DNA from: Acetomicrobium hydrogeniformans ATCC BAA-1850
GTDB taxonomy: Bacteria; Synergistota; Synergistia; Synergistales; Acetomicrobiaceae
Assembly: GCF_000160455.2 (NCBI RefSeq)
Contig: NZ_ACJX03000001.1
Location: 1,002,001 to 1,066,000 of the forward strand
Direction of reading: 5' to 3'
Length of the DNA stretch: 64,000 nt
Under the pieces are notes generated by a model. The model was not told where the DNA came from. It did not search any database and saw only the letters and a program-made list of their open reading frames with translations. Position numbers and translations under genes: made by a program. Positions within the stretch are counted from its first letter, which is position 1, and the number at the start of each line of letters is the position of its first letter. Of the stretch, positions 1 through 64,000 are shown piece by piece.

Positions 1-1518
1 ATAGAAAGCCTGCTTCAAAACGCCAGGCTAGCCTTCGAGCGGTACGAAGGGGCTTTGTTTACCGAAGAGGCGCGTCAGAGATACGACCGGACGGCTGAAG
101 TATTCGAACGTTGGCTTAAAGCTATGGAAGGCATTAATAAAATGCTCTCCGAAGGTGCGTCCCATTCGGAGGTGTTGGACGGCATCAATAAGATCTATCT
201 TGACACCAATATGCTGACCGGAGCAATAAACGAGGCCTTTGCCTTTTCCGCTCTCGACATGAACTCGACGGCCGATGAGGTTTCTCAGGCGATAGATTCG
301 ACGACGAAAAGCTCGATAATAATTGTTGCAGCTATAGCCCTCGTTGCGCTGTTTTTCGGAATTATGCTGGTGCACTCGATAAATAGGCCTCTGAAAGATA
401 TGGTGATTTTCGTCAATTCAATTGCTGACGACTTGGATTTGACGAAAAGGTCTGAAGGTGCAACCAAAGATGAAATAGGAGAAGTCTTGAAAGCCATCGA
501 GAAATTGCTCTCCCGATTTAGAGATGCCCTTCTCGGTGTTATGGATGCCAGCAGGGATCTTGCCCTTACCTCCGATGAATTTTCAGATTCCACGGAAAAG
601 GCTACGCGGATCATGGAAGAAGCCATGAAAGAGGTCAACAGGGTGTTCGACGACATCTCCTTCCTGGCTTCTGCCGTGGAAGAAATCAGCGCAAGCTCGC
701 AAGAAGTTGCCGCAGGAGCCCAATCGGCAGCAAAGAGGAGCACCGATGTGGCGGAGCAGGTCGAAAGGTCGCGGCAATCGGCGCAAGAAGGGATCGATGC
801 AGTCAAGAGAGCCGTGGCGTCATCCATGGAGGTATCGGAAAGCGCCAACAGGTCCGTTGCCGTGGTTAGCGACTTGAGCGCTAGGGCAAAGCAGATTCAA
901 GGGTTCGTCGAGACGATTGGCCAAATAGCCGATCAGACCAACCTGCTGGCCCTGAATGCAGCCATTGAAGCAGCAAGGGCCGGCGAGCACGGGAAGGGTT
1001 TTGCCGTCGTCGCGGAGGAAGTGAGAAAACTGGCAGAACAATCAAATAATGCGGCGGGACAGATCACGAATCTGGCCGAAACGATAGTACAAGATCTTGA
1101 ACAGGTTGTTGGCATAACGAAGGAGAACGCCAAGCTGACCGAGCAGGCCAAGGAAGAGGCAAACGGTGCCGAAAAGGCCATAGAGAAGATAATCGAATCG
1201 CTCGATTCTATCGCAGGCGCTGCTCAAGACATGGCAGCTGTTGCCGAAGAACAGGCTGCCTCGGCCGAGGAAATAGCAAGCACCGTCCAAAACCTGAACG
1301 AAAGGTCGGCCACCTTAAACAAGTCAGTCGAGCATTTGCTCGAGAGCATTAAAACAGTCTCGGGAGTTATAAGTGGTATAGCTGACGAATCGCAGAATTT
1401 GGCCTCTCTGGCGGCAAGGATGGAGACTCAGGTAAGGGCCTTTAAATTGGCAGAGGAGGGGGAAGAAGCCGGCGAAGAAGAGATGATCGCCCTTGAAAGC
1501 GGACGGACTAGTCCTTGA
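1..1518 (+). CDS. Methyl-accepting chemotaxis protein (5' end outside window)
   Basis: The reading frame is open from base 1, so the gene starts upstream and about 505 C-terminal residues are visible. The order is an extracytoplasmic helical tail, one membrane segment ([20 protein letters not shown], about residues 103-125 of the visible part), a HAMP linker, and a long coiled-coil signalling domain. The hairpin tip that contacts CheA/CheW is recognisable ([20 protein letters not shown]), followed by [16 protein letters not shown], both near-invariant in chemoreceptors. The ligand cannot be told because most of the sensor domain is missing. The C-terminus is acidic with no CheR-binding pentapeptide. 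The gene converges with and overlaps by 11 bp the HD-GYP gene on the other strand. Confidence 0.95.
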
Positions 1519-2851
1519 AGGAAAATTCGCCGTTTTTAAGTAGGCTTGAGCAGGCTTCCACTACCCAAGGATCGTAATACGTGTCTTTGAAGGCCTCTAT
1601 TTCCGCAAGGACGGTTACTACGGGGAGCCCCTTTCTGTAGGGCCGGTCTGAAACCATGGCCTCCACTACGTCGGCGGCGGTCAGTATGAGGGCTAAGGGG
1701 TGAATTTCGCTTCTCCATAGCCCTCGCGGGTACCCGCTGCCGTCCAGTTTTTCGTGATGCTGATAGACGATCTCGGCTATGGGCCACGGAAACTCTATAC
1801 TTTTCAAGATTTCAAATCCTACACGGGGGTGCGTCTTCACGAGCTCGTATTCTTCGAAGGTAAGTTTCGACGGTTTGGTCAGTATCTCCGCAGGAATGCG
1901 AATCTTGCCTATGTCGTGAACTAGGGAAGCCATATAGAGGGCCTTAACGTCATCTTCTGTCAACTGTAACTTCAAGGCTATGGCTTTGGCTAATTCTGCG
2001 ACCCTCCGTTGATGACCTGCCGTGTAAGGGTCTCTTTGTTCCAATGCGAAACCCAAAGCCGATATAGTCTGAATCCATGCCCTTTCTAAGTAGCCGACGT
2101 ATTCTTTCAGCTTTCGTGCGGCCCTTTTCCTTTCGGATATATCCCTATAAATAGTGTATATTCCGAAGAATTCGTCACCGAACTTAACGGGGATTGCGGT
2201 AATGGCTACTTCGAAAAGGGTGCCGTCCTTCTTCTTTCTCACCGATTCCAAATCGAGAGCTTTGCCGGAAGTTACCAGGGAGCTCAAATGAGATGCCTCT
2301 TCGAAGTAGGGGGAGTCTTTTGCCACGATCTCGTCGACATGCTTTCCCCTAACTTCCTCTTTATCGTATCCGAAAAGTTTGCAGAAAGGGTCGTTAACTT
2401 CAACGATAAAGTTGTTTTTATCCGTCAATACTATGGCCTCTGGATTGTCGTAAAATAAATATTGAAGGCGTGCTCTCTCCCTTTTCAATTCCTGTCGGGC
2501 TTTCGTCTCCTTGGAAATATCGCTCCAACTAATTGCTATGCCCTTTGGATTGACGTCTTTTAATAATCCGTGATAGGTGGCCAGCACTAGGTTTTTGCTC
2601 TTTTTTTGAGGGTTTAAGACTTGGTACGCCGTTGTTACGGAACCACCATCTTTCGATAGACATTTCAAAAGGCATTCTTTCGCCGTCGGTAAGTCCTTTT
2701 CATCGACAAATTCACAGATTGATCTTCCGATCAGCTCTTTCGGCGAAAGGCCGATGAAATATACGATGCTCGATGAAGCAGATATAACCTTTCCCAATTC
2801 GTCCGTAATGATTATTGCGATCTTGAACGGGTTCTCGTCAAATGTAGGCAT
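1508..2851 (-). CDS. PAS-PAS-HD-GYP domain protein (cyclic-di-GMP phosphodiesterase type)
   Basis: A 447-residue protein without obvious membrane segments. Two PAS sensor domains (about 10-115 and 125-245, the second ending in the PAC-like [15 protein letters not shown]) precede an HD-GYP domain (about 255-440). The HD motif [11 protein letters not shown] and the signature [11 protein letters not shown] are intact, so c-di-GMP hydrolysis is likely (family knowledge). I chose ATG at 2851 because GAGAGGG lies 8 bases upstream; the frame also permits a start 11 codons earlier, at 2884. It lies back to back with the chemoreceptor gene, which fits a role in motility or surface behaviour. The signals sensed by the PAS domains are unknown. 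Confidence 0.9.
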
Positions 2852-3019
2852 GAAGGAAACCCTCTCTTTCTTTGATATGGGCAAGCCTGGGTTCTTATTA
2901 TATACGTAATCTGGTTTAATGATTAGTAACTTTTCGGAATTTTCTCATTTCTTACGACAGGCAAAAGTATGATAATGTATATTTAAATCGACTGCATCAT
3001 GACGGAAGATACATCCCTC

Positions 3020-6000
3020 TCAGGCACAAGCGTTTTTCCAGGGACAGGCATTGCAGCGTGAGGTGTCTTTTTCATATGGCCCAACAGCGGCCTTCAGGGC
3101 TGCCTCCTCAATGCTTCTTTTTATCTTTGCGAAGGAAATGTCTTCTGCGTCTAGCAAGATTTCTCTGCTTTCCCTCAACATGTAAAGCCCCATTAGCAGG
3201 TTCTTTTGGGGAAACTCCCGATTGACTGCATATCCGTAAAATTCCAGCTGCTTGCGATAAAGTTCCATGAAGGAGCCTTCGTCGAGGTCTTCGGTTATTT
3301 TGTAATCCCATATATGGGCAGTCGCGTCGTCCAGGTAAAGGAGGTCTATCTGGCCTGCCAGCCGAGTGCCCGATTCAAGCTCGAAATCGAAGGGTATTTC
3401 CCTGTAGGTTTTATATTCGGGATCTTTCGACGAAAGGATCCTTCTCAAGGTAGAGCCCAGAAAGCTGCCGGCGAATGCGGTGAGCCATCTTTGAAGAAGG
3501 GGCCAGTGGCTTTTGTCCTTTAGGATCGGGCGAAGTCCCGTGGGGAGCATCCTCAAGGTCCTTTCTAGGTTCTCGTCGTTTTCAGGGAAGAACCTCACGA
3601 GACTTTCTTCTTTCAAGTCCCAACGGGATAAGATCCAATGCACCAAACTGCCAACGTCGGGGCCTCCGTATTCTTCGGATCTCGGAAGTTCCCATTTCAA
3701 CGGCAAACCCTGCCTGCAGCTCATCCTATATGCATGGGGACACCATGAAATTAAGGCATATTCAGTGGCGCTGAACTTATCGAGGGGAGAGTCGGCTATG
3801 GGCCTTATCAATTTTTTAAGGGATATGCCTCTGGAATGGGACAGTTTATTTTTTTTGCTCCCGGCGTCGCTTGTCTTCGGTGTAATTATTTCAGCTTCGT
3901 CAATGTCGTCGGGATCGGCGTATCTGCGAGCACCCTCCCAATTAAGTACGGTTTTAAGCCAAAGACCCGTTTTTTTTGAAGGGTTGCCCTGCGAATCGAT
4001 TTCGTAATTGCCGCAGAGGATCAGGTGTTTCTTGGCGCGGGTGCAGGCGACGTAAAAGAGGCGCAGATTTTCTTCCTCCTGTTTTAAGCCCTCAAGGTAG
4101 TCGTGAGCTGCCTTTGAAGGCGGATTTTTCTTTCTGTCAAAGGGGTCACCGTATGAGCTTGCCACGGTGCCTACGAAAATTGACGGTACCAGGGAGGAGC
4201 CGCTTCTCGGGTGACGGGCGTATTCGAGGCCGAAGACGGCAACAACGGGAAACTCCAATCCCTTTGCGGCGTGGACCGTCATTATCCTCACCACATCTTC
4301 GTCCTCTCCCAGGGGTGTTGCTTCTTCGTAGGGAGCGTTTAGCCTTGCCGTCTTTTTGAGATAGTCGGCTGCCCCGGCGAGGTCCTTTCCGAAGGCGTCT
4401 TCATAGCCTCTTAAAAAGTGTATTAGATACCTGATGTTAGAAAAGGCCCTCATCCTTTTGTTGGAAGGAAGGGCAAGGAGCCACAGGGGTTCTTCCAGAA
4501 GGTAATTTAAGACGTCGGAAGGGCCGCGCAAAATTGCCCTTCTGCGGAGATATTCTATCTTTTCGGCCGTACCTTTGAGGTTTGTCTTGAGGTATCTCCA
4601 GATCCTCCCCTCTCCACCTTCGCCTTCTATAGAGGAAAGGGCCTTCGATACCCTTTCCTGAGATAGTCTCAAAAAGGGAGACGAAAGCATCCCGATCAGG
4701 GCAAAATCATCCTCGGGATTGTTTAAAGCGGTCAACAAAGCCGTGGCATCCAACGTTTCGGACCTTGAGAAAAAGCTCCTTTGGTCCACGAATACTGCAG
4801 GTATTTCTTCCCTTTCAAAAGCCTCTTCCAGAGTGTCGAAATAATTGCGGGTTGGAACCAGGACCACCATATCTTTCCAGAAAACTCCCCCTTCGTGAAA
4901 CATCCTGAAGCGGTGCGCCAACTTCGTGGCCAGGGAGTTTTTTCTTTGGGCGGAACTTGCCTTGTTCCCATCTTCGTCTTCAGCGTTCGTCTCAAGCAGT
5001 ATTTTTAAATCGCCTGAGCTATTTTCGTTTTTTAACGTTTCCGGATAGACCAACGGTTCGTAAATCTCTTTCAAGGAAGAGCTTATTCCATCCTTCCAGA
5101 TATACTCGAAAAGATCGTTTATCCTTTCCAACAGATCCCTGGTCATCCTAAAAGATTCCTTTAAGGCAACGTACTTGCCGGCTCCACTTTTGGCTTTCTC
5201 GATGTAGTCGGCGAAAATCCTTAGGTCGGCGTGGCGAAACCTGTAGATGGACTGCTTAAGGTCTCCCACGATGAACAATTTTGTCGCTCCTTCTTTACCG
5301 GCGGCGATGTTTTTTATCAGAAGGTTTTGAACGCCGTTTATATCCTGAAATTCGTCGACTAATATGTATTTGTATCGTTCGACAGCCTTGGGATATTTGT
5401 TTACCATATCCTTTGCTTTGGTCAACAAATCATCGAAGGAAAGGATGTTCTTTCTTTTTTTCTGTTCCTCCCATAGGGCCCAAAGCATGCTGGCAAACTT
5501 GAGCAAGGTTTCGCGAAGGGGTCTGTCTTCATGGGCCTCCTTCGACCATTTGGCAAGAGCCACCTCCTGAGATAGGCTTTCGCGATGGATTTTCAGCCCC
5601 TTATGGCCAAAACGATCGCTTAGAAGCGATTCCAGTTCCTTTTTGAATTTTCCACCGCCTTTGATGTTCGAGAGAAGACTGTCGTTTAAGTCCAGCAAAA
5701 AATTGACCCATGTGGCAGGTGAGTCGGGGTAAATGCCCTTCCACCGATTTTGAAATTCTCTAACCCTCTCGGACAGGCCGTCGTTGTTGTCGTCTTCTGT
5801 CCTAATTTCTTCAACCCAGAAGTCATAGAGGTTGCGATATAAGTTAAAACGTTCCTTTAAGCCGAAGATCATCTCCTCTGCCCTTTTGTCAACCTTTTCA
5901 AGGGAGGCCGATTCTTTGAAGAGGTCCTCGGGGTTTAATCCTCTGCTTCCAAAGAGGGAGGAAGCTGCCTTAGAAAGTTCGACGATGGCATTTGCGCCGA

Positions 6001-6595
6001 AGAAGTCTAAGGCTTTTTTGAAATTATCGTCGGAAATCATTGCTTTAATTCTTTTTTTCCACTTAGTGGGGGCGTTTTGTGCAAACCATTCCCCGTCGAG
6101 AAAATCCAGGGCGCTGAGGGCAGATTGGTAGAACAGGTCTTCCTGTTGTGGCGTAACGATATTAAAAGCGGGGCTTATCTCCAAAAATTGGCTGTAGGAT
6201 TTTAGAAGGTTCATGGCAAAGCTGTGAATTGTCGAAATTTGCGCTTCATCGAAACGACTGCAGGCAAGCTCCAGTCTCTTTTCTGTGTCCTCTCTTTTCT
6301 GCCGGGAAAGGTTCGAGCTTCTCACGGCGTTAAGCCAGTCCCCCAGAGTCGATAATATTTTATCTTCCATCTCTTGTGCTGCCTTTTCGGTAAAAGTGAT
6401 GGTCAATATCTCATCGTGCCTTGCCCTTCCCGTTGCGACCAGCCATGCAAATCTCCACGAAAGGGTGCGAGTCTTCCCGCTTCCGGCCCCGGCGCTAACC
6501 ACCACTAAATCGTCTTCCGCTAAAACTGCTTCACGTTGATTGGGTGTGGCGGTAGCCAGGAAAATCTCGGCCATTGCTTCATCATTGTTCGCCAT
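3020..6595 (-). CDS. addA: UvrD/Rep-type helicase-nuclease, AddA/RecB-like
   Basis: A 1191-residue protein expected to process double-strand breaks for RecA loading together with its upstream partner. The Walker A motif SAGAGSGKT is at residues 34-42, the helicase II motif (VDEFQD) near 415, and motifs typical of superfamily 1A follow (GDLKQSIYRFR; TVHAAKGLEFPVV; FYVACTRAKKHLI). The C-terminal 230 residues form a RecB-family PD-(D/E)XK nuclease (AGQIDLLYLDD, then IWDYKI). A Cys in SWCPHAY and the terminal C-x2-C-x5-C (CNACPWKNAC) suggest an Fe-S nuclease. The start overlaps the 3' end of the addB-like gene by 14 bp, so the two are co-transcribed. The family is clear; the exact AddA versus RecB-like naming is less certain. 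Confidence 0.88.
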   Translation of the reverse strand: MANNDEAMAEIFLATATPNQREAVLAEDDLVVVSAGAGSGKTRTLSWRFAWLVATGRARHDEILTITFTEKAAQEMEDKILSTLGDWLNAVRSSNLSRQKREDTEKRLELACSRFDEAQISTIHSFAMNLLKSYSQFLEISPAFNIVTPQQEDLFYQSALSALDFLDGEWFAQNAPTKWKKRIKAMISDDNFKKALDFFGANAIVELSKAASSLFGSRGLNPEDLFKESASLEKVDKRAEEMIFGLKERFNLYRNLYDFWVEEIRTEDDNNDGLSERVREFQNRWKGIYPDSPATWVNFLLDLNDSLLSNIKGGGKFKKELESLLSDRFGHKGLKIHRESLSQEVALAKWSKEAHEDRPLRETLLKFASMLWALWEEQKKRKNILSFDDLLTKAKDMVNKYPKAVERYKYILVDEFQDINGVQNLLIKNIAAGKEGATKLFIVGDLKQSIYRFRHADLRIFADYIEKAKSGAGKYVALKESFRMTRDLLERINDLFEYIWKDGISSSLKEIYEPLVYPETLKNENSSGDLKILLETNAEDEDGNKASSAQRKNSLATKLAHRFRMFHEGGVFWKDMVVLVPTRNYFDTLEEAFEREEIPAVFVDQRSFFSRSETLDATALLTALNNPEDDFALIGMLSSPFLRLSQERVSKALSSIEGEGGEGRIWRYLKTNLKGTAEKIEYLRRRAILRGPSDVLNYLLEEPLWLLALPSNKRMRAFSNIRYLIHFLRGYEDAFGKDLAGAADYLKKTARLNAPYEEATPLGEDEDVVRIMTVHAAKGLEFPVVAVFGLEYARHPRSGSSLVPSIFVGTVASSYGDPFDRKKNPPSKAAHDYLEGLKQEEENLRLFYVACTRAKKHLILCGNYEIDSQGNPSKKTGLWLKTVLNWEGARRYADPDDIDEAEIITPKTSDAGSKKNKLSHSRGISLKKLIRPIADSPLDKFSATEYALISWCPHAYRMSCRQGLPLKWELPRSEEYGGPDVGSLVHWILSRWDLKEESLVRFFPENDENLERTLRMLPTGLRPILKDKSHWPLLQRWLTAFAGSFLGSTLRRILSSKDPEYKTYREIPFDFELESGTRLAGQIDLLYLDDATAHIWDYKITEDLDEGSFMELYRKQLEFYGYAVNREFPQKNLLMGLYMLRESREILLDAEDISFAKIKRSIEEAALKAAVGPYEKDTSRCNACPWKNACA

Positions 6596-9452
6596 TTTCT
6601 AACCATTCTCCTCCTTCGATTTCGCTTTTGCGACAGAGGACCTTATATTGACAGTCCTTGCAGGTCTTTCGATCGTAATGGGGTTCGAAGGACCCGGAGG
6701 TCAAGTCCTTTGCCCAACTGATCAGCTGTTCTTCGGCTCTCTTTGCGATATCCTCGAGTTTCTCGCGTTTTATTTTTATGTTATCGGAGTATCCTTCCGG
6801 GACCAGTCTCTTGTCGAGGCCTTTGTGCTCCTTTGAAATATGCCCCAGACACATGCTGTCACTGTGGCACAGGTAGAAGGCGCCTCCTGTCTTTTGGTCG
6901 GCCTTCGATAGCGCCAGGGCGTAGGAGGCAAGTTGCAATGAATTTTCGTAATTTTTGGAACCCGCAGTCTTGTAGTCCCAAAGGATTTGGCCAATTTCCT
7001 TCAGGTGGTCTATGCGGTCTGCCCTGCCGCGAAAGGAGACATCGTTTATCGTAAACGGAGGAAGCTGCCTTTCCCATTCAGTCGATGCGAAGGCTGTGCG
7101 AAGTTTTAGGTATATCTCTTCCTGAATGCGGGCAAGGCGCAGGACCTGCAGGCGAAGCCTTTCGCGATGGCGATGGAGCTTCCTGATGTGGTTAAGAAGG
7201 GGATAGGTCGATTCCACCACTTCTTCCCACAGTTGCTCCACACAAGCTTCAAGGGAAAGCCCCTTTTCAGAACTTCTCATTTTCCATGCCTTCGACCAGA
7301 GGAGGTGAAGCATATTACCGCACTTTTGAGCGTCCAGCCCTGCTTCTTTCGGTTGAAAGAGCTTTAGAATGCTTCTGTAAGCGTAGAGGGCGGGGCATTG
7401 AACCCAGGTGTCGATATCGCTTAGATAGCCTTCGTCCTTTGGTTTTACCGAGGGGATAGGCTTCCTTCTCGGGCGGGAAAGCTTGTCTTTGGGAACTTCC
7501 GCTTCGCGAAGGAACCTCTCTCCCTCGGGCAACAACTTGCTCAAGGGCCTTCGTGTCTCTTCTACGATTATATAGAGATCTTCCTTTTCACCGTCCATTT
7601 CCAAAAAGGGAGAGAGCTTGTTCGGCCTGCCCTGGGCGTCGATAGCTGAAAAGGTTAACCAGGTTTCTTCCGTGGAAGCGTATAAATGCCTTCTGAAGAG
7701 GGCTTCCTTTTGTTGTCGCCTTTCGTGCCTTAAGGGCAAGTGGATTCCTGCAAGATTGGCATTTTCGTGTATTATCCTCCTCGCCTCGTCGTTCAATAGG
7801 GGGGGATCTGTTATCTTTCCGGGCCATTGTTGTGAAGTTGCGTTTATTACTACGTATAATTTATGGGTTGCCAGAACGGGAGAGCTGTCGAAGTAAATCG
7901 TTACCGATTCTCTTTTTCTCTTCGGAGGCAGGATTCTCGTCTCTTCGGCGAAGCGATTTAAGTATTCCCATCCTTCGGCCTCGGAGAGCATGTCTTTCTG
8001 AGCCGGCCCCAACTCAGGCAAGGACTCGGCCAAAGAAAGCGCCTTTTTCTCTAAAGCTTCCAAGAATTTAGATACCTCGTACAAACTTTCGTCTAATGAG
8101 GGGTCGGTTACGCAAGCTCCTGCCCTTTTTCGGATTTCAAGCTCATCGTCGAGCAGTTTGAGAAGTCTTTGAAATAAACTTTCTACATTGGAGCCCCTTT
8201 TGATGTGGTTGAAAAAGGAGTCCCATTTTTTAATGATGCGAGTCGACTCCGTTGCGCCGCTTTTACTTAATATATCGGTCCATTCCTTCGCTCCCGACGG
8301 AATCCTTTCTTTAAGAAATTCTAAGAATTCTTTAGGCAAATCGAATCCGAATAGAGGGTTGGAAAGAAGTCCTATGGTGGCAAGGAAGGGCCAATTTTCA
8401 TCCTTGGCGATTTTAAGTCGCTTTACCAAATCCCAGCACATCGTTTCGTTCAAATATTTTCCCGAGCCTGATTTCCATGGAATTCGGTAAGCGTTTAAAA
8501 CGTCCTCCGCGATGCTTTTGTAAGGGGAAGGTATCTCTATGGCAATGTCCTTAAAAGTTAAGACTCCCTCTTCGACCTTAAACCATAAATTTCGCGCGAG
8601 CGTTTCGAGTTCTTGCCTCGGATCGCCACAGGTGAAAAGACGAATCTTTGCAGGCCTGTCCTCTGAGACCTTGCCGATAAAGGCTTTCTCGGCGAATTGT
8701 TGTTCGGCATCGTAAAATTCGTCGCCCATCGTCGAATCCGGTTTGAATATGTCTATGCTTGCCCCTATATCGTCCAAGGTATCTATGAACTCTCGCTGAG
8801 CCCTCATGAAGCTCATAAAACCCACCAGGACGAAGGGCCTGTCTTTCAATTGGCGGGCAAGACTTTCTGTGTCGAGCAACTTTCGGGCAAGGATGGGTAT
8901 CTGGGCACTGTCGGCAAGGTCGTTTTCATTTAAGTAACTCAAGTATTTTTTGTAGATATGACACAAAAGACCCGTCGGTTCTGTCAGGTGGGGGCAATCA
9001 TCGGTGCAGCTTTTGCAATTTAGTGTCGTCGAAAGGTCCTCGGGCAATGTGTCCTCGCCGATTAGCTCGTGAAGCTGTCGTCCTATGGTCTCTATGAAGG
9101 CAGGCTGCCCGACCGCCGGGATCTTTTCTTTCAATTCTTTCGATGATGCGAGGATATCGTGGACCAGATGCCTTACCACTAGCCAATGGTCAGGGGGGTC
9201 CAGCTGTCTTTTGACCACTGTTTCGAACCCAGACCTTCGAAGGATGTCGGAAAGTCCGCTGTACAGGTCTCCCCATTGCCATATCTGGGGCAAATTGAAC
9301 CTAAATCCCTTTAGTGACAACATTTCAAGGAGCAAGTTCTTGTCCTCGCGGGAAGGTACTATGAATATGAGGTTTTTGCGGGCTTCGTATATTTCGTTTA
9401 GAGGTCTTTCAAGCTGATGCGCCAATCTGTAGGTGTGAATGGTGATGGCCAA
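6582..9452 (-). CDS. addB: AddB-like inactivated helicase with Fe-S nuclease domain
   Basis: About 956 residues, shorter than classical AddB (about 1150). No Walker A is visible in the N-terminal helicase-like part, as expected where this subunit serves for structure and recognition. The C-terminal third holds a RecB-family nuclease: a first Cys in WVQCPALYAYR, the PD-(D/E)XK core FRGRADRIDHL with ILWDYKTAG, and a final C-x2-C-x5-C (CKDCQYKVLC), the four-Cys pattern that holds a 4Fe-4S cluster in AddB. I chose TTG at 9452 because GAGGTGAT precedes it; the frame extends to a GTG at 9461. It is the first gene of a two-gene operon with the addA-like gene. Partner order and domain content support an AddAB complex with two nucleases. 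Confidence 0.8.
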   Translation of the reverse strand: MAITIHTYRLAHQLERPLNEIYEARKNLIFIVPSREDKNLLLEMLSLKGFRFNLPQIWQWGDLYSGLSDILRRSGFETVVKRQLDPPDHWLVVRHLVHDILASSKELKEKIPAVGQPAFIETIGRQLHELIGEDTLPEDLSTTLNCKSCTDDCPHLTEPTGLLCHIYKKYLSYLNENDLADSAQIPILARKLLDTESLARQLKDRPFVLVGFMSFMRAQREFIDTLDDIGASIDIFKPDSTMGDEFYDAEQQFAEKAFIGKVSEDRPAKIRLFTCGDPRQELETLARNLWFKVEEGVLTFKDIAIEIPSPYKSIAEDVLNAYRIPWKSGSGKYLNETMCWDLVKRLKIAKDENWPFLATIGLLSNPLFGFDLPKEFLEFLKERIPSGAKEWTDILSKSGATESTRIIKKWDSFFNHIKRGSNVESLFQRLLKLLDDELEIRKRAGACVTDPSLDESLYEVSKFLEALEKKALSLAESLPELGPAQKDMLSEAEGWEYLNRFAEETRILPPKRKRESVTIYFDSSPVLATHKLYVVINATSQQWPGKITDPPLLNDEARRIIHENANLAGIHLPLRHERRQQKEALFRRHLYASTEETWLTFSAIDAQGRPNKLSPFLEMDGEKEDLYIIVEETRRPLSKLLPEGERFLREAEVPKDKLSRPRRKPIPSVKPKDEGYLSDIDTWVQCPALYAYRSILKLFQPKEAGLDAQKCGNMLHLLWSKAWKMRSSEKGLSLEACVEQLWEEVVESTYPLLNHIRKLHRHRERLRLQVLRLARIQEEIYLKLRTAFASTEWERQLPPFTINDVSFRGRADRIDHLKEIGQILWDYKTAGSKNYENSLQLASYALALSKADQKTGGAFYLCHSDSMCLGHISKEHKGLDKRLVPEGYSDNIKIKREKLEDIAKRAEEQLISWAKDLTSGSFEPHYDRKTCKDCQYKVLCRKSEIEGGEWLENGEQ

Positions 9453-9538
9453 GAAGATCACCTCAATAAAACTTTATATTATGTGGTATATTGAATGAAG
9501 CGTAAATACCGGGGATGGACGATATCTCTGTTCAATCC

Positions 9539-9580
9539 TATGATATCATATGATCTGTTTTTCATGCCGGTAAATTACCG
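9539..9580. repeat. Two short palindromes between divergent genes
   Basis: TATGATATCATA (9539-9550) is a perfect 12-bp palindrome. CGGTAA-A-TTACCG (9568-9580) is a 6-bp inverted repeat with one central base. Both lie in the gap between addB (minus) and the YitT gene (plus) and could be operators or promoter parts. No function is proven. Confidence 0.4.
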
Positions 9581-9606
9581 ACAGCTCAAAGGGAGAGTGA
9601 CTTTCA

Positions 9607-10497
9607 GTGGACAAAAGTAATTTTAAAAGGATATTTATGCATATATATCACCTTTTAAAACAAGAAAAAGACAGTTTTCTTACTATTACCTTTGGTACGA
9701 CTATCTCTGTAATCGCAACCCTCACCCTCATCATGCCCTACAAATTTCCCGATTCCGGGCTGACAGGCCTGGCCGTATTGTCTTCCTATGTCTTCAATAT
9801 TTCTCCGTCGTGGCTGTTTGCCATCGGCAACGCTGCATTGCTGGTCTGGGGATGGAAAGAGCTGTCTCCAAGGTTTGTGATACTCACGATTTATGGCGTG
9901 GGGTTGTTCTCCTTACTTCTAAAGCTCCTCGAATTTATGCCGGCTCCTTCTTTAGACGATCTTTTCTTGATTGCCGTATTTGCAGGAGTCATAAAGGGAA
10001 TAGGGGGAGGGTTGGTCTTCAGATCCGGAGCCTCCCTCGGGGGGACCGATATCGTTGTCGTTGCCTTAAGAAACAGATATGGCGTGGAAGTGGGAAAGTA
10101 CGGCTTTTACATAAACCTGGCAGTCCTATTGATCTCCGCTCCGGTAATTGGTATCGAACGAACGGTGTACGGGCTTGTGGCTATATACATAAGCGGAATT
10201 GCCGTTGATGGGGTGTTGAGGTCCTTCGACAGGAGAAGGCAGGTTTTCGTAATATCCAAAAAGTACGATCAGGTTAAAGATTTTGTAATCAACGGACTGG
10301 GTCGCGGAGTGACATTGCTCAAAGGCGAGGGGGGATTTACGGGACATGAACAGAAAGTAGTGATGTGTCTTTTAACTCCCCGACAGACTATGGAGTTGAA
10401 GAGATACTTGGCTATGGTCGACAAAAATGCCTTTATGGTTATAACGGAGGCTTCGGAAGTCGTGGGAAAGGGATTTAAGTCTTGGAAGGAGTTGTAA
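9607..10497 (+). CDS. YitT family membrane protein (DUF161/DUF2179)
   Basis: A 296-residue protein with about five membrane helices in the first 210 residues. The family hallmark GGGLVFRSGASLGGTDIVVVALR is present (about residues 137-160), followed by a cytosolic DUF2179 domain (about 215-290, containing GRGVTLLKGEGGFTG). Members of this family have been proposed as transporters, but a substrate is not established. The GTG start at 9607 is preceded by GGGAGAG nine bases upstream; an ATG at 9637 is the alternative. It lies 12 bp before the Na/phosphate cotransporter gene and may be transcribed with it. Confidence 0.88.
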   Translation: MDKSNFKRIFMHIYHLLKQEKDSFLTITFGTTISVIATLTLIMPYKFPDSGLTGLAVLSSYVFNISPSWLFAIGNAALLVWGWKELSPRFVILTIYGVGLFSLLLKLLEFMPAPSLDDLFLIAVFAGVIKGIGGGLVFRSGASLGGTDIVVVALRNRYGVEVGKYGFYINLAVLLISAPVIGIERTVYGLVAIYISGIAVDGVLRSFDRRRQVFVISKKYDQVKDFVINGLGRGVTLLKGEGGFTGHEQKVVMCLLTPRQTMELKRYLAMVDKNAFMVITEASEVVGKGFKSWKEL

Positions 10498-10509
10498 GGC
10501 TTTAGGTCG

Positions 10510-12156
10510 GTGATTTGTTTGACACCTTTGTATGGGTTTATATTGCTCCTTGGCGGAGTAGGGCTTTTTTTATACGGACTTAACGTCTGTCCCGAGAATA
10601 TAAAGAAGTATCTCGGCAGAAGCGGAAAAGTATTTTTGTCTCAAGTAGGAACCAGAAAAGGGTCTTCTCTGCTCTTTGGTTTGGCCTTTTCGATAATGGT
10701 GCAAAGCAGTGCTGCAGCAACATCATTTATCGTGGGCTTGGTAGAGGTGGGGCTTATGGCCTCCGAGGGCGCCCTCGTCGCCATAATGGGAGCAAGTGTA
10801 GGTACCGGATTAATCGTGTATTTTTTGAGCCTTGACGTCATTTTATACAGCCCTGTAGCCTTTTTCGTCATAGTGTTTTTTGGACGTTTCGCTAAAGGGC
10901 GCTGGAAGGAATATTTTAAGATAGCAGAGGGGATTTCCGTCGTGTTCCTGGGGATGGCCCTTATAAAGCTGGGGTCTCAGCCGCTCGTCTATTCGGAGCT
11001 GGTGAGGGACTTGATGACTTTCTTGACAGGTTCCTTTCTTCTCATGGCTTTGACGGCTTATTTGCTTACATCGATTATCCAAAGCAGCACGGCAACCCTT
11101 GCTGTAGCAATGGGTATGGCCGGATCCGGCTTGCTCCCCTTTCCCTCTGTCTTGCCTATCATTCTGGGAGCTTACGTTGGTTCTTCCAGCTCAGCCCTTC
11201 TGGCGGCTTTGGGAAAGAAAAGAAAATCTCAGGGACTTGCATGGAGCACATTTCTTTACAGGGTCTTTGGAATATTGCCCATGATCCCTCTGGGTGCCCT
11301 TTATGTAAAAATAGGAGAGAGCTTGCCCGTAACGATAGACGTTCATATAGCTTTTCTCCAAATATTGCTGGTATTGACTAACATGATCTTGCTGTTGCCC
11401 TTTGTCTCGTTTCTTTCCAAGATGGGAGAAAAGCTTGCCAGCTTCAGCGGCAGGGAATCCATAGAGCCCTTATACCTCGATTGGGCCTTTGTGGACATCA
11501 CGCCCCTGGCAGTTTCGCTGCTTACAAAAGAGATAGTTCGAGCCTCCAATTTTTTGGAGGAATTTCTTTACGGATTGTTTCACGGAGACATAGACGAGGG
11601 ACGTCTGTTTTTATTGAAGTCAAGTTTGCCCGATCTGGTCGATTCTTGTATCTTCTATCGGTCGGCAATAACGTGGATTTCGAAGGAAGATAGCGCCCTC
11701 GTTAAGGAGTTTGTCGCCACCTCTTACTCCTTAAATGCCCTTAAAAATATGGTCATCCTGGCCACGGCAAGGCTTTTTCCTCTACTCAGAGGAGAGAGGG
11801 AAGTTGTGGGATACTCTCTTCTCCTTTCAGAAATGGAGGAAATTAAGGGCCTTTTTTTCGACATATTCACTAGCAGTCTAGGCGCCTATGCCCTGGACGA
11901 TCCTTCCTTTGCGAAGAAGGCCTTTAAGCTCTATGGAGAGTTTTCTCAGATAATAGCTGAAAGAAAAAACAGGCTTATGTTATCTCATCATAGGATCGAG
12001 GGTGGTACCGAATTGATCGATCTGTTAACCCTGCTCGATGCCATTTTGAGAGAATCTCTGGAATTTGCGCGCGTAGCAAGACGTTATAATGATAAGAGTG
12101 AAGATGACAATAAAAGATTTATCAATCGACAGGGAGAGAGGGAATTTGATCTTTAA
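10510..12156 (+). CDS. Na/Pi cotransporter family protein with C-terminal PhoU-like domain
   Basis: A 548-residue NptA/PNaS-family protein. The two inverted transport repeats carry the family QSS motifs: QSSAAATS (about residue 61) and QSSTATLAVAMG (about 197). Eight or so membrane helices fill residues 5-300, and a helical PhoU-like cytosolic domain occupies about 335-535. The likely role is sodium-driven phosphate uptake or export (family knowledge; direction not determinable). The start is a GTG with only a weak upstream ribosome site. The stop lies inside the beginning of the phoU-like gene, so the two are translationally coupled. Confidence 0.9.
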   Translation: MICLTPLYGFILLLGGVGLFLYGLNVCPENIKKYLGRSGKVFLSQVGTRKGSSLLFGLAFSIMVQSSAAATSFIVGLVEVGLMASEGALVAIMGASVGTGLIVYFLSLDVILYSPVAFFVIVFFGRFAKGRWKEYFKIAEGISVVFLGMALIKLGSQPLVYSELVRDLMTFLTGSFLLMALTAYLLTSIIQSSTATLAVAMGMAGSGLLPFPSVLPIILGAYVGSSSSALLAALGKKRKSQGLAWSTFLYRVFGILPMIPLGALYVKIGESLPVTIDVHIAFLQILLVLTNMILLLPFVSFLSKMGEKLASFSGRESIEPLYLDWAFVDITPLAVSLLTKEIVRASNFLEEFLYGLFHGDIDEGRLFLLKSSLPDLVDSCIFYRSAITWISKEDSALVKEFVATSYSLNALKNMVILATARLFPLLRGEREVVGYSLLLSEMEEIKGLFFDIFTSSLGAYALDDPSFAKKAFKLYGEFSQIIAERKNRLMLSHHRIEGGTELIDLLTLLDAILRESLEFARVARRYNDKSEDDNKRFINRQGEREFDL

Positions 12157-12859
12157 GAGAGAGTCCAAAGAGGATCAGAAGGTTGGGGGGCTTTTCGAGA
12201 GGGACAGAAAATGGCTCTTCGAGCGGCTCAATTCGATGGCCGATTTGGTGGAACTGTCAATAAGCGATTCTTTGGAAGCCATCATGAAAAGAAGCGACGA
12301 TATGGCTTTGGAGGTCATCGGCAAAGACGATGCAATAGACATCGTGGAAGTCGAGGTTGAACAGGAGTGCCTTCGCTTATTGGCTATGCGCCAGCCGGTT
12401 CGAGAGGATCTGCGCTTCGTCTTTACTATCATCAAAGTTATTACGGAATTGGAACGCATCGGAGATCAGGCCGTGAATATAGCAGAAAGGGCATTGGAGT
12501 TAAACAGGGAAGGTCTGCTCAAGCCATTGATCGACATACCGAAAATGGCGAGGATAGTAATAGAGATGGTAAGGGGAGCTATCAAGGCCTTCGAGGAGAA
12601 AGAAGTGGATAAGTTGGTAGAAGTTTTTAAACGCGACGACGAGGTAGATGCGCTGAACAGGGGCATATTTGCAGAGATAATTCAGATCATGGCTTCAACA
12701 AAGATGGATGATCCCTATTCTGTGAAGAAGGCAACTGATCTGCTTCTGGTGTCCAGGTATCTGGAAAGGGCCGGCGATCATGCCAGCAACATAGCAGAAC
12801 GCGCCTTTTTCAGCGTCACGGGGGAGAGGATAAAAGAAAAGCTAAAGGGGAGAGCCTAG
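12146..12859 (+). CDS. phoU: PhoU family phosphate signalling protein
   Basis: A 237-residue all-helical protein with the two PhoU repeats. Each ends in the metal-binding type motif: ELERIGDQAVNIAERA (first repeat) and YLERAGDHASNIAERA (second repeat). I chose the TTG at 12146 because a strong purine run (AGGGAGAGAGGG) precedes it and gives only an 11-bp overlap with the transporter. The open frame extends to an ATG at 12089, which would overlap by 68 bp. Adjacent to a Na/Pi cotransporter, it most likely regulates that transporter rather than a Pst system, none of which is seen here. Confidence 0.88.
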   Translation: MIFKRESKEDQKVGGLFERDRKWLFERLNSMADLVELSISDSLEAIMKRSDDMALEVIGKDDAIDIVEVEVEQECLRLLAMRQPVREDLRFVFTIIKVITELERIGDQAVNIAERALELNREGLLKPLIDIPKMARIVIEMVRGAIKAFEEKEVDKLVEVFKRDDEVDALNRGIFAEIIQIMASTKMDDPYSVKKATDLLLVSRYLERAGDHASNIAERAFFSVTGERIKEKLKGRA

Positions 12860-12871
12860 GGGGGGATGATT

Positions 12872-13567
12872 ATGGATGTTGCCTTTGAACTTAAGGACGA
12901 ACTTCATCGAAGAGGTGCTTCTTTGGTCGGCTTTGCCGATCTGAAGGGTATTTCTCCGGAAGCGGGAATGCCTTTTGGAATATCGATTGCCTATGCCCTT
13001 GATCCCGACGTTATATCGCAAATAAGCGACGGGCCAACGGGCGAATACGCGGCCCTTTACCACAGGGCCAATGAGATTTTGGGCAAATTGGCGGAATTTG
13101 CTGCGGATTTCATTGCCTCGCGGGGATGGAAGGCCAAATACATTCCGGCCACAACAAATGTGAGTGCCGACAGATTAGCCACGCCTTTACCCCATAAGAC
13201 TGTAGCTACAAGGGCAGGCCTCGGGTGGATAGGCAAGTGCGCCCTTTTAGTGACAGAGCAGTATGGATCGGCTCTGCGGCTGGCCTCCGTCTTGACGGAG
13301 ATGGCCCTTCCCAGTGGCGAGCCGGTAGAAAGCTCCCGATGCGGTAGTTGTGATTCCTGCGTTAGCGCATGTCCGGTTTTGGCGCCCTCGGGGAGGGAAT
13401 GGAATCCATCGTTGAAAAGGGAGGAATTTTTCGATGCCGGTCTTTGTTACGAGAAGACCAGCGAAAACGCCAGACGTCCCGAAATTGGAGCTACCATATG
13501 TGGGATATGCATAGCTGCCTGTCCCTGGACGAAGCGTTATCTTCGGTCAAAAAATAGAGAAAGTTGA
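12872..13567 (+). CDS. QueG-like Fe-S protein, short form
   Basis: A 231-residue protein resembling the core of epoxyqueuosine reductase. It has the region TRAGLGWIGKCALLVTEQYG and a double-cluster ferredoxin segment whose motifs are CGSCDSCVSACPVLA and CGICIAACPWTKRYL. QueG itself is about 330-380 residues with a C-terminal HEAT-like part, absent here, so tRNA modification is not assured. The family also includes short proteins of unknown redox role. ATG at 12872 was preferred over 12866 because AGGGGGG sits six bases upstream. It follows phoU by 12 bp and precedes a DapA-family gene. Confidence 0.75.
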   Translation: MDVAFELKDELHRRGASLVGFADLKGISPEAGMPFGISIAYALDPDVISQISDGPTGEYAALYHRANEILGKLAEFAADFIASRGWKAKYIPATTNVSADRLATPLPHKTVATRAGLGWIGKCALLVTEQYGSALRLASVLTEMALPSGEPVESSRCGSCDSCVSACPVLAPSGREWNPSLKREEFFDAGLCYEKTSENARRPEIGATICGICIAACPWTKRYLRSKNRES

Positions 13568-13578
13568 AGGTGATCTAC

Positions 13579-14487
13579 TTGAAAAAAGTGGAAGGCATAT
13601 TCGCGCCAATAGCCACCATATTTGATGAGGCTGGCGACTTAGATCTGGAAAGTTTTTGCGATAACGTCAGGAAGTTCAACGAGACTAAACTTTCCGGACT
13701 GGTCGTCCTGGGGAGCAACGGAGAGTTTCCCCTGTTGAGTTATCGGGAAAAGATGGCCCTAGTGAAATCAGCTAAAGAGACGCTTGACAGAGATAAGCTT
13801 CTCATTGCAGGGACTGGATGCGAGTCTTTGCGCGAGACGATTATGTTGAGCAATGAATCTGCTGACATAGGCGTAGATGCGATTTTAGTCGTCACGCCAA
13901 GTTATTACAAAAGCGATATGACTGATGAGGCGTTGGAAAGGTATTTCACGACAATTGCCGATGGATGCAAGGTGCCCGTGATGCTTTATAACATGCCCAG
14001 GAACACGGGAATAAACATGGGCCCAAGCCTTGTGGCAAGGTTGGCAAAACACCCAAACATCATCGGCATCAAGGATAGCTCGGGAAATATCTCCCAAATC
14101 GCAGAGATCATAGCAAAATGCCCTAATGATTTCGCCGTCTTTGCCGGTTCCGGGAGCTTCCTTTTGCCCACACTCATGCTTGGGGGAGTGGGCGGTACCT
14201 TGGCTGTGGCAAACGTCTTGCCAGATTACTGTGCAGCGATCCACGATCTCTATAAAGAGGGCGACTTGGATAAGGCCAGAAAACTGCAGCTTGGCTTGCT
14301 AGAACTTAACGCAGCGGTTACAACTCGTTACGGCATCGGGGGAATGAAGGCGGCCATGGAAATTGTCGGCTTTCACGGAGGATCGCCAAGATTGCCCATA
14401 CTTCCTGCCAGTGGAGCAGTAAAAGAGGAGATATCTAAAATAATAGTTGATGCATTGAAGGTTTTTTCCGAGGTTTGTGGGAGTTAG
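13579..14487 (+). CDS. Dihydrodipicolinate synthase/N-acetylneuraminate lyase family aldolase
   Basis: A 302-residue TIM-barrel class I aldolase. It shows the family GSNGEFPLLS substrate loop (GTTGE-like), the catalytic tyrosine in MLYNMPRNTG, and the Schiff-base lysine in IGIKDSSG. Length fits DapA, but the family also contains KDG aldolases and 4-hydroxy-2-oxoglutarate aldolases. With no lysine-pathway neighbours the substrate is open. The start TTG at 13579 has AAGGTGAT six bases upstream; the frame extends back to 13564, overlapping the previous stop. It probably forms an operon with the QueG-like gene. Confidence 0.85.
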   Translation: MKKVEGIFAPIATIFDEAGDLDLESFCDNVRKFNETKLSGLVVLGSNGEFPLLSYREKMALVKSAKETLDRDKLLIAGTGCESLRETIMLSNESADIGVDAILVVTPSYYKSDMTDEALERYFTTIADGCKVPVMLYNMPRNTGINMGPSLVARLAKHPNIIGIKDSSGNISQIAEIIAKCPNDFAVFAGSGSFLLPTLMLGGVGGTLAVANVLPDYCAAIHDLYKEGDLDKARKLQLGLLELNAAVTTRYGIGGMKAAMEIVGFHGGSPRLPILPASGAVKEEISKIIVDALKVFSEVCGS

Positions 14488-14490
14488 GGA

Positions 14491-15402
14491 TTATTTTAAA
14501 GAAGAATTTTCGACCTGAGGGGCATTGCTTTTCTTCCTGTTCACCATCCATAGTCCAAGGAGGACGAGTAAGGCCCCTGTCGCGTCTTTAAGGGAAAGCG
14601 ATTCGCTTAAAAGTATTACGGCAGTTATCGTAGCCGTCAAGGGGTTGAGGTACATAAAGACGCCGACCTGAGACGCCGGCAACGCGTATAGCGCTTCGTA
14701 CCAAAATATGTAGGCGATACCGGAGCACAGTACGCCTAAAAAGAGAAGGCTAATCCATGCCTGCCAGGAAAAGGAAAGGGAAAAACCCGAAAAGTAGGCA
14801 GGTATGTTCGAGAAAAGCCAACCGAAGGACATTATGTAAAAGAGGGAGACTATTTGGTCCCTTCTTTCCAGGAACTTTCTCGAAATTACAGTAAAGGCCG
14901 CCCAATTTATCGCGCTCAAGGAGATTAGCAAATCGCCTACTGTTATTCCTTTAGGCAAGAGCGAACTTCCTTCCCCTAGGACCAGCAGTACGCCGAGGGC
15001 TGCCGAAAAAAGGCCGATGACCCCCTCCCTCGCGATCCTCTCTTTTAAAAAGATCCGCCCAAATAAGGCTATTATCAAGGGCGTTGTCGATACTATCCAG
15101 GCGGATGTGGCTGCCTGAGCAGTCTTCAGCGCTTCTGCCTGGATAAGGTTGTGAAAGGTTACTCCCATGAGTCCCAGGGCGGCCATGTATAACAAATCCT
15201 TGGGCGCTACATATGTCCCGCCATTTTTCCTTTTCCATAACCATAAGGATAAAACGCCGAATCCGGCCAGGGATCGAAACCACACTATCATAGATGGACT
15301 CGTCTCATTTACGGCTATCTTCATGGCGACAAAGGAAGCTCCCCAAAACATGGTCGCCAATGCTGCCTCGATAAAGGCTCGATTTCTCCGACTCATACTC
15401 AT
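14491..15402 (-). CDS. EamA-type drug/metabolite transporter (DMT)
   Basis: A 303-residue integral membrane protein with ten predicted helices arranged as two EamA repeats (about 10-140 and 155-295). Typical motifs are FWGASFVAMK near the N-terminus and PLTATITAVILLSESL in the second repeat. It likely exports a metabolite or amino acid; the substrate cannot be told. It converges with the DapA-family gene, the two stops lying 3 bp apart. Starts at codon 1 or 3 (both ATG) are possible. Confidence 0.88.
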   Translation of the reverse strand: MSMSRRNRAFIEAALATMFWGASFVAMKIAVNETSPSMIVWFRSLAGFGVLSLWLWKRKNGGTYVAPKDLLYMAALGLMGVTFHNLIQAEALKTAQAATSAWIVSTTPLIIALFGRIFLKERIAREGVIGLFSAALGVLLVLGEGSSLLPKGITVGDLLISLSAINWAAFTVISRKFLERRDQIVSLFYIMSFGWLFSNIPAYFSGFSLSFSWQAWISLLFLGVLCSGIAYIFWYEALYALPASQVGVFMYLNPLTATITAVILLSESLSLKDATGALLVLLGLWMVNRKKSNAPQVENSSLK

Positions 15403-15460
15403 TTTTTCTATTTAACCCCTTTGACCTTTTTCTTTCGAGACAAAGCATTTTAGGGGGCAT

Positions 15461-15501
15461 AAAAAAGGACGCCCGATTAGATTTTACAACCAGGCGTCCT
15501 T
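15461..15501 (-). terminator. Rho-independent terminator of rubrerythrin gene
   Basis: Stem AAGGACGCC (15465-15473) pairs with GGCGTCCTT (15493-15501). Read on the minus strand it is followed by a run of T and lies 27 bp beyond the rubrerythrin stop codon. Confidence 0.85.
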
Positions 15502-15527
15502 CGTTGCATTATTGCGATCTTCCAAGA

Positions 15528-16091
15528 TTAAAATTCTTTATATATATCTTTTTTGGCTCCACATACGGGACACTGATCGGGAAGTTCGTCCAAGACGGTA
15601 TGTCCACATACAGGGCAGATGTAAACTTTCTTGAATTCGAAATCCTTGCCCTGCTCTGCTGCTTCTTTGGCCTTTTTGTAAAGTTCGGCGTGTATCTTTT
15701 CTGCCTCTAAGGCGAAGGTGAAAGACCTGACGGCTTCCTTTTCCCCCTGCATCTTGGCCACTTCCAAATAGGCAGGGTACATTTGTTCCACCTCGTGCTC
15801 CTCTCCCATGATGCCCCCGAGCAGGTTTTCTGCGGTCTTTTTACCGCCGAATACGCCGCCTGCAGTTACAGAGTGGTCGCCAATGTCTCCATCTAAGACA
15901 TTGAAATGATTCCCGGCGTGGACCTGTTCGGCATAGGCTATTGCTTTAAAAAGGCGGGCTATATTTGGAAAACCTTCCTTTTGCGCAATCTCGCTCCAAT
16001 GCAGATACCTCATATGGGCCATGCTCTCGCCACCGTAGGCGGAGCGCAAGAAATCGGCCGTCATTGCGTTTTTTACAGCCATTTGTATCAC
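15528..16091 (-). CDS. rbr: Rubrerythrin
   Basis: A 187-residue protein with an N-terminal ferritin-like diiron four-helix bundle. Its ligand-type residues are seen in GGESMAHMRYLHW, AEQVHAGNHF, MGEEHEVEQM and EAEKIHAELY. A C-terminal rubredoxin domain follows with C-x2-C pairs (YICPVCGH and DQCPVCGA). Rubrerythrins reduce hydrogen peroxide in the cytosol of anaerobes using electrons from rubredoxin or NAD(P)H oxidoreductases. The length and domain order are standard. It is monocistronic, with its own terminator and a TTGACA-containing promoter, consistent with oxidative-stress expression. Confidence 0.95.
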   Translation of the reverse strand: MIQMAVKNAMTADFLRSAYGGESMAHMRYLHWSEIAQKEGFPNIARLFKAIAYAEQVHAGNHFNVLDGDIGDHSVTAGGVFGGKKTAENLLGGIMGEEHEVEQMYPAYLEVAKMQGEKEAVRSFTFALEAEKIHAELYKKAKEAAEQGKDFEFKKVYICPVCGHTVLDELPDQCPVCGAKKDIYKEF

Positions 16092-16133
16092 CCTCCCTTA
16101 TATTTTATACATCATAATTTCGGAAGCATGTAT

Positions 16134-16163
16134 AATTTAAAATAAATTCAACTTGTTTGTCAA
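16134..16163 (-). promoter_or_regulatory. Putative sigma-70-type promoter of rubrerythrin gene
   Basis: On the minus strand TTGACA (16163-16158) is followed after 18 bp by TAAATT (16139-16134), 42 bp upstream of the ATG. This is a sequence match only. Confidence 0.5.
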
Positions 16164-16181
16164 GCGGAGTCATATTATACT
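16153..16181 (+). promoter_or_regulatory. Putative promoter of MFS gene
   Basis: TTGTTT (16153-16158) and TATACT (16176-16181) are separated by 17 bp and lie about 100 bp before the MFS start. It overlaps the divergent rubrerythrin -35 region, so the two promoters may compete. Confidence 0.45.
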
Positions 16182-16284
16182 CCAGATTAAGTCAACGCTC
16201 TTAGGTCATTATATCAATATATAAAGCCAATAAGTGTTTTTTTGACCGTGGTTTTATGCCATCATACGAAAGGGGGTAGCGGCA

Positions 16285-17484
16285 ATGAAGGATTCATCGA
16301 AAGTTTACGATGTGAAAAGGGCTTCCATGCGTTTTATATTGATGATGGGGCTTGTGAGCCTTTTCGGGGATATGGCCTACGAAGGTGCCAGAAGTTCCAC
16401 CGGTGCTTTTATGGCAACTCTCGGTGCCAGCGCAGGAGCTGTCGGCTTTGTTGTCGGTTTTGGAGAGCTGCTTGGCTACGCCGTGCGCATTTTTTCCGGT
16501 CGCTTGGCCGATCGGTCCAAGGCATATTGGCCGCTGGTCTTTTTGGGGTATGGTCTCATCTTGTGTGTTCCCCTGCTCGCAGTGGCGCCCTCGTGGAAGA
16601 TAGCTGCCCTATTTATTTTGGGCGAACGGCTCGGAAAGGCCATCAGAAGCCCTGCAAGGGATGCTTTGCTTTCATATGCCACCAAGCAGGTGGGGAGAGG
16701 TTGGGGTTTTGGGATTCATGAGGCGATGGACCAAATAGGCGCTATAATTGGTCCGCTTATAATGTCCCTTGCTTTATACCTTGGCTTGGGTTTTAGAGGG
16801 GGATTTTCACTTCTCTTTGTGCCTGCAGTGTTTATTTTGCTTGTATTGACTCTCGTGAAAAGGACGACTCCGGCTCCCCAGAGTTTCGAGGTGGAAGAAG
16901 AGGCAAAGGGGGAAGAGGAAAAGGATGCCAAATTGCCAAGGGTATTTTGGCGATATATGTTGTTCGTCTGTCTTGCTGGAGTGGGACTCATACCATTTCA
17001 GATAATGGCCTATCATATGAAATCGGGAGCATTCGTCTCTGACGTGAGCATACCGATATATTACGCCATGGCCATGGGAATAGATGCCCTGTTTGCCTTG
17101 ATAGTCGGAAGGTTGTATGACAGCGTTGGTTTGAGGTGCCTTCTTTTCGTTCCCGTTTTTACCCTTCCTATACCGCTTTTTGCCTTTGCCAGAGATCCAA
17201 TATCCTTGGGCCTTGGTGTCGGATTATGGGGTTTGGTAATGGCTGTTCACGAGACTATAATGCGAGCGGCTATAGCCGATATCGTTCCGCCTGCCCGCAG
17301 GGGAACCGCTTATGGCATATTCAACGCCGCATACGGTATTTCTCTTTTTTGCGGAAGTTTTATTATAGGGCGGCTTTACGACAAAGCGTTGGCTTACGTA
17401 ATCCTCTTCGTTTTGCTGGCTGTGCTCCTTTCCTATTTGGCTTTTGTTATGTTTTTGGGAAAGCACAGGCAGTATCAAAAATGA
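16285..17484 (+). CDS. Major facilitator superfamily transporter
   Basis: A 399-residue protein with about twelve membrane helices in two halves, split by an acidic cytosolic loop (EVEEEAKGEEEKDAKLP, around residue 200). The first-half motif SGRLADRSKAYWP corresponds to the MFS loop 2-3 signature, and a related region (VGRLYDSVGLRC) is in the second half. The start ATG has AAAGGGGGT seven bases upstream. The substrate is unknown. It is the last clearly native intact gene before the foreign stretch. Confidence 0.88.
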   Translation: MKDSSKVYDVKRASMRFILMMGLVSLFGDMAYEGARSSTGAFMATLGASAGAVGFVVGFGELLGYAVRIFSGRLADRSKAYWPLVFLGYGLILCVPLLAVAPSWKIAALFILGERLGKAIRSPARDALLSYATKQVGRGWGFGIHEAMDQIGAIIGPLIMSLALYLGLGFRGGFSLLFVPAVFILLVLTLVKRTTPAPQSFEVEEEAKGEEEKDAKLPRVFWRYMLFVCLAGVGLIPFQIMAYHMKSGAFVSDVSIPIYYAMAMGIDALFALIVGRLYDSVGLRCLLFVPVFTLPIPLFAFARDPISLGLGVGLWGLVMAVHETIMRAAIADIVPPARRGTAYGIFNAAYGISLFCGSFIIGRLYDKALAYVILFVLLAVLLSYLAFVMFLGKHRQYQK

Positions 17485-17511
17485 CCGGAAAAAACAAAAG
17501 GAGTGGCAGGT

Positions 17512-17679
17512 TTGGCAAAGATACACCCTATAAATTTGAAAGGGCTTTGGGAGTTGGGTTTTGCTCTTGATGAACATACGATTAGCAGTCAATTCATAGG
17601 ATACGATGAATCAGGAAGAGAGCGGTTTCAGACGGAACGCAGCGTGATGGAGGATTTGCTCTATCGTTCACTCGGGTAG
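17512..17679 (+). pseudogene. Truncated phosphoribosyltransferase-like (ComF-type) gene, N-terminal 55 residues
   Basis: A TTG start at 17512 with AAAGGAG eight bases upstream opens a 55-residue frame. It contains LKGLWELGFALDEHTISSQF, GYDESGRERFQTERS and DLLYRS, which I recognise from memory as the conserved N-terminus of a ComF-type phosphoribosyltransferase family. The frame ends at a TAG where the family would continue with LKY and the catalytic domain. The frame directly beyond matches a P-type ATPase, so the gene appears cut by insertion or deletion at about 17,665-17,680. It follows the MFS gene by 27 bp. The family assignment is moderate and not checked by search. Confidence 0.45.
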
Positions 17680-19229
17680 TAATGGCGAAAGCCGCGATAG
17701 ATGTCGGAGGTGCGGGATATGCGCCTGATGGGTTCCTGACGAAAGATGAAAAGCCCGTAGGTCTGGAGGAGAATAAAGCCTTCATGTGGTTTGTCACGGC
17801 CGGCGCAGTATGCAACGAGGCACGGCTCTTTGAGGATGACGGATCCTGGAACATCGATGGCAACCCGACGGAGGGGGCCCTCCTGACCCTGGCGAAAAAG
17901 GCGGGCCTGGAGCCTGAAGAGGCCATGAAAAGATGGAAGCGGGTCGATGCTATCCCATTCGAGTCGGATCACAAGTTCATGGCCACCCTCAACGAGTCTG
18001 GCGGGAACCGGAAGGTCTTTCTCAAGGGCGCTCCCGAAGCCGTCCTCCCCAGGTGCGACAGCCAGATGCAAGAGAGTGGGCAAATGGAAGAGATTGACGA
18101 GGGCCTTTGGGAGAGACTGAGCGGAGATCTGGCCGATGAAGGTTTTCGTCTTCTGGCGGTAGCAATCGCCGACGACGCTTCAGGCAAGGATGATATTGAC
18201 TTTGACGATGTTGAGAAGGGTTTCACTCTCATCGGTTTTGCCGCCATCATGGACCCGCCAAGACCCGAGGCGATAGAGGCCGTCGAAGAATGTCGCCGGG
18301 CGGGAATCCAGGTCAAGATGATCACCGGCGATCGAGCCCGGACGGCAGCTATCGCGAAAAGCATGGGGATCAGTGACAGTGAACATGTCATGACAGGACC
18401 GGAGATCGAAAAGACCACCGATGAAGAACTGGCGGATCTCGTCAAGGACATCGATGTTTTTGCCCGGGTGTCTCCGGAACACAAGCTCAGGCTTGTTACC
18501 GCCCTTCAAAAACTTGGGTACATCACCGCCATGACTAGAGACGGCGTCAACGACGCGCCGGCACTGAAAAAGGCCGACATCGGGATCGCCATGGGGAAAA
18601 GGGTACCGAGGCGGCCAAGGAAGCGGCAGAGATGGTCCTCGCCGACGACAACTTCGCCTCCATCGTCCATGCCGTCGAGGAGGGACGGACCGTCTATGAC
18701 AACCTGAAAAAGACGATTCTCTTCATGCTGCCTACCAACGGCGGCGAGGCCCTGGTCATTGTAACGACCATCGCCCTTGGCTTTGTCATCCCCCTCACGC
18801 CGGTACAGGTCCTGTGGGTCAACATGGTGACAGCCGTAACTCTTGCACTGGCCCTTGCTTTCGAGCCCATGGAGCGAGACGTCATGTAAAGACCGCCGAG
18901 GCCGCCCAAGGAGCCCCTGGTACAGCTTTCGATGCTTTTCAGGATTTCCTATGTTTAAGTGCTTCTCATGGCGGGGGCTTTCGGCATGTTCGCGTGGTAC
19001 AAGGCCGGTGGCGCGGGAAACGAGTTCGCTCGTACAGTGGCAGTGAACACCCTGATTATCGGGGAAAGTGTTGGTGTTGCAGATGCCCTTTACATATCTT
19101 CCCCTGATGCAGTCTGTTTTCGGAACGGTTTCGATTGGTGTGGTGGAGTGACTCCGGATTTTAGGCGTGGGAGTGGCCATTTTCCTTGTGGTAGAGGCGG
19201 AAAAAGCCTTTCTCGGCAAAATAACATGA
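17670..19229 (+). pseudogene. Cation-transporting P-type ATPase, C-terminal two thirds, multiply disrupted
   Basis: Homology begins just after where the DKTGT phosphorylation motif should be, so the first 300 or so residues are missing. Recognisable parts are the nucleotide-binding KGAPEAVLPRCD, the hinge MITGDRARTAAIA and TRDGVNDAPALKKADIGIAMG. A one-base deletion in an A run near 18,600 (GGGGAAAAGGG) shifts frame; the sense continues as EAAEMVLADDNFASIV and membrane helices up to 18886. In-frame TAA codons lie at 18887 and 18956. Further frame change and loss occur near 19,070, with a TGA where a Trp is expected in GVVE-stop-LRILGVG. It resembles calcium/cation ATPases of the PMA1/ECA type. 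Its base composition is more G+C-rich than upstream genes. Non-functional. Confidence 0.88.
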
Positions 19230-19302
19230 TTTTTCGGACCGTCAGGTTTATTGCTTTCTGGTAGAATTGTCCGATACGTGAAATCCGGGAAAGGATATTG
19301 TC

Positions 19303-20418
19303 ATGGATCGGTCTAAAATGCTAAAACCCACGATTCTCTCGCTCTCGCTTCTGACAATTGTTTCCACCGGAGCAGTGGCTCCCGCACTCGGAGAGATCGG
19401 AAAATTTTTCGCGTCGTCGGACCACATGCTGGTCCAACTGGTGGCAGTCATGCATGCCGTCGCGCTTGTCCCGTCGTTGCTTCTGGCGGGTCGGGCCGCC
19501 GAGCGGTTTTCGGCAAAAAGGTTATTCTGGACGGGCTGGCGCTTTTTTCTGTCAGCGGCATCGCGAACAATATCTGGCTTTTGTTATTCTCCCGGCTTTT
19601 GATGGGCGTCGGCCTCGGCATGGTCATCCCTTTCTCGACGTCGCTGATTTCCGACCTCTATGAGAGAGAGGAGCGGACCAGGATGATGGGGCTTTCAAAC
19701 TCATTCAACATGCTGGGCGGCATGTTCGCCCTGGTGCTTTCAGGGCAGCTGGCTTTCTTTTCCTGGCGTCTGCCTTTTTTGCTCTATGCGTCGGGGGTTC
19801 CGGTCATGATGATGGTCGCCTTCTTTCTGCCCGGTGAGGTTGCAGGTGAGAAAGATCCCCAGCCTACGGGTGGAAGTCTCCCCCCGAAACGTATATTTCG
19901 TCGCTTTGGAGATGTTCCTTTTTTGTGTGCTCTTTTTTATTCTGACGCCGATTTTAGCCCTGCACATGAAAAACAACGCCCTTGGTGATGTCAGGATAGC
20001 CGGTATAGCTCTCTCCTGTTCCACAATCGGGGGTTTTGCATCAGGCTTTGCCCTGCCGGTGACGAAGAGGGTGTTCAAAAAATATCTCGTTCCCGTCATG
20101 CTGACGGCCATGAGTGCGGGTTTTCTCGTCTTGTCCTGGTTTCCCATATCCGTGGCTGTTTTTGCGGCGTTGCTTCTCATAGGTTTTGCGAACCGGTCCG
20201 TTTACCCGCTGTTTTTTCTCAAAGCCACGGAGCGCACCACGCCGGGAGAATCTGTGAAAGCTACAGCCTTTCTGAGCGCCATGATCTACCTTGGACAGTT
20301 CTCGGCCCCACCCTTCCAGCGGTTTGTCGGCGTCCTTTCCGGGCGGCCCGAGACAGGGTTCCTCTATCTTTTCGTCGCACTTGTGACCCTGACGGTGGCT
20401 TTGGCCCTGTTCGCCTGA
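19303..20418 (+). pseudogene. MFS transporter broken by two frameshifts
   Basis: The start at 19303 gives an MFS N-terminus (ILSLSLLTIVSTGAVAPALG, then LLAGRAAERFSAKRLF). Near 19,530 the sense moves to another frame (LDGLALFSVSGIANNIWLLL, then RLLMGVGLGMVIPFSTSLISD). Near 19,880, in a run of C, it shifts again to FVALEMFLFCVLFFILTP and continues through the last helices to the stop at 20418. Each shift fits a one-base indel. All twelve helices are otherwise recognisable, so decay is recent or the calls are sequencing errors. The many lesions in neighbours favour decay. Confidence 0.85.
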
Positions 20419-20487
20419 TCTTTCTTTCAGTTGAAAGAAGAGACAGTAACAGAGAGAAGATAGCCGGAACAAGAGAGGAATTTTTCA

Positions 20488-20769
20488 GTGAGCACTATAT
20501 TGATCATCCAGGTTCAAAAAAATGACGAAAGGGAAATTACCGAGGCCGTCAAAAGGGCCGTGGATCAGATCGAGGGGCTGGAAGACATTGTATCCCCCGG
20601 GGATCTTGTGCTGGTCAAACCGAATCTGGTGAGGATCCCGCCTTCCGATAACGGTACGGCCACGCGCTGGAAAGTGTCGAAAGCCGTGGCGGACCTTGTA
20701 ATTGAGTTTGGCGCCAGGGCGGTGAAAAGCCCGTGGAGATGGAAAGAAAACGGTAATTCGTCCGTTTAG
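20488..20769 (+). pseudogene. DUF362 family protein, N-terminal fragment
   Basis: A GTG start at 20488 (GAGAGGAA upstream) encodes the N-terminus of a DUF362 protein, with [23 protein letters not shown] as the recognisable family segment. Similarity stops after FGARAV (about 20,730), and the last 15 codons look like unrelated sequence before a TAG. Full-length family members are 300 residues or more, often with a ferredoxin domain. This is another cut gene in the degraded region. Confidence 0.65.
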
Positions 20770-20971
20770 CGAAGAAGGCGATGGCACTTCCAACGCCTGT
20801 GGCCAACCCGCCAGGGTCGTAATCCCAAGGGCGAAAAGAACTTCCGACACAGGGGGCGCCCCTTCCCTTGGAAAGATTCGAGTTTCCCTGTTTTTCGGCC
20901 ATTGTTGCAGTTTGCCCAAAACCAGTAACGTTTATTACCTAAAACTACGGGAGCGTCTGTCCTGAAATGAA
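20770..20971. other. Stretch without a recognisable gene
   Basis: About 200 bp between the DUF362 fragment and a terminator hairpin. Minus-strand frames contain protein-like patches (for example [20 protein letters not shown]) that I could not assign. They may be remnants of a deleted gene. Nothing here is supported as functional. Confidence 0.4.
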
Positions 20972-20995
20972 ACAGGCGGCCAATTGGCCGCCTGT
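20972..20995 (-). terminator. Perfect 24-bp palindrome acting as terminator
   Basis: ACAGGCGGCCAA pairs with TTGGCCGCCTGT with no loop bases other than the centre. Read on the minus strand it lies 21 bp past the stop of the ATC-hydrolase-like gene and is followed by TTTCATTT. On the plus strand A and T runs follow, so it may work in both directions. Confidence 0.75.
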
Positions 20996-21016
20996 AAAAA
21001 TTTTCCAGCTGCGTCC

Positions 21017-21574
21017 TCAGGGTTTGTCGAGGTTTTCGAAGTCCGTGTCGTCCTTGAGGAAGTTGGACTTTTCCTCCTCGGTGGTCCGGCGGTAGCAAAG
21101 GTCGCAATGTGGGTCCCCGTCGGGCATGCAGGTTTTGTGCACCAGCACCCAGTCAGGGTTGAAGGCCATTGATTTTGCGGAGTCGATGTAGCAGTAGATG
21201 CGGCCCAGTTCTTCTTCTCCCAACTCGCGCCAGAGTTTCCCCATTTCGCAACCTTTCAGCCGCCTGATCAGTCCTTCTCCGGTCTCGATTTTTTCCAGTT
21301 CTTCATAAAGGCCGAACTCGGGCAGGTCTTCCACGTAATTCTCCGGGGTATTCTCCAGGCCCTGGGCTTCAACCCTTTTACGGGCTGAAGCCCCGACCTG
21401 CTTCCCGTATGTCTTGATGGCCCGCATGGCGAGACGCTTGCCCTCTTCGGGGCCAAGTTCTTCCACCAGAGTTCGTGCGTAGGCGATATGGAGCATGGCA
21501 ATTCTTCGGCACGCCTTTGCGACCTGTTCCTTTGCCTTTTCCAGGGAAACAGTTTCCTGCTTTTCCGGTTCCAA
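21017..21574 (-). CDS. L-2-amino-thiazoline-4-carboxylate hydrolase family protein
   Basis: About 185 residues. Conserved features I associate with this family (PF14196) are the helical segment AMRAIKTYGKQVGASARKRV, the motif KLWRELGEEELGRIYCYID and AFNPDWVLVHKTCMPDGDPHC with a late Cys-rich segment (HCDLCYR). The named enzyme opens a thiazoline ring on the way to cysteine in some bacteria, but most family members are uncharacterised. TTG at 21574 has AAAGGAG about ten bases upstream; the open frame runs to 21604. It is intact although its neighbours are decayed, and it ends in a strong palindromic terminator. Confidence 0.65.
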   Translation of the reverse strand: MEPEKQETVSLEKAKEQVAKACRRIAMLHIAYARTLVEELGPEEGKRLAMRAIKTYGKQVGASARKRVEAQGLENTPENYVEDLPEFGLYEELEKIETGEGLIRRLKGCEMGKLWRELGEEELGRIYCYIDSAKSMAFNPDWVLVHKTCMPDGDPHCDLCYRRTTEEEKSNFLKDDTDFENLDKP

Positions 21575-21767
21575 AGCGGTCACTCTCCTTTGGCTGTTGA
21601 ACAAGTTATGTTATACTTATATACGCTCCAGCCAAGATTTACAATTCAGAATTTTCGCCTTACAGAAGGGGCACCTTGCGCCGCTCAGGGGAAGGGGGCA
21701 CGCGATGTTTTTACTGAGCTTTCGTGAGGGAGCGCTGTTCTGTATTCAAATAAAGGAGGTCGTTTCA

Positions 21768-22757
21768 GTGAAGAGACAAATTACAATGCTTTTTTCAGCG
21801 CTTTTGGTCGTCATGCTTTGCTCTGGGATTGTTTCGGCGACTCCGAAAAAAGTCGTTTTCTCAGATCTTTCCTGGGACAGCATCCAGTTTCACAACAGGG
21901 TAATGGCCTTTTTGATGGAAAAAGGCTGGGATTACGAAACGGATTTTCTTTTCTCTGAAGAAATGCCGGGCTACGTGGCCCTTGAAAGGGGAGACGTCCA
22001 CGTCGTTCTCGAGGTCTGGACTGAAGGGCAACTGGAGTGGTGGCAAGGAGCGACGAAAGCCGGCAAGGTTATAGATCTCGGGACGGTCTTTCCCAACGCC
22101 CGTTCAGGATGGTATGTCCCCTACTATGTTGCAGAAGGGGATCCGGAAAAAGGAATCCCGTCAGTCAGGAGCATAGAGGATATCAGAGAGCACTGGATGA
22201 TATTCAAGAATCCCGAGAACCCTGAAATGGGACGTTTTATCAACGCCCCGACAGGTTGGGCGGCTCACACGATCAACAAGGACAAGATCAAGGGATATGG
22301 TCTCGAGGACAAATTGGAGCCCTTTGATACGGGCTCGGCCACGGCATTGCGCACGGTAATTGTCACAGCCTATCAACGTCACGAGCCCATAGTCGCCTAT
22401 TACTGGGAGCCTACGCCGCTTCTTGGAGAGCTTGACATGGTTATGATCGAGGAACCTCCCTATGATCCGGAAATCTGGGAGACCACCCATGCCTGTGCCT
22501 CTCCCGCCTTTACCGTTGCAAAAGCCGTCAATCCGGCCTGGATACAGGCAAACGAAGAAGTCCGGGGCCTTCTTGAGCGTTATCATATGACCCTGGAAAA
22601 GACTAACGAGGCTTTGGCGTGGATGAAAAATAATGGTTACGATGTCGATAAAACAGCGATCTGGTTTTTGAAGGAAAATACCGACTTGTGGCATCAATGG
22701 GTCGAGGATGAAGAAAAGATCAAGCGGATTGAAAAAGCCCTGAAGACAGTGTCATAG
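21768..22757 (+). CDS. Glycine betaine/proline-type ABC transporter substrate-binding protein (OpuAC family)
   Basis: A 329-residue secreted or lipid-free binding protein. The GTG start at 21768 is set by AAAGGAGGT seven bases upstream and yields a clean signal peptide (ITMLFSALLVVMLCSGIVSA). The mature part shows OpuAC features: VFSDLSWDSIQFHNRV, VVLEVWTEGQLEWWQ with tryptophans typical of a quaternary-ammonium cage, and VAYYWEPTPLL. No permease or ATPase lies nearby, so it is an orphan left in the degraded island or works with a transporter elsewhere. The sequence itself shows no lesion. A strong terminator follows. Confidence 0.88.
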   Translation: MKRQITMLFSALLVVMLCSGIVSATPKKVVFSDLSWDSIQFHNRVMAFLMEKGWDYETDFLFSEEMPGYVALERGDVHVVLEVWTEGQLEWWQGATKAGKVIDLGTVFPNARSGWYVPYYVAEGDPEKGIPSVRSIEDIREHWMIFKNPENPEMGRFINAPTGWAAHTINKDKIKGYGLEDKLEPFDTGSATALRTVIVTAYQRHEPIVAYYWEPTPLLGELDMVMIEEPPYDPEIWETTHACASPAFTVAKAVNPAWIQANEEVRGLLERYHMTLEKTNEALAWMKNNGYDVDKTAIWFLKENTDLWHQWVEDEEKIKRIEKALKTVS

Positions 22758-22788
22758 ATCGAATGATTGCCGGAGCTTTGATATTTCG

Positions 22789-22815
22789 GGGGCCGCCTGG
22801 TGCGGCCCCTTTTTT
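22789..22815 (+). terminator. Rho-independent terminator
   Basis: GGGGCCGC (22789-22796) pairs with GCGGCCCC (22802-22809), followed by six T. It ends the OpuAC-family transcription unit 31 bp past its stop. Confidence 0.92.
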
Positions 22816-22819
22816 GGTT

Positions 22820-22839
22820 GTGTGCCCTGCAGGGCACAC
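22820..22839. repeat. Perfect 20-bp palindrome
   Basis: GTGTGCCCTGCAGGGCACAC is identical on both strands. It lies 4 bp after the T run of the preceding terminator. It could be an operator or a remnant of a mobile-element end; there is no T run after it. Confidence 0.6.
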
Positions 22840-22849
22840 CGACTTGGAG

Positions 22850-23047
22850 GTGAAAGTCACCAAGCAGTGCGACATGCTGGCTCTTATCATCGAGTGCGTC
22901 CTGGAACTGCGTAACAACCCGGCCATACCTGAGATGCGGACCACCGCCAACGACTACCTTGAGCGCCTCAGAAACTCCGAGTGGTTTTCCCTCCGCCAGC
23001 TCGCCCAAGAAATCGGCATGGAGTACCCGGAGGTGCTTCGGGGGTAG
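22850..23047 (+). CDS. Small hypothetical protein
   Basis: A 65-residue frame from a GTG at 22850 with GGAGG-like bases overlapping the start. A longer reading of the same frame would begin at 22763 but runs through the terminator. The protein is helical and charged, with SLRQLAQEIGMEYPEVLRG at the C-terminus that could be half of a helix-turn-helix. I recognise no family. Small proteins of this kind are common in mobile DNA. Confidence 0.4.
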   Translation: MKVTKQCDMLALIIECVLELRNNPAIPEMRTTANDYLERLRNSEWFSLRQLAQEIGMEYPEVLRG

Positions 23048-23082
23048 GTGGAGCAGGTTTTCCGGGCATTCTTGCTTGATAA

Positions 23083-23382
23083 GGCGCCAGTCACCGGCGA
23101 AAGAGGTCCCAAGTTTGTCCCAAGCCTGTCCCAAGCGACATCTGTATTTCCCTGCTTGAAATCGCGAGTAATCCTATATTCATTGAGATGTTGATGAAGG
23201 CCGCGGGACAGACAAACAGGCCCCGGTTCCGTAAGAGCATCTTGCGCCCACACCTGGAGGTCGGGATGATCGAAATGACAATCCCAGATAAACCTCGAAG
23301 CAGCAAACAGAAATACCGACTTACAAAAACAGGCCGCGAGTTACTGGAGAAACATCCCGAAGGAGAAAAAAGAAATGAATAA
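23083..23382 (+). pseudogene. C-terminal fragment of an AAA_4/Fic-type protein (winged helix)
   Basis: The frame carries FIEMLMKAAGQTNRPRFRKS, HLEVGMIEMTIPDKPRSSKQ and KYRLTKTGRELL. This is the end of the winged-helix tail found in AAA_4 (RecG-like/schlafen-like) and some Fic regulators (RFR-x-L-x-GLIEMTIPDKP-type motif). It is closed upstream by a TAA at about 23,080, so the main domain is gone. The upstream part contains three copies of GTCCCAAG at 11-bp spacing (23,106-23,139), a low-complexity linker common in this family. Such genes often sit beside type I restriction systems. Not expected to be functional. Confidence 0.5.
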
Positions 23383-23687
23383 AAACTCGCAACGACAATA
23401 CCAACAAGGGATATTCGATCCCGAAGAGGCAAGATCAAGCCCCTAAACTGCTGCAAAAAGTTCGTTTGAAACAGCTGGCAGCCGGCGGTCAAGAACCTCA
23501 TCAAGGATGCGCTGGAAGCAAATACGGGAGAGGAACGGAAAGAAAGGCTTCAGTAAAACAAACAGTCAACATGGCTCAACCGAGGCCGTAGCGGTGAGTA
23601 TTTAACCGGGTCCGAATTTACTACGGTTCTCGGACTTGACTCTTTCAAAATTCTTTTTATCCGTGAAATAGTAGAGCGATAAGTCTC

Positions 23688-23716
23688 TTGACATCAACTG
23701 TCACTAACTATAAATT
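23688..23716 (+). promoter_or_regulatory. Putative promoter
   Basis: TTGACA (23688-23693), 17 bp, TAAATT (23711-23716); a TATAAT follows at 23721. A+T-rich surroundings contrast with the flanking G+C-rich DNA. It points toward the restriction operon, but about 600 bp of decayed DNA lies between. Confidence 0.4.
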
Positions 23717-23846
23717 AAAGTATAATAATACTAATTCTTACTCGCGACACTGGAGGCGCTTCTGCAAGGAAATCATTTGCCTCTGCTTGTAAGAGATACA
23801 CTGCTATACGCAAGAAAGACGGAGGAGCTAGGTAACGGCGGAACCC

Positions 23847-23966
23847 TTGGTAGATCAAGTACTGCGAAAGATCGGCGAAGCTCGCAAACTTTATCACCGC
23901 CTAATTCTAATGGTGGGCCCGCCGGGCAGCGATCTCCGTTATCTCCAGCATAGCGGTAGGATTTGA
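23847..23966 (+). pseudogene. P-loop fragment resembling BREX protein BrxF
   Basis: A 39-residue frame with VDQVLRKIGEARKLYHRLIL followed by MVGPPGS. The segment KLYHRL-(hydrophobic)-VGPPGS resembles my memory of the N-terminal Walker A region of BrxF, a small P-loop protein of type 3 BREX systems. The expected GKT after GS is missing and unrelated sequence follows, so it is a remnant at best. The assignment is tentative. Confidence 0.35.
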
Positions 23967-24110
23967 ACGTCGGACGGATACAGTGTTTGCACGATTTCTT
24001 GTCTTGGTAAAGGCCTTGGCAAGTGAAATCAAGGCATAGTTCTACATTGCTTTGGACCAACTTCGCGAAATTCGGTAACATCTATCGGCCCCACCGTCAC
24101 AGGGAGGCGC

Positions 24111-24242
24111 ATGAGTAGCGAAGCAAATAGCGAAATGGCATTGCGCTATTATTGCACAATTGGCCAAGCGGCTGAAATAGGCCGGACAATAATCTGGAAC
24201 GGCCAGCTTATTCCCAGCTTATTGGCAAATCTGTCAGCATGA
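24111..24242 (+). CDS. Possible 43-residue small ORF before hsdM
   Basis: ATG at 24111 is preceded by AGGGAGG at a short spacing of about three bases. The product (MSSEANSEMALRYY, then GQAAEIGRTIIWNGQ) matches nothing I know. It lies directly upstream of the restriction operon and may be a leader peptide, a remnant or chance. Confidence 0.25.
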   Translation: MSSEANSEMALRYYCTIGQAAEIGRTIIWNGQLIPSLLANLSA

Positions 24243-24327
24243 GCTTGAAATGGCTGGAGCACAAAGTTGCAAGAAGCATGCGATGATGGTATTTTTAACT
24301 GCGAGGTACATGAGGAGAAGGAAAACA

Positions 24328-26355
24328 ATGGAAGTATCTCAACTGACCTGGATCACCAATTTCATTTGGGGCATCGCCGATGACGTGCTGCGCGACCTCT
24401 ACGTGCGTGGCAAGTACCGTGACGTCATTCTCCCGATGACCGTGATCCGCCGATTGGATGCGGTATTGGAGCCCACCAAGCGGGCCGTGCTTGACTTGAA
24501 AGCTTCGCTCGACAAAGCTGGGATCGTACACCAGGACGCTGCTCTGCGACAGGCGGCCGGCCAGGCGTTTTACAATACCTCCCCCTTCACGCTGCGCGAC
24601 CTCAAGGCTCGCGCGAGCCGCCAGCAACTGGAGGCGGATTTTCGCGCCTACCTCGATGGCTTTTCGCCTAACGTGCAGGAAATCATCGACAACTTCGAAT
24701 TCCGCAACCAAATCCCCCGCCTGACTAAAGCTGATGCCTTGGGCACGCTCATCGAGAAGTTCCTCGACCCCTCGATCAACTTAAGCCCCTATCCCGTCCT
24801 CGACAGCGCCGGCAGCGTGCGCCTACCTGGCCTCGACAATCACGCCATGGGCACCATCTTCGAGGAGCTCGTCCGCCGCTTCAATGAGGAAAATAACGAA
24901 GAGGCCGGCGAGCACTGGACGCCACGCGACGCCGTGAGGTTGATGGCCCGCCTCATTTTTGAGCCGATCGCCGACCAGATCGAATCCGGCACCTACCTGC
25001 TCTACGACGGCGCCTGTGGTACCGGCGGGATGCTAACGGTGGCCGAGGAAACCCTGTTGCAACTGGCGAAAGAACGCGGCAAACAGGTCTCGATGCATCT
25101 TTTCGGTCAGGAGATCAACGCCGAGACCTACGCCATCTGTAAGTCCGACCTTTTGCTCAAGGGCGAGGGCGAAGCCGCCGACAACATCGTCGGCGGGCCG
25201 GAGCATTCGACCCTATCCAACGACGCCTTCCCGGGGCGTGAGTTCGATTTCATGCTCTCCAACCCGCCCTACGGTAAGAGTTGGAAGAGCGACCTGGAAC
25301 GCATGGGCGGCAAAAGCGGCATCAAGGATCCGCGCTTTGTCGTGCAGCACCGGGGAGAGGAGCTGTCGCTCATCACCCGCTCGAGCGACGGCCAGATGCT
25401 GTTCCTGGTGAACATGCTCTCCAAGATGAAGCACGACACTCCGCTCGGCAGTCGCATCGCCGAGGTGCACAACGGCTCGTCGCTGTTTACGGGGGACGCC
25501 GGCCAGGGCGAGAGCAATATCCGCCGCTGGATCATCGAAAACGACTGGCTGGAAGCCATCGTCGCCCTGCCGCTGAACATGTTCTACAACACCGGCATTG
25601 CCACCTACGTTTGGGTGCTCACGAACAGAAAGCCCGAGCACCGCAAAGGCCGCGTGCAGCTCATCGATGCCACGCAGTGGTACAAGCCCCTGCGCAAGAA
25701 CCTGGGAAAGAAGAACTGCGAGCTGTCCGAAGAGGACATCCGTCGCGTCCTCGACACCTTCCTCAAATTTGAGGAGACCGAGCAGTCCAAGATCTTCCCC
25801 AACGCGGCCTTCGGTTACTGGAAGGTGACGGTGGAGCGCCCCTTGCGCTTGAAAGGTATCGATCCCGAGCGCACCTACACTCCCAAGGAGATCAAGGCGC
25901 TTCGGGAAACGGCCGAGCGGGCGGAGGACGCACCGCCGGTGATCAAAAAGATTCACAAGCCTGGCACCGCGCCCGACCCGCTGCGCGGACTCTTCGAGAT
26001 GGTCATTGCCGGTAAGCCACGGGTGGTGGAGTATGAACCCGACAAGGAGCTTCGCGACAGCGAGCAGATTCCGTTCCTTGAGTGCCAGGCCTGCCATCAG
26101 CCCGGCTACCTACCAAGCCCGGAAGACCAGCGCACGGCGATCGAGGCTTTCCTGCGCCGCGAGGTGTTGCCTTACGTGCCGGATGCCTGGTACGACCCGG
26201 CCAGCGTCAAGGTGGGTTACGAGATCAACTTCAACCGCTACTTTTACAAGCCCAAGGCCCTGCGCCCGCTGGAAGAGATCCGAGCCGACCTGCTGACGGT
26301 GGAGAGAGAGGCCGAGGGGTTGTTGGCGGAGATTTTGGGAGGTCAGACACGATGA
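24328..26355 (+). CDS. hsdM: Type I restriction-modification DNA methyltransferase subunit HsdM
   Basis: A 675-residue N6-adenine methyltransferase. The N-terminal helical domain (VILPMTVIRRLDAVLEPTK) is followed by the catalytic domain with AdoMet motif I (DGACGTGGM) and catalytic motif IV (NPPYGKSW). The C-terminal part is longer than in EcoKI-type HsdM and includes a C-x2-C pair (ECQACHQPG) and YEINFNRYFYKP. ATG at 24328 was chosen because GAGGAGAAGG lies upstream; the open frame extends to 24250. It is the first gene of a five-gene operon and its stop overlaps the SIR2 gene by ATGA. It modifies host DNA at the sites chosen by HsdS. Base composition is clearly more G+C-rich than the native regions. 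Confidence 0.95.
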   Translation: MEVSQLTWITNFIWGIADDVLRDLYVRGKYRDVILPMTVIRRLDAVLEPTKRAVLDLKASLDKAGIVHQDAALRQAAGQAFYNTSPFTLRDLKARASRQQLEADFRAYLDGFSPNVQEIIDNFEFRNQIPRLTKADALGTLIEKFLDPSINLSPYPVLDSAGSVRLPGLDNHAMGTIFEELVRRFNEENNEEAGEHWTPRDAVRLMARLIFEPIADQIESGTYLLYDGACGTGGMLTVAEETLLQLAKERGKQVSMHLFGQEINAETYAICKSDLLLKGEGEAADNIVGGPEHSTLSNDAFPGREFDFMLSNPPYGKSWKSDLERMGGKSGIKDPRFVVQHRGEELSLITRSSDGQMLFLVNMLSKMKHDTPLGSRIAEVHNGSSLFTGDAGQGESNIRRWIIENDWLEAIVALPLNMFYNTGIATYVWVLTNRKPEHRKGRVQLIDATQWYKPLRKNLGKKNCELSEEDIRRVLDTFLKFEETEQSKIFPNAAFGYWKVTVERPLRLKGIDPERTYTPKEIKALRETAERAEDAPPVIKKIHKPGTAPDPLRGLFEMVIAGKPRVVEYEPDKELRDSEQIPFLECQACHQPGYLPSPEDQRTAIEAFLRREVLPYVPDAWYDPASVKVGYEINFNRYFYKPKALRPLEEIRADLLTVEREAEGLLAEILGGQTR

Positions 26356-27821
26356 GGCTTGAAAATGGACAACAGGTCATCAAGACGCGAGACGACCCTA
26401 TCCCACTGACTTTGGTGCCAGGAGATTCATCTAAGAAGGCTAATGATCGTTTTAAACTGAAAAAGGGCGTGAGTTGCTCTTGGGCAAAAGCCGACGAGGA
26501 ATTTGGTCCTGAGAAACTACGGGAACGCATAGAGCCGTGGCTGACGGCACTTGTACAGTCCGAGCACTTGTCATTGCTCGTAGGGTCAGGTCTTACCCAC
26601 GCGGTTCATAAATTGGCAACGAACAAAGCGCTTCGCGGGATGGGAACTATCAATATTGAGACGTTTATGAATGAGATCGAGGCCGAGGCGAACCGTAGCG
26701 CCAAAGCAGCAGGACGGGATACCGCAAATTTCGAAGATCAATTGCGAGTCGCTAATGAACTACTGCGTGGCCTGGAGATTATCGCATCCACAAAAACCAA
26801 GGATGCACCAGAGCGCAAGCAGATCGATGGCTTGCGACAAGAGTTAAGCGAGACCCTTAAGTCCTTCGCCGCGTCGATCCTGGAAGGTGAACGAAACCTG
26901 GCTTTGGCTTCTGCACCGGATGGCAACGAAAACGAGCGAGAGAACTGTGCGCAGAGCGAGAAAGTTAAGAAGTGCAACCGACGTGTGGCTGCATTCAACT
27001 ACCTCGTTAGCTTCCTCATGAGTTTCGCAAGCCGATCCGGCACACGTGACCGCCTTCATCTCTTCACAACCAACTATGACCGCTATATCGAAGCGGGTGC
27101 GGATGTCGCGGGATTGCGCCTGATCGACCGTTTTGTCGGCGCGCTGGCACCAGTGTTCCGCGCCTCCCGGCTTGATGTGGATCTGCACTACAACCCCCCC
27201 GGAATCCGGGGCGAGCCCCGCTACCTCGAAGGTGTTGCGCGTTTCACAAAGCTCCACGGGTCGATTGATTGGGTTGATTGTCATAAGGCAATTCTTCGAT
27301 TCGGGCTTCCCTTCGGCGCAGAAGAAATAAATCCCTACCTTCGCGCACCGGGTTTGGATGGGGCCGACGCCATGAAGCTCATGATCTACCCGAACGCTGC
27401 CAAAGACCGCGAAACAGCCGAATACCCCTATGTGGAGCTATTTCGTGACTTTGCTGTCGCCATCTGCCGCCCTAACAGTACGCTGGTAACGTATGGGTAC
27501 AGTTTCGGCGACGAGCACATCAACCGCGTGATCGAGGATATGCTGACGATTCCATCAGCACACCTGGTGATCATCTCGTACAGCGATCCCCTCGGTCGGA
27601 TCATGCGAACGTACGAGAGGTTGGGCCGAGGTGCTCAAATTACTCTCCTGGTTGGGGATCACTTGGGGGACTTGAAGGCGCTGGTGGACCATTACCTCCC
27701 CAAACCGGCCATCGATCGCACGACTTTCCGAATGGCGGAGCTGCTGAGAAAACGTTTTGGTGCGCAAGCGCCGCAAGATCAGGACGGCGGTACTACTGAT
27801 ATCGGAGGACAGTCCCTATGA
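26352..27821 (+). CDS. SIR2-domain defence protein (likely NADase), partner of HerA
   Basis: A 489-residue protein with the SIR2_2-type fold hallmarks in order: LLVGSG at about 75-80 (NAD-binding Gly-rich loop), FTTNYD at 238-243, KLHGSIDW at 300-307 (with the catalytic-type His302), and GYSFGDEHIN at 382-391. These are the motifs of bacterial antiphage SIR2 proteins that deplete NAD. The first 60 residues and a charged helical insertion (about 150-215) are not recognised. Start and stop both make ATGA overlaps, with hsdM and the HerA gene, so translation is coupled. Known SIR2-HerA systems assemble the two proteins and degrade NAD on phage infection. Here the pair is nested in a restriction operon. 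NADase activity is inferred. Confidence 0.88.
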   Translation: MRLENGQQVIKTRDDPIPLTLVPGDSSKKANDRFKLKKGVSCSWAKADEEFGPEKLRERIEPWLTALVQSEHLSLLVGSGLTHAVHKLATNKALRGMGTINIETFMNEIEAEANRSAKAAGRDTANFEDQLRVANELLRGLEIIASTKTKDAPERKQIDGLRQELSETLKSFAASILEGERNLALASAPDGNENERENCAQSEKVKKCNRRVAAFNYLVSFLMSFASRSGTRDRLHLFTTNYDRYIEAGADVAGLRLIDRFVGALAPVFRASRLDVDLHYNPPGIRGEPRYLEGVARFTKLHGSIDWVDCHKAILRFGLPFGAEEINPYLRAPGLDGADAMKLMIYPNAAKDRETAEYPYVELFRDFAVAICRPNSTLVTYGYSFGDEHINRVIEDMLTIPSAHLVIISYSDPLGRIMRTYERLGRGAQITLLVGDHLGDLKALVDHYLPKPAIDRTTFRMAELLRKRFGAQAPQDQDGGTTDIGGQSL

Positions 27822-29929
27822 GCCAAACTCCCTTCGAGTTAGCCGGAAGTTTTCGAGTCGGTACGGTGGAGTTCGTTGCTCCAGACGAGATCAGAGTCAG
27901 TCTCGACATCGAGGCACCGGAGTCCGTCGCCCTGAACACTGGCGGACCAAGACCCTTTCCAAGGGTGAATGGCTACCTTCTCATCCCAGTTGACGAAGCA
28001 TTTCTGGTCGGGCAGGTGGAGTGGGTCACGGTCGAACCAGCGCCCTTTCCGAAGCGACGCGGCCTGCAGGACTTCGGGTTGGTGGATCTGCCATATCCGC
28101 TGCGCCGCCTCCGTCTCAACCCGATTGGCACTCTGCGTGCAAAGCCACGCCCCGGCGAATTTGTATTCCGCCGAGGCGCTGATGCGTTGCCTTCGATCGG
28201 TGCCCCTGTCCTCCTCCCCACAGATTTGCAACTGCGGTCAATCGTTGAGTCTGGCGAAAAGAAGCGTGTGTGCATCGGTACAAGCCCTGTGGCGAACGAT
28301 GCAAAAGTATATGTCGATCCGGATCGGCTATTTGGCCGCCACCTCGCCGTACTCGGGAATACAGGCAGCGGCAAATCGTGCTCTGTCGCCGGGCTGATTC
28401 GCTGGAGCATTGAGGCAGCCCAGCGGGAGTGTTCAGGTCGTCCGAACGCCCGTTTTATCATTCTCGACCCTAATGGCGAGTATTCACGGGCGTTTCCGAA
28501 GGACGACGCCACCATTAGCGCGCGCATTTTCAAAGTAAACGCTGGAGAGGGTGAAGAACCGCTCAAGGTGCCTTTGTGGTTCTGGAACAGCGCGGAGTGG
28601 TGCTCGTTCACACAAGCGAGCGCGAAGACTCAGCGGCCTTTGCTCCGGCGCGCTCTGCGAGAGGTTAAGGCGGGCAGGACCGATGTCGCAGCACCGAGCG
28701 AGGAGGAGAAGAAACTTCACCTACGGAGGCGTCTCTCCTCGACGCTGATCACGCTTAGGCGTGACCTACGGTCAAACGCAGTAAAGACCGAGGCAACAAA
28801 GTTCGGGTTTCAGATAGAGGCCATCGTCGCTGACCTTGAGAAGTGGATACCGGACTATCCTGACATACCGCTGACAGCTATCCGCGACGCGGCGAACAGC
28901 GCGCTTGATTCAAGACGCAAAGACGGGGTCGACAAGCAATCAAAGAAGTCGTACGTCTACTTCGTCGCATTCACCGAAGACGAGGTGCAGAGTATCATCT
29001 CGTGCGTAGAGGCCGCATTGACCTATTTGGGCGGAGCTGTCTATCAAGAGGGTCCAGATGAAGACGTTCCGCTGGCATTCAACGGGACGGACTTAGCGGA
29101 CCACTTGGAGATCCTCGCTGAGCAGGAGAACGCCAGCCAGTACCTCGATTTCCTTGTTGCTCGTATCCGAACGTTTCTCGCAGACCCAAGAATGAAGCCG
29201 GTAATCGCTGATACTGAGGGCGTCACGCTCAAACAGTGGCTTGACAATTATATCGGCGGAAACAATACTGAAAGCCACTGCGTTTCCGTCATCGATCTTT
29301 CCCTGGTACCCACCGACGTAGTGCATGTCGTTACGGCCGTAATCGCCCGTATGGTTTTCGAAGCACTGCAACGCTATGTCACGCTCAATCGAGTTGCCCT
29401 TCCAACGGTCCTGGTAATGGAGGAAGCGCACACGTTCATCAAACGATATAACGAAGATTTCGACTTCCAGGATGCGGCAGCCGTCTGTTGCCAGGTCTTC
29501 GAACGCATCGCACGGGAAGGTCGGAAGTTCGGCCTCGGCCTCGTTCTTTCCTCCCAACGCCCATCTGAACTCTCCCCGACGGTCTTATCGCAATGCAATA
29601 CCTTCTTGCTTCATCGCATCAGCAACGACCGCGATCAGGATTTGGTTCATCGTCTCGTGCCGGACAACCTTCGAGGGCTGTTGCGCGAACTTCCATCGCT
29701 GCCGTCCCAACACGCAATTCTATTGGGATGGGCGTCAGAACTGCCGGTTCTAGTCAAGATGCACGACCTGCCTGAAACCCAGCGGCCGCGCTCCGACGAC
29801 CCGGACTTCTGGGATGTGTGGACTGGCAAGAATGAAAAAGGCGAACCTGTAACGCGTAAGATAGACTGGAAGAAGGTTGCAGAGGCCTGGCAGCAAGGTT
29901 CAACTGAAAGAAGTGAGGAAGAGTCATGA
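27818..29929 (+). CDS. HerA-like ATPase (DUF87), partner of SIR2
   Basis: A 703-residue FtsK/HerA-superfamily ATPase. An N-terminal beta-rich HAS-barrel-like domain (about 1-120) precedes the core. Walker A is LGNTGSGKS (179-187), the HerA signature FIILDPNGEYSRAF follows, Walker B is VLVMEEAH (531-538), and the sensor segment GLVLSSQRPSELSPTVLSQC comes after. The protein should form a hexamer that moves along or senses DNA. As the immediate partner of a SIR2 protein (ATGA overlap) it fits the antiphage SIR2-HerA pair rather than the archaeal repair HerA-NurA. It is also coupled by ATGA to hsdS. Confidence 0.9.
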   Translation: MSQTPFELAGSFRVGTVEFVAPDEIRVSLDIEAPESVALNTGGPRPFPRVNGYLLIPVDEAFLVGQVEWVTVEPAPFPKRRGLQDFGLVDLPYPLRRLRLNPIGTLRAKPRPGEFVFRRGADALPSIGAPVLLPTDLQLRSIVESGEKKRVCIGTSPVANDAKVYVDPDRLFGRHLAVLGNTGSGKSCSVAGLIRWSIEAAQRECSGRPNARFIILDPNGEYSRAFPKDDATISARIFKVNAGEGEEPLKVPLWFWNSAEWCSFTQASAKTQRPLLRRALREVKAGRTDVAAPSEEEKKLHLRRRLSSTLITLRRDLRSNAVKTEATKFGFQIEAIVADLEKWIPDYPDIPLTAIRDAANSALDSRRKDGVDKQSKKSYVYFVAFTEDEVQSIISCVEAALTYLGGAVYQEGPDEDVPLAFNGTDLADHLEILAEQENASQYLDFLVARIRTFLADPRMKPVIADTEGVTLKQWLDNYIGGNNTESHCVSVIDLSLVPTDVVHVVTAVIARMVFEALQRYVTLNRVALPTVLVMEEAHTFIKRYNEDFDFQDAAAVCCQVFERIAREGRKFGLGLVLSSQRPSELSPTVLSQCNTFLLHRISNDRDQDLVHRLVPDNLRGLLRELPSLPSQHAILLGWASELPVLVKMHDLPETQRPRSDDPDFWDVWTGKNEKGEPVTRKIDWKKVAEAWQQGSTERSEEES

Positions 29930-31395
29930 TCACCAACCTCAAACCCTACCCCGCCTACAAAGACTCCGGCGTGCCGTGGCTCGGCCATGTGCCGGAGCAT
30001 TGGGAGGTACGGCGAGGCAAGACTCTTTTTCGCTGCATAGACGTGCGATCCCAGACCGGACAGGAAGAGTTACTTACGGTTTCATCTGAGCGTGGGGTTG
30101 TTCCCAGGCGCTCAGCGAATGTAACGATGTTCAAAGCGGAATCCTACGTAGGCTACAAGCTCTGCTGGCCAGATGATCTTGTGATTAACAGCCTGTGGGC
30201 TTGGGCTCGCGGCCTTGGCGTGTCGCCCTATCACGGCATAGTTAGTTCCGCTTATGGCGTGTACCGCTTGCGAAACAGACAGCAAGACAATCCCCGTTTC
30301 ATTCATCAACTTGTACGTTCAACACCATTCCAATGGGAATTGCTGGTCCGCTCCAAAGGGATATGGGTCTCACGCTTGCAACTTACGGACGATGCATTCC
30401 TGGGTGCTTCCTTCCCCATGCCTCCTTCGAATGAACAAACTGCCATCGTCCGCTTCCTCGATTACATCGACCGGCGGATTTGGCGATACATCCGCGCCAA
30501 GCAGAAACTGATCAAACTGCTGGAAGAGTACAAGCAGGCCCTCATCCACCAGGCCGTCACCGGCCAAATCGACGTCCGCACGGGCAAGCCTTACCCTGCC
30601 TACAAAGACTCCGGTGTGGAATGGCTGGGTGAGGTGCCGGAGCATTGGGAAATTAGGCGACTGGGTAGTTCAGTACGTGGTTGTGTGAATGGCGTTTGGG
30701 GTTCAGAACCCAACGGAAAAGATGATCTGCCGTGCGTACGTGTCGCGGATTTCGATAGATCTCGACTTCGCGTGCACCTTGACAAGCCAACGATGCGAGC
30801 AATCAGTTCCAGCGATCGAGTCCGTCGCCTTTTGGAGCCAGGTGATCTGCTTTTAGAAAAGTCCGGAGGGGGTGATCTACAACCTGTCGGAAGGGTGGTC
30901 TTGTATGATCATCCGACTGTAGCAGTCACCTCGAACTTCATCGCTCGCATGCCAGTCGAAAATGGATACGACTCGATTTACCTAACGTATCTGCACGCAG
31001 CGTTGTATTCGATCGAGCTCAACGTTCGTTCAATCAAGCAAACCACGGGGATTCAAAACCTGGATTCGAGGACCTACCTTAGTGAACTGGTCGCTTTCCC
31101 GCCTCTCCCCGAACAAACTGCCATCGTCGAATACCTCGACACCCAGACGGCAAAGATCGACGCTGCCATCTCCGCCGCTCGCAGCGAAATTGATCTTCTG
31201 CGCGAATACCGCACCCGCTTGATCGCCGATGTGGTAACCGGTAAAGTGGATGTGCGCGAGGTCGCAGCACGGTTGCCGGAGGAGCCGCCTGAGGAGGAGG
31301 CTGAATCGATGGACGCCGACGTGATGGCTAAAGATGAGACGACAGATGAAGAAGTCGGCACCGAGACCGTTGAAGAAGAGGAGGTTGAACCATGA
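29926..31395 (+). CDS. hsdS: Type I restriction-modification specificity subunit HsdS
   Basis: A 489-residue protein with two target-recognition domains (about 15-165 and 230-390). They are separated by conserved coiled-coil spacers (RIWRYIRAKQKLIKLLEEYK and AAISAARSEIDLLREYRTRL). Each half opens with nearly the same motif, KPYPAYKDSGV followed by WLG-x-VPEHWE, showing internal duplication. The LIHQAVTGQIDVRTG and LIADVVTGKVDVRE segments close each half. It defines the bipartite DNA target of the HsdM/HsdR complex; the sequence recognised cannot be read out. The acidic C-terminal tail (EEPPEEEAESM to the end) is unusual. Start and stop overlap neighbours by ATGA. Confidence 0.95.
   Translation: MITNLKPYPAYKDSGVPWLGHVPEHWEVRRGKTLFRCIDVRSQTGQEELLTVSSERGVVPRRSANVTMFKAESYVGYKLCWPDDLVINSLWAWARGLGVSPYHGIVSSAYGVYRLRNRQQDNPRFIHQLVRSTPFQWELLVRSKGIWVSRLQLTDDAFLGASFPMPPSNEQTAIVRFLDYIDRRIWRYIRAKQKLIKLLEEYKQALIHQAVTGQIDVRTGKPYPAYKDSGVEWLGEVPEHWEIRRLGSSVRGCVNGVWGSEPNGKDDLPCVRVADFDRSRLRVHLDKPTMRAISSSDRVRRLLEPGDLLLEKSGGGDLQPVGRVVLYDHPTVAVTSNFIARMPVENGYDSIYLTYLHAALYSIELNVRSIKQTTGIQNLDSRTYLSELVAFPPLPEQTAIVEYLDTQTAKIDAAISAARSEIDLLREYRTRLIADVVTGKVDVREVAARLPEEPPEEEAESMDADVMAKDETTDEEVGTETVEEEEVEP
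29941..30015 (+). repeat. Internal direct repeat of hsdS (second copy 30586-30660)
   Basis: The two 75-bp segments, 645 bp apart, share long identical runs (for example GCCTACAAAGACTCCGG and GTGCCGGAGCATTGGGA). Such repeats in hsdS allow domain exchange and unequal recombination of specificity domains. Confidence 0.85.
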
Positions 31396-34394
31396 AGCCC
31401 ACCGACACCAGCGAAGCCGGGCTTGAGAGCCTAATCTGCCGGGCTCTGACCGGCAGTGAATGTGTAACCCGACCTGCCGGCACTCCGACATTCGTAGCCG
31501 AGCTGCCGGCACCTTATGGCGGTGTGGGTTGGCTGCCCGGCGACCCGGCCGATTACGACCGCGAGTACTGCGTCGATCTGGTTCAGCTCGCGGCGTTTCT
31601 GCGCACCACACAGCCCGAGGTCGCCGAAGCGCTCGACCTGGATAACGACAGCCCCACGCGGCGCAAGTTTCTGACGCGTCTTCAGGGCGAAGTGAGCAAG
31701 CGCGGGGTGGTGGACGTGCTGAGAGGCGGCATCCAGCACGGGCCTTACCGCATCGAGCTCTTCTACGGCACTCCTTCCCCCGGAAACGAGCAGGCGCGGG
31801 CGCTCTATGAGCAGAACCGCTTTACCGTCACGCGCCAGCTGCGCTACAGCCGCGACGAGTTGCAACGGGCGCTGGACCTGGTGCTCTTTATCAACGGCCT
31901 GCCGGTTTTCACTTTCGAGCTCAAAAACCGCCTCACCAAACAGACGGTGCACGGCGCCATCGAGCAGTACAAACGTAACCGCAACCCGCGCGAGAAACTA
32001 TTTGAATTGGGCCGCTGCGTGGCGCACTTCGCCATGGACGAAAACGAGGTGTGGTTCTGCACCCACCTTCAGGGCAAGGCGTCGTGGTTTCTGCCTTTCA
32101 ACAAAGGCTACAACGACGGCGCGGGCAATCCTCCCAACCCGCAGGGGCTCAAGATTGATTACCTGTGGCGGGAGATACTCACCCGCGAGAGTCTGACCGA
32201 CATCCTCGAAAACTACGCTCAACTCATAGAGGAGAAAGACCTCAAGACCGGCAAGAAACGGCGACGGCAGATCTTCCCCCGCTATCACCAGCTCGACGTG
32301 GTGCGAAAACTCTTGGCGGACGCGGCGGCGCACGGCGTGGGCCGCCGCTACCTTATCCAACATTCTGCCGGCAGCGGCAAGTCCAACTCCATCGCCTGGC
32401 TGGCCCACCAGCTGATCGGTCTCGCGAAGGACGGAAGACCTGTTTTCGATTCCATTATCGTGGTGACCGACCGTCGTATTCTGGACCAGCAGATCCGGGA
32501 TACGGTCAAGCAGTTTGCCCAGGTGAGTGCCACGGTAGGGCACGCCGAACATTCTGGCGACTTGCGGCGGTTTATAGAGAGCGGCAAGAAGATCATTATC
32601 ACGACACTGCAAAAGTTCCCGTTCATCCTCGACGAAATCGGCAACGAGCACCGCGGGCGACGTTTTGCCATCATTATCGACGAGGCGCATTCAAGCCAGG
32701 GCGGCCGCACCTCAGCCAAGATGAGCATGGCCTTGTCGGAGGCCGGTGCAGAGGAGGAAGACGAAACCTTCGAAGATCAGATCAACCGGCTAATGGAGGC
32801 CAGGAAGCTTTTGCCGAACGCCAGCTACTTCGCCTTCACCGCCACCCCTAAGAACAAAACGTTGGAGATGTTTGGTGAACCCGAGCCGCAGCCCGACGGA
32901 ACGGTTAAACACAGGCCGTTTCATAGCTATACCATGAAACAGGCAATCCAGGAAGGGTTCATCCTGGATGTGTTGGCCAACTACACACCGGTCAAGAGCT
33001 ACTATAGGCTTATCAAGACCATCGAAGACGACCCTGAATTTGACGTCAAGAAGGCGCAAAAGAAGCTGCGCCGCTTCGTGGAGGGGCATGAGCACGCCAT
33101 CCGGCTCAAGGCCGAGATCATGGTGGATCACTTTCATGAGCAGGTGATCGCCAAGGGCAAGATCGGCGGCCAGGCGCGGGCCATGGTGGTGACCGGCAGC
33201 ATCGAGCGAGCTATTCAGTACTTCCATGCCTTCAGGGCGTACCTTGCCGAGCACAAGAGCCCTTACCGTGCCATTGTCGCTTTCTCGGGCGAGCACGAGT
33301 ATGGCGGTCAACAGGTCACCGAGGCCAGCCTTAACGGTTTTCCCTCGAACCAGATCGCCGACAAGATCCGGGAGGAGCCGTATCGGTTTTTGATCTGCGC
33401 CGATAAGTTCCAGACCGGCTATGACGAGCCGCTCCTGCACACAATGTACGTGGACAAGGTACTCTCCGGGGTCAAGGCGGTACAGACACTTTCGCGACTC
33501 AACCGCGCCCACCCACAGAAGCACGACACCTTCGTCCTCGATTTCGTCAACGACCCGGAGACGATCCGAAAGGCCTTCGAGCCCTACTACCGGACGACCA
33601 TCCTCGCCGACGAGACCGACCCGAACAAGCTACATGACCTCAAAGCGGACCTCGACGCTTATCAGGTATACGCTCCCAAGCAGGTAGACGATCTTGTTCG
33701 GCTCTACCTGAGCGGGGCCGACCGCGACCAGCTCGACCCGATCCTCGACGCCTGCGTCGCCACCTACATGGAGCATCTCGACGAGGACGGTCAGGTCGAC
33801 TTCAAGGGCAAAACCAAGGCGTTTCTGCGAACCTATAACTTTTTGTCTTCGATCCTGCCCTACACCAACGCCGAGTGGGAGAAGCTATCGATCTTTCTCA
33901 ACTTTCTGGTACCCAAGCTGCCGGCGCCGAAAGAGGAAGACCTCTCAAAGGGCATCCTCGAGGCGATCGACATGGACAGCTACCGGGTCGAAAAGCAGAC
34001 GACCATGAGGATCGCGCTTTCCGATGCGGATGCCGAGATCGAACCGGTGCCCACGGCGGGCGGCGGACACAAACCCGAACCGGAGCTCGATCGTCTCTCG
34101 AACATCATCAAGGCTTTCAATGATCAGTTCGGCAACATCCCCTGGACCGACGCCGACCGGGTGCGCAAACTGATCACCGAGGAGATCCCTGCACGCGTAG
34201 CGGCCGACACCGCCTACCAGAATGCCCGCAAGTACTCTGACAAACAGAACGCGCGCATCGAGCACGACAAGGCGCTGGCCCGCGTCATGACGGGGTTGCT
34301 TCAGGATGATACGGAGCTCTTTAAGCAGTTCAGCGACAACGAAGGTTTTCGACGCTGGCTAACCGATACGGTGTTTGCTTTGACCTTTGAATAA
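31392..34394 (+). CDS. hsdR: Type I restriction endonuclease/translocase subunit HsdR
   Basis: A 1000-residue protein. The N-terminal nuclease domain has the PD-(D/E)XK-type core around LPVFTFELKNR, followed by AIEQYKRNRNPREKLF. The superfamily 2 motor follows: Walker A HSAGSGKSN, DEAH box (IIIDEAHSSQGG), motif III FAFTATPKNKTLEMFG, and motif VI-type QTLSRLNRAHP. The C-terminal helical domain binds the methyltransferase core. It cuts unmodified DNA after translocation. It is the last gene of the operon, starting with an ATGA overlap on hsdS. All motifs look intact, so the restriction system should be active. Confidence 0.95.
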   Translation: MKPTDTSEAGLESLICRALTGSECVTRPAGTPTFVAELPAPYGGVGWLPGDPADYDREYCVDLVQLAAFLRTTQPEVAEALDLDNDSPTRRKFLTRLQGEVSKRGVVDVLRGGIQHGPYRIELFYGTPSPGNEQARALYEQNRFTVTRQLRYSRDELQRALDLVLFINGLPVFTFELKNRLTKQTVHGAIEQYKRNRNPREKLFELGRCVAHFAMDENEVWFCTHLQGKASWFLPFNKGYNDGAGNPPNPQGLKIDYLWREILTRESLTDILENYAQLIEEKDLKTGKKRRRQIFPRYHQLDVVRKLLADAAAHGVGRRYLIQHSAGSGKSNSIAWLAHQLIGLAKDGRPVFDSIIVVTDRRILDQQIRDTVKQFAQVSATVGHAEHSGDLRRFIESGKKIIITTLQKFPFILDEIGNEHRGRRFAIIIDEAHSSQGGRTSAKMSMALSEAGAEEEDETFEDQINRLMEARKLLPNASYFAFTATPKNKTLEMFGEPEPQPDGTVKHRPFHSYTMKQAIQEGFILDVLANYTPVKSYYRLIKTIEDDPEFDVKKAQKKLRRFVEGHEHAIRLKAEIMVDHFHEQVIAKGKIGGQARAMVVTGSIERAIQYFHAFRAYLAEHKSPYRAIVAFSGEHEYGGQQVTEASLNGFPSNQIADKIREEPYRFLICADKFQTGYDEPLLHTMYVDKVLSGVKAVQTLSRLNRAHPQKHDTFVLDFVNDPETIRKAFEPYYRTTILADETDPNKLHDLKADLDAYQVYAPKQVDDLVRLYLSGADRDQLDPILDACVATYMEHLDEDGQVDFKGKTKAFLRTYNFLSSILPYTNAEWEKLSIFLNFLVPKLPAPKEEDLSKGILEAIDMDSYRVEKQTTMRIALSDADAEIEPVPTAGGGHKPEPELDRLSNIIKAFNDQFGNIPWTDADRVRKLITEEIPARVAADTAYQNARKYSDKQNARIEHDKALARVMTGLLQDDTELFKQFSDNEGFRRWLTDTVFALTFE

Positions 34395-34648
34395 GACGAT
34401 GCCGACAGTCCGGCACATCTTGAGCCATATTTCCCTGGTTCATCTGGTTTCGGTTTCCGGGCGGCTCGATGTGCTGCGACATGGCCTTGACCAGAACTTG
34501 ATCATGCTCCGTAAGGGAAGCCTGCCAGGCGCGAAAGAAGGCGAATCATGAAGCTCATGGCGACATTGGACCTGTGGTACGGTTGTGTATCCCGACACCC
34601 ATTAGTAAATGACTTTCAGGCGGGCAGACAAGTCAGGGCAGTAAAGGT
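34395..34648. other. Gap at the right end of the defence island
   Basis: About 250 bp between hsdR and the native ABC operon. It contains two tiny overlapping plus-strand frames, 34399-34551 (50 residues, MPTVRHILSHISLVHL...) and one beginning near 34549. I recognise neither. No terminator-like hairpin with a T run was found after hsdR. The island boundary probably lies here. Confidence 0.4.
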
Positions 34649-35572
34649 TTAAAAGTACAAGAAGCAGGCCACGCTTCTGTCGTCTCCGATTTTCTTTAGG
34701 GGAGGAAGAGCGTGGCATCTGTCCGATGCATAGGGACATAGGGAGAAATAGGGGCAGCCTTTCCAGTGAGGAGGAAGGGGCCTTCTTTTCGTCTTTATCT
34801 CGATTGGCTTTCCAAGCCTTGGAAGAGCCGCGGAAAGCGCCATGGTGTAGGGGTGGAGAGGATCTTTCAGGAGGGGGGCGGTATGGCCTGTTTCACACAT
34901 GTGACCCCTATAAAGGACAATCCCCCGTTCGGCGATGGCCTTGGCCAGTAAGAGATCGTGGGTGACGAAGATCAGAGACATGCCTCTTCGGTGGTGTCCT
35001 CTTATCAGATTGACCAGATCCATGCGCGTTGATGCATCCTGCATGGAAGTGGGTTCGTCAGCGAAAAGCAGCTTCGGATCCGTTACAAGGGCACGGGCCA
35101 ACATTATCCTCTGGCGCTGGCCACCCGAAAAACCCTGGATCAATTTTCTGTTCCATAGGGTTTCTCCTATGCCCAAAGATGACAAAAGCTTCTTTGCCCT
35201 CTCCCGTCCTGTCTTTTTGACGTTTAATCGGGTAATTACAAGCGGCTCCGTTACAGCTTGAAGGGCAGTAAGGGTTGGCGGTAGACCTCCGAAGGGATCC
35301 TGGGGTATGTAGCTGCAAGCTCTTCTTATCTCCCGAAGCTCTTCGTCGTCGACTTCATCCAAATATTTGTCGAAGAGGCGCACCCTTCCGCTGGTGGGTT
35401 CAATAAGGCCTAGGAGGATTCGTAACATCGAAGTCTTGCCGCTCCCTGATTCTCCTATAAAGGCGATGCTTCCGCCTCTTTGTATGGAAAATGAGACGCC
35501 GGAAAGGGCATAATTTTTTTCTTTGTCGAAGGCAAGGGTCACATTTTCCGCCGAAACTATCTCTTCTTTCAA
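34649..35572 (-). CDS. Oligopeptide/dipeptide ABC transporter ATP-binding protein (DppF/OppF type)
   Basis: A 307-residue ATPase. Walker A is GESGSGKTSM, the signature is FSGGQRQRIMLARAL, and Walker B is LLFADEPTSMQDASTRMDL. The C-terminal oligopeptide-type extension contains a Cys-rich segment (CPYFSLCPYASDRC) as in the Opp/Dpp family. The TTG start overlaps the upstream ATPase stop (TTGA). It is the last gene of the five-gene importer operon. A Met replaces the usual Ala/Gly-Leu pattern after DEPTS, a minor variation. Substrate class is inferred from family only. Confidence 0.9.
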   Translation of the reverse strand: MKEEIVSAENVTLAFDKEKNYALSGVSFSIQRGGSIAFIGESGSGKTSMLRILLGLIEPTSGRVRLFDKYLDEVDDEELREIRRACSYIPQDPFGGLPPTLTALQAVTEPLVITRLNVKKTGRERAKKLLSSLGIGETLWNRKLIQGFSGGQRQRIMLARALVTDPKLLFADEPTSMQDASTRMDLVNLIRGHHRRGMSLIFVTHDLLLAKAIAERGIVLYRGHMCETGHTAPLLKDPLHPYTMALSAALPRLGKPIEIKTKRRPLPPHWKGCPYFSLCPYASDRCHALPPLKKIGDDRSVACFLYF

Positions 35573-36339
35573 TGTTCTTCCTCCATTGTGCGCAGGGATC
35601 TGATCAGAGAAGCCGTATGGGGGTGCTTTGGATCGTTAATTATTCTATCCCTTTCGGCGGTCTCCACGATTCGGCTTCTGTGCATAACTGATATTTTATT
35701 GGCAATGGAGGCGGCCAGGGCCAAATCATGGGTTACCATCAACATGCCCATATTGCGTGCCTTCACTATTCTTTTGAGGAGATCTATTATCTCAGCTTGC
35801 GTTATGACGTCCAGGGCGGTGGTCGGTTCGTCCGCCAGCAAATAATCGGGGCTGCAACATAGAGCCATCGCAATAGCGCAGCGCTGTTTTTGGCCCCCCG
35901 ACATCTCGTGAGGAAATCTACGGAGAAACTTTCGATCCAAGCCCACTTCCTCCAGAAGTTCGCCTGCCCTGGCCGCTGCGTCTGTCTCCTTCATATTCAG
36001 ATGTTCTTGCATTGCCTCGACGAACTGTCTTTCCATCGCCAAGACAGGAGTGAAGGAGTTCATCGAACCTTGAAGCACCAAAGATACCTTCTTCCATCTG
36101 AATTGTCTTTTCCTGTCGTGGGGAAGGCTCAAGAAGTTCATGCCGTCTAAAAAGACTTCACCCGATGTCTTGGATCCTCTGGGCAAAAGGGCAAGGGATG
36201 CGTAAAGGAGGCTGCTTTTGCCGCTGCCCGATTCTCCTACCAGCGCCACTATCTCACCGGGTGAAAGCATTAGATTGGCGTCTGTAACGGCCTTGATGCC
36301 GTTGGGGTAGGTAACGCTTAAATGGCTAATCTCCATCAT
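35569..36339 (-). CDS. Oligopeptide/dipeptide ABC transporter ATP-binding protein (DppD/OppD type)
   Basis: A 256-residue ATPase. Walker A is GESGSGKSSL, the signature is MSGGQKQRCAIAMAL, and Walker B is YLLADEPTTALDV. It ends soon after the ABC core (HTASLIRSL), lacking most of the extra C-terminal oligopeptide domain of classical DppD. The start ATG at 36339 makes an ATGA overlap with the upstream permease; the frame itself is open to 36510 inside that permease gene and should not be read as coding there. It acts as one half of the ATPase heterodimer. Confidence 0.9.
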   Translation of the reverse strand: MMEISHLSVTYPNGIKAVTDANLMLSPGEIVALVGESGSGKSSLLYASLALLPRGSKTSGEVFLDGMNFLSLPHDRKRQFRWKKVSLVLQGSMNSFTPVLAMERQFVEAMQEHLNMKETDAAARAGELLEEVGLDRKFLRRFPHEMSGGQKQRCAIAMALCCSPDYLLADEPTTALDVITQAEIIDLLKRIVKARNMGMLMVTHDLALAASIANKISVMHRSRIVETAERDRIINDPKHPHTASLIRSLRTMEEEH

Positions 36340-37517
36340 TTCCTCAAACTCTCCTTCAATCGCGGATCTGTTCTCTCCTCGAGTTGCCTTCCTATGCCGA
36401 TAAAGGTAAGGCATATCGCGGCTATTCCCAGGCCAGGCGGAAATATAAGCCACCAAGCGCCTCCTGTGAAGGCGCCAAATACGTGAGCTTCGTGTAACAT
36501 CCGCCCCCACGAGGGCATTAAAGGATCGGAAAGGCCCAGAAAAGAGAGCCCCGCTTCGGCCAGTATCGCTCCAGGAACGCCGAGCGCCATTTGGGCAAGC
36601 AGGAGAGGCAGCGCTTCCGGCACGAGATGTCGGGCCAAGATGTATCCCGTTGGCGCTCCCAGGGCTCTAAGGTTTTCAATGTAAGGAGCTTCTCTGATCG
36701 ATAGTGTCATAGCTCTGACGACCCGTGCCGTTCCCATCCAGGAAAAAATGGACAACACCAATACTATCTGCCAGAGCCCTCTTCCCCATATCCCTGAAAT
36801 GACCATCAATATCGGCAGAGTCGGTATGGCAAGCAGAACGTCGATCATCCTCATTATCACCGAATCGACGAAACCGCCCAAATAACCTGCCAGCAAGCCC
36901 AACCCCATTCCCAGCGTAGAGGCCAGCAAAGTGGCGGATATTCCCACCAAGAGGGAAATTTTGATGCCCTCCACGAAGAGGCGTAAGACATCCCTTCCCC
37001 TTTGATCAGTCCCAAAGATACCCCATCTTCCGACGTGGATGTCCAGGTTCAGATCGATGGTCGCATCCTCGTCGGATTTAACGATTAATTCGTATATGCC
37101 CCTTTCGGAGAAGGCGATCTCCGAAAGGTCTGAGAAGGGATCCATGCCCAATTCCAATTTCAGGGGCACATCCCTGGAATCGATGTCGATATCGAACCTT
37201 TTGGCTCCCGAGAGATCCGCCAATTTGTAAGCTCCGCTTGGCGTTACGAGTAAAATAAAGGCTTTTTCGGGAGGTCTGTCGAAGGATACGGTGCCTTTTA
37301 GAGAGAATGTCGCAGGAGGATTGTCGTCCCATTTAAAGGAAAAGATCTCGTCCTTCACGCTGTAAGATCGGGGAGCCGGCGATTTAAGGTCTAGCCAGAG
37401 TGGCTTGGAAAAGGGCGGAGCTACCGTTTCGTTTGCAGGTCCCATGAAAAGCGGGGCCAAAAATGCCAAAATGAGGAAGATGATCAGGATGAGAATGCCG
37501 TAACGTCGCAAGATCAT
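36336..37517 (-). CDS. Peptide-type ABC transporter permease with extracytoplasmic insertion (DppC-like)
   Basis: A 393-residue protein, about 100 longer than usual DppC/OppC. The first membrane helix (about 5-25) is followed by an extracytoplasmic domain of roughly 130 residues (about 30-162) rich in beta-type sequence (TFSLKGTVSF, AFILLVTPSGAY, IYELIVKSDED). The standard FGTDQRGRDVLRL entry to the BPD_transp_1 domain then follows. The EAA loop contains LRALGAPTGYILARHLVPEALP. The insertion has no counterpart I can name and may contact the unusual binding protein. It overlaps both neighbours by ATGA-type junctions. Confidence 0.85.
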   Translation of the reverse strand: MILRRYGILILIIFLILAFLAPLFMGPANETVAPPFSKPLWLDLKSPAPRSYSVKDEIFSFKWDDNPPATFSLKGTVSFDRPPEKAFILLVTPSGAYKLADLSGAKRFDIDIDSRDVPLKLELGMDPFSDLSEIAFSERGIYELIVKSDEDATIDLNLDIHVGRWGIFGTDQRGRDVLRLFVEGIKISLLVGISATLLASTLGMGLGLLAGYLGGFVDSVIMRMIDVLLAIPTLPILMVISGIWGRGLWQIVLVLSIFSWMGTARVVRAMTLSIREAPYIENLRALGAPTGYILARHLVPEALPLLLAQMALGVPGAILAEAGLSFLGLSDPLMPSWGRMLHEAHVFGAFTGGAWWLIFPPGLGIAAICLTFIGIGRQLEERTDPRLKESLRK

Positions 37518-38494
37518 CGCCTTACCTTTCTGAAGCTTATTCTCGGATCCACCAAGGCATAGGCTACGTCAGCCAGCAGATTGCATATGACGGTTATTAA
37601 GGCAAGAAGGTAAAAGGCGGCCCCGGCTGCCGGATAATCGTGTCCCGAGACGGCCTCGAGCAGAAATTTTCCAACGCCGTGGAGGGAAAAGACCGTCTCC
37701 GTGATCACCGCTCCCGATATAACCCCCGGCAGGGACAGGAAAAAGATGGTTATAATTGGAGGGAGGGCAGTCCTGAAGGCATGTCCCCAAAGGATTTGGC
37801 CTTCTCTCAGCCCCTTCGCCCTAGCCAGCAAGACGAAGTCCTCTCCCAAGGTCTTTACCATAAGGTTTCTGACGTAAAGCGCCCACGAACCAAAGCCGAT
37901 CAGCACCAGAGAAAGGACCGGTAAGGCCATATGCCATACCTTGTCTCCAAGGAGGTTCCAGAAACCGACGGGTGGAGGGATGGAGGCGCTGCCCCTCAGG
38001 GGAAAGAGGGGAAGGACATGGGCGAAGAGCAGTAGGAGGACTAGCTGTACGAAGAAGGATGGAAAGGAAAACGATACTGCACCCGACATCAATACGATCT
38101 TCTCGCTGAATTTCCCCCTCCCTTTTGCAGCCATCACCCCCAGAAAGGTACCCAATAAGGCAGAGAGAAAAAGGGAAGGCAAAAGCAGCGCCAACGTATT
38201 GGGCAGCCTCTCGGCCAATTCCTGCCAAACAGGTTTTTGAGATAAAAAGGAAAGTCCGAATTTGAAGGAGAGCATTTGTTTGACGTACAAAAGAAATTGT
38301 TGGAATAGAGGTTTGTCCAGGCCGTAGGATTTCAACAGCTCCTCCTTTGCTTCGGGAGAAAAACGCGGGTCGAGTAAGGTGCTAGTAGGGTCACCGGGCA
38401 TCAGCCTGAAAAGAAAAAAGTTAAGAGATAGAACAATGACTATGACCAAAAGGCTTGTGAAGATCCTGCGCATCCAGTAATTACCGCTTTTCAA
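37514..38494 (-). CDS. Peptide-type ABC transporter permease (DppB-like)
   Basis: A 326-residue protein of normal DppB length with six helices. The family N-terminus (FFLFRLMPGDPTSTLLDPRFSPEAKEEL) and the EAA loop (RAKGLREGQILWGHAFRTALPPI) are clear. It forms the pore with the DppC-like protein. It overlaps the binding-protein gene by 4 bp upstream and the DppC-like gene by 4 bp downstream. Confidence 0.92.
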   Translation of the reverse strand: MKSGNYWMRRIFTSLLVIVIVLSLNFFLFRLMPGDPTSTLLDPRFSPEAKEELLKSYGLDKPLFQQFLLYVKQMLSFKFGLSFLSQKPVWQELAERLPNTLALLLPSLFLSALLGTFLGVMAAKGRGKFSEKIVLMSGAVSFSFPSFFVQLVLLLLFAHVLPLFPLRGSASIPPPVGFWNLLGDKVWHMALPVLSLVLIGFGSWALYVRNLMVKTLGEDFVLLARAKGLREGQILWGHAFRTALPPIITIFFLSLPGVISGAVITETVFSLHGVGKFLLEAVSGHDYPAAGAAFYLLALITVICNLLADVAYALVDPRISFRKVRR

Positions 38495-40149
38495 CGAACA
38501 GCTCTCCTCCAGTAATTATTGTTTTTAAGAAGTTTTACATACTCTCCGGGTTTATAACTTGCAAATTGGAAGGGACCTGTGCCGATCAACTTATCCGGAG
38601 AAAGGGACCTCCAATCCTCTGTGTTACAAAGCACGTGGGCGGGCAGTATGGGCAATCCCCCGATTTGATGTAAATACCAAAAGCTTCTTTGTGAAAATGT
38701 TATGACGACGAGGTTTCCCTGTGTCTTTATGTCTTCTATGTCTTTGATATTATCGTAGTACCTGGGGATGGAGTGTCTACGCATGAAGGCTATGGTAGCT
38801 TTTACGTCTTCGGCGGTAAAGGGTTTGCCGTCATGCCATTTAATATCTTCCCTGACGACAAAGAAAAGGCGCGTCCTTTCTCTGCCATCGTCGGTGGTCT
38901 CTATCCTCCAGCTTTTTGCAAGCCATGGAATGTCTTCCAGTGTGAAGGGATCGGTGCCCAGTAGTGATTCGTATATCAATGAAAGCACTTGCCAATCGTA
39001 GGCACTGCCCGCAGACAGAGGGTTCAGATTGCGGGGCTCTTCGGGCAGGCACCAATAGAAGTTTTTTCTGCCTTCTCTGTGTTTTAGGGACAAAAATGAA
39101 TAGACGTTATCGGGAGTCGTGTATTTAGAGGTTACGGCGTTTTCCCAATTACTTTGCAGTGCCGTGACGTAGTATCTGGAGTATATCGGCACCTGAGGGA
39201 CGTACTCATAAAGGAGCTTTTGCGCTTCCCTGGCAGCTGCGCGCGCCTCATTTTCATCCTTTGCGGATTTAAGAGCTTCCAGCGCCTCATCCAAATCAGG
39301 CATCTTTATGCCGCTAATGTTATAGCCACCCTCTATATCCATTGAGGAGTGATAGAATGCGTATAAGCTGTCAGGGTCTCGAGACAGCCCCCAGGCAATG
39401 ACGTAGGCATCGAAATCCCTTCTATCGAGGCGGGAAACCATCATGGAAAAATCCATAGGCTCCGTCTCGATGGGAATGCCAAGGCCTCTCATCGATTCGC
39501 AGATCCTCTCCGCTATCTCCGCTGTAGTGGGTGCCACCTGGGCTGTGGGTGTCATGAGTTTCATCCTGGGAATAGCTTTGGTCTGTCCCGGATATATCAA
39601 GACCCCCTTTTTGCTCCAGCGCCAGCCGGACTTCTCAAGCCTCTCCCTTGCCTTTTCGAGATTTGACTCCCCTAGAGGTGATTCTGCCTGGTAGGAAGAA
39701 GCGGGAGGCAAAAAGGAAAAAAGAGGCAGGGCATAACCTCCAAAAACATCTCTCACAATTTGCTTTCTATTCAGGACCTCCCATATCGACCGTCTCAGCT
39801 CCACCCTGTCCCATGGGGGCTTTCTTAAATTAAGCCCCAGAAAGAAAGCATGAAATCCCTCGGCTAGGTAGAGGTCTATCTCTTCGTTATCGCTAAGTCT
39901 TCTTATATCCGAAATACGAGCGATATCCCCCAGCATATCTACCTTGCCGCCTTCCAGCGCCAAAAGCTGGGCGTCGTTGTCCTTTATGATGACGCAATAA
40001 AGATCTTCAATGGTTGGCAGGTCGGTTAGCAGATCGTATTCGTCGAAGGGCGCTGCCGCTCCTGTATGGGGTGCAAAGGCAAAAAGAAGGGTCGTAAAGG
40101 CGACGAAGGCAAAGACTTTAGATTTATAAAGGGCTTTACTGTCTCTCAC
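38491..40149 (-). CDS. Circularly permuted SBP_bac_5 family ABC substrate-binding protein
   Basis: A 552-residue secreted protein with a signal peptide (about 1-33). The family order is inverted. Residues about 44-358 match the C-terminal part of DppA-like proteins: LPTIEDLYCVIIKDNDAQLL, ALEGGKVDMLGDI, VELRRSIWEVLNRKQIV and VPIYSRYYV. Residues about 361-552 match the N-terminal part: LNPLSAGSAYDWQVLSLIYE, DIPWLAKSWRI, VREDIKWHDGKPFTAEDVKA and IGTGPFQFASYKPGEYV, ending at NNNYW where a normal protein would run on into the LPTIED-like segment. Total mature length is normal for one binding protein. The frame is uninterrupted and the operon intact, so it is probably functional. It likely binds peptides or related compounds. 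Gene order SBP-DppB-DppC-DppD-DppF is standard. Confidence 0.88.
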   Translation of the reverse strand: MRDSKALYKSKVFAFVAFTTLLFAFAPHTGAAAPFDEYDLLTDLPTIEDLYCVIIKDNDAQLLALEGGKVDMLGDIARISDIRRLSDNEEIDLYLAEGFHAFFLGLNLRKPPWDRVELRRSIWEVLNRKQIVRDVFGGYALPLFSFLPPASSYQAESPLGESNLEKARERLEKSGWRWSKKGVLIYPGQTKAIPRMKLMTPTAQVAPTTAEIAERICESMRGLGIPIETEPMDFSMMVSRLDRRDFDAYVIAWGLSRDPDSLYAFYHSSMDIEGGYNISGIKMPDLDEALEALKSAKDENEARAAAREAQKLLYEYVPQVPIYSRYYVTALQSNWENAVTSKYTTPDNVYSFLSLKHREGRKNFYWCLPEEPRNLNPLSAGSAYDWQVLSLIYESLLGTDPFTLEDIPWLAKSWRIETTDDGRERTRLFFVVREDIKWHDGKPFTAEDVKATIAFMRRHSIPRYYDNIKDIEDIKTQGNLVVITFSQRSFWYLHQIGGLPILPAHVLCNTEDWRSLSPDKLIGTGPFQFASYKPGEYVKLLKNNNYWRRAVR

Positions 40150-40170
40150 GGACGTATCCTTTTGATTAGC

Positions 40171-41322
40171 CTAACACTCCGGCGGCGGTGCCCAGATGCC
40201 CTCAGCAGCGTCGCGCATTACGGGACAATAAACGATACCGGCTTTGGCGGTCCTGGAGCAGGCGTTGCAAGAAATGCATTCGGCCGGCTCTCCGTCTCCC
40301 GAGGCCCATCGATTAACCAGGTCCGGTTCCGCTATGAGGGGCCTCGACAGGGAGAAGGCCTCTGCCGTACCTCTATCGAAAAGATTTACCATCCTTTCCT
40401 GGGATCTCAATCCGCCGACCAATATTACCTGGGTGGTCTTGCCCACCCGCTCCCTTATAGCGCTGGCTTCTTCTGCAAAATAGCCCTCATTTTTACCGGC
40501 TATTATGCCCGCACGGGATGGCGAAAGGTTTTTGTCTCCGTAGAAGGTTCCGCCCGAAACTTCAATGGCGTCGACTTTTACCCTGGCCAGCTCCTGGGCA
40601 AGCCTTATCCCCTCAAGGCTGGAGTAACCCTCGTTAGCTCCCTCTGTGACCGATATCTTGACCCAGAGAGGAAAATCTTCTCCGGTGCGATATCTGATTT
40701 CCTCAAGGATCTCAAAAACTATTCGCGCCCTTTTTAGGATATCCTCTCCTCCGTATGCGTCCTTCCTTTTGTTGAAGATGGGGGAAAGAAATTGAGTCAG
40801 AAGAAATCCGTGAGCGAGGTGAAGCTGTACCCCATCGGCATTAGAAACCTTCGCTCTTTGGGCTGCCTTTGCGAAATCCGTTATGAGCGAATGAATCTCG
40901 GATATGGTCATCCCTTTGCAGGGACGGCCCGTCATTGGGTTTTTGACATCCGAGGGAGCAAGGGTAACCCCGTCTTCTGCTGTAATGCTAAAGGCACCGG
41001 CATGTGAGATCTGAACTATCATGGGGCATCCTGTCCCATGAGCTTCGCTGACGAGATTGGCGAGCCCGGAGATGTTATCGTCGGAAGATATGGATAGCTG
41101 GCGGGGGGAGGCCTTGCCGTTGGAGTTAACGTACGTATGACCTGTTATAATGAGTCCTACGCCACCCTTGGCCAACTCCTTGTATTTTTCGATTAATTTG
41201 GGAGTTGGATTTCCCGTTTTTTCGTCTGCTCCTGCCATATAAGTGGCCGATCGAATAATTCTATTTTTTACGCCAATCCGTCCTAGCGTGGCAGGTTTCA
41301 TGATGCTATCGGCAAATGACAT
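40171..41322 (-). CDS. NADH:flavin oxidoreductase, Old Yellow Enzyme family
   Basis: A 383-residue FMN-binding TIM-barrel protein. Family features include KPATLGRIGVKNRIIRSAT, IVQISHAGAFS, DGVQLHLAHGFLLTQFLSP with the substrate His pair region, and the late LVGGLRS phosphate-binding segment. The C-terminus carries ECISCNACSR, like the start of a cluster motif of the 2,4-dienoyl-CoA reductase branch, but the protein ends there without the second flavin domain. ATG at 41322 has AGGGAGGG at good spacing; the frame is open to 41379. The likely role is reduction of activated C=C bonds. It lies 21 bp before the ABC operon in the same direction and may be transcribed with it. Confidence 0.88.
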   Translation of the reverse strand: MSFADSIMKPATLGRIGVKNRIIRSATYMAGADEKTGNPTPKLIEKYKELAKGGVGLIITGHTYVNSNGKASPRQLSISSDDNISGLANLVSEAHGTGCPMIVQISHAGAFSITAEDGVTLAPSDVKNPMTGRPCKGMTISEIHSLITDFAKAAQRAKVSNADGVQLHLAHGFLLTQFLSPIFNKRKDAYGGEDILKRARIVFEILEEIRYRTGEDFPLWVKISVTEGANEGYSSLEGIRLAQELARVKVDAIEVSGGTFYGDKNLSPSRAGIIAGKNEGYFAEEASAIRERVGKTTQVILVGGLRSQERMVNLFDRGTAEAFSLSRPLIAEPDLVNRWASGDGEPAECISCNACSRTAKAGIVYCPVMRDAAEGIWAPPPEC

Positions 41323-41463
41323 AAATGATCCCTCCCTTTGTGTGGTCGCCCTGATATTTAGATTATATGTCATTTCCATGGGGCTTGATGTAGAATATGT
41401 AATTGAAAATGACTGAAAATATGGGACTATTATTATATTAGCATAGCAAAAGAGGAGATAAAT

Positions 41464-44400
41464 ATGAAACGTTTCTTCGCGGGCATAGATATAGGTTCAT
41501 CTACTATTCATAGCGTCCTTTTGGATGAATCGGGCAAAATCTTTTACGTCTCTCCGAGCCTGTCCCATTTTGGGGCCCCTTTGAATAAACTTCCCGATGT
41601 ATGGGCGTACCTGTCGGCAAACTCAAAAGACGGAGAGATTGTCTCAACTGCTTTTACGGGCATTGGTGCTCAATACATTAAAGACGTCTTTCCCAAATTG
41701 CTCTTCGACTACGAAAGCGTAACAATTCCAAAAGGGGTATCCCTTTTATGTCCCGATGCGGTTTATGTCTTTCACATCGGCGCAAAGGATTCCTACTTCT
41801 TCCGATTGGGCCATCTGGAGAAAGAGGTCAATCTGCTCGAATGGTCCGCTAACAGCAAATGCGGCGGAGGGTCGGGCATGCTTATAGAAAAGCAGCTGAG
41901 GCGTCTTTATCTCAAAGAAGATGAATTGCTGTTCAATTCTAATGCTGCCGATGAGAAATCCAAACTCATGGAGAGCCTTTACGAGCAAGCCGAGAAGGAC
42001 CTGGCCCGACATGAGTCCGTGCAAGGTTTTAATGCTCGCTGTGGGGTAGTGATTCAGTCGGATTTGATACACGAACAGAACGAGGGAGCAGATCGTGCAT
42101 ATCTGGTATCGCGCCTGTTTGCTACAGTTGCTCGAAATTACAAAAACGATGTAGTTGGTGCAAGAGATCTCGATACCTCACTTTGTTCCGTTGCCACGGG
42201 AGGTGTTTTTGCAAGCGATTATCTTCTAAAGCGCCTTCAGGAACTTTTGGGCGTGGTTTTGAAACGCCCCCGGCATTTTAGGGCCGTCGCTGCAATAGGA
42301 GCAGCCTATGAGGCGATAGAAAAGGGCAATCGTCACGTTATGGATTTTTCAAAGGTAGGCGAAATTACTTCTTTCGTTAGGGATAAACGTCCCTCCGCAC
42401 CTCCTCTATATACATTCTTGGATAAAGTGCACGTATACGATGGAGAGGTAAAGGAAGTAGACGATGGCGATATCAGGGATGTAGTTATTGGCGTTGACGG
42501 TGGTTCTACTACGACCAAGGCAGCTGTGGTGGACGTATCGACGGGAGACCTCCTCGATAAGATATACATAAGTACTCATGGCGACCCCGAGGGAGCCTTG
42601 AAGGAAGTCTTCAGATATCTCTCGGGTAAGGCCGAAAACTACAACGTCCGGGGTATATGCACTACCGGTTCGGCCAGAAAGCTTTATGAGCGCATCCTCG
42701 TTAGCCAATCGAAGAAAAGGGTCCTTGAATCCGAGGGCTTTATAGTCCTTGACGGTGCCGTAGATGAAATCACCTGCCATGCCGTTGGCATTAAACATCA
42801 CGATCCGGCCATAGATACCATTTTCGAAATAGGCGGCCAGGACATGAAGTTTACGACCTTTAAGGTAAAAGGCAGTGTGCCCACAGATGAGATTGAGGAA
42901 GCTCGCATGAACTATTCCTGTCAGGCAGGAGCGGGTCAGACCCTTGAGAATATGGCACAGCTTTTGGACCTCGACGTTAAATCCAGCCTCCAGGAGGCGG
43001 CGCTCAAGGCCGATACAGTTCCTCTGATAGATTCAACTTGCGGCGTCTTTATGGAGATGGAAGAAAACAGGCTCATAGCAGAGGGCTTCTCAAAGGAACA
43101 GATTGCAGCGGCGATCATAAGGGCTACGGCTGCTAGTTATTTCAACAAGTTCGTGGGAGGGCCGCAGCACGTAAAAAGCAAATGCTCATGCCAGGGCGGT
43201 CCCGCTTTGGGGTTGGCCTTTCTGGCTGCAATGGCCCAGGTCACGGGCAAGGAGATATATGCATATCCCCATAGAGAGCTTTTCGGCGCTTGGGGAGCAG
43301 GACTATTTTTGCGCAACAGGATATTGCAGCTGCAAACCGAAGGAAAGGAAGTGCGATCCGCCTTCAGGGGTTTCGAAGTGGTTGACATAAAATTCGAGAA
43401 ACGGGATGTCCTGTGCAGCGACCACTTTGGGCCTTTGTCCTGCGGAATGAGAAACTGTAAGTTGAAGATATTTTCCATAGGAGGAGAAGAGGTTATAACA
43501 GGAGGATTCTGTCCCAGGGGAAACAGCGAGGGGGCGGGTCAAAGCAGAAAGGATTACGTCGAAATCTATCATAAGTTATTGGATGAACACTTCGACGGCA
43601 TTTTGTATGAAGACCTGGATGAGCTCGATGGATTGGATTTGCCCACGATTGGAATACACAGAAGCGGCGTCACCCTGGGCGATTTGGGCATATGGTCGTC
43701 AGCTCTCTTTAAAAAGCTGGGATTTCTACCCGTGTTCACACCGAAATCGGATGACGAGATAGCCCAAGTAGGCATAAACATCGCTCCCACAGAGTTTTGC
43801 ATTGCCATGAAGCTTGTAATAGGACATGCTGCGCTACTTTATCACGACAGAAGGATCAAGCATCTTTTCAACCCTTGTTTCATAGAGGAAACCAGGCCCG
43901 AGAAGCCCCATCGCAAGTTTTGCATCTATACCGAAGCTGAGGGTTATCTGCTGCAGGATATATTGGGAATAGAGCCCGAAAGGGAATTTTTAAGCGTGCT
44001 CTACCTTGGGGACGACGAAAGATCAGCCAAATATTTACACGAAGAATTTCGCAGGCTCGGTTACGATTTCAGCGTTGAAAGAATTTTGGAGGCCATGTCC
44101 TATGCAAAAGAGAAGCTCAAGGCTTTCAAAGAAGCAGTTTATAAACACGGCGACGAATTCTTGGAGGAGCTGGAAAGGTCAGGCGAAGTGGGCTATGTGG
44201 GATTGGGAAGGGATTACGTGATTTTGGATCCCCAGGCCTCGTCAAACTCGGGGTCGATGTTCTCGAAGCAGCGGGGCATGAGGTATATTCCCCAAAGTTT
44301 TCTCGAGAAATACTATCACGATATCCCCATCGATGAGCTATGCTACAACGAATATTGGTATCAAAATGCCCACATACTTCAGGCTGCCATATATACGGCA

Positions 44401-46008
44401 AGACATCCCAGGCTTTTCCCGATCAGGCAGATGAACTTCGCCTGCGGTCCCGATTCCATGAAGTTTTATCATGAGAGCGAGATCTTCAGGAGGGCGGAAA
44501 AACCCTTTCTTCATCTTGTTACCGATGCCCAGACAAATAACGCCCCCTTCGTCACGAGGGCCGAAGCTCATGAGCGCGTCGTCCAAAGGGCAAAGCCCAA
44601 GACGGACTTGCCTCTGTCCGACTTTGTACTTTTTCCTCATGACGGGGAAAAGGAAAAGGTGAGCTTAGGGTCCCGCGTATGGTTAATACCTTACATGGGT
44701 GAGGCCAGTCGTTTTGGAGCTGCCGTCTTGCGACATTACGGCGTCAATGCCATGGCCATGCCCACGGCCACCAGCGCATCCAAGGACGCCGCAAGCAGGT
44801 TCATAACGACGGAGACGTGTTTCCCCCTTCGCGGGGTAGTTGGTGACGTGATGGCTTCCATAGAGGAGCTTGCCCGAGAAAGGGGAAAGGAGTGGGTCAG
44901 AGACAACATCGTTATATTTTTACCGACCACGTCGGGTCCATGCAGGTTCGGCAAATACGGAGAGGTATTAAAGATATTTTTGAAACAGGAAGGACTTGAC
45001 TCTGTCCCCATAGTGAGCCCCTCCACGGACAGCAGCTACATAGAGATAGAGGCCCCCGAGCAATTCGGCGGAACATTGGGAAAGGCCAATGCCCTTATAA
45101 ACGTATTTAGGGCCATTAAAATGGCGGATATGGTGGATGATCTTATCCGCAAGTTCCGCCCCTACAGCGACGACAAAAAGGCCTTCGACGAGCTGTGCAA
45201 GCAGAGATTGGATCTGCTGGAACATTTGTTAGTTGAAAATAGCGCTTCTTATGCAACGCTGAAGCGGTGGACGAATGAGACCATGGTCCTTTTTATGAAA
45301 GAGGCCCCAAAGGCCAAACATCATTCCTTGCCTCTCATCCTTTATGTGGGAGAAATTTACACGCGGCAACACGATCCCTACACGGAATACGTGATAAAGA
45401 GGCTGGAGGAAGAGGGTTTGGAAGTGGTCAGGGGGAGCATCACGGAGTGGCTAGAATATATCAACTATCTGACGATCAGGGACAATCCTAAATTTCCTTA
45501 TAAGTTTGCTCAATTTTACATGGAATACGCCGATTGGCGATTCAAGCGGATCTTCGGGGAGACCGCCAAGGAAAGGGAGGTCCTGCCTAAACCCAGAGTC
45601 ATAATAGAAGACCTCCAAAAAAGCAGGAGATACCACGGAGATATCACCGGTGAATCTCCTTTGGTAATAGGCATCTTTTTGAAGTTTTTGCGAGGGGAAT
45701 TACCAGGCAACGGGCAGAAGGTCTGCGGGATATTCCATGTGGGTCCCTTTACCTGCATGCAAGAAGGCGTCGCCATGGCCAAGATGGATGCCATGTTGAA
45801 GGAAGAGACCAAAGACAACCACGGTTTGATCGTGCCCGTGGTCCATGCCTTTTTCGGAGACTCGGCCAACACCAACCTGGAGGCGGAAATAGCCGCCTTC
45901 AGAGAGCAGTGCCGTCTTAAGGCCAGGATGAACGGTTCCGTGGGTTTTAAAAGCAAAAGAACGAGCCCTGCCGTAAAGGGTAATCTCGTGATTCAAGAAA
46001 GGTCTTAG
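41464..46008 (+). CDS. Acyl-CoA dehydratase activase-related giant protein (two BadF-type ATPase domains, DUF2229, HgdB-like end)
   Basis: 1514 residues. The first ASKHA ATPase domain (about 1-300) starts with FFAGIDIGSSTIHSVLLDES. The second (about 340-610) starts with VVIGVDGGSTTTKAAVVDVS and has the activase landmarks IGGQDMKF and NYSCQAGAGQTLENMAQ. A Cys-rich joint (CGMRNCKLKIF, then GGFCPRGNSEGAG), a DUF2229 region (about 735-960; TIGIHRSGVTLGDLGIWSSA) and a C-terminal part with HgdB-like character follow. Activases of this group power radical dehydratases by ATP-driven electron transfer, but these fused giants have no proven substrate. It is single-gene, with its own downstream terminator. 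Domain limits are approximate. Confidence 0.85.
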   Translation: MKRFFAGIDIGSSTIHSVLLDESGKIFYVSPSLSHFGAPLNKLPDVWAYLSANSKDGEIVSTAFTGIGAQYIKDVFPKLLFDYESVTIPKGVSLLCPDAVYVFHIGAKDSYFFRLGHLEKEVNLLEWSANSKCGGGSGMLIEKQLRRLYLKEDELLFNSNAADEKSKLMESLYEQAEKDLARHESVQGFNARCGVVIQSDLIHEQNEGADRAYLVSRLFATVARNYKNDVVGARDLDTSLCSVATGGVFASDYLLKRLQELLGVVLKRPRHFRAVAAIGAAYEAIEKGNRHVMDFSKVGEITSFVRDKRPSAPPLYTFLDKVHVYDGEVKEVDDGDIRDVVIGVDGGSTTTKAAVVDVSTGDLLDKIYISTHGDPEGALKEVFRYLSGKAENYNVRGICTTGSARKLYERILVSQSKKRVLESEGFIVLDGAVDEITCHAVGIKHHDPAIDTIFEIGGQDMKFTTFKVKGSVPTDEIEEARMNYSCQAGAGQTLENMAQLLDLDVKSSLQEAALKADTVPLIDSTCGVFMEMEENRLIAEGFSKEQIAAAIIRATAASYFNKFVGGPQHVKSKCSCQGGPALGLAFLAAMAQVTGKEIYAYPHRELFGAWGAGLFLRNRILQLQTEGKEVRSAFRGFEVVDIKFEKRDVLCSDHFGPLSCGMRNCKLKIFSIGGEEVITGGFCPRGNSEGAGQSRKDYVEIYHKLLDEHFDGILYEDLDELDGLDLPTIGIHRSGVTLGDLGIWSSALFKKLGFLPVFTPKSDDEIAQVGINIAPTEFCIAMKLVIGHAALLYHDRRIKHLFNPCFIEETRPEKPHRKFCIYTEAEGYLLQDILGIEPEREFLSVLYLGDDERSAKYLHEEFRRLGYDFSVERILEAMSYAKEKLKAFKEAVYKHGDEFLEELERSGEVGYVGLGRDYVILDPQASSNSGSMFSKQRGMRYIPQSFLEKYYHDIPIDELCYNEYWYQNAHILQAAIYTARHPRLFPIRQMNFACGPDSMKFYHESEIFRRAEKPFLHLVTDAQTNNAPFVTRAEAHERVVQRAKPKTDLPLSDFVLFPHDGEKEKVSLGSRVWLIPYMGEASRFGAAVLRHYGVNAMAMPTATSASKDAASRFITTETCFPLRGVVGDVMASIEELARERGKEWVRDNIVIFLPTTSGPCRFGKYGEVLKIFLKQEGLDSVPIVSPSTDSSYIEIEAPEQFGGTLGKANALINVFRAIKMADMVDDLIRKFRPYSDDKKAFDELCKQRLDLLEHLLVENSASYATLKRWTNETMVLFMKEAPKAKHHSLPLILYVGEIYTRQHDPYTEYVIKRLEEEGLEVVRGSITEWLEYINYLTIRDNPKFPYKFAQFYMEYADWRFKRIFGETAKEREVLPKPRVIIEDLQKSRRYHGDITGESPLVIGIFLKFLRGELPGNGQKVCGIFHVGPFTCMQEGVAMAKMDAMLKEETKDNHGLIVPVVHAFFGDSANTNLEAEIAAFREQCRLKARMNGSVGFKSKRTSPAVKGNLVIQERS

Positions 46009-46040
46009 CACTGAAATAACGAGCTTTTGTCAGACCTTTG

Positions 46041-46096
46041 CCCGGCTCGGAGCGATGAGTGGAATTTTCCACGATTTGTTCCGAGCCGGGATTTTT
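46041..46096 (+). terminator. Rho-independent terminator of the activase-like gene
   Basis: CCCGGCTCGGA (46041-46051) pairs with TCCGAGCCGGG (46080-46090), with a 28-base loop and TTTTT after it. It lies 32 bp beyond the stop codon. Confidence 0.85.
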
Positions 46097-46097
46097 G

Positions 46098-46140
46098 TTG
46101 ACTACTTATGCTATTATCTGCTAGTATCAGCTATAGCATA
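46098..46140 (+). promoter_or_regulatory. Promoter with embedded 8-bp inverted repeat, candidate NiaR operator
   Basis: TTGACT (46098-46103), 18 bp, TAGTAT (46122-46127) forms a promoter candidate. TATGCTAT (46107-46114) and ATAGCATA (46133-46140) are perfect inverted copies flanking the -10 box, 19 bp before the regulator start. The position suits autorepression. Confidence 0.55.
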
Positions 46141-46158
46141 TTGCGGGAGGAATAGGTC

Positions 46159-46668
46159 ATGAATCGCGCAGAAAGGCTTGAGAAAATCGAAGAAATTATG
46201 AAAAACGCCTCCTCGCCCGTAAGCGGCTCCTATCTTGCTGATCTTTTTGGGGTCAGCCGTCAGGCCATAGTTCAGGATATAGCGATCTTACGAACCCAAG
46301 GCCTGGAGATCATATCCACTCCTTCCGGATACTATCTAGACAGGATAAAAAAATTACGGAGGATTATAGCCGTTAGGCACAGCAAGGAGGAGATATTCGA
46401 TGAACTTCTGGCCATCGTCGAAGCCGGAGGGAGAGTGCTCGACGTTATGGTCGATCATCCTCTATATGGCGAGATAAGGGGAAGCATAGGAGTGGCTTCG
46501 CGTAACGAGGTAACCCGTTTCGTAAATATGCTCGAAAGTTCAGGCCAGGAACCGCTGCTTTCCCTTGCAAGGGGCTTTCACTTGCATACTGTCGAAGCCG
46601 ATGACGAGGAGACCATGAAAAGGGTAGAAGAGGCCCTGAAGAAGCTGGGCTTTCTATTTTTGGGTTAA
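46159..46668 (+). CDS. niaR: NiaR-type transcriptional repressor (HTH_11 plus 3H domain)
   Basis: 169 residues. A winged helix-turn-helix (about 5-60; VSGSYLADLFGVSRQAIVQD) precedes a 3H domain (about 75-165) with its three conserved histidines in VRHSKEEI, VDHPLYGEI and GFHLHTV. NiaR proteins bind nicotinic acid and repress niacin salvage or transport genes. It is the first gene before a small membrane protein and a sodium:solute symporter, which suggests these are the controlled transporter. ATG is preceded by GGGAGG. Confidence 0.88.
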   Translation: MNRAERLEKIEEIMKNASSPVSGSYLADLFGVSRQAIVQDIAILRTQGLEIISTPSGYYLDRIKKLRRIIAVRHSKEEIFDELLAIVEAGGRVLDVMVDHPLYGEIRGSIGVASRNEVTRFVNMLESSGQEPLLSLARGFHLHTVEADDEETMKRVEEALKKLGFLFLG

Positions 46669-46694
46669 TCAAACTTGAGGGAGTGTGATCATCT

Positions 46695-46883
46695 TTGGTC
46701 GAGAAAGAAAGATATTTGATTGTTCTGGCTTTGGGCCTTGCCCTTTGCAACTTGATTGTTCCCTATTGTTTTCTGAGAGAAAGCGGGTCCTTTCTGTTTT
46801 GGATATTGACCACCCTCTTCATGATTGTAGCTGGGACCGCCTATACCAGAAATTGGGGCAGAAAAAAGGAGAAGACCTCATGA
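46695..46883 (+). CDS. Small two-helix membrane protein (YhdT-like partner of symporter)
   Basis: 62 residues with two hydrophobic segments (YLIVLALGLALCNLIVPYCF and FLFWILTTLFMIVAG) and a basic C-terminus. Its stop overlaps the symporter start by ATGA. This arrangement mirrors YhdT (DUF997) before PanF in other bacteria. The TTG start has AGGGAG rather far upstream (about 12 bases). The family is inferred from context and topology. Confidence 0.6.
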   Translation: MVEKERYLIVLALGLALCNLIVPYCFLRESGSFLFWILTTLFMIVAGTAYTRNWGRKKEKTS

Positions 46884-48334
46884 CAGCCTCCCTTTTAATG
46901 GCAAGCGTTGGTTTATGGTTCGTCATCGGCTCCTATATATCCTACTCTTCGCGCCAGAGGGGAAAAATCGATTTGGCGGATTACTTTTTGGGCAGTCGAA
47001 GGATAAACGGCTTTGTTTCCGCAATGACCTATAGTGCCACTACATACAGCGCCTTCATGATGGTGGGGCTTGTGGGGTTGACATATCGTTATGGCGTAGC
47101 AGCCCTTGGGTTTGAGCTTACCTACCTCATGGGTACGGTTATTCTACTCGTCCTCTTTGCGCCAAGATATTGGATTGCAGGGAGGAAATACGATCTTATA
47201 AGCCCGTCGGAGCTGTTGAGTTTCAGATACGAAAATAAAAGCGTAGGTGCGCTGAATTCTTTGTTGTGTATAGTTATGTTGATACCTTACGCCTCTGTGC
47301 AGTTAATTGGAGCAGGCTATCTCGTCGAAACTTTATCAGACGGCTCTTTAAGTTATACGACTGGTACCGTCATTGCTGCCATTGTCACCTTTGTTTTTTG
47401 TTGGTGGGCAGGTCTCCGTTCGGTGGCCCGCACCGATGCTCTCCAGGCGGTTATCATGTTCGTAGCCAGCCTCATGCTTGTAGGTTATCTGGCCTTGAAG
47501 TTGGGTGGTGGCGGTTTTCACAGGGTCCTCGTCGCCGAAAGAAGTGATTTGCTTCGCCTTAACTGGTCGCCCTCCTTTTTTGTGGGATTGACATTACCCT
47601 GGGCTTTTTTTGCAATCACCAACCCACAGGTGGTACAACGCCTTTTCATTCCAAAGGATTGCATCAGCATAAGAAGGATGATAGTGGGTTTTTCCTATTT
47701 CGGTTTCTTTTACACCGTGATTTGCTGCATATTGGGGTTGATGGCCGCGTTGATGGTGCCGGGCCTTGATCTTCCCGATAATGCAATGCCCATGTTGTTG
47801 AAAGAAGTTCCGCCGGCCATTTCGGTGGTGGTATTTGTGAGCATATTGGCTGCGGCGGTATCGACGATGAATTCCATCGTCCTTACCTTGAGCAACATGT
47901 TCGGAAGGGATTTGCTCAAGGCCTATAACCCGGGCCTTTCTGAAGAAAGAGAGCTAGCCATTTCCAAAATCATCATAGTATGCCTAATAGCCGCATGCCT
48001 TTTATTTTCTCAGCTTAAGCTCGACTTGATCGTCGTACTGTCCTCGCTTGCTTCGGGGGGGTTGCTCGTGCAATTGCCCTCGATCATTGGAGCCTTCTTT
48101 TGGAAAAAGTCCAGCGCTAAGGGAGCGGTGGCCAGTATATTGGTTGGCGGGATTACTGTAGGCTTTTTGACGGTCGCCAACCTAAAACCCTTGGGGCAGT
48201 GGCCTGCCATTTGGGGGCTGCTGACATCCTCCGTCGCATTCGTCCTTATTAGCAAAAAGACCCAACCCCCAAAGGGGGCAGAGTCTTTTTTAAGGGAACT
48301 TAAGGAAGATTTAACGGCCAAGTTTGGCTTTTAA
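46880..48334 (+). CDS. Sodium:solute symporter (PanF-like SSS family)
   Basis: A 484-residue protein with about 13 helices. SSS hallmarks are ADYFLGSRRINGFVSAMTYS near the N-terminus, TYSAFMMVGLVG, and the helix-8 sodium-site region VVVFVSILAAAVSTMNSIVL. ATG at 46880 is fixed by coupling to the small upstream gene; the open frame before it is not coding. It converges with proC, overlapping by 4 bp. PanF-like proteins carry pantothenate. Downstream of niaR, a niacin-type substrate is possible. Confidence 0.88.
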   Translation: MTASLLMASVGLWFVIGSYISYSSRQRGKIDLADYFLGSRRINGFVSAMTYSATTYSAFMMVGLVGLTYRYGVAALGFELTYLMGTVILLVLFAPRYWIAGRKYDLISPSELLSFRYENKSVGALNSLLCIVMLIPYASVQLIGAGYLVETLSDGSLSYTTGTVIAAIVTFVFCWWAGLRSVARTDALQAVIMFVASLMLVGYLALKLGGGGFHRVLVAERSDLLRLNWSPSFFVGLTLPWAFFAITNPQVVQRLFIPKDCISIRRMIVGFSYFGFFYTVICCILGLMAALMVPGLDLPDNAMPMLLKEVPPAISVVVFVSILAAAVSTMNSIVLTLSNMFGRDLLKAYNPGLSEERELAISKIIIVCLIAACLLFSQLKLDLIVVLSSLASGGLLVQLPSIIGAFFWKKSSAKGAVASILVGGITVGFLTVANLKPLGQWPAIWGLLTSSVAFVLISKKTQPPKGAESFLRELKEDLTAKFGF

Positions 48335-49158
48335 TTCTCTCTTCCCAACTGCCTTTCCGCTTCGTCGCAAGCGTCTCGGGCAAGGCGCTGTGCTTTAAGA
48401 GAAGCATCGCGTATGGCCTTCATGAAGGCAGTCCTCACCTTGCCGTCCTCAAGTGCATAAATGGCATCTATGGTGACGCCCCCGGGCGTCACCACCATAT
48501 CTCTCAACTCGGCAGGGTGTTTCCCGGAGCTCAAGAGCAGGTGAGAAGCTCCTATGACGGACCATGCCGCAGCTCTGAGGGCGAGATCTCTTGGCAATCC
48601 CACTTGAAGTGCCCCGTATATCATGGCTTCTACTACTGTGTAAAGATAGGCCGGGCTTGAGCCTGCCATAGCCGTCAAAACGTCGAGGTGCTGCTCGTCC
48701 ACTTCTTCGTATTCACCCATGTCCCCGAAGATTTTTGTGATGACGTTCTTGTCTGAGTCGGTTACGTTTTTCCCACAAGAATATACGGTATATCCTTCCT
48801 TTACCTGAACGGCAATATTGGTCATAGCTCTGACCACTCGAGAGTCGGGAATTACACGTTGTATCAAGTCAAGGTTTATGGATGCCGCGAAGGAGATCAC
48901 CAGCTTATCCTTGAGGCCGTGAGAGAGATTTTTCAAGAGAGGTATCACCTGATAGGGCTTTACGGATATGACGATGACCTCTGCTTCCGATACCGCCTTA
49001 TCGTTGTCGGAAGTTATGTTGATGCCCCTTTCGGCTAGAGGGGACAACCTCTCGATTTTGCGCCTAGTGGCAGTAACCTGAAAATCATCGCTTATGGCGC
49101 AGGCTATAGCCCCACCAATGACTCCTGCGCCTATAATGGCCACTTTTTCCCTTTCCAT
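48331..49158 (-). CDS. proC: Pyrroline-5-carboxylate reductase
   Basis: 275 residues. The N-terminal Rossmann domain (VAIIGAGVIGGAIACAI) and the C-terminal helical dimer domain with the ProC signature (DMVVTPGGVTIDAIYALEDG) are present. It catalyses the last step of proline synthesis using NAD(P)H. ATG at 49158 has AGGAGG upstream; the frame is open to 49266, which adds a non-conserved leader. Monocistronic. Confidence 0.95.
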   Translation of the reverse strand: MEREKVAIIGAGVIGGAIACAISDDFQVTATRRKIERLSPLAERGINITSDNDKAVSEAEVIVISVKPYQVIPLLKNLSHGLKDKLVISFAASINLDLIQRVIPDSRVVRAMTNIAVQVKEGYTVYSCGKNVTDSDKNVITKIFGDMGEYEEVDEQHLDVLTAMAGSSPAYLYTVVEAMIYGALQVGLPRDLALRAAAWSVIGASHLLLSSGKHPAELRDMVVTPGGVTIDAIYALEDGKVRTAFMKAIRDASLKAQRLARDACDEAERQLGREN

Positions 49159-49340
49159 CGCGATCCTATCCTCCTGTCTGTGTATATCTTGAAAGGGATT
49201 ATTGTCTATATTAGCCCGATCAAGAATTTTTCTCGCCATTATAACAGCTAAATCTCCTTTGCGCACCTACCTTTTGCCAGTTGAGTCGCTGTCCGTCTAT
49301 GGTAAGATAACAGAGAGTGTCGAGGAAAGGAGGGACCTTC

Positions 49341-49616
49341 GTGCTCGTGAGGGCGCATCTTTGGCTTACGGGAAGGGTGCAGGGGGTGGCCTTCAGGTAT
49401 TATGCAGCCGCTAAAGCGAAAGAACTAATGATTTCCGGTTTTATAAGAAATCTGGACGATGGAAGGGTTGAGGTCGTGATCCAGGGAGAGCCGGAGAGCG
49501 TGGAGAAGATGATCAATTGGTGCAGAAAAGGACCCCCTCACGCTATTGTAAAAGATGCGATCATGGTCTACGAAGACCCCGATCCGGAGTGGAAATATTT
49601 TCAGATAAGAGGTTGA
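49341..49616 (+). CDS. acyP: Acylphosphatase
   Basis: 91 residues, the standard size. The active-site region GRVQGVAFRYYAAAKAKEL with the phosphate-binding arginine and the later FIRNLDDGRVEVVIQGE with the catalytic asparagine are intact. It hydrolyses acyl phosphates. GTG at 49341 has AGGAGG seven bases upstream; the frame extends back to 49317. It lies 8 bp before gpsA. Confidence 0.95.
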   Translation: MLVRAHLWLTGRVQGVAFRYYAAAKAKELMISGFIRNLDDGRVEVVIQGEPESVEKMINWCRKGPPHAIVKDAIMVYEDPDPEWKYFQIRG

Positions 49617-49624
49617 TCGATTAA

Positions 49625-50638
49625 ATGGAAGAGATCACGGTCTTTGGCGCCGGCAGTTGGGGTACGGCTTTGGCAAATTTGCTTGGGGAATTGGGACATC
49701 GGGTTGTCCTATGGTGCAGGAGGTCCGATCAGGCCCGGGCTATAAATTTGTTGGGCGAAAATCCGAATTATCTTAGAGGATACAGAATCTCTTCAAATGT
49801 AATGGCTACTTCCAAAATCGACGAGGCAGTTGAGTCGCCGAAATGGGTTTTGGCGCTCCCAACTCAGGCCGTAAGAGGATTTTTGACGGAACTTTCTGGG
49901 AATATGGCACCCCAAAGGCATGAAATATGCAACGTTGCCAAGGGCATAGAAATAGATTCGGCGTTCACCGTCAGCGAAATAGTAAAAAATGTCTTGGGCG
50001 ATGTTTCCTATTCCGTGTTGTCCGGCCCCAGCCACGCCGAAGAGGTAATCCGGGGTTTTCCCACGGCAGTGGTGGTCGCTTCCTTGAAGGTCGAGGCTGC
50101 TGAGATGTGGCAAAACGTCTTTTCTCGTCCCACCTTCAGGGTTTATACTTCAAACGATGTCATCGGGGTGGAGATCGGCGGGGCGGTCAAAAACGTCATA
50201 GCCATCGCTGCCGGGATTGCAAAAGCCATGAAATTGGGAGATAATGCTTTGGCAGCTCTTGTAAGCAGAGGGCTGGCCGAAATAATGCGGCTTGGAGCGA
50301 AGTTGGGAGCTAATCCCCTGACGCTTTCCGGCCTTGCAGGCGTGGGAGACTTGATCGTTACTTGTTTCAGCGGCCACTCGAGGAATATGCGCCTGGGTTT
50401 TGCCATCGGCATGGGAAAATCCATGAAAGAAGCGTCGGATGAACTAGGTCAAGTCGCAGAGGGAATCTATACCGTTAAAGCTTTGAAGAAAATGGCACAA
50501 CAGGTGGGAGTGGAACTTCCTATCGTCGAAGAGGTGTACGCCATATTGTACGAGGGCCTTTCGCCCAATGAGGCATTGAGCAACCTTCTGTTGAGGGATC
50601 CAAAGCCCGAGTTGCCCCCGGCTATGCAGTGGATGTAA
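49625..50638 (+). CDS. gpsA: Glycerol-3-phosphate dehydrogenase [NAD(P)+]
   Basis: 337 residues. The dinucleotide motif GAGSWGTALANLLGE, the segment NVAKGIE, the signature LSGPSHAEEV, the catalytic-type lysine region GGAVKNVIAIAAG and the loop GLAGVGDLIVTCFSGHSRN are all typical. It makes sn-glycerol-3-phosphate for phospholipids in the cytosol. It probably shares a transcript with acylphosphatase. Confidence 0.97.
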   Translation: MEEITVFGAGSWGTALANLLGELGHRVVLWCRRSDQARAINLLGENPNYLRGYRISSNVMATSKIDEAVESPKWVLALPTQAVRGFLTELSGNMAPQRHEICNVAKGIEIDSAFTVSEIVKNVLGDVSYSVLSGPSHAEEVIRGFPTAVVVASLKVEAAEMWQNVFSRPTFRVYTSNDVIGVEIGGAVKNVIAIAAGIAKAMKLGDNALAALVSRGLAEIMRLGAKLGANPLTLSGLAGVGDLIVTCFSGHSRNMRLGFAIGMGKSMKEASDELGQVAEGIYTVKALKKMAQQVGVELPIVEEVYAILYEGLSPNEALSNLLLRDPKPELPPAMQWM

Positions 50639-50695
50639 AATTTGACATGATTGTAGCTTTTGAAGAAACTTCAACAAAAAATAGGAGGGATTTTC

Positions 50696-50869
50696 ATGGC
50701 AAAAGCGGTAGTTGATAGGGATACCTGTATAGGATGTGAAGCATGTGTTGGCGTTTGCCCGGCCGAGGCGATCAGCATTGAGGACGGGAAAGCTAAAGTG
50801 GACCCCGATACCTGCATAGAGTGTGGAGCCTGCGTGTCCACCTGCCCGGTATCGGCAATATCCCAGTAG
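50696..50869 (+). CDS. 2[4Fe-4S] ferredoxin
   Basis: 57 residues with two classic cluster motifs, CIGCEACVGVCPAEAI and CIECGACVSTCPVSAI. ATG at 50696 has AGGAGGG six bases upstream. This clostridial-type ferredoxin is the general low-potential electron carrier and a likely partner of the aldehyde oxidoreductase operon further on. A terminator follows. Confidence 0.96.
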   Translation: MAKAVVDRDTCIGCEACVGVCPAEAISIEDGKAKVDPDTCIECGACVSTCPVSAISQ

Positions 50870-50891
50870 CATCGTTGAGTTCTAATGTTTT

Positions 50892-50917
50892 GGGGCCTAG
50901 GCGACTAGGCCCCTTTT
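50892..50917 (+). terminator. Rho-independent terminator after ferredoxin
   Basis: GGGGCCTAG (50892-50900) and CTAGGCCCC (50905-50913) form a perfect stem with loop GCGA, followed by TTTT. It lies only 10 bp before the next start codon, so read-through may feed that gene. Confidence 0.88.
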
Positions 50918-50926
50918 GTTAAACAA

Positions 50927-52207
50927 ATGTCGAAAGATAAACTGGCAAAATCGTGCGATATTTTGCGCCTTTTCGAGAAAGGCGGTTTTGAGGCCTACAT
51001 AGTAGGAGGAACTGTAAGGGATTTGGCTATGGGATCTCCCTTTGGCGACGTCGATATTGCGACATCGGCAAAGCCCATGGATATAGCGAGCCTCTTTCCT
51101 GAGGCCAAAAAGGTGGGCGGTGATCCTCTCTGTACCTTCGTCATCCCTCAGGATGGGTGGACTGTCGAGATAACGCCTTTGCAAGGTGAAGTACTGTCAG
51201 AAGACCTATCGCGAAGGGATTTCACCATAAATGCCATGGCCCTAGATAGGTTTGGAGATCTCTATGACCCCTTTGGCGGTATGGAAGACCTTGTAAATAA
51301 GGTTCTTCGCTTTACCGGCTCTCCGAGAGAGCGAATTGAAGAAGACCCCGTCCGTTGCATAAGGTTGTTCAGATTCGCCTCAACTTTGAGGGAGTTCGAA
51401 GTTTCCCACTCCTCTATGAATGCCGTAAGGGAGAGTTTATCGCTCTTTAAGGACGTTCCCCTTGAGCGAATAGGCAAAGAAATCTACAAAGCCTTAAGAG
51501 GAAGCCCATTTACGTTCTTAAAGCTTTTGGAAGATACCGGATTTCTGGCCTCAACCCTTCCTTGTGTCTATGCACTTCGTGGGGTTCCTCAGGATCCCCA
51601 ATTTCATCCCGAAGGCGATGTCTATGAACACACCAGGCTCTGTTTGAGATATGCCGAAAAGATCACGAAAAGGTGTGATGTGCGGGCGGCAGCTTTGTTT
51701 CATGACATAGCAAAACCTTACACGATGAAAGAGGAAGAAGAAAGGCTGCGATTCATAGGTCACGAGAAGGAAGGGGGAACTTTGGCCAGGGATATAATGG
51801 GTCAGTGGGCATGGCCGTCCTATTTCGTGAAAAACGTTTCGTCCTTGGTGAGATGGCATATGGTCCCTTTGGTCTCGACAGCTCCAAAGCGCATTCCCCG
51901 TCTTTATCTTGAGTACGGCAAAGCCTGGTTGGATGGACTTTTCCTCCTTTCATATATAGATATAAGTTCAAGCAACAGAGATTATTCCAAATGGATAGAG
52001 AATCGACAGATTGCCCTGTCGTGTCTTTTTAAACTTTCTGAAGATGAGAAGTTGATATCTGGCAGAGATGTCATGGATATACTAAAAATCGAAGAAGGCC
52101 CTGAAGTGGGGCGTGTCATATTTGAAATATACGAGATGATGGCAAAGGGCGATATTAGAAGCCGGGAAGATGCCATTGATTACCTAAAGAAATTAAATGA
52201 AAGTTAA
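50927..52207 (+). CDS. tRNA nucleotidyltransferase/poly(A) polymerase family protein with HD domain
   Basis: 426 residues. The class II nucleotidyltransferase motifs are IVGGTVRDLAMG, the catalytic GDVDIATSA, and the basic segment RRDFTINAMALDRFGDLYDP; the RNA-binding region EDPVRCIRLFRFASTL follows. An HD domain comes after (ALFHDIAKPYTM). It is a CCA-adding enzyme or a related poly(A)/CC-adding one; sequence alone does not decide. No clear ribosome site precedes the ATG; the upstream hairpin may affect expression. Confidence 0.9.
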   Translation: MSKDKLAKSCDILRLFEKGGFEAYIVGGTVRDLAMGSPFGDVDIATSAKPMDIASLFPEAKKVGGDPLCTFVIPQDGWTVEITPLQGEVLSEDLSRRDFTINAMALDRFGDLYDPFGGMEDLVNKVLRFTGSPRERIEEDPVRCIRLFRFASTLREFEVSHSSMNAVRESLSLFKDVPLERIGKEIYKALRGSPFTFLKLLEDTGFLASTLPCVYALRGVPQDPQFHPEGDVYEHTRLCLRYAEKITKRCDVRAAALFHDIAKPYTMKEEEERLRFIGHEKEGGTLARDIMGQWAWPSYFVKNVSSLVRWHMVPLVSTAPKRIPRLYLEYGKAWLDGLFLLSYIDISSSNRDYSKWIENRQIALSCLFKLSEDEKLISGRDVMDILKIEEGPEVGRVIFEIYEMMAKGDIRSREDAIDYLKKLNES

Positions 52208-52300
52208 ATTAAAGAGAAGCTGTAAGACATTTTCGAGTATATTTGATAAAATATAATTGGTTCGTTACCAGTAAACAATATACAAGCGAGGTGAGTTGCG

Positions 52301-52660
52301 ATGGCTTGGAACCCCAGAGAAATCATGAAAGAGCTTGAAAGCGGTGTGAAAGAAATCGGCCGTGAACGCCCGGAAGTGGAGGCCTTTATAGAGTTCACGG
52401 GTAAGCTGATGGCGCCAAGGTCTTTGGATCTCAAGGCCAAAGAGCTGATATGCGTTGCCGTGGCAGTATACACCAATTGTAAATATTGCATTGTCACCCA
52501 CGTCTATAATGCCCTTAAGGCTGGCGCTACTGGCGACGAAGTCATGGAAGCTGCTCTGGTTGCCTCGCAGTTTGGAGGCGGTCCTGCTGTAGGCCATAGC
52601 GTCACCTTGGTAAACGAAGCTATCAAGGAGTTCGCCGGCGATTTCGGGAAGAAGTCTTAA
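52301..52660 (+). CDS. Carboxymuconolactone decarboxylase/AhpD-like family protein
   Basis: 119 residues, all-helical. The redox-type active-site motif CKYCIVTHVYNALKAGA (C-x2-C with following His) and the segment LKAKELICVAVAVYTN identify the CMD/AhpD family. Such proteins act in peroxide defence or as unknown thiol oxidoreductases. GAGGTGA lies upstream of the ATG. It neighbours the candidate selenoprotein and both could serve thiol/selenol redox chemistry. Confidence 0.9.
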   Translation: MAWNPREIMKELESGVKEIGRERPEVEAFIEFTGKLMAPRSLDLKAKELICVAVAVYTNCKYCIVTHVYNALKAGATGDEVMEAALVASQFGGGPAVGHSVTLVNEAIKEFAGDFGKKS

Positions 52661-52710
52661 CTAATTCAGGCTTCTTTGATGCCGTAAAACATATCTTCAA
52701 GCAGTTTTTG

Positions 52711-52752
52711 GATCGCCCTTCGCTGCCAGTCTATCGGGAAGGGCGATCTTTT
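52711..52752 (+). terminator. Rho-independent terminator
   Basis: GATCGCCCTT (52711-52720) pairs with AAGGGCGATC (52739-52748), followed by TTTTATA. It ends the AhpD-like gene. Confidence 0.88.
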
Positions 52753-52804
52753 ATAGGGGTTACAGAAGTTGACAAGGCAAGCCTAGAAGACAGGAGGGAG
52801 ATTT

Positions 52805-53137
52805 TTGCAAGAAAGGCAAAAAGTCAGGATAAGTTCGAAGTATTGGCTGGAGATGGTCAAAGAACGGGGCGGTCATTTCATGATCGCCATGCGTACCAAT
52901 ATAGCCGGCTGATGAATGGCTTATGTAGGCCCGGCGGGCCTCATAGGCAGCCCCGATGAAGCGGATAGAGAAAATTTCATACCCTTCGTCGTAGAGGGAG
53001 AGGATGACATAACCTGTTGGATCCATAAAGAGGTATTAGAACATTTAAAAGAGGTCTCCCCAACGCGGGAAGGCGACTACTTATTTGCTTCCGACGGAGC
53101 AGGGAGGCTGAGATTCAAGTTCTGCGATCGAAGTTGA
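52805..53137 (+). CDS. Candidate selenoprotein with tandem selenocysteines (CC/Se-motif, HesB-like type)
   Basis: One frame of 111 codons runs from TTG 52805 (AGGAGGG six bases upstream) to TGA 53135, interrupted only by two adjacent TGA codons at 52910-52915 (residues 36-37). Both sides read as one protein: WLEMVKERGGHFMIAMRTNI-AG-[U][U]-MAYVGPAGLIGSPDEADREN, then FIPFVVEGEDDITCWIHKEV. Small families with an invariant CC at this point, in which Cys can be replaced by Sec, are known to me (named CC/Se motif proteins). A hairpin fitting bacterial SECIS rules begins 7 bases after the second TGA. Read naively, the first piece has only 35 residues and the second starts falsely at 52916. If Sec is not used, this is a pseudogene with two stops. 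Confidence 0.7.
52923..52944 (+). promoter_or_regulatory. Candidate bacterial SECIS hairpin
   Basis: ATG-T-AGGCCC-GGC-GGGCCT-CAT folds as a nine-pair stem with a single bulged T and a three-base loop beginning with G. The loop starts 17 bases after the second TGA (20 after the first). A G in the first loop positions and a loop 16-37 bases from the UGA are the accepted bacterial SECIS rules. Confidence 0.65.
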
Positions 53138-53184
53138 GTGCAGCTGCCGGGCATTTGAAGAAAGAAAGCGATTCATCTTCGCTT

Positions 53185-54891
53185 TTAAAGCTTTACTTTG
53201 CCTGACGTGCAAAAGGCGATAAGTTCATCCTTTTCCAGAGGAGGGCTGTATAGGTAACCCTGAACGTATCTTATGCCTAAGTTCCTTAATATTTCGAGCT
53301 GTTCCTTCCTTTCCACTCCCTCGGCTATTACTTCCATGCCCATAACTTCGCCGACCTTTGCTATTCCCCTCACGATAACCCTGTCCCTTTCGTCGGTTTC
53401 GACGTTATCGATGAAGGATTTGTCGATTTTTAATATATCTACCGGAAAATCTTTTAAATAGGAAAGGGAGGAATAGCCGGTGCCGAAGTCGTCAATGGCA
53501 ACCCCGATTCCCAAGGTTTTCAACCTTTTGAACAGCTCTTTTATCTTGTTCCTGTCCTCCATGAGCACGCTTTCCGTTATCTCCAACATTATCCTCTCGG
53601 GATTTACGTCAGCATCGGAAATTATCTTAAATACCCTTTCGAGGAAGGTCTCGTCGTGGCACTGCGAGGCCGATACGTTGATCGAAAGCTTTTCGAGCTC
53701 AATGCCTTGGTTTGTCCATTCTGACATCCTTTGGCAACATTCCTTTAAAACCCAAAATCCTATATCTGGCGCAATGCTTATTTCCTCCGCTACGGGCAAA
53801 AATAATGCGGGAGAAATGTCCTCACCGTTATGTCTCCACCTCAACAGGGCTTCGGCACCGAAGACCCTGCCCGTCGAAACATCTATCTGTGGTTGAAAGG
53901 CCATTCTAAATTCTTTTCTCTCGAGGGCGGATAAAAGGGCATTTTCGAGGCTAAGTCTACTTCTGTATTGTTTTTCAAAATAATTATCGTAAAATGCGAA
54001 ACTATTGCCTCCCCTGGATTTCGCCTTATTCAACGCGATTTCAGCTTTTCTCATTAGTTCAGATTCTTTCGTCCCGTCAACGGGCGCAATGACTATTCCC
54101 ATGCTCAATCGAACGTATATGGGGCCTTTATCGCTGGCGAAATAGTCCTGCATGACCTTGATAAGATCCCTACCTATTCGCCTGGCTTCAAGGGGGTCTT
54201 CTAAAGTTGCTATGAGGGCAAACTCGTCTTCTCCCAAGCGGTATAACGTGTCATTTCTATGCTTTTTGTTCGATGATATACGTTCCGAAACAAGCTGCAG
54301 AATGTGATCTCCGTAAAGATAGCCAAAGGTGCTGTTTATTAATTTGAAACGGTCTAAATCCATTAAAAAAATACCGACTTGTTTCGTCGAATTAAGGGCA
54401 TCGCCTACCTTCGATTTCAGGTCCTTCAAAAAATAATTCCTGTTATAAAGGCCCGTAAGAGGGTCCACGTAAAGGTAATTGTGAAGTTGCCGGTCTTTTG
54501 CCTTCACGTCGGTCAGATCGGTGAAAATGCTTACGAAATATCTGGTTATGTTACGATGATCCTTTAAGGCATATATGGAAAGCAATTCCGGGTAAACTTC
54601 ACCGGACTTGCGCCTGTTCCAAATTTCCTGTTCCCAGAAACCATCCGTCAAAATTGAGTCCCAGAGGTTTTTGTAGAATGAATGGTCGTGATAGTCAGAT
54701 TTTAAAATTCTAGGATTTTGTCCGATGGCCTCTTCGGCGGAATACCCGGTAATTGTCGTAAATGCCGGATTTACCCAAAGGATAGTCCCGCCCGTATCGG
54801 TGACGACGACCCCCTCCTTGATGTTATTAACAATCAACTCGAGCATGGGAAAGTGGAAATCGGAATTTATACTGTTCAGTTTATCGCTCAT
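53185..54891 (-). CDS. PAS-GGDEF-EAL protein (cyclic-di-GMP turnover)
   Basis: 568 residues, soluble. A PAS domain with PAC tail (about 12-130; GTILWVNPAFTTITGYSAEE), a GGDEF domain (about 140-300) whose signature is GEDEF (RLGEDEFALIA), and an EAL domain (about 315-560) with EALLRW, the loop DDFGTGYSSLSYL and KIDKSFI. The GEDEF variant can still be active. Both synthesis and hydrolysis of c-di-GMP are possible. The start overlaps the polX stop by 11 bp, so the two are co-transcribed, an odd functional pairing. Confidence 0.93.
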   Translation of the reverse strand: MSDKLNSINSDFHFPMLELIVNNIKEGVVVTDTGGTILWVNPAFTTITGYSAEEAIGQNPRILKSDYHDHSFYKNLWDSILTDGFWEQEIWNRRKSGEVYPELLSIYALKDHRNITRYFVSIFTDLTDVKAKDRQLHNYLYVDPLTGLYNRNYFLKDLKSKVGDALNSTKQVGIFLMDLDRFKLINSTFGYLYGDHILQLVSERISSNKKHRNDTLYRLGEDEFALIATLEDPLEARRIGRDLIKVMQDYFASDKGPIYVRLSMGIVIAPVDGTKESELMRKAEIALNKAKSRGGNSFAFYDNYFEKQYRSRLSLENALLSALERKEFRMAFQPQIDVSTGRVFGAEALLRWRHNGEDISPALFLPVAEEISIAPDIGFWVLKECCQRMSEWTNQGIELEKLSINVSASQCHDETFLERVFKIISDADVNPERIMLEITESVLMEDRNKIKELFKRLKTLGIGVAIDDFGTGYSSLSYLKDFPVDILKIDKSFIDNVETDERDRVIVRGIAKVGEVMGMEVIAEGVERKEQLEILRNLGIRYVQGYLYSPPLEKDELIAFCTSGKVKL

Positions 54892-56647
54892 GATGAACCC
54901 CGCTTCGTTTTTTAATCAGCCCCAAAAAGGCATCCAAGGATTGTGCATTTGCAACGTCTTCGACGGTTAGCCATGCCCGCCTTGCCTGGGCCACCCCGAA
55001 GAACATGTATTCCTGCTCGTATATATCGTGGGCATCAGTGCTTATCACAAATTTACAGCCCAGATTGAAAGCCTGCCTTATCCTTTTTTCCGACAGATCG
55101 AGCCTGCTTGGGTGGGCATTTATCTCAAGAAGAGTTCCCGTCGATGCGGCAGTCTGGAAAATCTCCTCCCAATCCGCCTCCGCTTCCTCCCTTGATCCGA
55201 AAAGCCTGCCCGTTGGGTGAGCCAGGATGTGAACGAGGGGATGAGAGATCGCCCTTATATATCGCTCGGTCAGTTGAGCTCTATCCTGTCTCAAATTTGA
55301 GTGGACGGCAGCTACTACCACATCGAAGCTCTTTAAAAGCTCATCGTCATAGTCTAAAGAACCGTCAGCTTTTACCTCTACCTCCGTTCCTTTAAGTATC
55401 ACTATTTTACCTGCGAGCATTTCGTTCAGCTCGTCTATTTCGCGCCACTGTTGCATAAGTCTGTCGGGAGTAAGCCCCTTAGCTACGCCCAAACCCTGAG
55501 AATGATCGGTTATCAGGATATAGCTTCGGCCAAGCTCGCAGGCTTTCTCTACCATCTCTTTTAAGGGCCTCTTTCCGTCGCTCCAATTGGAGTGTATTTG
55601 AAGGTCGCCCTTTATATCCTCTGTCTCTATCAATTTTGGGAGTTTCTTTTCCAGGGCAAGCTTGATTTCCGCGGTTCCCTCTCTCAGTTCAGGCGGTATC
55701 CATGACATCCCAAGCCTTCCGTATACGTCTTCCTCTTTTGGGCAAAGTATTTCTACGCCGCTTATTGTATCCGTCAACGCATATTCGCTCAAGCTCAAGT
55801 TCTTTTTCAAGGCCGCCTCTCTCAATAAGATATTGTGCTGCTGGCTTCCCGTAAAGTATTGCAGCGCCGTTCCCCATCTTGCGGGTTCAACTATGCGCAA
55901 ATCGGCCTGCAACCCTCCTTTTAGCCTCACGCTGGTCTTCGTCGGACCCGATAAGATGACCTCGTCCATGATGCCTAGATTTGTAAAAGTATTCGTAATT
56001 TTTTCCGATGCCTCGGCTTCGGCTGCGACGAGAATGTCCAAATCTCCCACGGTTTCTTTCATGCGTCTCAATGAGCCGGCGGGGCAGATGGCGATTATGC
56101 CCTCGCAGTTTTTCATGTGATCTAAAATGACCTGTAAATACTTCCACGCCTCGCCCAGGGGAAATCTCGAGCTTAGACGCTTTTCTTTAAAGGCCTTAAT
56201 GCCTTCGAGTATTTTTCGCTCGACCTTCGGTCCAAAACCCGGCAAATCCTTGAGTTTTCCCTCTCGTGCCGCTCTTTCAAGTTCCTCCGGCGTTTCGATG
56301 CCGAGCATTTCCCAAACCGCTTTTATTCTCTTTGGACCCATCTCCGGTATTTCATAGAGGGAAAGCAGCTTATCGGGGACTTCCTCCGTCAATTTTTCGT
56401 AAAATTCCAACTTCCCGCTTTCCAGAAGTTCGCAGATTTTCTGTTCTATGGCCTTTCCGACCCCGGGAATTTCCTTTAACTTTCCCTCTCTGTAGAGTGC
56501 ATATATGTCTCTACTTTCGTTTCTCAAACTTTCGGCAACGCGTCTATATGCATTAATTTTGAACCTATCCTCTCCCTTTATCTCCAAGAGGAGGGCTATA
56601 CGCTCAAAGATCTCCGCGACGGCATTTGAGTCGATATTCCCTTCCAT
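54881..56647 (-). CDS. polX: DNA polymerase X family protein with PHP domain
   Basis: 588 residues. N-terminal helix-hairpin-helix lyase-like domain (EIFERIALLLEIKGEDRFKI, then LYEIPEMGPKRIKAVWEML). The polymerase palm has AGSLRRMKETVGDLDILVA, where GS and D-x-D bind nucleotide and metal. The C-terminal PHP phosphoesterase domain starts at DLQIHSNWSDG and contains ITDHSQG and STDAHD, giving 3'-5' exonuclease and AP-endonuclease activities in bacterial PolX. It acts in base-excision repair. ATG at 56647 has AGGAGGT seven bases upstream; the open frame runs to 56728. Confidence 0.94.
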   Translation of the reverse strand: MEGNIDSNAVAEIFERIALLLEIKGEDRFKINAYRRVAESLRNESRDIYALYREGKLKEIPGVGKAIEQKICELLESGKLEFYEKLTEEVPDKLLSLYEIPEMGPKRIKAVWEMLGIETPEELERAAREGKLKDLPGFGPKVERKILEGIKAFKEKRLSSRFPLGEAWKYLQVILDHMKNCEGIIAICPAGSLRRMKETVGDLDILVAAEAEASEKITNTFTNLGIMDEVILSGPTKTSVRLKGGLQADLRIVEPARWGTALQYFTGSQQHNILLREAALKKNLSLSEYALTDTISGVEILCPKEEDVYGRLGMSWIPPELREGTAEIKLALEKKLPKLIETEDIKGDLQIHSNWSDGKRPLKEMVEKACELGRSYILITDHSQGLGVAKGLTPDRLMQQWREIDELNEMLAGKIVILKGTEVEVKADGSLDYDDELLKSFDVVVAAVHSNLRQDRAQLTERYIRAISHPLVHILAHPTGRLFGSREEAEADWEEIFQTAASTGTLLEINAHPSRLDLSEKRIRQAFNLGCKFVISTDAHDIYEQEYMFFGVAQARRAWLTVEDVANAQSLDAFLGLIKKRSGVHHER

Positions 56648-56783
56648 CCTATTTACCTCCTGTTTTAACAACATGTTTCGTTGTCCGATAGAAAAGTTAG
56701 TAATATTATAAATGCAAAAGATTTCCATGCATCGACTGCACCCGTAAGATTTATCAAATTATTAAATTAGAGGCCGAGCTTCG

Positions 56784-57686
56784 ATGAAAGATAAAAAAGG
56801 TACGTTGCCATTATTTATGCCATTTCTGGTCTTGGGAGTGGGAGTCATAGCCGTATCGACGGGAGCAACAATCATCCGTCTTGCGGAAGCGCCGGCTTTA
56901 GTAATATCCGCCTATCGCGTGGGGCTTGCCAGCCTTCTCCTCTTTCCCTTTACCTACCATTACGCCAAGGAAGAGATAAAATCGTTGACGTTAAAGGATC
57001 TAAAAGTTGCAGTTGCTTCAGGTGCTTTTTTAAGCCTGCATTTTGCTTTTTGGATATCTTCGCTCGATTATACTACAGTAGCAAGTAGCGTAGTGCTGGT
57101 CAATACAAACCCCATTTGGGTTGCCCTGCTTACGCCCTTCATGAGCAGTGACAGACTAAGAGGGATGTCCTTGCTGGGAGTGGCTTTCAGCGTGATAGGG
57201 AGCGCTGTGATAAGCGCAGGTGATTTTGCTCTCGGGGGGAAAGCCCTTTACGGGGACTTTCTTGCCATAGCCGGAAGTTGGTGCGCTGCCTTTTATCTTC
57301 TGTTCGGTCGCAGGCTGAGGCAAAAGCTGTCTCTGCTTTCATATATAACAATTTGTTATTCCACTGCAGCGGTGATCTTGTTCGCCCTAATCATATGCCT
57401 TGGCTATCCTCTCTTCGGTTATCCCAAAAGAACGTGGCTATGTTTCTGGGGATTAGCGCTCTTTCCTCAGATCATCGGACACAGCAGTTACAACTGGTCC
57501 CTCAAATATTTTTCAGCAGGTTTTGTGGCAATCGCCCTGTTGGGAGAGCCCGTGGTAAGCCCTATTTTGGCCTACTTTGCGTTGGGCGAGGCGATAATGC
57601 CCATTACGATATTCGGCGGATCGCTGGTATTGGCAGGAATTGTTCTGGCTGCTTTAGGAGAAAACAGAGGAAAGCAGGAGTCTTAG
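56784..57686 (+). CDS. EamA-type drug/metabolite transporter (DMT)
   Basis: 300 residues with ten helices in two EamA repeats (about 10-140, 155-290). The first ends with VVLVNTNPIWVALLTPFM and the second with LLGEPVVSPILAYFALGEAI, typical for the family. The substrate is unknown. It is divergent from polX and unrelated in sequence detail to the DMT protein at 14.5-15.4 kb apart from family features. Confidence 0.88.
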   Translation: MKDKKGTLPLFMPFLVLGVGVIAVSTGATIIRLAEAPALVISAYRVGLASLLLFPFTYHYAKEEIKSLTLKDLKVAVASGAFLSLHFAFWISSLDYTTVASSVVLVNTNPIWVALLTPFMSSDRLRGMSLLGVAFSVIGSAVISAGDFALGGKALYGDFLAIAGSWCAAFYLLFGRRLRQKLSLLSYITICYSTAAVILFALIICLGYPLFGYPKRTWLCFWGLALFPQIIGHSSYNWSLKYFSAGFVAIALLGEPVVSPILAYFALGEAIMPITIFGGSLVLAGIVLAALGENRGKQES

Positions 57687-57768
57687 TTCAAATACACTAA
57701 TATAGTGACAACATATCGGTTTTTAAGACGATCTCTTCACTTTTTAGTATCGAAGTGATATCATATAT

Positions 57769-57812
57769 GCAAATAAGGGGATTGTTATCGGGGGATTGGA
57801 GCAAATAAGGGG
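57769..57812 (+). repeat. 12-bp direct repeat before the nuoE-like gene
   Basis: GCAAATAAGGGG occurs at 57769-57780 and again at 57801-57812, 32 bp apart. The second copy includes the ribosome site of the nuoE-like gene. Three helical turns of spacing would suit a regulator binding twice. Confidence 0.5.
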
Positions 57813-57820
57813 GAATTTTA

Positions 57821-58312
57821 ATGCTAAGTGCTACGTCAAAGGAAGCGATAGAGGATTTGCTCTATCGTTATGAAAAAAATCCGCGTTTCTTGTTACAGCT
57901 GCTTCTCGATGTCCAAGAAAGATTTCGTTACGTGCCAACCGAAGCAATGCGTTCAATTGCCAGATATTTCGATATTCCGGAAAGCAGAGTCTTCGCTGTT
58001 GCCACTTTTTACAAGGTTTTGAGCCTGGTCCCCAAAGGTGAAAAGACAATAAAGGTCTGTCAGGGGACGGCTTGTCATCTGCGAGGCGGAAAACAGGTAT
58101 TAAGTGCTATTGGCGAAAAGTTGGGTATTGCCGCCGGGGAGACCACCGAGGACGGAATTTTTACCTTGGAAACGGTGAATTGCCTCGGATGTTGTGCCAT
58201 GGCTCCCGTTATGATGGTTGGCGATAAGGTTTACGGCAAGCTTACTGTGGATGACGTAAGCAGGATATTGGAGGCGGAAAAAGAAGATGCAATCCTTTCT
58301 AAGACCAGATGA
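57821..58312 (+). CDS. NuoE-like [2Fe-2S] subunit (HndA/HydC type)
   Basis: 163 residues. The helical N-terminus ([20 protein letters not shown]) and thioredoxin-like C-terminal domain hold four cluster cysteines in [11 protein letters not shown] and [10 protein letters not shown]. It passes electrons from the flavin subunit to a one-electron carrier. It starts a tightly packed operon with NuoF-like, NuoG-like, Fe-S and aldehyde oxidoreductase genes. AAGGGGG precedes the ATG. No hydrogenase H-cluster gene is in the operon, so a NADH:acceptor or AOR module is favoured over a hydrogenase. Confidence 0.92.
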
Positions 58313-60155
58313 CCTTCGCATTTATAGGCAAAACTTAAAAGAAGCCAGAGCAAAAGTTTGCGATACCCCAATGGTGCGGGTTTGCTGCGGGACAGGATGT
58401 GTATCAAACGGCAGTATGGAGGTCTTGAAAGCCTTCGAGGAGGCTTTGCAGAGAGTGGGCGAAGTCGAGGCTACGGCGAAATTTACAGGTTGCCACGGTT
58501 TTTGTGAGAGAGGACCTATAGTGATCGTTTCTCCCGGCGAGATATTTTATCAAAACGTAAAGCCGAAGGATGTTGATGAAATTGTGCAGAGGACGATTCT
58601 GGGGGGCGAAGTTGTAGAGCGCCTGCTTTACCGTGACCCGGTAACAAAGAAGACATTTAAAAAGGACCACGAAATTCCCTTTTACGCCAATCAGCACAGG
58701 CTGGTTCTCAGGAGGTCGGGGCATATAGATCCCACATCAATAGAAGATTATATAGCTACGGATGGCTACGAAGGATTGGCGCTGGCTTTAGAACTTGGCC
58801 CCGACGAGATTATAAGGCAAGTTACTGATTCCTACCTGCGAGGACGCGGAGGAGGAGGTTTCAGGACAGGGTACAAATGGAAGTCTTGTAGGGATGCGGA
58901 AGATTTCCCAAAATACGTGATAGCTAACGGTGATGAAGGCGACCCGGGTGCTTTCATGGATAGAAGCTTGATGGAAGGAGACCCCCACAGCGTCATTGAA
59001 GGGATGATAATCGGGGCTTATGCCGTTGGGGCACGGGAAGGTTATATTTACGTGAGAAATGAATATCCTCTTGCGGTTAGAAGGCTGGAGATAGCTATAG
59101 AGAAGGCGCGAGAATGGGGTTTGTTGGGCAAAAACATACTGGGTTCGGCTTTTGATTTTGACATACAGATATGCAAGGGCGGCGGAGCTTTCGTGTGCGG
59201 CGAATCATCGGCTCTGATGCGATCGATAGAAGGCTTTCCCGGCGTTCCCAGGGTCAAGTACATTCATGCTACCGAACAGGGCCTCTGGGATAAGCCAACG
59301 GTGCTCAATAACGTCGAAACTTGGGCTAACGTGCCCATCATTTTGATGAAGGGCGTCGAGTGGTACAAAACATTGGGTACGGATAGAAATCACGGCACAA
59401 AGATCTTCGCCTTGGTGGGCAAAGTTAAAAACACTGGGCTTGTAGAGGTTCCGATGGGAGTTACGCTACGTAAAATAATATACGACATAGGCGGCGGAAC
59501 TTTGAAGGATAAGGCTTTCAAGGCAGTTCAGACGGGAGGTCCTTCGGGAGGTTGCATACCCGCATCTTTACTTGATCTGCCTGTGGACTTCGATACCTTG
59601 GTCAAGTCAGGATCTATGATGGGTTCTGGTGGTATGATCGTAATGGACGAGAGGTCGTGCATGGTCGACGTCGCAAAGTATTTCATAGATTTTCTCGTCG
59701 AGGAGTCCTGTGGCAAATGCACTCCATGCCGCGAGGGGCTCAAGGTGTTGCAAAAGTTGCTGCGCGATTTGAGCGAAGGAAAGGGCAGTTTAAAGGATGT
59801 GGCGCTTTTGGAGGATATGGCTAAGGAATTGAGCAAGACTGCACTATGCGGATTGGGAAAGACGGCGGCTAATCCGGTGTTATCCACTTTAAAGTACTTT
59901 CATGAAGAATATGAGGAACATGTCGACGGTTATTGTCGTGCAGGGGTGTGTCAGGGGCTTTTCGTGGCAAACATAAACCAGGGCAGCTGCATCGGTTGCG
60001 GGCAGTGCGCCAAGGTGTGTCCTGCAAAGGCTATTTCGGGCGAAGTTCGCAAACCTCACGTTGTCGATGCGTTGAAATGCGTCGGTTGCGGACAGTGTAT
60101 GGACATCTGTCCTACCAACTCGATTACCTCCTCGAGGAGGGGTGAAATTGCATAA
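58287..60155 (+). CDS. NuoF-like NAD(P)H/FMN subunit with extra ferredoxin domain (HndC/HydB type)
   Basis: 622 residues. An N-terminal thioredoxin-like [2Fe-2S] domain (about 20-115; [11 protein letters not shown] and [10 protein letters not shown]) precedes the NADH- and FMN-binding core ([37 protein letters not shown]). The 4Fe-4S motif [12 protein letters not shown] follows. A C-terminal 2[4Fe-4S] ferredoxin domain ([34 protein letters not shown]) ends it. This is the architecture of bifurcating hydrogenase and Bam-type flavin subunits. It overlaps the nuoE-like gene by 26 bp and the next gene by 14 bp. It oxidises or reduces NAD(P)H. Confidence 0.95.
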
Positions 60156-60885
60156 TTTCGTGGACTTAAACATAGACGGGAAGGCTTTATCGGTTCCTTC
60201 GGGGACTACCATATTGGAGGCTGCAGGGATGGTGGGCATAGAGATCCCTACGCTTTGTTATCATCCTGCATTGCAGCCCGACGGCAATTGCAGGCTCTGC
60301 ATGGTCGAGATATTCAGACCGGGCAAAGGGGGCGAGCTTGCCATATCCTGCATGTATCCTATACGAGCCCCGATTGAGGTGCGAACGAAAAGCGATGAAG
60401 TGGTGAAGGCGCGTAGGTTCGTTATAGGGCTTTTGCTCTCTCGAGCGCCTGAATCGGAAAAGTTAAAGGCGTTAGCGGAAGAATACAGCGTAAAAGAGGA
60501 CCCTCGCTTCTTGTTTGATCCGGACAATTGCATAAGGTGCGACAGATGTGTAAGGGCCTGCGAAACGCTGGGACCCAGCGCCATAGGACCGGCGTGGAGG
60601 GGATTTAATAAAAAAATTGTTACGCCCTTTATGGAACCGCCAAAAAGTTGCATAGGGTGTGGGGGCTGTGCCGAGGTGTGCCCTACCGGCTACATAGAGT
60701 GCGTCGATGAGAGCGACAAAAGGACGATATGGGACCGCGAATTTGCTTTGATCCGATGTCCGGATTGCGGTGAGGTCTACACCACCGAAGAAGCATTGAG
60801 GTTTACGGGAATAGAGGATCCCGATGCCAAGCTCTGCCCAAGGTGCAGAAAGCGTGAATATGCGTCTAAGTTCAGGATCTTTTGA
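60142..60885 (+). CDS. NuoG N-terminal-like Fe-S subunit
   Basis: 247 residues. A plant-type [2Fe-2S] domain ([20 protein letters not shown]) is followed by a His/Cys-type segment and two 4Fe-4S motifs ([15 protein letters not shown] and [17 protein letters not shown]). A C-terminal Cys4 zinc-ribbon-like end ([20 protein letters not shown]) completes it. No molybdopterin or H-cluster domain is present, so it acts as an electron wire, like BamI or the N-terminus of HydA. The GTG start has GAGGAGG upstream. Confidence 0.9.
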
Positions 60886-60913
60886 TATTCGGAATTTAAA
60901 TAGTAAATAGGTT

Positions 60914-60941
60914 TAGGCCTGTTTAAGGGGGAATAGGCCTA
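60914..60941 (+). repeat. Paired TAGGCCT motifs between electron-transfer genes
   Basis: TAGGCCT at 60914-60920 and TAGGCCTA at 60934-60941. Because AGGCCT is self-complementary, the two can pair as a hairpin with a 14-base loop. It sits in the 95-bp gap before the aorB-like gene and may be an mRNA processing or regulatory site. Confidence 0.3.
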
Positions 60942-60980
60942 TGCGAAAGCTAATCAAAAAATATAGAGGGGGGATTGGAA

Positions 60981-61457
60981 ATGGAGAAAGTGCTTCTCAT
61001 TTCTCCCGAGAAGTGTGTAGGCTGTGGCAGTTGTGAGCTGGCATGCTCCTTGGCCAAAGAAAGCGAATTCAGACCTTCTTTGGCACGCGTAACGGTCTAC
61101 AGGTTCGAGGCGGGAGCAAACGTACCCATGACCTGTCAGCAATGCGATGACGCTCCTTGCATCGGTGTGTGTAAGACAGGAGCCCTTTCCAGGGACGACA
61201 ACAACGTGGTTCAGGTGGATGCGTCCAAGTGTATAGGATGCAGAATGTGCGTGATGGCTTGTCCCTTTGGCAACATGTCCTACCATTGGGAAGAGAATAC
61301 TGCCATCAAATGCGATCAGTGCGATGGCAATCCCTACTGTGTGGAATTTTGTCCAACTAAGGCTTTGGACTATGTGCCGGCGGATGCTATAAGCCTCCAG
61401 AAGAAAAAAGAGTTTTCTGCCAAGTTTGCCAAGATAGTCCAGGAGGTGAGCGAGTGA
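60981..61457 (+). CDS. Polyferredoxin subunit of aldehyde oxidoreductase (AorB/HycB type)
   Basis: 158 residues with four [4Fe-4S] cysteine groups: [50 protein letters not shown] and [19 protein letters not shown]. This is the usual small electron-transfer subunit of AOR- and DMSO-reductase-type enzymes. ATG at 60981 is favoured by AGAGGGGGG upstream; a TTG at 60975 is in frame. Its TGA overlaps the AOR start, so the two are translated together. Confidence 0.93.
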
Positions 61458-63271
61458 TGTTTGGGTACATGGGCAAAGTCCTGCGCGTAAATTTGTCGAC
61501 CAAGAAGGTTACTACGGAACCTCTGAGGATGGATTGGGCCAAGGATTTCTTAGGAGCTAGAGGTTTGGGAAGCAGGTATTTTGTCGAGGAGGTCGATCCC
61601 AAGGTCGATCCGTTAAGCCCCGACAACAAACTCATATTCGCTGCCGGACCTGTTACCGGCACGCTTGCTACATCGGCGGGGAGATTTAACGTCGTAACAA
61701 AAGGGCCTTTGACGGGTACGATAGCTGCTTCGAACTCGGGAGGTTATTTTGGCCCCGAGTTGAAATATGCGGGCTACGACATGATAATTTTCGAAGGAAA
61801 ATCTGCAAATCCGGTGTATTTGTGGATCTATAACGATCACGTAGAGCTTAAAGATGCCTCTCACGTTTGGGGCAAGGATAGCTACGAGACCACAGATACT
61901 CTTTTATCCGAGACTGATCCCGAAGCTAAGGTGGCCTGCATCGGTCCTGCAGGAGAAAAGCTGGTGCTTTTTGCCTGCGTTATGAACGATAAGCACAGGG
62001 CGGCCGGCAGGACCGGGGTTGGAGCCGTCATGGGCTCTAAAAACTTGAAGGCTGTGGTGGTAAGAGGAACGGGTGGGATAAAGGTCGCGGATAAAGAGGG
62101 ATTTTTGGAGGCAGTTAGGAAGGCCCGCAAGAAGATAGCCGAACACCCAGTGACCGGCGGAGGGTTGCCGGCCTACGGCACGAACGTCTTGGTGAACGTG
62201 ATCAATGCCGCCGGTGCGCTTCCGACGAGGAACTTTAAAGAGGCGTGGTTTGAGGGAGCCGATAAAATTTCCGGCGAGACGATGACCGCAACCATCCTTC
62301 TGAAAAACAAGGCCTGCGCAAGCTGTGCGTCCGCTTGCGGAAGGGTTACTAAAGCTATGGGAGAAATAGGGGAGGGTCCTGAATACGAGGCAGTCTGGGC
62401 CTACGGAGCGCAGTGCGGCGTGGACGATCTGGAAGCCATCTCCAAGGCAAACTTCATCTGCAACAAGCTTGGCATGGATCCTATAACTATGGGAAGCACT
62501 ATAGGTTGTGCGATGGAGCTGGCGGAAAGAGGTTTGATAAAGGAGAAAGAAGCAGGTGTTTCACTGCATTGGGGAAACGCTGAGGCAATAGTGAAACTGA
62601 CGGAAGACACGGGCTATAAACGAGGCTTTGGAGAAGAATTGGCGCTAGGATCGTACAGGTTGGCCGAAAAGTACGGACACCCAGAACTTTCCATGTCGGC
62701 CAAAAAGCAGGAGATGCCCGCTTACGATCCGAGAGCTCTTCAGGGCATGGGTTTGGAGTATGCCACAAGCAACAGAGGAGGGTGTCACGTAAGGGGATAC
62801 TTAACTTCGCCCGAAGTCCTCGGCATACCCGAAAAACTAGATCCTACCGATACTGCATCCAAACCGCAGTGGGCCAAGGTCTTTCAGGATTTGACGGCTG
62901 CGGTCGATTCATTGGGCTTTTGCTTGTTTTTGACCTTTGCCTTGGATGCAGGCGATCTGGCCTCTGAGGTTGCACCTATCATCGGCAGAGAGGTAACCGC
63001 GGAAGATCTGCTCCTTGCCGGCGAAAGGATATGGAACTTGGAAAGACTTTTTAACTTGACGGCCGGCATATCTCCGAAGGAAGACACTCTGCCTCCGAGA
63101 TTGCTTAATGAGCCGATTCCGGCCGGTCCGTCCAAGGGAAGGGTGAACAAGCTTCACGAAATGCTTCCCAAATATTACGAACTCAGGGGATGGAGTAAGG
63201 AGGGAATACCTACAAAGGAAAAGCTAAAAAGCCTTGGGCTGCTTGACATTGCAGCAAAATATTCGTTGTAA
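61454..63271 (+). CDS. aor: Aldehyde:ferredoxin oxidoreductase family tungsten enzyme
   Basis: 605 residues, standard length. The N-terminal pterin-binding domain ([59 protein letters not shown]) is followed by the cluster motif C-x2-C-x3-C ([10 protein letters not shown], Cys288, 291 and 295). A pterin-contact region contains [16 protein letters not shown] and DSLGFCLF. AORs interconvert aldehydes and carboxylic acids at a W-bispterin site with ferredoxin. The linked NuoEF-type genes imply NAD(P)H as additional partner. Start GTG 61454 or ATG 61457, both served by AGGAGG. A strong terminator follows. Confidence 0.95.
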
Positions 63272-63307
63272 TTTTAGCTTTACATACCACTTAAATCTGC
63301 TAAGAAA

Positions 63308-63344
63308 AAACTCAGGGAAGGAAGTCCCTTCCCTGAGTTTTTTT
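63308..63344 (+). terminator. Rho-independent terminator of the AOR operon
   Basis: AAACTCAGGGAAGG (63308-63321) pairs with CCTTCCCTGAGTTT (63327-63340), loop of five bases, T run after it. The A run before it would also let it work on the other strand. Confidence 0.95.
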
Positions 63345-63428
63345 GGATAACATGCGATAGTATGTTTGACATGGACAAGGGAAATATTTGCCATAAATTA
63401 TGCAGCCGAAATCAGATGGAGAGAAAAG

Positions 63429-64000
63429 ATGATGAAAGTGTTGGCGGCCTATTTCTTGGATTTAGCGTTAGGGGATCCCGAGGGCTATCCCCATCCCGTA
63501 GTTGTCATAGGTAAAGCCGTTACCTGGCTGGAAGAGGGACTGAGAAGGCGGGCTAGAAGCTCTAGAGAATTAAAAACGGCCGGCTTCATCCTGTGTTTTT
63601 TGATAGTAGCTTCATCTTTCATCTCATCTTATGTGCTCATCCTTTTGGCCCGCTTAATACATCCTTATCTTGGAGATTTGATAGAGATTTTTATTATATA
63701 CACATGTCTTGCCACCAGGGAGCTTGGCAGGGCCGCAAACAGGGTGTATGATGCCCTGATAAGGAGCGAACTTGCAGAAGCCAGGACAAGATTGTCCTAT
63801 ATAGTGAGCAGAGACACTCACAGGATGAACCAAGAAGAGATTTCAAGGGGCGCAGTAGAGACAGTAGCGGAAAATATATCCGATGCCATCATAGCTCCCT
63901 TGTTTTACGCATTTATAGGAGGGGCTCCTTTAGCGCTTTTTTATAAAGCGACGAACACATTGGACTCCATGGTCGGTTACACTAACGAAAAATATAAGGA
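63429..64000 (+). CDS. cbiB: Adenosylcobinamide-phosphate synthase, 5' part
   Basis: The frame is open from ATG 63429 (a second ATG follows directly) to the window edge, about 190 residues. CbiB/CobD features are DLALGDPEGYPHPVVVIGK, the SRDTHRMNQEEISRGAVET segment and ETVAENISDAIIAPLFYAFI, with membrane helices between. The enzyme attaches aminopropanol phosphate to cobyric acid in the membrane during cobalamin synthesis. No cobalamin riboswitch is evident in the 85 bp between the preceding terminator and the start. Confidence 0.93.
   Translation, partial: MMKVLAAYFLDLALGDPEGYPHPVVVIGKAVTWLEEGLRRRARSSRELKTAGFILCFLIVASSFISSYVLILLARLIHPYLGDLIEIFIIYTCLATRELGRAANRVYDALIRSELAEARTRLSYIVSRDTHRMNQEEISRGAVETVAENISDAIIAPLFYAFIGGAPLALFYKATNTLDSMVGYTNEKYK

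Follow-up and report, generated by a model that had tools for sequence, protein, structure and literature searches.

A SIR2-HerA gene pair as probable exchangeable cargo between hsdM and hsdS of a type I restriction-modification operon

The question raised by this locus was whether a SIR2-HerA pair enclosed by type I restriction-modification (R-M) genes belongs to a fixed five-gene machine or occupies a site that other genes may also fill. The window, the whole stretch of DNA that was analysed, comprised 64,000 nucleotides of Acetomicrobium hydrogeniformans ATCC BAA-1850. At 24328–34394, hsdM, SIR2, HerA, hsdS and hsdR were arranged in this order on the + strand, and the ORF coordinates gave a 4-nt ATGA overlap at each of the four junctions, in agreement with an earlier note on this DNA, which had described five genes in one direction with four such overlaps. 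The features were as follows.

24328..26355, + strand: hsdM, type I methylase subunit (N6_Mtase and HsdM_N; PADLOC MTase_I; NPPY312)
26352..27821, + strand: gene of the SIR2-like NADase family, SIR2-HerA (Nezha/GAO_19) type (SIR2_2; His302 and TTNYD)
27818..29929, + strand: HerA-type ATPase (DUF87/HerA; Walker A Lys186; fold matches)
28673..29257, + strand: HerA residues 286–480, exchanged hypervariable, mostly helical insertion in the ATPase (sliding identity, pair counts and structure model)
29926..31395, + strand: hsdS, specificity subunit (Methylase_S; PADLOC Specificity_I)
31392..34394, + strand: hsdR, restriction subunit (HSDR_N, SWI2/SNF2 and T1R_D3; PADLOC REase_I; Walker A and DEAH)
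26343..31096, no strand: tract unlike the same-species locus L102 (blastn; conserved islands at 29925–30014 and 30433–30650)
17475..34636, no strand: genomic island of ~17.2 kb with the operon inside (absent at the syntenic site in genomes G013, G011 and G014; GC 55%)

The type I genes hsdM, hsdS and hsdR were all present and intact, with the NPPY312 motif in HsdM and the HSAGSGKS324 (Walker A) and DEAH430 motifs in HsdR. An alternative in-frame ATG for hsdM was located at 24250. Among the NCBIfam models, the TIGR00497 and TIGR00348 matches of the type I proteins were below the equivalog or subfamily cut-offs.

The SIR2 protein contained the motifs GSG78, TTNYD239, LHGS301 (including His302) and GYSFGDEHIN382, of which TTNYD239 and LHGS301 were invariant across a 34-sequence alignment. 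It had the Asn/His catalytic motifs of the Nezha/GAO_19 pair, and the adjacent HerA ATPase had both the Walker A (GNTGSGKS180, with Lys186) and Walker B (VLVMEEAH531) motifs of that pair. Every checked motif in SIR2, HerA, HsdM and HsdR was present, including those named in the earlier note. The best PADLOC families were PDLC04079 for SIR2 (8e-158) and PDLC04098 for HerA (2e-258). The NCBIfam equivalog cut-offs of the anti-phage SIR2 and HerA models were not reached (117.6 vs 500 bits and 228.3 vs 850 bits, respectively), and the two proteins were therefore assigned to a divergent subfamily of the pair. By sequence, the nearest solved relatives were the SIR2 of 8j4u/8su9 (1e-19) and the HerA of 9c1m, 8wiv, 8ziq, 8xau and 8j4u. 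The best fold matches of the HerA model were SIR2/HerA and DUF4297-HerA complexes, with an E value of 4e-19 to a SIR2/HerA complex at low TM-scores and a model pTM of 0.55. The structure models were of moderate quality (SIR2, pLDDT 70 and pTM 0.72; HerA, pLDDT 68.5 and the pTM given above), the SIR2 model was poorly resolved in the catalytic region, and the models were used for the helical insertion of HerA only. NADase activity of the SIR2 protein is predicted.

At the N-terminus of SIR2, residues 1–50 were conserved and included a K-x-R-D-D motif; this segment was nearly invariant in the 34 SIR2 sequences and fell outside the stretch aligned to the solved SIR2-HerA structures.

A HerA search of genome contigs gave 178 relatives, and the best 80 of the 178 were kept. 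Thirteen of these 80 had hsdM upstream and hsdS downstream of SIR2-HerA on the same strand (L002–L006, L008–L010, L013, L014, L016, L019 and L024), which ruled out that the gene order is unique to this genome, the outcome that the earlier note had set against its own proposal. Partial nests were found at contig ends in L026 and L007, and two further nests, L103 and L141, came from an hsdM search. The hsdM gene lay directly before SIR2 in 10 of the 13 loci, with intervening genes in L006, L010 and L013. The strict five-gene order, with nothing extra, was found in L002, L003, L009, L016 and also L141, while additional genes stood between hsdS and hsdR in L004, L005, L014, L019 and L103. The order thus recurred in distant phyla, the record titles naming Bacillota, Pseudomonadota, Deltaproteobacteria, Bipolaricaulota, Cyanobacteriota, Latescibacterota, Chloroflexota, Acidobacteriota and Gemmatimonadota.

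The overlaps were scored in 16 nested loci, including the window. A 4-nt overlap was found at 10 of the 13 scorable hsdM-SIR2 junctions, 14 of 16 SIR2-HerA junctions, 13 of 16 HerA-hsdS junctions and 6 of the 7 junctions at which hsdS and hsdR were adjacent; L002 accounted for two of the exceptions, because genes there were split into two reading frames. The nest was therefore recurrent and translationally coupled, and distinct from a loose defence-island neighbourhood, as had been proposed. Overlaps conserved so strictly in distant loci would also fit a need for tight stoichiometry, and in this respect they stand against an autonomous pair. Across the same 16 loci, the pairwise identities of HsdM tracked those of SIR2 (Spearman 0.68) and HsdR (Spearman 0.76). 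A tight co-evolution of HsdM and HerA was rejected at a Spearman value of 0.28 over 120 pairs, a figure depressed by inclusion of the exchanged domain of HerA described below.

The contents of the hsdM-hsdS interval were surveyed by an hsdM-first search of the window's phylum (185 genomes, 16 of them with hsdM at E ≤ 1e-50), the phyla of G187 (398), G196 (398), G195 (301) and G191 (244), and plasmids. The slot was counted as filled when the interval exceeded 250 nt. Counts were restricted to hsdM-first loci with hsdS on the contig; L104, L108, L110, L114, L130, L146, L171 and L172 were excluded, hsdS being absent on the fetched stretch. The set included L132–L134, from genomes reached through HerA, and the annotated plasmid loci L157–L160, taken from the best 60 of 815 plasmid records. 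The slot was filled in all 11 loci at ≥85% HsdM identity, in 7 of 14 at 70–85%, in 10 of 31 at 50–70% and in none of 4 below 50%.

The cargo of the eleven nearest loci was SIR2-HerA (L103 and L141), RloC-type (L102 and L148), Ymh-HEPN (PD-Lambda-3_B; L138 and L143), Ppl (L139), GmrSD (L156 and L157), a Hachiman-like helicase (PDC-M23B; L142), or GmrSD, helicase and Ppl-like pieces together (L140), the class of L138, L140 and L148 being taken partly from clustering with a scanned relative. More distant loci added AbiD, a STAND-like TPR protein, a ThsB-type TIR, a macro domain, an AAA protein with subtilase, HNH and a PIN pair. Among the genes scanned, the slot contents were mostly defence families, a label that covers L164 and L166 in part, with L124 assigned to no class and L168 left out. 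One position within a single system was thus occupied by different defence genes, the pattern of embedded defence cargo (guilt-by-embedding), and through it the slot may let unknown genes be nominated as defences. When cargo labels were mapped on a 54-row HsdM tree, at least 27 changes were needed, the least possible being 17, and one set of 17 HsdM with starred support of 97 carried seven cargo labels; the short branches within this set were weakly resolved, and the starred branches forced only 3 SIR2-HerA changes. Between hsdS and hsdR lay a further slot, which held DarT/macro, RhuM-Fic, Schlafen-AlbA or helicase genes.

DarT and macro-domain (DarTG-type) genes lay between hsdS and hsdR in L157 and L158, on Meiothermus and Synechocystis plasmids.

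The closest comparison was provided by G015, a genome of the same species. When its locus, L102, was aligned with the window by blastn, the two were 99.0% identical as far as position 26342, which lies 13 nt short of the hsdM end, and 96.4% identical from 31097 onward. Where the window has SIR2-HerA, L102 had one 743-codon gene of the RloC anticodon-nuclease type. Its product was an AAA_13 protein (5e-126), also matched by PADLOC PDC-S06 and PrrC, with an intact Walker A motif, a zinc-hook CXXC (CEFC) and R-X3-E..H near the C-terminus, in agreement with the description of RloC in the available text of PMC2610378. The recognition regions of hsdS also differed between the two loci, except for short conserved islands. 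Cargo and specificity therefore differed together. Two suicide-type effectors were thus found in one slot of the same species, between the same flanks and with near-identical hsdM and hsdR, which amounts to a natural swap experiment.

These results did not sustain the fixed stoichiometry suggested in the earlier note, or an obligate joint machine. Other defence genes filled the slot in close relatives, including the same species; further genes were inserted between hsdS and hsdR in the five loci given above; and relatives of the pair also occurred without any R-M gene, as well as inside BREX and type III-like operons. A fixed five-gene unit was rejected on the variable slot content, and the overall interpretation of that note was partly supported. 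On the gene arrangements compared here, SIR2-HerA is best described as the occupant of an exchangeable slot. The cargo is exchangeable and probably autonomous, and it is somewhat probable that the type I operon serves as a platform from which interchangeable second-line defences are expressed, with SIR2-HerA acting by its own probable NAD-depleting route.

According to this cargo-slot model, cargo in this lineage of type I R-M systems would be carried at the hsdM-hsdS junction. In a first layer, HsdM, HsdS and HsdR would methylate self DNA and cut unmethylated DNA; in a second, an exchangeable effector would be made by coupled translation from the same operon, so that R-M and cargo would be expressed jointly. 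With the cargo of the window, a HerA-SIR2 complex would be expected to form and to drain NAD+ once a phage has passed restriction. Triggering may be largely autonomous, through a variable helix bundle of HerA, and cargo may spread by recombination in the conserved ends of hsdM and hsdS.

Published precedents point both ways on autonomy. In V. cholerae, SIR2-HerA alone protects, with the NADase site and HerA both required (available parts of PMC11559045). TgvAB of V. cholerae VPI-2 resembles the window in being a two-gene defence inside a five-gene type I operon, and differs in its GmrSD-type cargo; it protects alone and independently of HsdR activity (PMC11411939, in its available parts). According to the same text, TgvAB alone gave 10–100 times less protection than the whole cluster against several phages; embedding can therefore matter functionally. 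PrrC, by contrast, is silenced by its host enzyme. In the EcoprrI-PrrC system, a type Ic R-M system with an anticodon nuclease, a suicidal effector proposed as a second line is encoded within the hsd operon, EcoprrI keeps PrrC inactive, and T4 Stp activates it (PMC2610378, PMC3874165 and PMC3710099, as far as their available text goes).

An effector gene was likewise embedded in the hsd operon of the window, and the pair could act as a guard or back-up, the R-M complex silencing the effector until it is freed by anti-restriction proteins or because the complex is lost; in that case, effectors responding to one R-M state would share the slot as their socket. By the PrrC analogy, DNA sensing could be shared with HsdS, or restriction failure could trigger SIR2-HerA, as the earlier note had suggested. 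In broad kind, the RloC-type and HEPN occupants resemble PrrC, and coupled translation was conserved. However, GmrSD, a Hachiman-like helicase, TIR and STAND-TPR are too dissimilar for a single obvious docking interface, and SIR2-HerA relatives are also found apart from R-M genes. A guard is regarded as possible but rather unlikely. Unlike PrrC, the effector of the window is predicted to be a two-gene SIR2-HerA complex of NADase type, in the hsdM-hsdS slot. Since near-isogenic natural operons carry different cargo, the guard-or-carrier question raised by PrrC is directly testable by cargo exchange.

The operon was located on a genomic island that was present in both the window genome and G015 and, in three of five congeneric genomes, absent from the syntenic site. 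G013, G011 and G014 were joined at the empty site, the flanks of G013 being 97% identical, and G012 gave a 136-nt match only. The GC content was 55% in the island and 48–49% in its surroundings. This distribution would suit a mere linkage, in which the R-M operon is mobile and self-retaining, the site within it tolerates recombination, cargo gains from being carried, and coordination amounts to shared transcription alone; the wide differences among cargo classes and the existence of cargo-free hsdM relatives at 70–78% identity point the same way. Yet 11 of 11 near relatives carried cargo, mostly of defence families among those scanned, and reading frames and overlaps were kept, which hitchhiking free of selection does not predict. 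Linkage alone is considered improbable.

The island was located at the 3' end of a gene, with a short GCAGT repeat at both ends. Broken hsdM genes with internal stops were found in L104 (5387–9955; genome G172) and L110 (G171), the former with an hsdR remnant, and G172 carried an intact M-SIR2-HerA-S-R operon elsewhere.

A second level of exchange was found within HerA. When the HerA of the window was compared with that of L141, L103, L016 or L019, the sliding identity was 9–34% at residues ~295–445, whereas the flanks were mostly 70–100% identical. Among 372 HerA pairs with a core at least 85% identical, 104 fell below 35% over residues 310–420; core and domain identities were 88% and 25% for the window and L141, 91% and 21% for L016 and L004, and 89% and 23% for L003 and L016. 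The domain classes did not follow the branching of the core tree, and the exchanged domain occurred in nested and free-standing pairs alike. In the structure model, the region was mostly helical, with pLDDT values mostly of 70–93.

In a first HerA tree, the nested HerA fell into two separated groups, as if the type I nest had arisen twice, from two HerA lineages. This split was caused by the exchanged domain. When residues 286–480 were removed, 18 nested rows fell within one clade of 23 rows with starred support of 99, and the SIR2 tree agreed, type-I-nested sequences making up 17 of the 22 rows of the clade. The idea that type I operons had captured SIR2-HerA twice, independently, was rejected on the sliding identity and the domain-free tree, and a double origin is extremely improbable.

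In DUF4297-HerA, an insertion subdomain shuts the supposed DNA-entry side of the ring (available text of PMC11291478). If a residue-level match to that insertion is assumed, the variable helix bundle of HerA is likely the trigger-reading part, and the exchange of this bundle would point to the place at which phage triggers are sensed.

That type I operons can enclose defence genes is already established. DarTG2 in the type I system of EPEC (RptR/RRDM island) is likewise a defence module within an hsd operon, but lies between hsdS and hsdR, a site termed a potential hotspot by its authors (PMC12255303, available parts); several of the loci surveyed here had DarT and/or macro-domain genes at that site. 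The RloC/RloF inserts in Campylobacter jejuni type I loci are also variable restriction-linked ORFs; in the available text of PMC2610378, PMC4619093 and PMC11411939, they are not SIR2-HerA and no swap between the same flanks is described. The SIR2-HerA pair itself matches the published Nezha/GAO_19 systems in its two genes, SIR2 catalytic motifs, HerA ATPase and fold matches to solved complexes. The published examples, as given in the available parts of the sources, are free-standing in a defence island (PMC11559045) or lie between or downstream of R-M systems (PMC11514479), while the pair of the window is nested between hsdM and hsdS with coupled frames.

Relative to known embedding, the additions are SIR2-HerA as cargo, the natural swap and the exchanged helix-bundle domain in HerA. 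In the literature searched, mostly without subscription papers, no description was found of SIR2-HerA in the hsdM-hsdS slot, for which a prior report is possible, or of a same-flank cargo swap; searches aimed at other subjects gave no description of the exchanged HerA domain. Embedded defences are reportedly the subject of a preprint by Payne et al. (2024).

SIR2-HerA was found in type I, BREX, type III-like and DrmMI contexts, and modification systems could be its partners. It is conceivable, though unlikely, that the joint of methylase and specificity parts is a general socket, at which the complex senses what state the modification enzyme, or the DNA held by it, is in, and that HerA domain exchange tunes the trigger. 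If so, the sites would be the type I hsdM/hsdS junction, the junction of the N- and C-terminal parts of split pglX in BREX and the mod end of type III-like systems, and the exchange of the HerA helix bundle would parallel that of the hsdS recognition domains.

Relatives of the pair were present in 193 plasmid records, mostly at under 60% identity; in the one record read, from E. coli, the pair adjoined Tn3 genes, without an R-M gene.

In L012, L023 and L027, SIR2-HerA followed a res-mod pair (type III-like) and preceded a gene for a UvrD-type helicase, and L015 and L020 had part of the mod-SIR2-HerA-UvrD arrangement. In L033, the pair was located downstream of DrmMI. In five BREX loci, L048, L052, L055, L063 (6511–14155) and L064, SIR2-HerA lay between two ORFs that were halves of pglX, with BrxC upstream and PglZ downstream; L080 showed the right half of this arrangement. 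When these ORFs were compared with the intact PglX of L054, the N-terminal part extended to residue 606–610 and the C-terminal part began at 584–615, and the break occurred at about the same place, near residue 606/613, in all five complete cases.

Follow-up and report, generated by a model that had tools for sequence, protein, structure and literature searches.

An apparently functional, circularly permuted SBP_bac_5 receptor in a five-gene ABC importer operon of the Synergistota

The window, by which we mean the whole stretch of 64,000 nucleotides of DNA that was analysed, contains an importer of the Dpp/Opp type, encoded by an operon with two BPD_transp_1 permeases, two ABC ATPases and a substrate-binding protein of the SBP_bac_5 family, here called SBPc (Table 1). 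The initial annotation had described the SBPc frame as clean and the operon as intact, and both descriptions hold, although the strand had been omitted and is the minus strand. The frame is free of internal stops and overlaps the next permease gene by 4 bp, and the same five genes were present in the relatives examined, in the order SBP-B-C-D-F wherever the contig was long enough. A scan for promoters and terminators gave no signal clearly above shuffles. Within positions 34649-36339, the oligo_HPY domain was matched by the second ATPase only; the C-terminus of this protein contains several cysteines, possible counterparts of the Fe-S cluster site known from DppD/DppF.

A gene for an FMN oxidoreductase (40171-41379) lies on the same strand and ends 21 bases before SBPc, an arrangement seen in only one of 20 neighbourhoods (G004, from the same genus). 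A type I restriction HsdR-like gene (31392-34394) converges on the operon, and a 1514-aa CoA activase (BcrAD_BadFG plus DUF2229; 41464-46008) diverges from the cluster. No conserved neighbours that could give a clue to the ligand were found beyond the operon itself at the 20 loci, each of about 10-18 kb.

Table 1. Features of the importer locus (window coordinates).
Feature	Coordinates	Strand	Basis or remarks
SBPc, permuted SBP_bac_5 substrate-binding protein gene	38491..40149	(-)	552 aa, GTG start
Apparent N-terminal signal peptide, residues 1 to ~33, without lipobox cysteine	40051..40149	(-)	Judged by eye from the sequence
Canonical C-terminal part of the SBP_bac_5 fold, residues ~45-353, placed first	39091..40017	(-)	Pfam, phmmer, BLASTP, profile, alignment
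Joint of canonical C-terminus and N-terminus, ~8-residue linker, 354-361, SLKHREGR	39067..39090	(-)	Profile rotation and alignment
Canonical N-terminal part, residues ~362-548, NPxYW motif at its end	38506..39066	(-)	phmmer, BLASTP, profile, alignment
DppB/OppB-like permease subunit	37514..38494	(-)	TTG start overlaps SBPc stop
DppC-like permease subunit, 393 aa	36336..37517	(-)	Domain match, alignment
Insert (~120 aa) of the DppC-like permease, between TM1 and TM2	37029..37400	(-)	Predicted beta-sandwich, conserved in the family
First ABC ATPase	35569..36339	(-)	Likely start is the ATG at 36339, because homology begins only at ORF residue 58
Second ABC ATPase with C-terminal oligo_HPY domain	34649..35572	(-)	Domain match

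The two parts of the SBP_bac_5 fold have exchanged places in SBPc, as the initial annotation had proposed, and this is borne out by four kinds of sequence comparison. The Pfam model (PF00496) matches SBPc in two stretches with a total of 205 bits, against a cut-off of 32.4, and model positions 144-363 come before positions 3-145, contrary to the canonical order; all 34 aligned members of the family match the same model. A phmmer search against the PDB aligned residues 392-549 with positions 39-191 of chain 8efz and residues 47-315 with positions 195-452 of the same chain. Likewise, BLASTP comparisons with normal-order proteins from the same phylum gave mirror-image pairs of matches, for example residues 371-546 with positions 35-203, and 45-333 with 208-497.

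The fourth comparison used a profile of 26 normal-order substrate-binding proteins, none of them from the SBPc family, against which the mature sequence was rotated in steps of five residues. Native SBPc matched this profile as two domains, of 139.9 bits (profile 215-508) and 113.9 bits (profile 30-222). The suggestion to align SBPc after swapping its halves at about residue 360 proved apt: rotation at residue 354 merged the two matches into the best single domain of 264.6 bits, continuous over profile positions 31-507 of 520. The same behaviour was shown by five of six other members of the family; the sixth (L103_0), which had been given a wrong automatic start so that only 35 residues were kept, was left out of the count, and its native match likewise consists of two out-of-order domains. 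For the three normal-order controls, the unrotated score was best or tied for best. The boundaries first suggested for the two parts (residues 44-358 and 361-552) are correct to within a few residues. In the alignment, the new termini fall within a loop that reads NPxYW/GGxPKL, with the break at the slash.

SBPc is also predicted to fold as one compact protein. The AlphaFold2 model, calculated from the 34-row alignment, has a mean pLDDT of 91.2 and a pTM of 0.88 over 519 residues, with values below 50 only at the two ends, and its best Foldseek matches are the cluster C proteins AppA, Mtb OppA, NikZ, NikA and DppA. Each of these alignments covers about 300 columns at a TM-score of about 0.48, as would be expected when a sequential aligner is given a permuted chain. 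It is conceivable that the two parts pair between molecules, in a domain-swapped dimer instead of an intramolecular permuted monomer. Since a monomer was predicted with confidence over the whole chain (pLDDT 91, pTM 0.88, in a monomer-only prediction), we regard this as improbable.

Relatives of the permuted gene are numerous. Homologues were identified in 42 of 61 near relatives, fragments counted, and the full-length ones are 42-96% identical to SBPc. Across the phylum, 108 of 188 Synergistota genomes, several single-contig assemblies included, have a match to the family profile with E below 1e-60, essentially one each; most of these hits were judged from search tables, and 34 were aligned. 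Among 12 genomes searched specifically for PF00496, the ten with the family all showed the permuted arrangement (144-363, then 3-145), and the other substrate-binding proteins of these ten match the model as one piece; the family is absent from the remaining two (G006 and G017). In four near-complete genomes (G008, G013, G025 and G048), the two SBPc pieces were the only PF00496 matches at E below 1e-10. A scan of contigs with the single SBPc protein returned two near relatives together with distant normal-order proteins.

Our working statement is that the permuted SBPc is restricted to the Synergistota. A search of 392 relatives gave matches in 46 of 260 genera, and within the Synergistota the number of genera matched was likewise 46 (of 63); about 204 of these genomes lie outside the phylum, and every listed match belonged to the taxonomic order of the window. 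The permuted protein was also absent from four further searches centred on other phyla (54, 42, 2 and 17 genomes). The outside-phylum sample thus amounts to about 300-320 genomes, a few of which overlap between searches, with the Bacillota and other large phyla thinly sampled; the 108 Synergistota genomes matched by the same query served as positive control. The best matches on plasmids were at most 31% identical, and none were found on viral contigs.

Two homologues (G051:C1:1106300-1107927 and G029:C43:179-1592) were each recovered as two separate matches, with a stop in one case, which may reflect decay or an assembly error. Elsewhere in the same genome as SBPc, a normal-order SBP_bac_5 gene (G000:C1:938273-939418; loci L003 and L096) has an in-frame TAG within the matched stretch and is either a pseudogene or affected by a sequencing error. 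The few listed homologues that are split or contain a stop (G051, G029 and G059) could be taken to mean that SBPc itself is a product of misassembly or recombination, or a gene in decay. An explanation of this kind is ruled out by the same order in many separately assembled genomes, single-contig ones among them, and by purifying selection, and its probability is negligible.

The selection estimates come from comparisons in which dN lies far below dS, at the joint as well as in the two parts, with dS saturated for all but the closest pair; both parts are under purifying selection. A tree of the 34 members requires 11 changes of taxonomic-family label, where the minimum is 9. Nine groups contain more than one row; since six of them each form one well-supported group (f1, f2, f6, f8, f9 and f10) and three are mixed (f3, f4 and f5), SBPc was inherited mainly by vertical descent, with a degree of exchange or differential loss.

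As for the origin of the permutation, the initial annotation invoked tandem duplication followed by partial loss. This route is plausible, although its expected intermediate of about 1000 residues appeared in none of the match lists, in which the longest open frame with a family match has 722 aa. That result would also suit another history, in which the C-terminal part of one SBP_bac_5 paralogue was fused to the N-terminal part of another, mimicking a permutation, as would the observation that the nearest normal-order lineage differs somewhat between the separate trees of the two parts; the closest normal-order proteins are only about 25% identical. However, the permuted proteins form one clade in both trees, and at the canonical break the two parts complement each other with hardly any residues missing or shared; moreover, the end product of such a fusion would still be a permuted fold. 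We therefore consider the fusion of paralogues rather unlikely and favor a single rearranged chain.

What SBPc binds is a separate matter. The two ends of the dipeptide in E. coli DppA are held by R383 (carboxylate) and D436 (amine), in precursor numbering (PMC12136057). In one multiple alignment at about 25% identity, the corresponding positions of the SBPc family hold Ala/Ser and Ser/Thr/Gly; adjacent to them, Arg257 is nearly invariant (33 of 34 members). Because both residues of this clamp are missing, the designation "peptide-binding" given in the initial annotation is unsupported, and SBPc is unlikely to hold a peptide in the DppA manner; family membership is the sole ground for that label.

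An alternative for the ligand, compatible with the permutation, is that the importer is of the nickel or metal-chelate type (NikA/Cnt). The best NCBIfam matches of SBPc are indeed nickel-binding proteins, the first ATPase is closest to NikD, and a tryptophan aligned with NikA W398 is invariant among the members. Yet none of the NCBIfam scores comes near its curated cut-off (118 bits where 600 is required, and 112.6 where 393 is), which leaves SBPc outside NikA as defined there. In the alignment already mentioned, with its identity of about 25%, 32 of 34 members have Asp at the position of NikA H416 and the other two have Asn. On balance, we find a nickel or metal-chelate importer unlikely.

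The permease pair also has an unusual feature. The DppC-like subunit is 385-417 aa long in 17 aligned members, compared with 300 for E. coli DppC, 302 for OppC and 277 for NikC, and the excess lies between TM1 and TM2. In the AlphaFold2 model, this insert is a sandwich-like domain composed largely of beta strands (pLDDT 86.2, pTM 0.76). Its PDB sequence search gave nothing convincing (three matches, with E of 0.6 or more), Foldseek with its model returned only weak matches, and no match was found on plasmids. The insert profile matches 106 of 188 Synergistota genomes, and a comparison of the two lists by eye placed receptor and insert together in 105 genomes, the receptor alone in three (G078, G134 and G139) and the insert alone in one (G133); in a few genomes they are on different contigs, or apart on one contig. 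Such co-occurrence is expected because the genes share an operon, and it is by itself no sign of contact. The earlier guess of an unusual permease is strengthened by the conserved beta-sandwich insert, although any engagement of this permease by the receptor is putative. A tentative idea, which we consider possible but below even odds, is that the permuted receptor and the insert evolved together as one docking module and define a distinct subclass of importers, specific to the Synergistota, for a non-peptide ligand.

We conclude that the permutation is real, old and apparently functional, because more than half of the Synergistota genomes sampled have it, along with a permease bearing an extra periplasmic domain. 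There is strong support for the proposal of a natural permutation that folds and has been kept: retention across an order, one confident predicted fold, purifying selection and genomes in which SBPc is the sole SBP_bac_5 protein seen. With a probability of roughly 0.87, we favor the hypothesis that SBPc works as the periplasmic receptor in a Dpp/Opp/Nik-type ABC importer of five subunits and that the SBPc chain has been circularly permuted. The old N- and C-termini would have been joined by the short linker, and new termini opened in the NPxYW/GGxPKL loop, which separates the canonical N-terminal part from what normally follows it. This probably happened once, in an ancestor of the Synergistota, by tandem duplication with loss of the opposite ends. 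The protein, with its predicted compact fold, may then bind its ligand between the two lobes, in a way other than that in which DppA holds a dipeptide, and deliver it to its own permease pair, with docking that could involve the insert of the DppC-like subunit.

SBPc is retained across an order and in four genomes is the only SBP_bac_5 protein seen. It thus represents a natural test of how strongly lobe closure and permease docking are constrained by the connectivity of the chain, and the permease insert found alongside it makes this question experimentally tractable.

Compared with the cluster C substrate-binding proteins of PF00496 (DppA, OppA, NikA), SBPc is homologous over both parts, has a similar signal-like N-terminus and is likewise encoded in an operon with two permeases and two ATPases, and only in SBPc is the order of the two parts swapped. 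The DppA residues R383 and D436 are replaced, as described above. The E. coli DppABCDF system (PMC12136057) has the same five-subunit layout with DppB-like and DppC-like permeases, and differs in that there is no beta-sandwich insert between TM1 and TM2 of its DppC. Our literature search found no report of a permuted SBP_bac_5 or cluster C receptor, although most subscription journals were outside the search and an earlier description is possible.

The nearest precedent, and the only natural one found, is TpMglB-2 (Tp0684) from Treponema pallidum, a circularly permuted cluster B sugar-binding protein that binds glucose and changes conformation in vitro (PMC4990184). Both are natural circular permutations of the substrate-binding protein of an ABC importer. 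TpMglB-2, however, is a lipoprotein with the cluster B (type I) fold, permuted within the N lobe and with a fourth hinge cross-over, whereas SBPc belongs to cluster C, is cut elsewhere, has no lipobox cysteine in the window protein and is spread through an order. An assignment of SBPc to the TpMglB-2 type (cluster Bc) is ruled out by the sequence matches and the top Foldseek hits, which are to cluster C. SBPc thus adds to the one cluster B family in which natural permutation of an ABC receptor has been found described, and places such a permutation in the large cluster C family.

Follow-up and report, generated by a model that had tools for sequence, protein, structure and literature searches.

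A short reading frame in the genome of Acetomicrobium hydrogeniformans ATCC BAA-1850 is interrupted by two adjacent in-frame TGA codons, which raises the question of whether it encodes a protein with two consecutive selenocysteines (Sec, U) and, if so, what such a protein would do. The frame lies in a stretch of 64,000 nucleotides, analysed as a whole and referred to here as the window. A first-pass annotation of this DNA, made from the sequence alone, had described two in-frame TGAs splitting a 110-residue frame that starts at TTG 52805 and is preceded by a ribosome site; both the sequence and its translation confirm the split frame, and the ribosome site is present. The gene product has 110 residues, with full-length homology to 32 other Synergistales sequences. 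The features of the gene are as follows.

52792 to 52800, + strand: Shine-Dalgarno-like AGGAGGGAG, a few nucleotides 5' of TTG 52805, read directly from the sequence.
52805 to 53137, + strand: Sec-Sec protein gene, with a TTG start and a TGA stop at 53135 to 53137, translated with TGA as U.
52910 to 52915, + strand: TGA-TGA pair encoding the putative Sec36-Sec37, in frame and adjacent, conserved, and replaced by CC in paralogues.
53015 to 53017, + strand: Cys71 codon (TGT), Cys in 32 of 33 family members and a possible third ligand.

The frequency of such frames was estimated by counting 30-codon/60-codon open frames split by TGA-TGA in the window and in Markov-randomised windows. The window holds two, compared with about 0.5 per randomised window, which is not above chance alone; the significance of the double TGA therefore rests entirely on its conservation. 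The window's only other long-frame case, a TGA-TGA at 19807, was rejected as a selenoprotein, as it falls by coincidence inside a split MFS-type transporter gene that runs in two frames from 19581 to 20418 (ORFs 19581-19988 and 19834-20418) and is either frameshifted or a pseudogene. Another frameshift is suggested near 18.6 kb, where a P-type ATPase-like ORF (17682-18707) has an unusual basic C-terminus, RVPRRPRKRQR.

Conservation was assessed by six-frame searches of 101 relatives and then of 185 Synergistota genomes. Matches to the UU/CC family were found in 32 of the 185 genomes, and the two in-frame TGAs are kept in 30 of these 32, all of them Synergistales; the two were checked and found adjacent in 28 distinct sequences. 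The first-pass annotation had named homologues with CC, UC or CU at residues 36 and 37 as the check on its reading. CC homologues exist: five genomes with a UU gene also have a CC paralogue, giving four distinct CC sequences (L023, L040, L042, and L044), and neither mixed form was seen in the 32 genomes with family matches. One genome (G012) holds a family fragment only, and another (G019; L046 10245-10553) holds only a divergent Phe-Cys form, for which no SECIS and no ars neighbours were found. In close pairs of sequences, substitutions are dominated by third codon positions both 5' and 3' of the TGAs, indicating that translation runs through both halves to give one protein. A maximum-likelihood tree groups all CC copies in one clade (97/99) that lies within the UU sequences; it thus looks as if UU is the ancestral state and was replaced once, as a block, by CC, with loss of the SECIS. 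Outside Synergistota, no relatives were found in IMG/VR or plasmids, and a contig scan with exact peptide patterns matched only Acetomicrobium UBA5826, these scans being too narrow to claim absence.

Immediately 3' of the TGA pair, the RNA is predicted to fold into a bacterial SECIS element.

52919 to 52948, + strand: SECIS hairpin, identified from its fold, a synonymous-codon control, pair counts, and its loss in Cys paralogues.

The hairpin consists of a 7 bp lower stem (52919-52925/52942-52948), a bulged T (52926), a 6 bp upper stem (52927-52932/52936-52941), and a GGC loop (52933-52935) that lies 17 nt from the second TGA and 20 nt from the first. Its minimum free energy (MFE) is -20.6 kcal/mol (z = -2.1 relative to shuffles). 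The published bacterial SECIS model specifies a loop of 3-9 nt with G in its first two bases, an upper stem of 4-16 bp, a UGA-to-loop distance of 16-37 nt, and an MFE of -7.5 or below (PMC13188914 Fig 2), and the window hairpin lies within all four of its limits. With the loop 20 nt from the first UGA, a single hairpin is in range of both UGAs. The bulged T, the three-base loop beginning with G, and the 17-nt spacing had been described in the first-pass annotation and still hold, whereas its placement of the hairpin start 7 bases after the second TGA does not: the lower stem begins 3-4 bases after it.

In all 28 distinct UU genes, a GGCCC-NNN-GGGCC or equivalent stem lies at a constant distance from the TGAs. 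When synonymous codons were resampled 2000 times with the protein held fixed, the resampled genes gave 31±9 contiguous pairs (maximum 66), compared with 207 observed. One stem pair has changed from C-G to G-C in one sequence (L025), and other sequences vary one-sidedly yet stay paired; the loop is CAT in 2 of the 28 elements (L005 and L006), breaking the G rule. In the Cys copies the hairpin retains 0-1 contiguous pairs, i.e., the SECIS is lost, and the stem-encoded motif G-P-x-G-L is replaced by G-A-A-A-Y, a change suggesting that the RNA partly dictates the motif. A search against Rfam returned no match. The earlier proposal of a SECIS-directed selenoprotein is thus supported across the family, by a hairpin kept in every distinct UU gene and lost with the Sec codons.

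The source genome also encodes the machinery needed for decoding, and the four sel genes that the first-pass annotation had named were all found: selC (tRNA-Sec), selB (374 bits) adjoining selA (574 bits), and selD (330 bits), which has an in-frame TGA of its own and so contains Sec. The marks of a bacterial selenoprotein are accordingly present, namely a frame conserved on both sides of the UGA, a bSECIS, sel genes, and Cys homologues. The alternative is that the TGAs are not recoded and that the locus is either a pseudogene or two ORFs, a 35-aa peptide ending at TGA-TGA followed by a 73-aa ORF from ATG 52916. Split frames of this kind are not rare by chance, and in the window an ATG does directly follow the TGAs; however, this ATG is not conserved, being ACG, AGC, or AAT in many relatives, and both TGAs and the full-length homology persist in 30 genomes. 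Coding selection on either side of the TGAs, Cys at the equivalent positions of paralogues, selection on the SECIS, and a complete Sec machinery further contradict it. Conservation led us to reject the chance or pseudogene reading as well as the two-ORF reading, to which we attach hardly any probability. Judged from these sequence comparisons, TGA-TGA is almost certainly decoded as two adjacent selenocysteines.

No Pfam or NCBIfam model recognises the Sec-Sec protein as a family member. The closest relationship is to NF041239, the model of the CC/Se motif family to which the first-pass annotation had linked the protein, a link that is correct but distant. The window protein scores 12.9 bits, below the curated cut-off of 40, and membership was rejected on this basis; 11 of the 33 UU/CC family members match the model weakly (best E 1.5e-4). 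Profile-profile comparison of the UU family alignment (A1) with NF041239 by hhalign gave 90.6% and E 1.3e-6, placing Sec36 opposite the lone Sec of NF041239; by this comparison the UU family is a distant sister of that single-Sec family. Membership of TIGR01911 was likewise rejected, its model giving no match to the UU family; no protein in the 101 relatives exceeds its cut-off. Single-Sec NF041239-type proteins are found in about half of the 101 genomes; most score under the family cut-off, and the curated model seems too narrow. They carry C-terminal Cys-rich tails (e.g., GCSGCK), and one is encoded in the source genome (G000:C1:648240-648500; L069 3241-3501).

AlphaFold modelled the UU protein with a pLDDT of 91 and NF041239 also with confidence. 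In structure searches, the best eight rows for the UU model were all IscA/SufA/HesB or DsrR, at Z scores of only 3.7-4.4, and the NF041239 model showed the same IscA-type fold at Z up to 7.5, with nothing outside this fold above 2.2. NF041239 also aligned with the IscA profile (80%, E 1.4e-5). Direct comparison of the UU family with the IscA profile was weak (E 0.067), so the IscA link rests on the fold and on the sister family NF041239. The UU protein has no PF01521 match, and the C-terminal CxC ligands that are invariant in the IscA alignment (A5) are absent from the UU-family alignment; a search of solved structures with the family profile gave a single unconvincing match (E 0.67). On the strength of the models, the protein is best called IscA/HesB-like in predicted fold and not a PF01521 member. 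Canonical IscA/SufA/ErpA proteins (PF01521) were found in none of 61 Synergistota genomes (G000-G060) and in 9 of 14 control genomes.

Such a fold raises the possibility that the protein is an A-type carrier of Fe-S clusters (or of selenium or metal) that replaces IscA and serves cluster repair in ars operons. The absence of canonical PF01521 from the 61 genomes would agree with this, as would the cysteine desulfurase/Sec-lyase-like genes that adjoin the family gene in one family (f6). Against it, the UU family does without the C-terminal CxC ligands of IscA, its patchy distribution (32/185 genomes) is unlike that of a housekeeping Fe-S carrier, and NF041239, which keeps its C-terminal cysteines, would be the better candidate. 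We consider a carrier function improbable.

Gene context points elsewhere. Ten neighbour proteins of family loci were named with NCBIfam: an ArsR-type regulator, an MTH895/ArsE thioredoxin-like protein, arsenate reductase (ArsC), ACR3 arsenite efflux (Acr3), arsenite methyltransferase (ArsM), a SaoE/SO_0444-like permease (SaoE/ArsP-type), a cysteine desulfurase family protein, a DsbD/ArsG-like protein, thioredoxin, and a TetR-type regulator. Of 31 genomes, 21, drawn from at least five families, have ars-type genes adjoining the UU/CC gene, compared with 0 of 20 random 20-kb control regions of the same genomes (Fisher p 7e-7, a value that assumes independence among genomes that are related, some with short contigs, and that was obtained with reference proteins from the same loci). 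In several families, a thioredoxin gene and a DsbD/ArsG-like gene lie directly 3' of the family gene (L051, L116, and L126). In one family (L042 5353-9495, L040, and L047), the UU gene is flanked by TIGR01977 cysteine desulfurase genes, which also resemble the selenocysteine lyase SclA and occur in two copies in each of two genomes (G033 and G009).

No ars linkage was found at the gene in any of five Acetomicrobium genomes; contig 1 of the source genome does hold a cluster of ArsR, a SaoE-like permease, and ArsE (325.9-331.1 kb), which is not linked to the window gene. An adjacent gene in the window encodes an AhpD-like protein.

52301 to 52660, + strand: AhpD/CMD-family protein with a CxxC motif (CMD PF02627, E 2e-19).

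This neighbour scores 54 bits against TIGR00778 and falls below the cut-off of TIGR04169. Its adjacency to the Sec-Sec gene in Acetomicrobium is conserved in one further genome (G004), and a functional link is putative. Other neighbours in the window are a CCA-adding-type nucleotidyltransferase/HD protein and a PAS-GGDEF-EAL protein; overall, the window neighbours say little on function.

The retention of the Sec pair across the order, together with its usual ars-gene setting, suggests that the protein probably binds or reduces arsenic compounds. In the mechanism that we propose, one SECIS hairpin would direct SelB/tRNA-Sec decoding of both adjacent UGAs, yielding a small cytoplasmic protein with vicinal Sec36-Sec37 on the loop that holds the first ligand Cys of A-type carriers. 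The vicinal selenols, probably with Cys71, would capture trivalent or organic arsenic, which would then be passed to, or held for, ArsP/SaoE-type or Acr3 efflux permeases; alternatively, they may reduce arsenicals as selenols that thioredoxin recycles. Selenium and arsenic bind each other tightly. Arsenic binding, its chemistry, and the part of Cys71 as a ligand are suggested by the conserved residues and the gene setting, and the arsenic function proposed for relatives may extend to the Acetomicrobium copy, which is not linked to ars genes.

In the main rival reading, the protein is a Sec-Sec thiol/selenol oxidoreductase: thioredoxin and a CcdA/DsbD-type electron conduit would recycle its diselenide, and its role would be redox defence or arsenate/organoarsenical reduction rather than metalloid binding. 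The thioredoxin and DsbD/ArsG-like genes 3' of the family gene speak for it, as do the position of the window gene after the AhpD-like CxxC protein and the many redox enzymes among selenoproteins. Yet the predicted fold is IscA-like and not thioredoxin-like, and arsenic regulators and permeases dominate the partner genes. Dithiol or diselenol pairs on adjacent residues, moreover, close into strained rings and typically serve as ligands for soft metals. We regard this rival as unlikely, though it is by some way a stronger contender than the Fe-S carrier. Both arsenic binding and a thioredoxin-recycled reductase are compatible with the block change from UU to CC and the accompanying loss of the SECIS. 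Of the diselenide redox protein first proposed for this locus, the Sec-Sec pair has held up; redox activity is one option, and metalloid binding fits the ars context better. Both that context and the IscA-like fold go beyond what had been proposed. A role of the Sec-Sec family in arsenic handling therefore appears moderately probable, and the best explanation overall, held with similar confidence, is that of an IscA/HesB-like Sec-Sec selenoprotein working in arsenic detoxification.

Among 119 prokaryotic selenoprotein families inventoried in 2026, none is listed with adjacent UU (PMC13188914), and in the literature searched the only adjacent Sec-Sec was that of algal PDI_e (PMC7539508); no bacterial case was found there, and a mention in two selenoprotein-neighbourhood papers by Haft and co-workers is possible. 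Because the inventory holds no adjacent UU and algal PDI_e is the sole precedent found, we call this a new selenoprotein family: given our high confidence in the decoding, the gene appears to found an unrecognised family of the Synergistales. Conserved across a bacterial order, such a family would show in nature how two successive UGAs are read by one SECIS and SelB; it would also supply a naturally occurring vicinal diselenol and tie selenium biology directly to that of arsenic. Genes of this type are missed or truncated by standard annotation.

Among known systems, the NF041239 'CC/Se motif family (seleno)protein' (Moorella-type) resembles the UU family in its Sec in the equivalent loop and its IscA-like predicted fold, and the two co-occur in the same genomes, the source genome included; NF041239 differs in having one Sec (GUx) and a C-terminal Cys-rich tail. 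The HesB-like selenoprotein TIGR01911 likewise belongs, according to the literature, to the HesB/IscA superfamily with Sec in the first-ligand loop, but has a single Sec (UxGP). IscA/SufA/ErpA (PF01521) share the predicted fold and the loop G-C/U position, whereas the UU family has no PF01521 match, lacks the C-terminal CxC, and lies in an ars-operon context. A functional likeness may exist to the arsenic metallochaperone ArsD, a small cytoplasmic ars-operon protein in which a vicinal Cys pair and a third Cys hold As(III). ArsD has a thioredoxin-like fold, uses Cys only, and has ArsA as its partner. That the single-SECIS UU family is a dedicated arsenic-binding diselenol on an IscA-like fold, the selenium counterpart of ArsD, is a tentative proposal with a little less than an even chance of being right. 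The SAO/Tso and UXX-star families also place Sec proteins beside metalloid-type efflux genes (Haft et al., as summarised in PMC13188914), and a SaoE-like permease is a common neighbour of the UU gene; they are other families with other motifs, none listed with adjacent UU in that summary. The published adjacent Sec-Sec, in the GUGUU motif of algal PDI_e (PMC7539508), occurs in an unrelated eukaryotic protein, described as a PDI subfamily and made by the eukaryotic Sec system.
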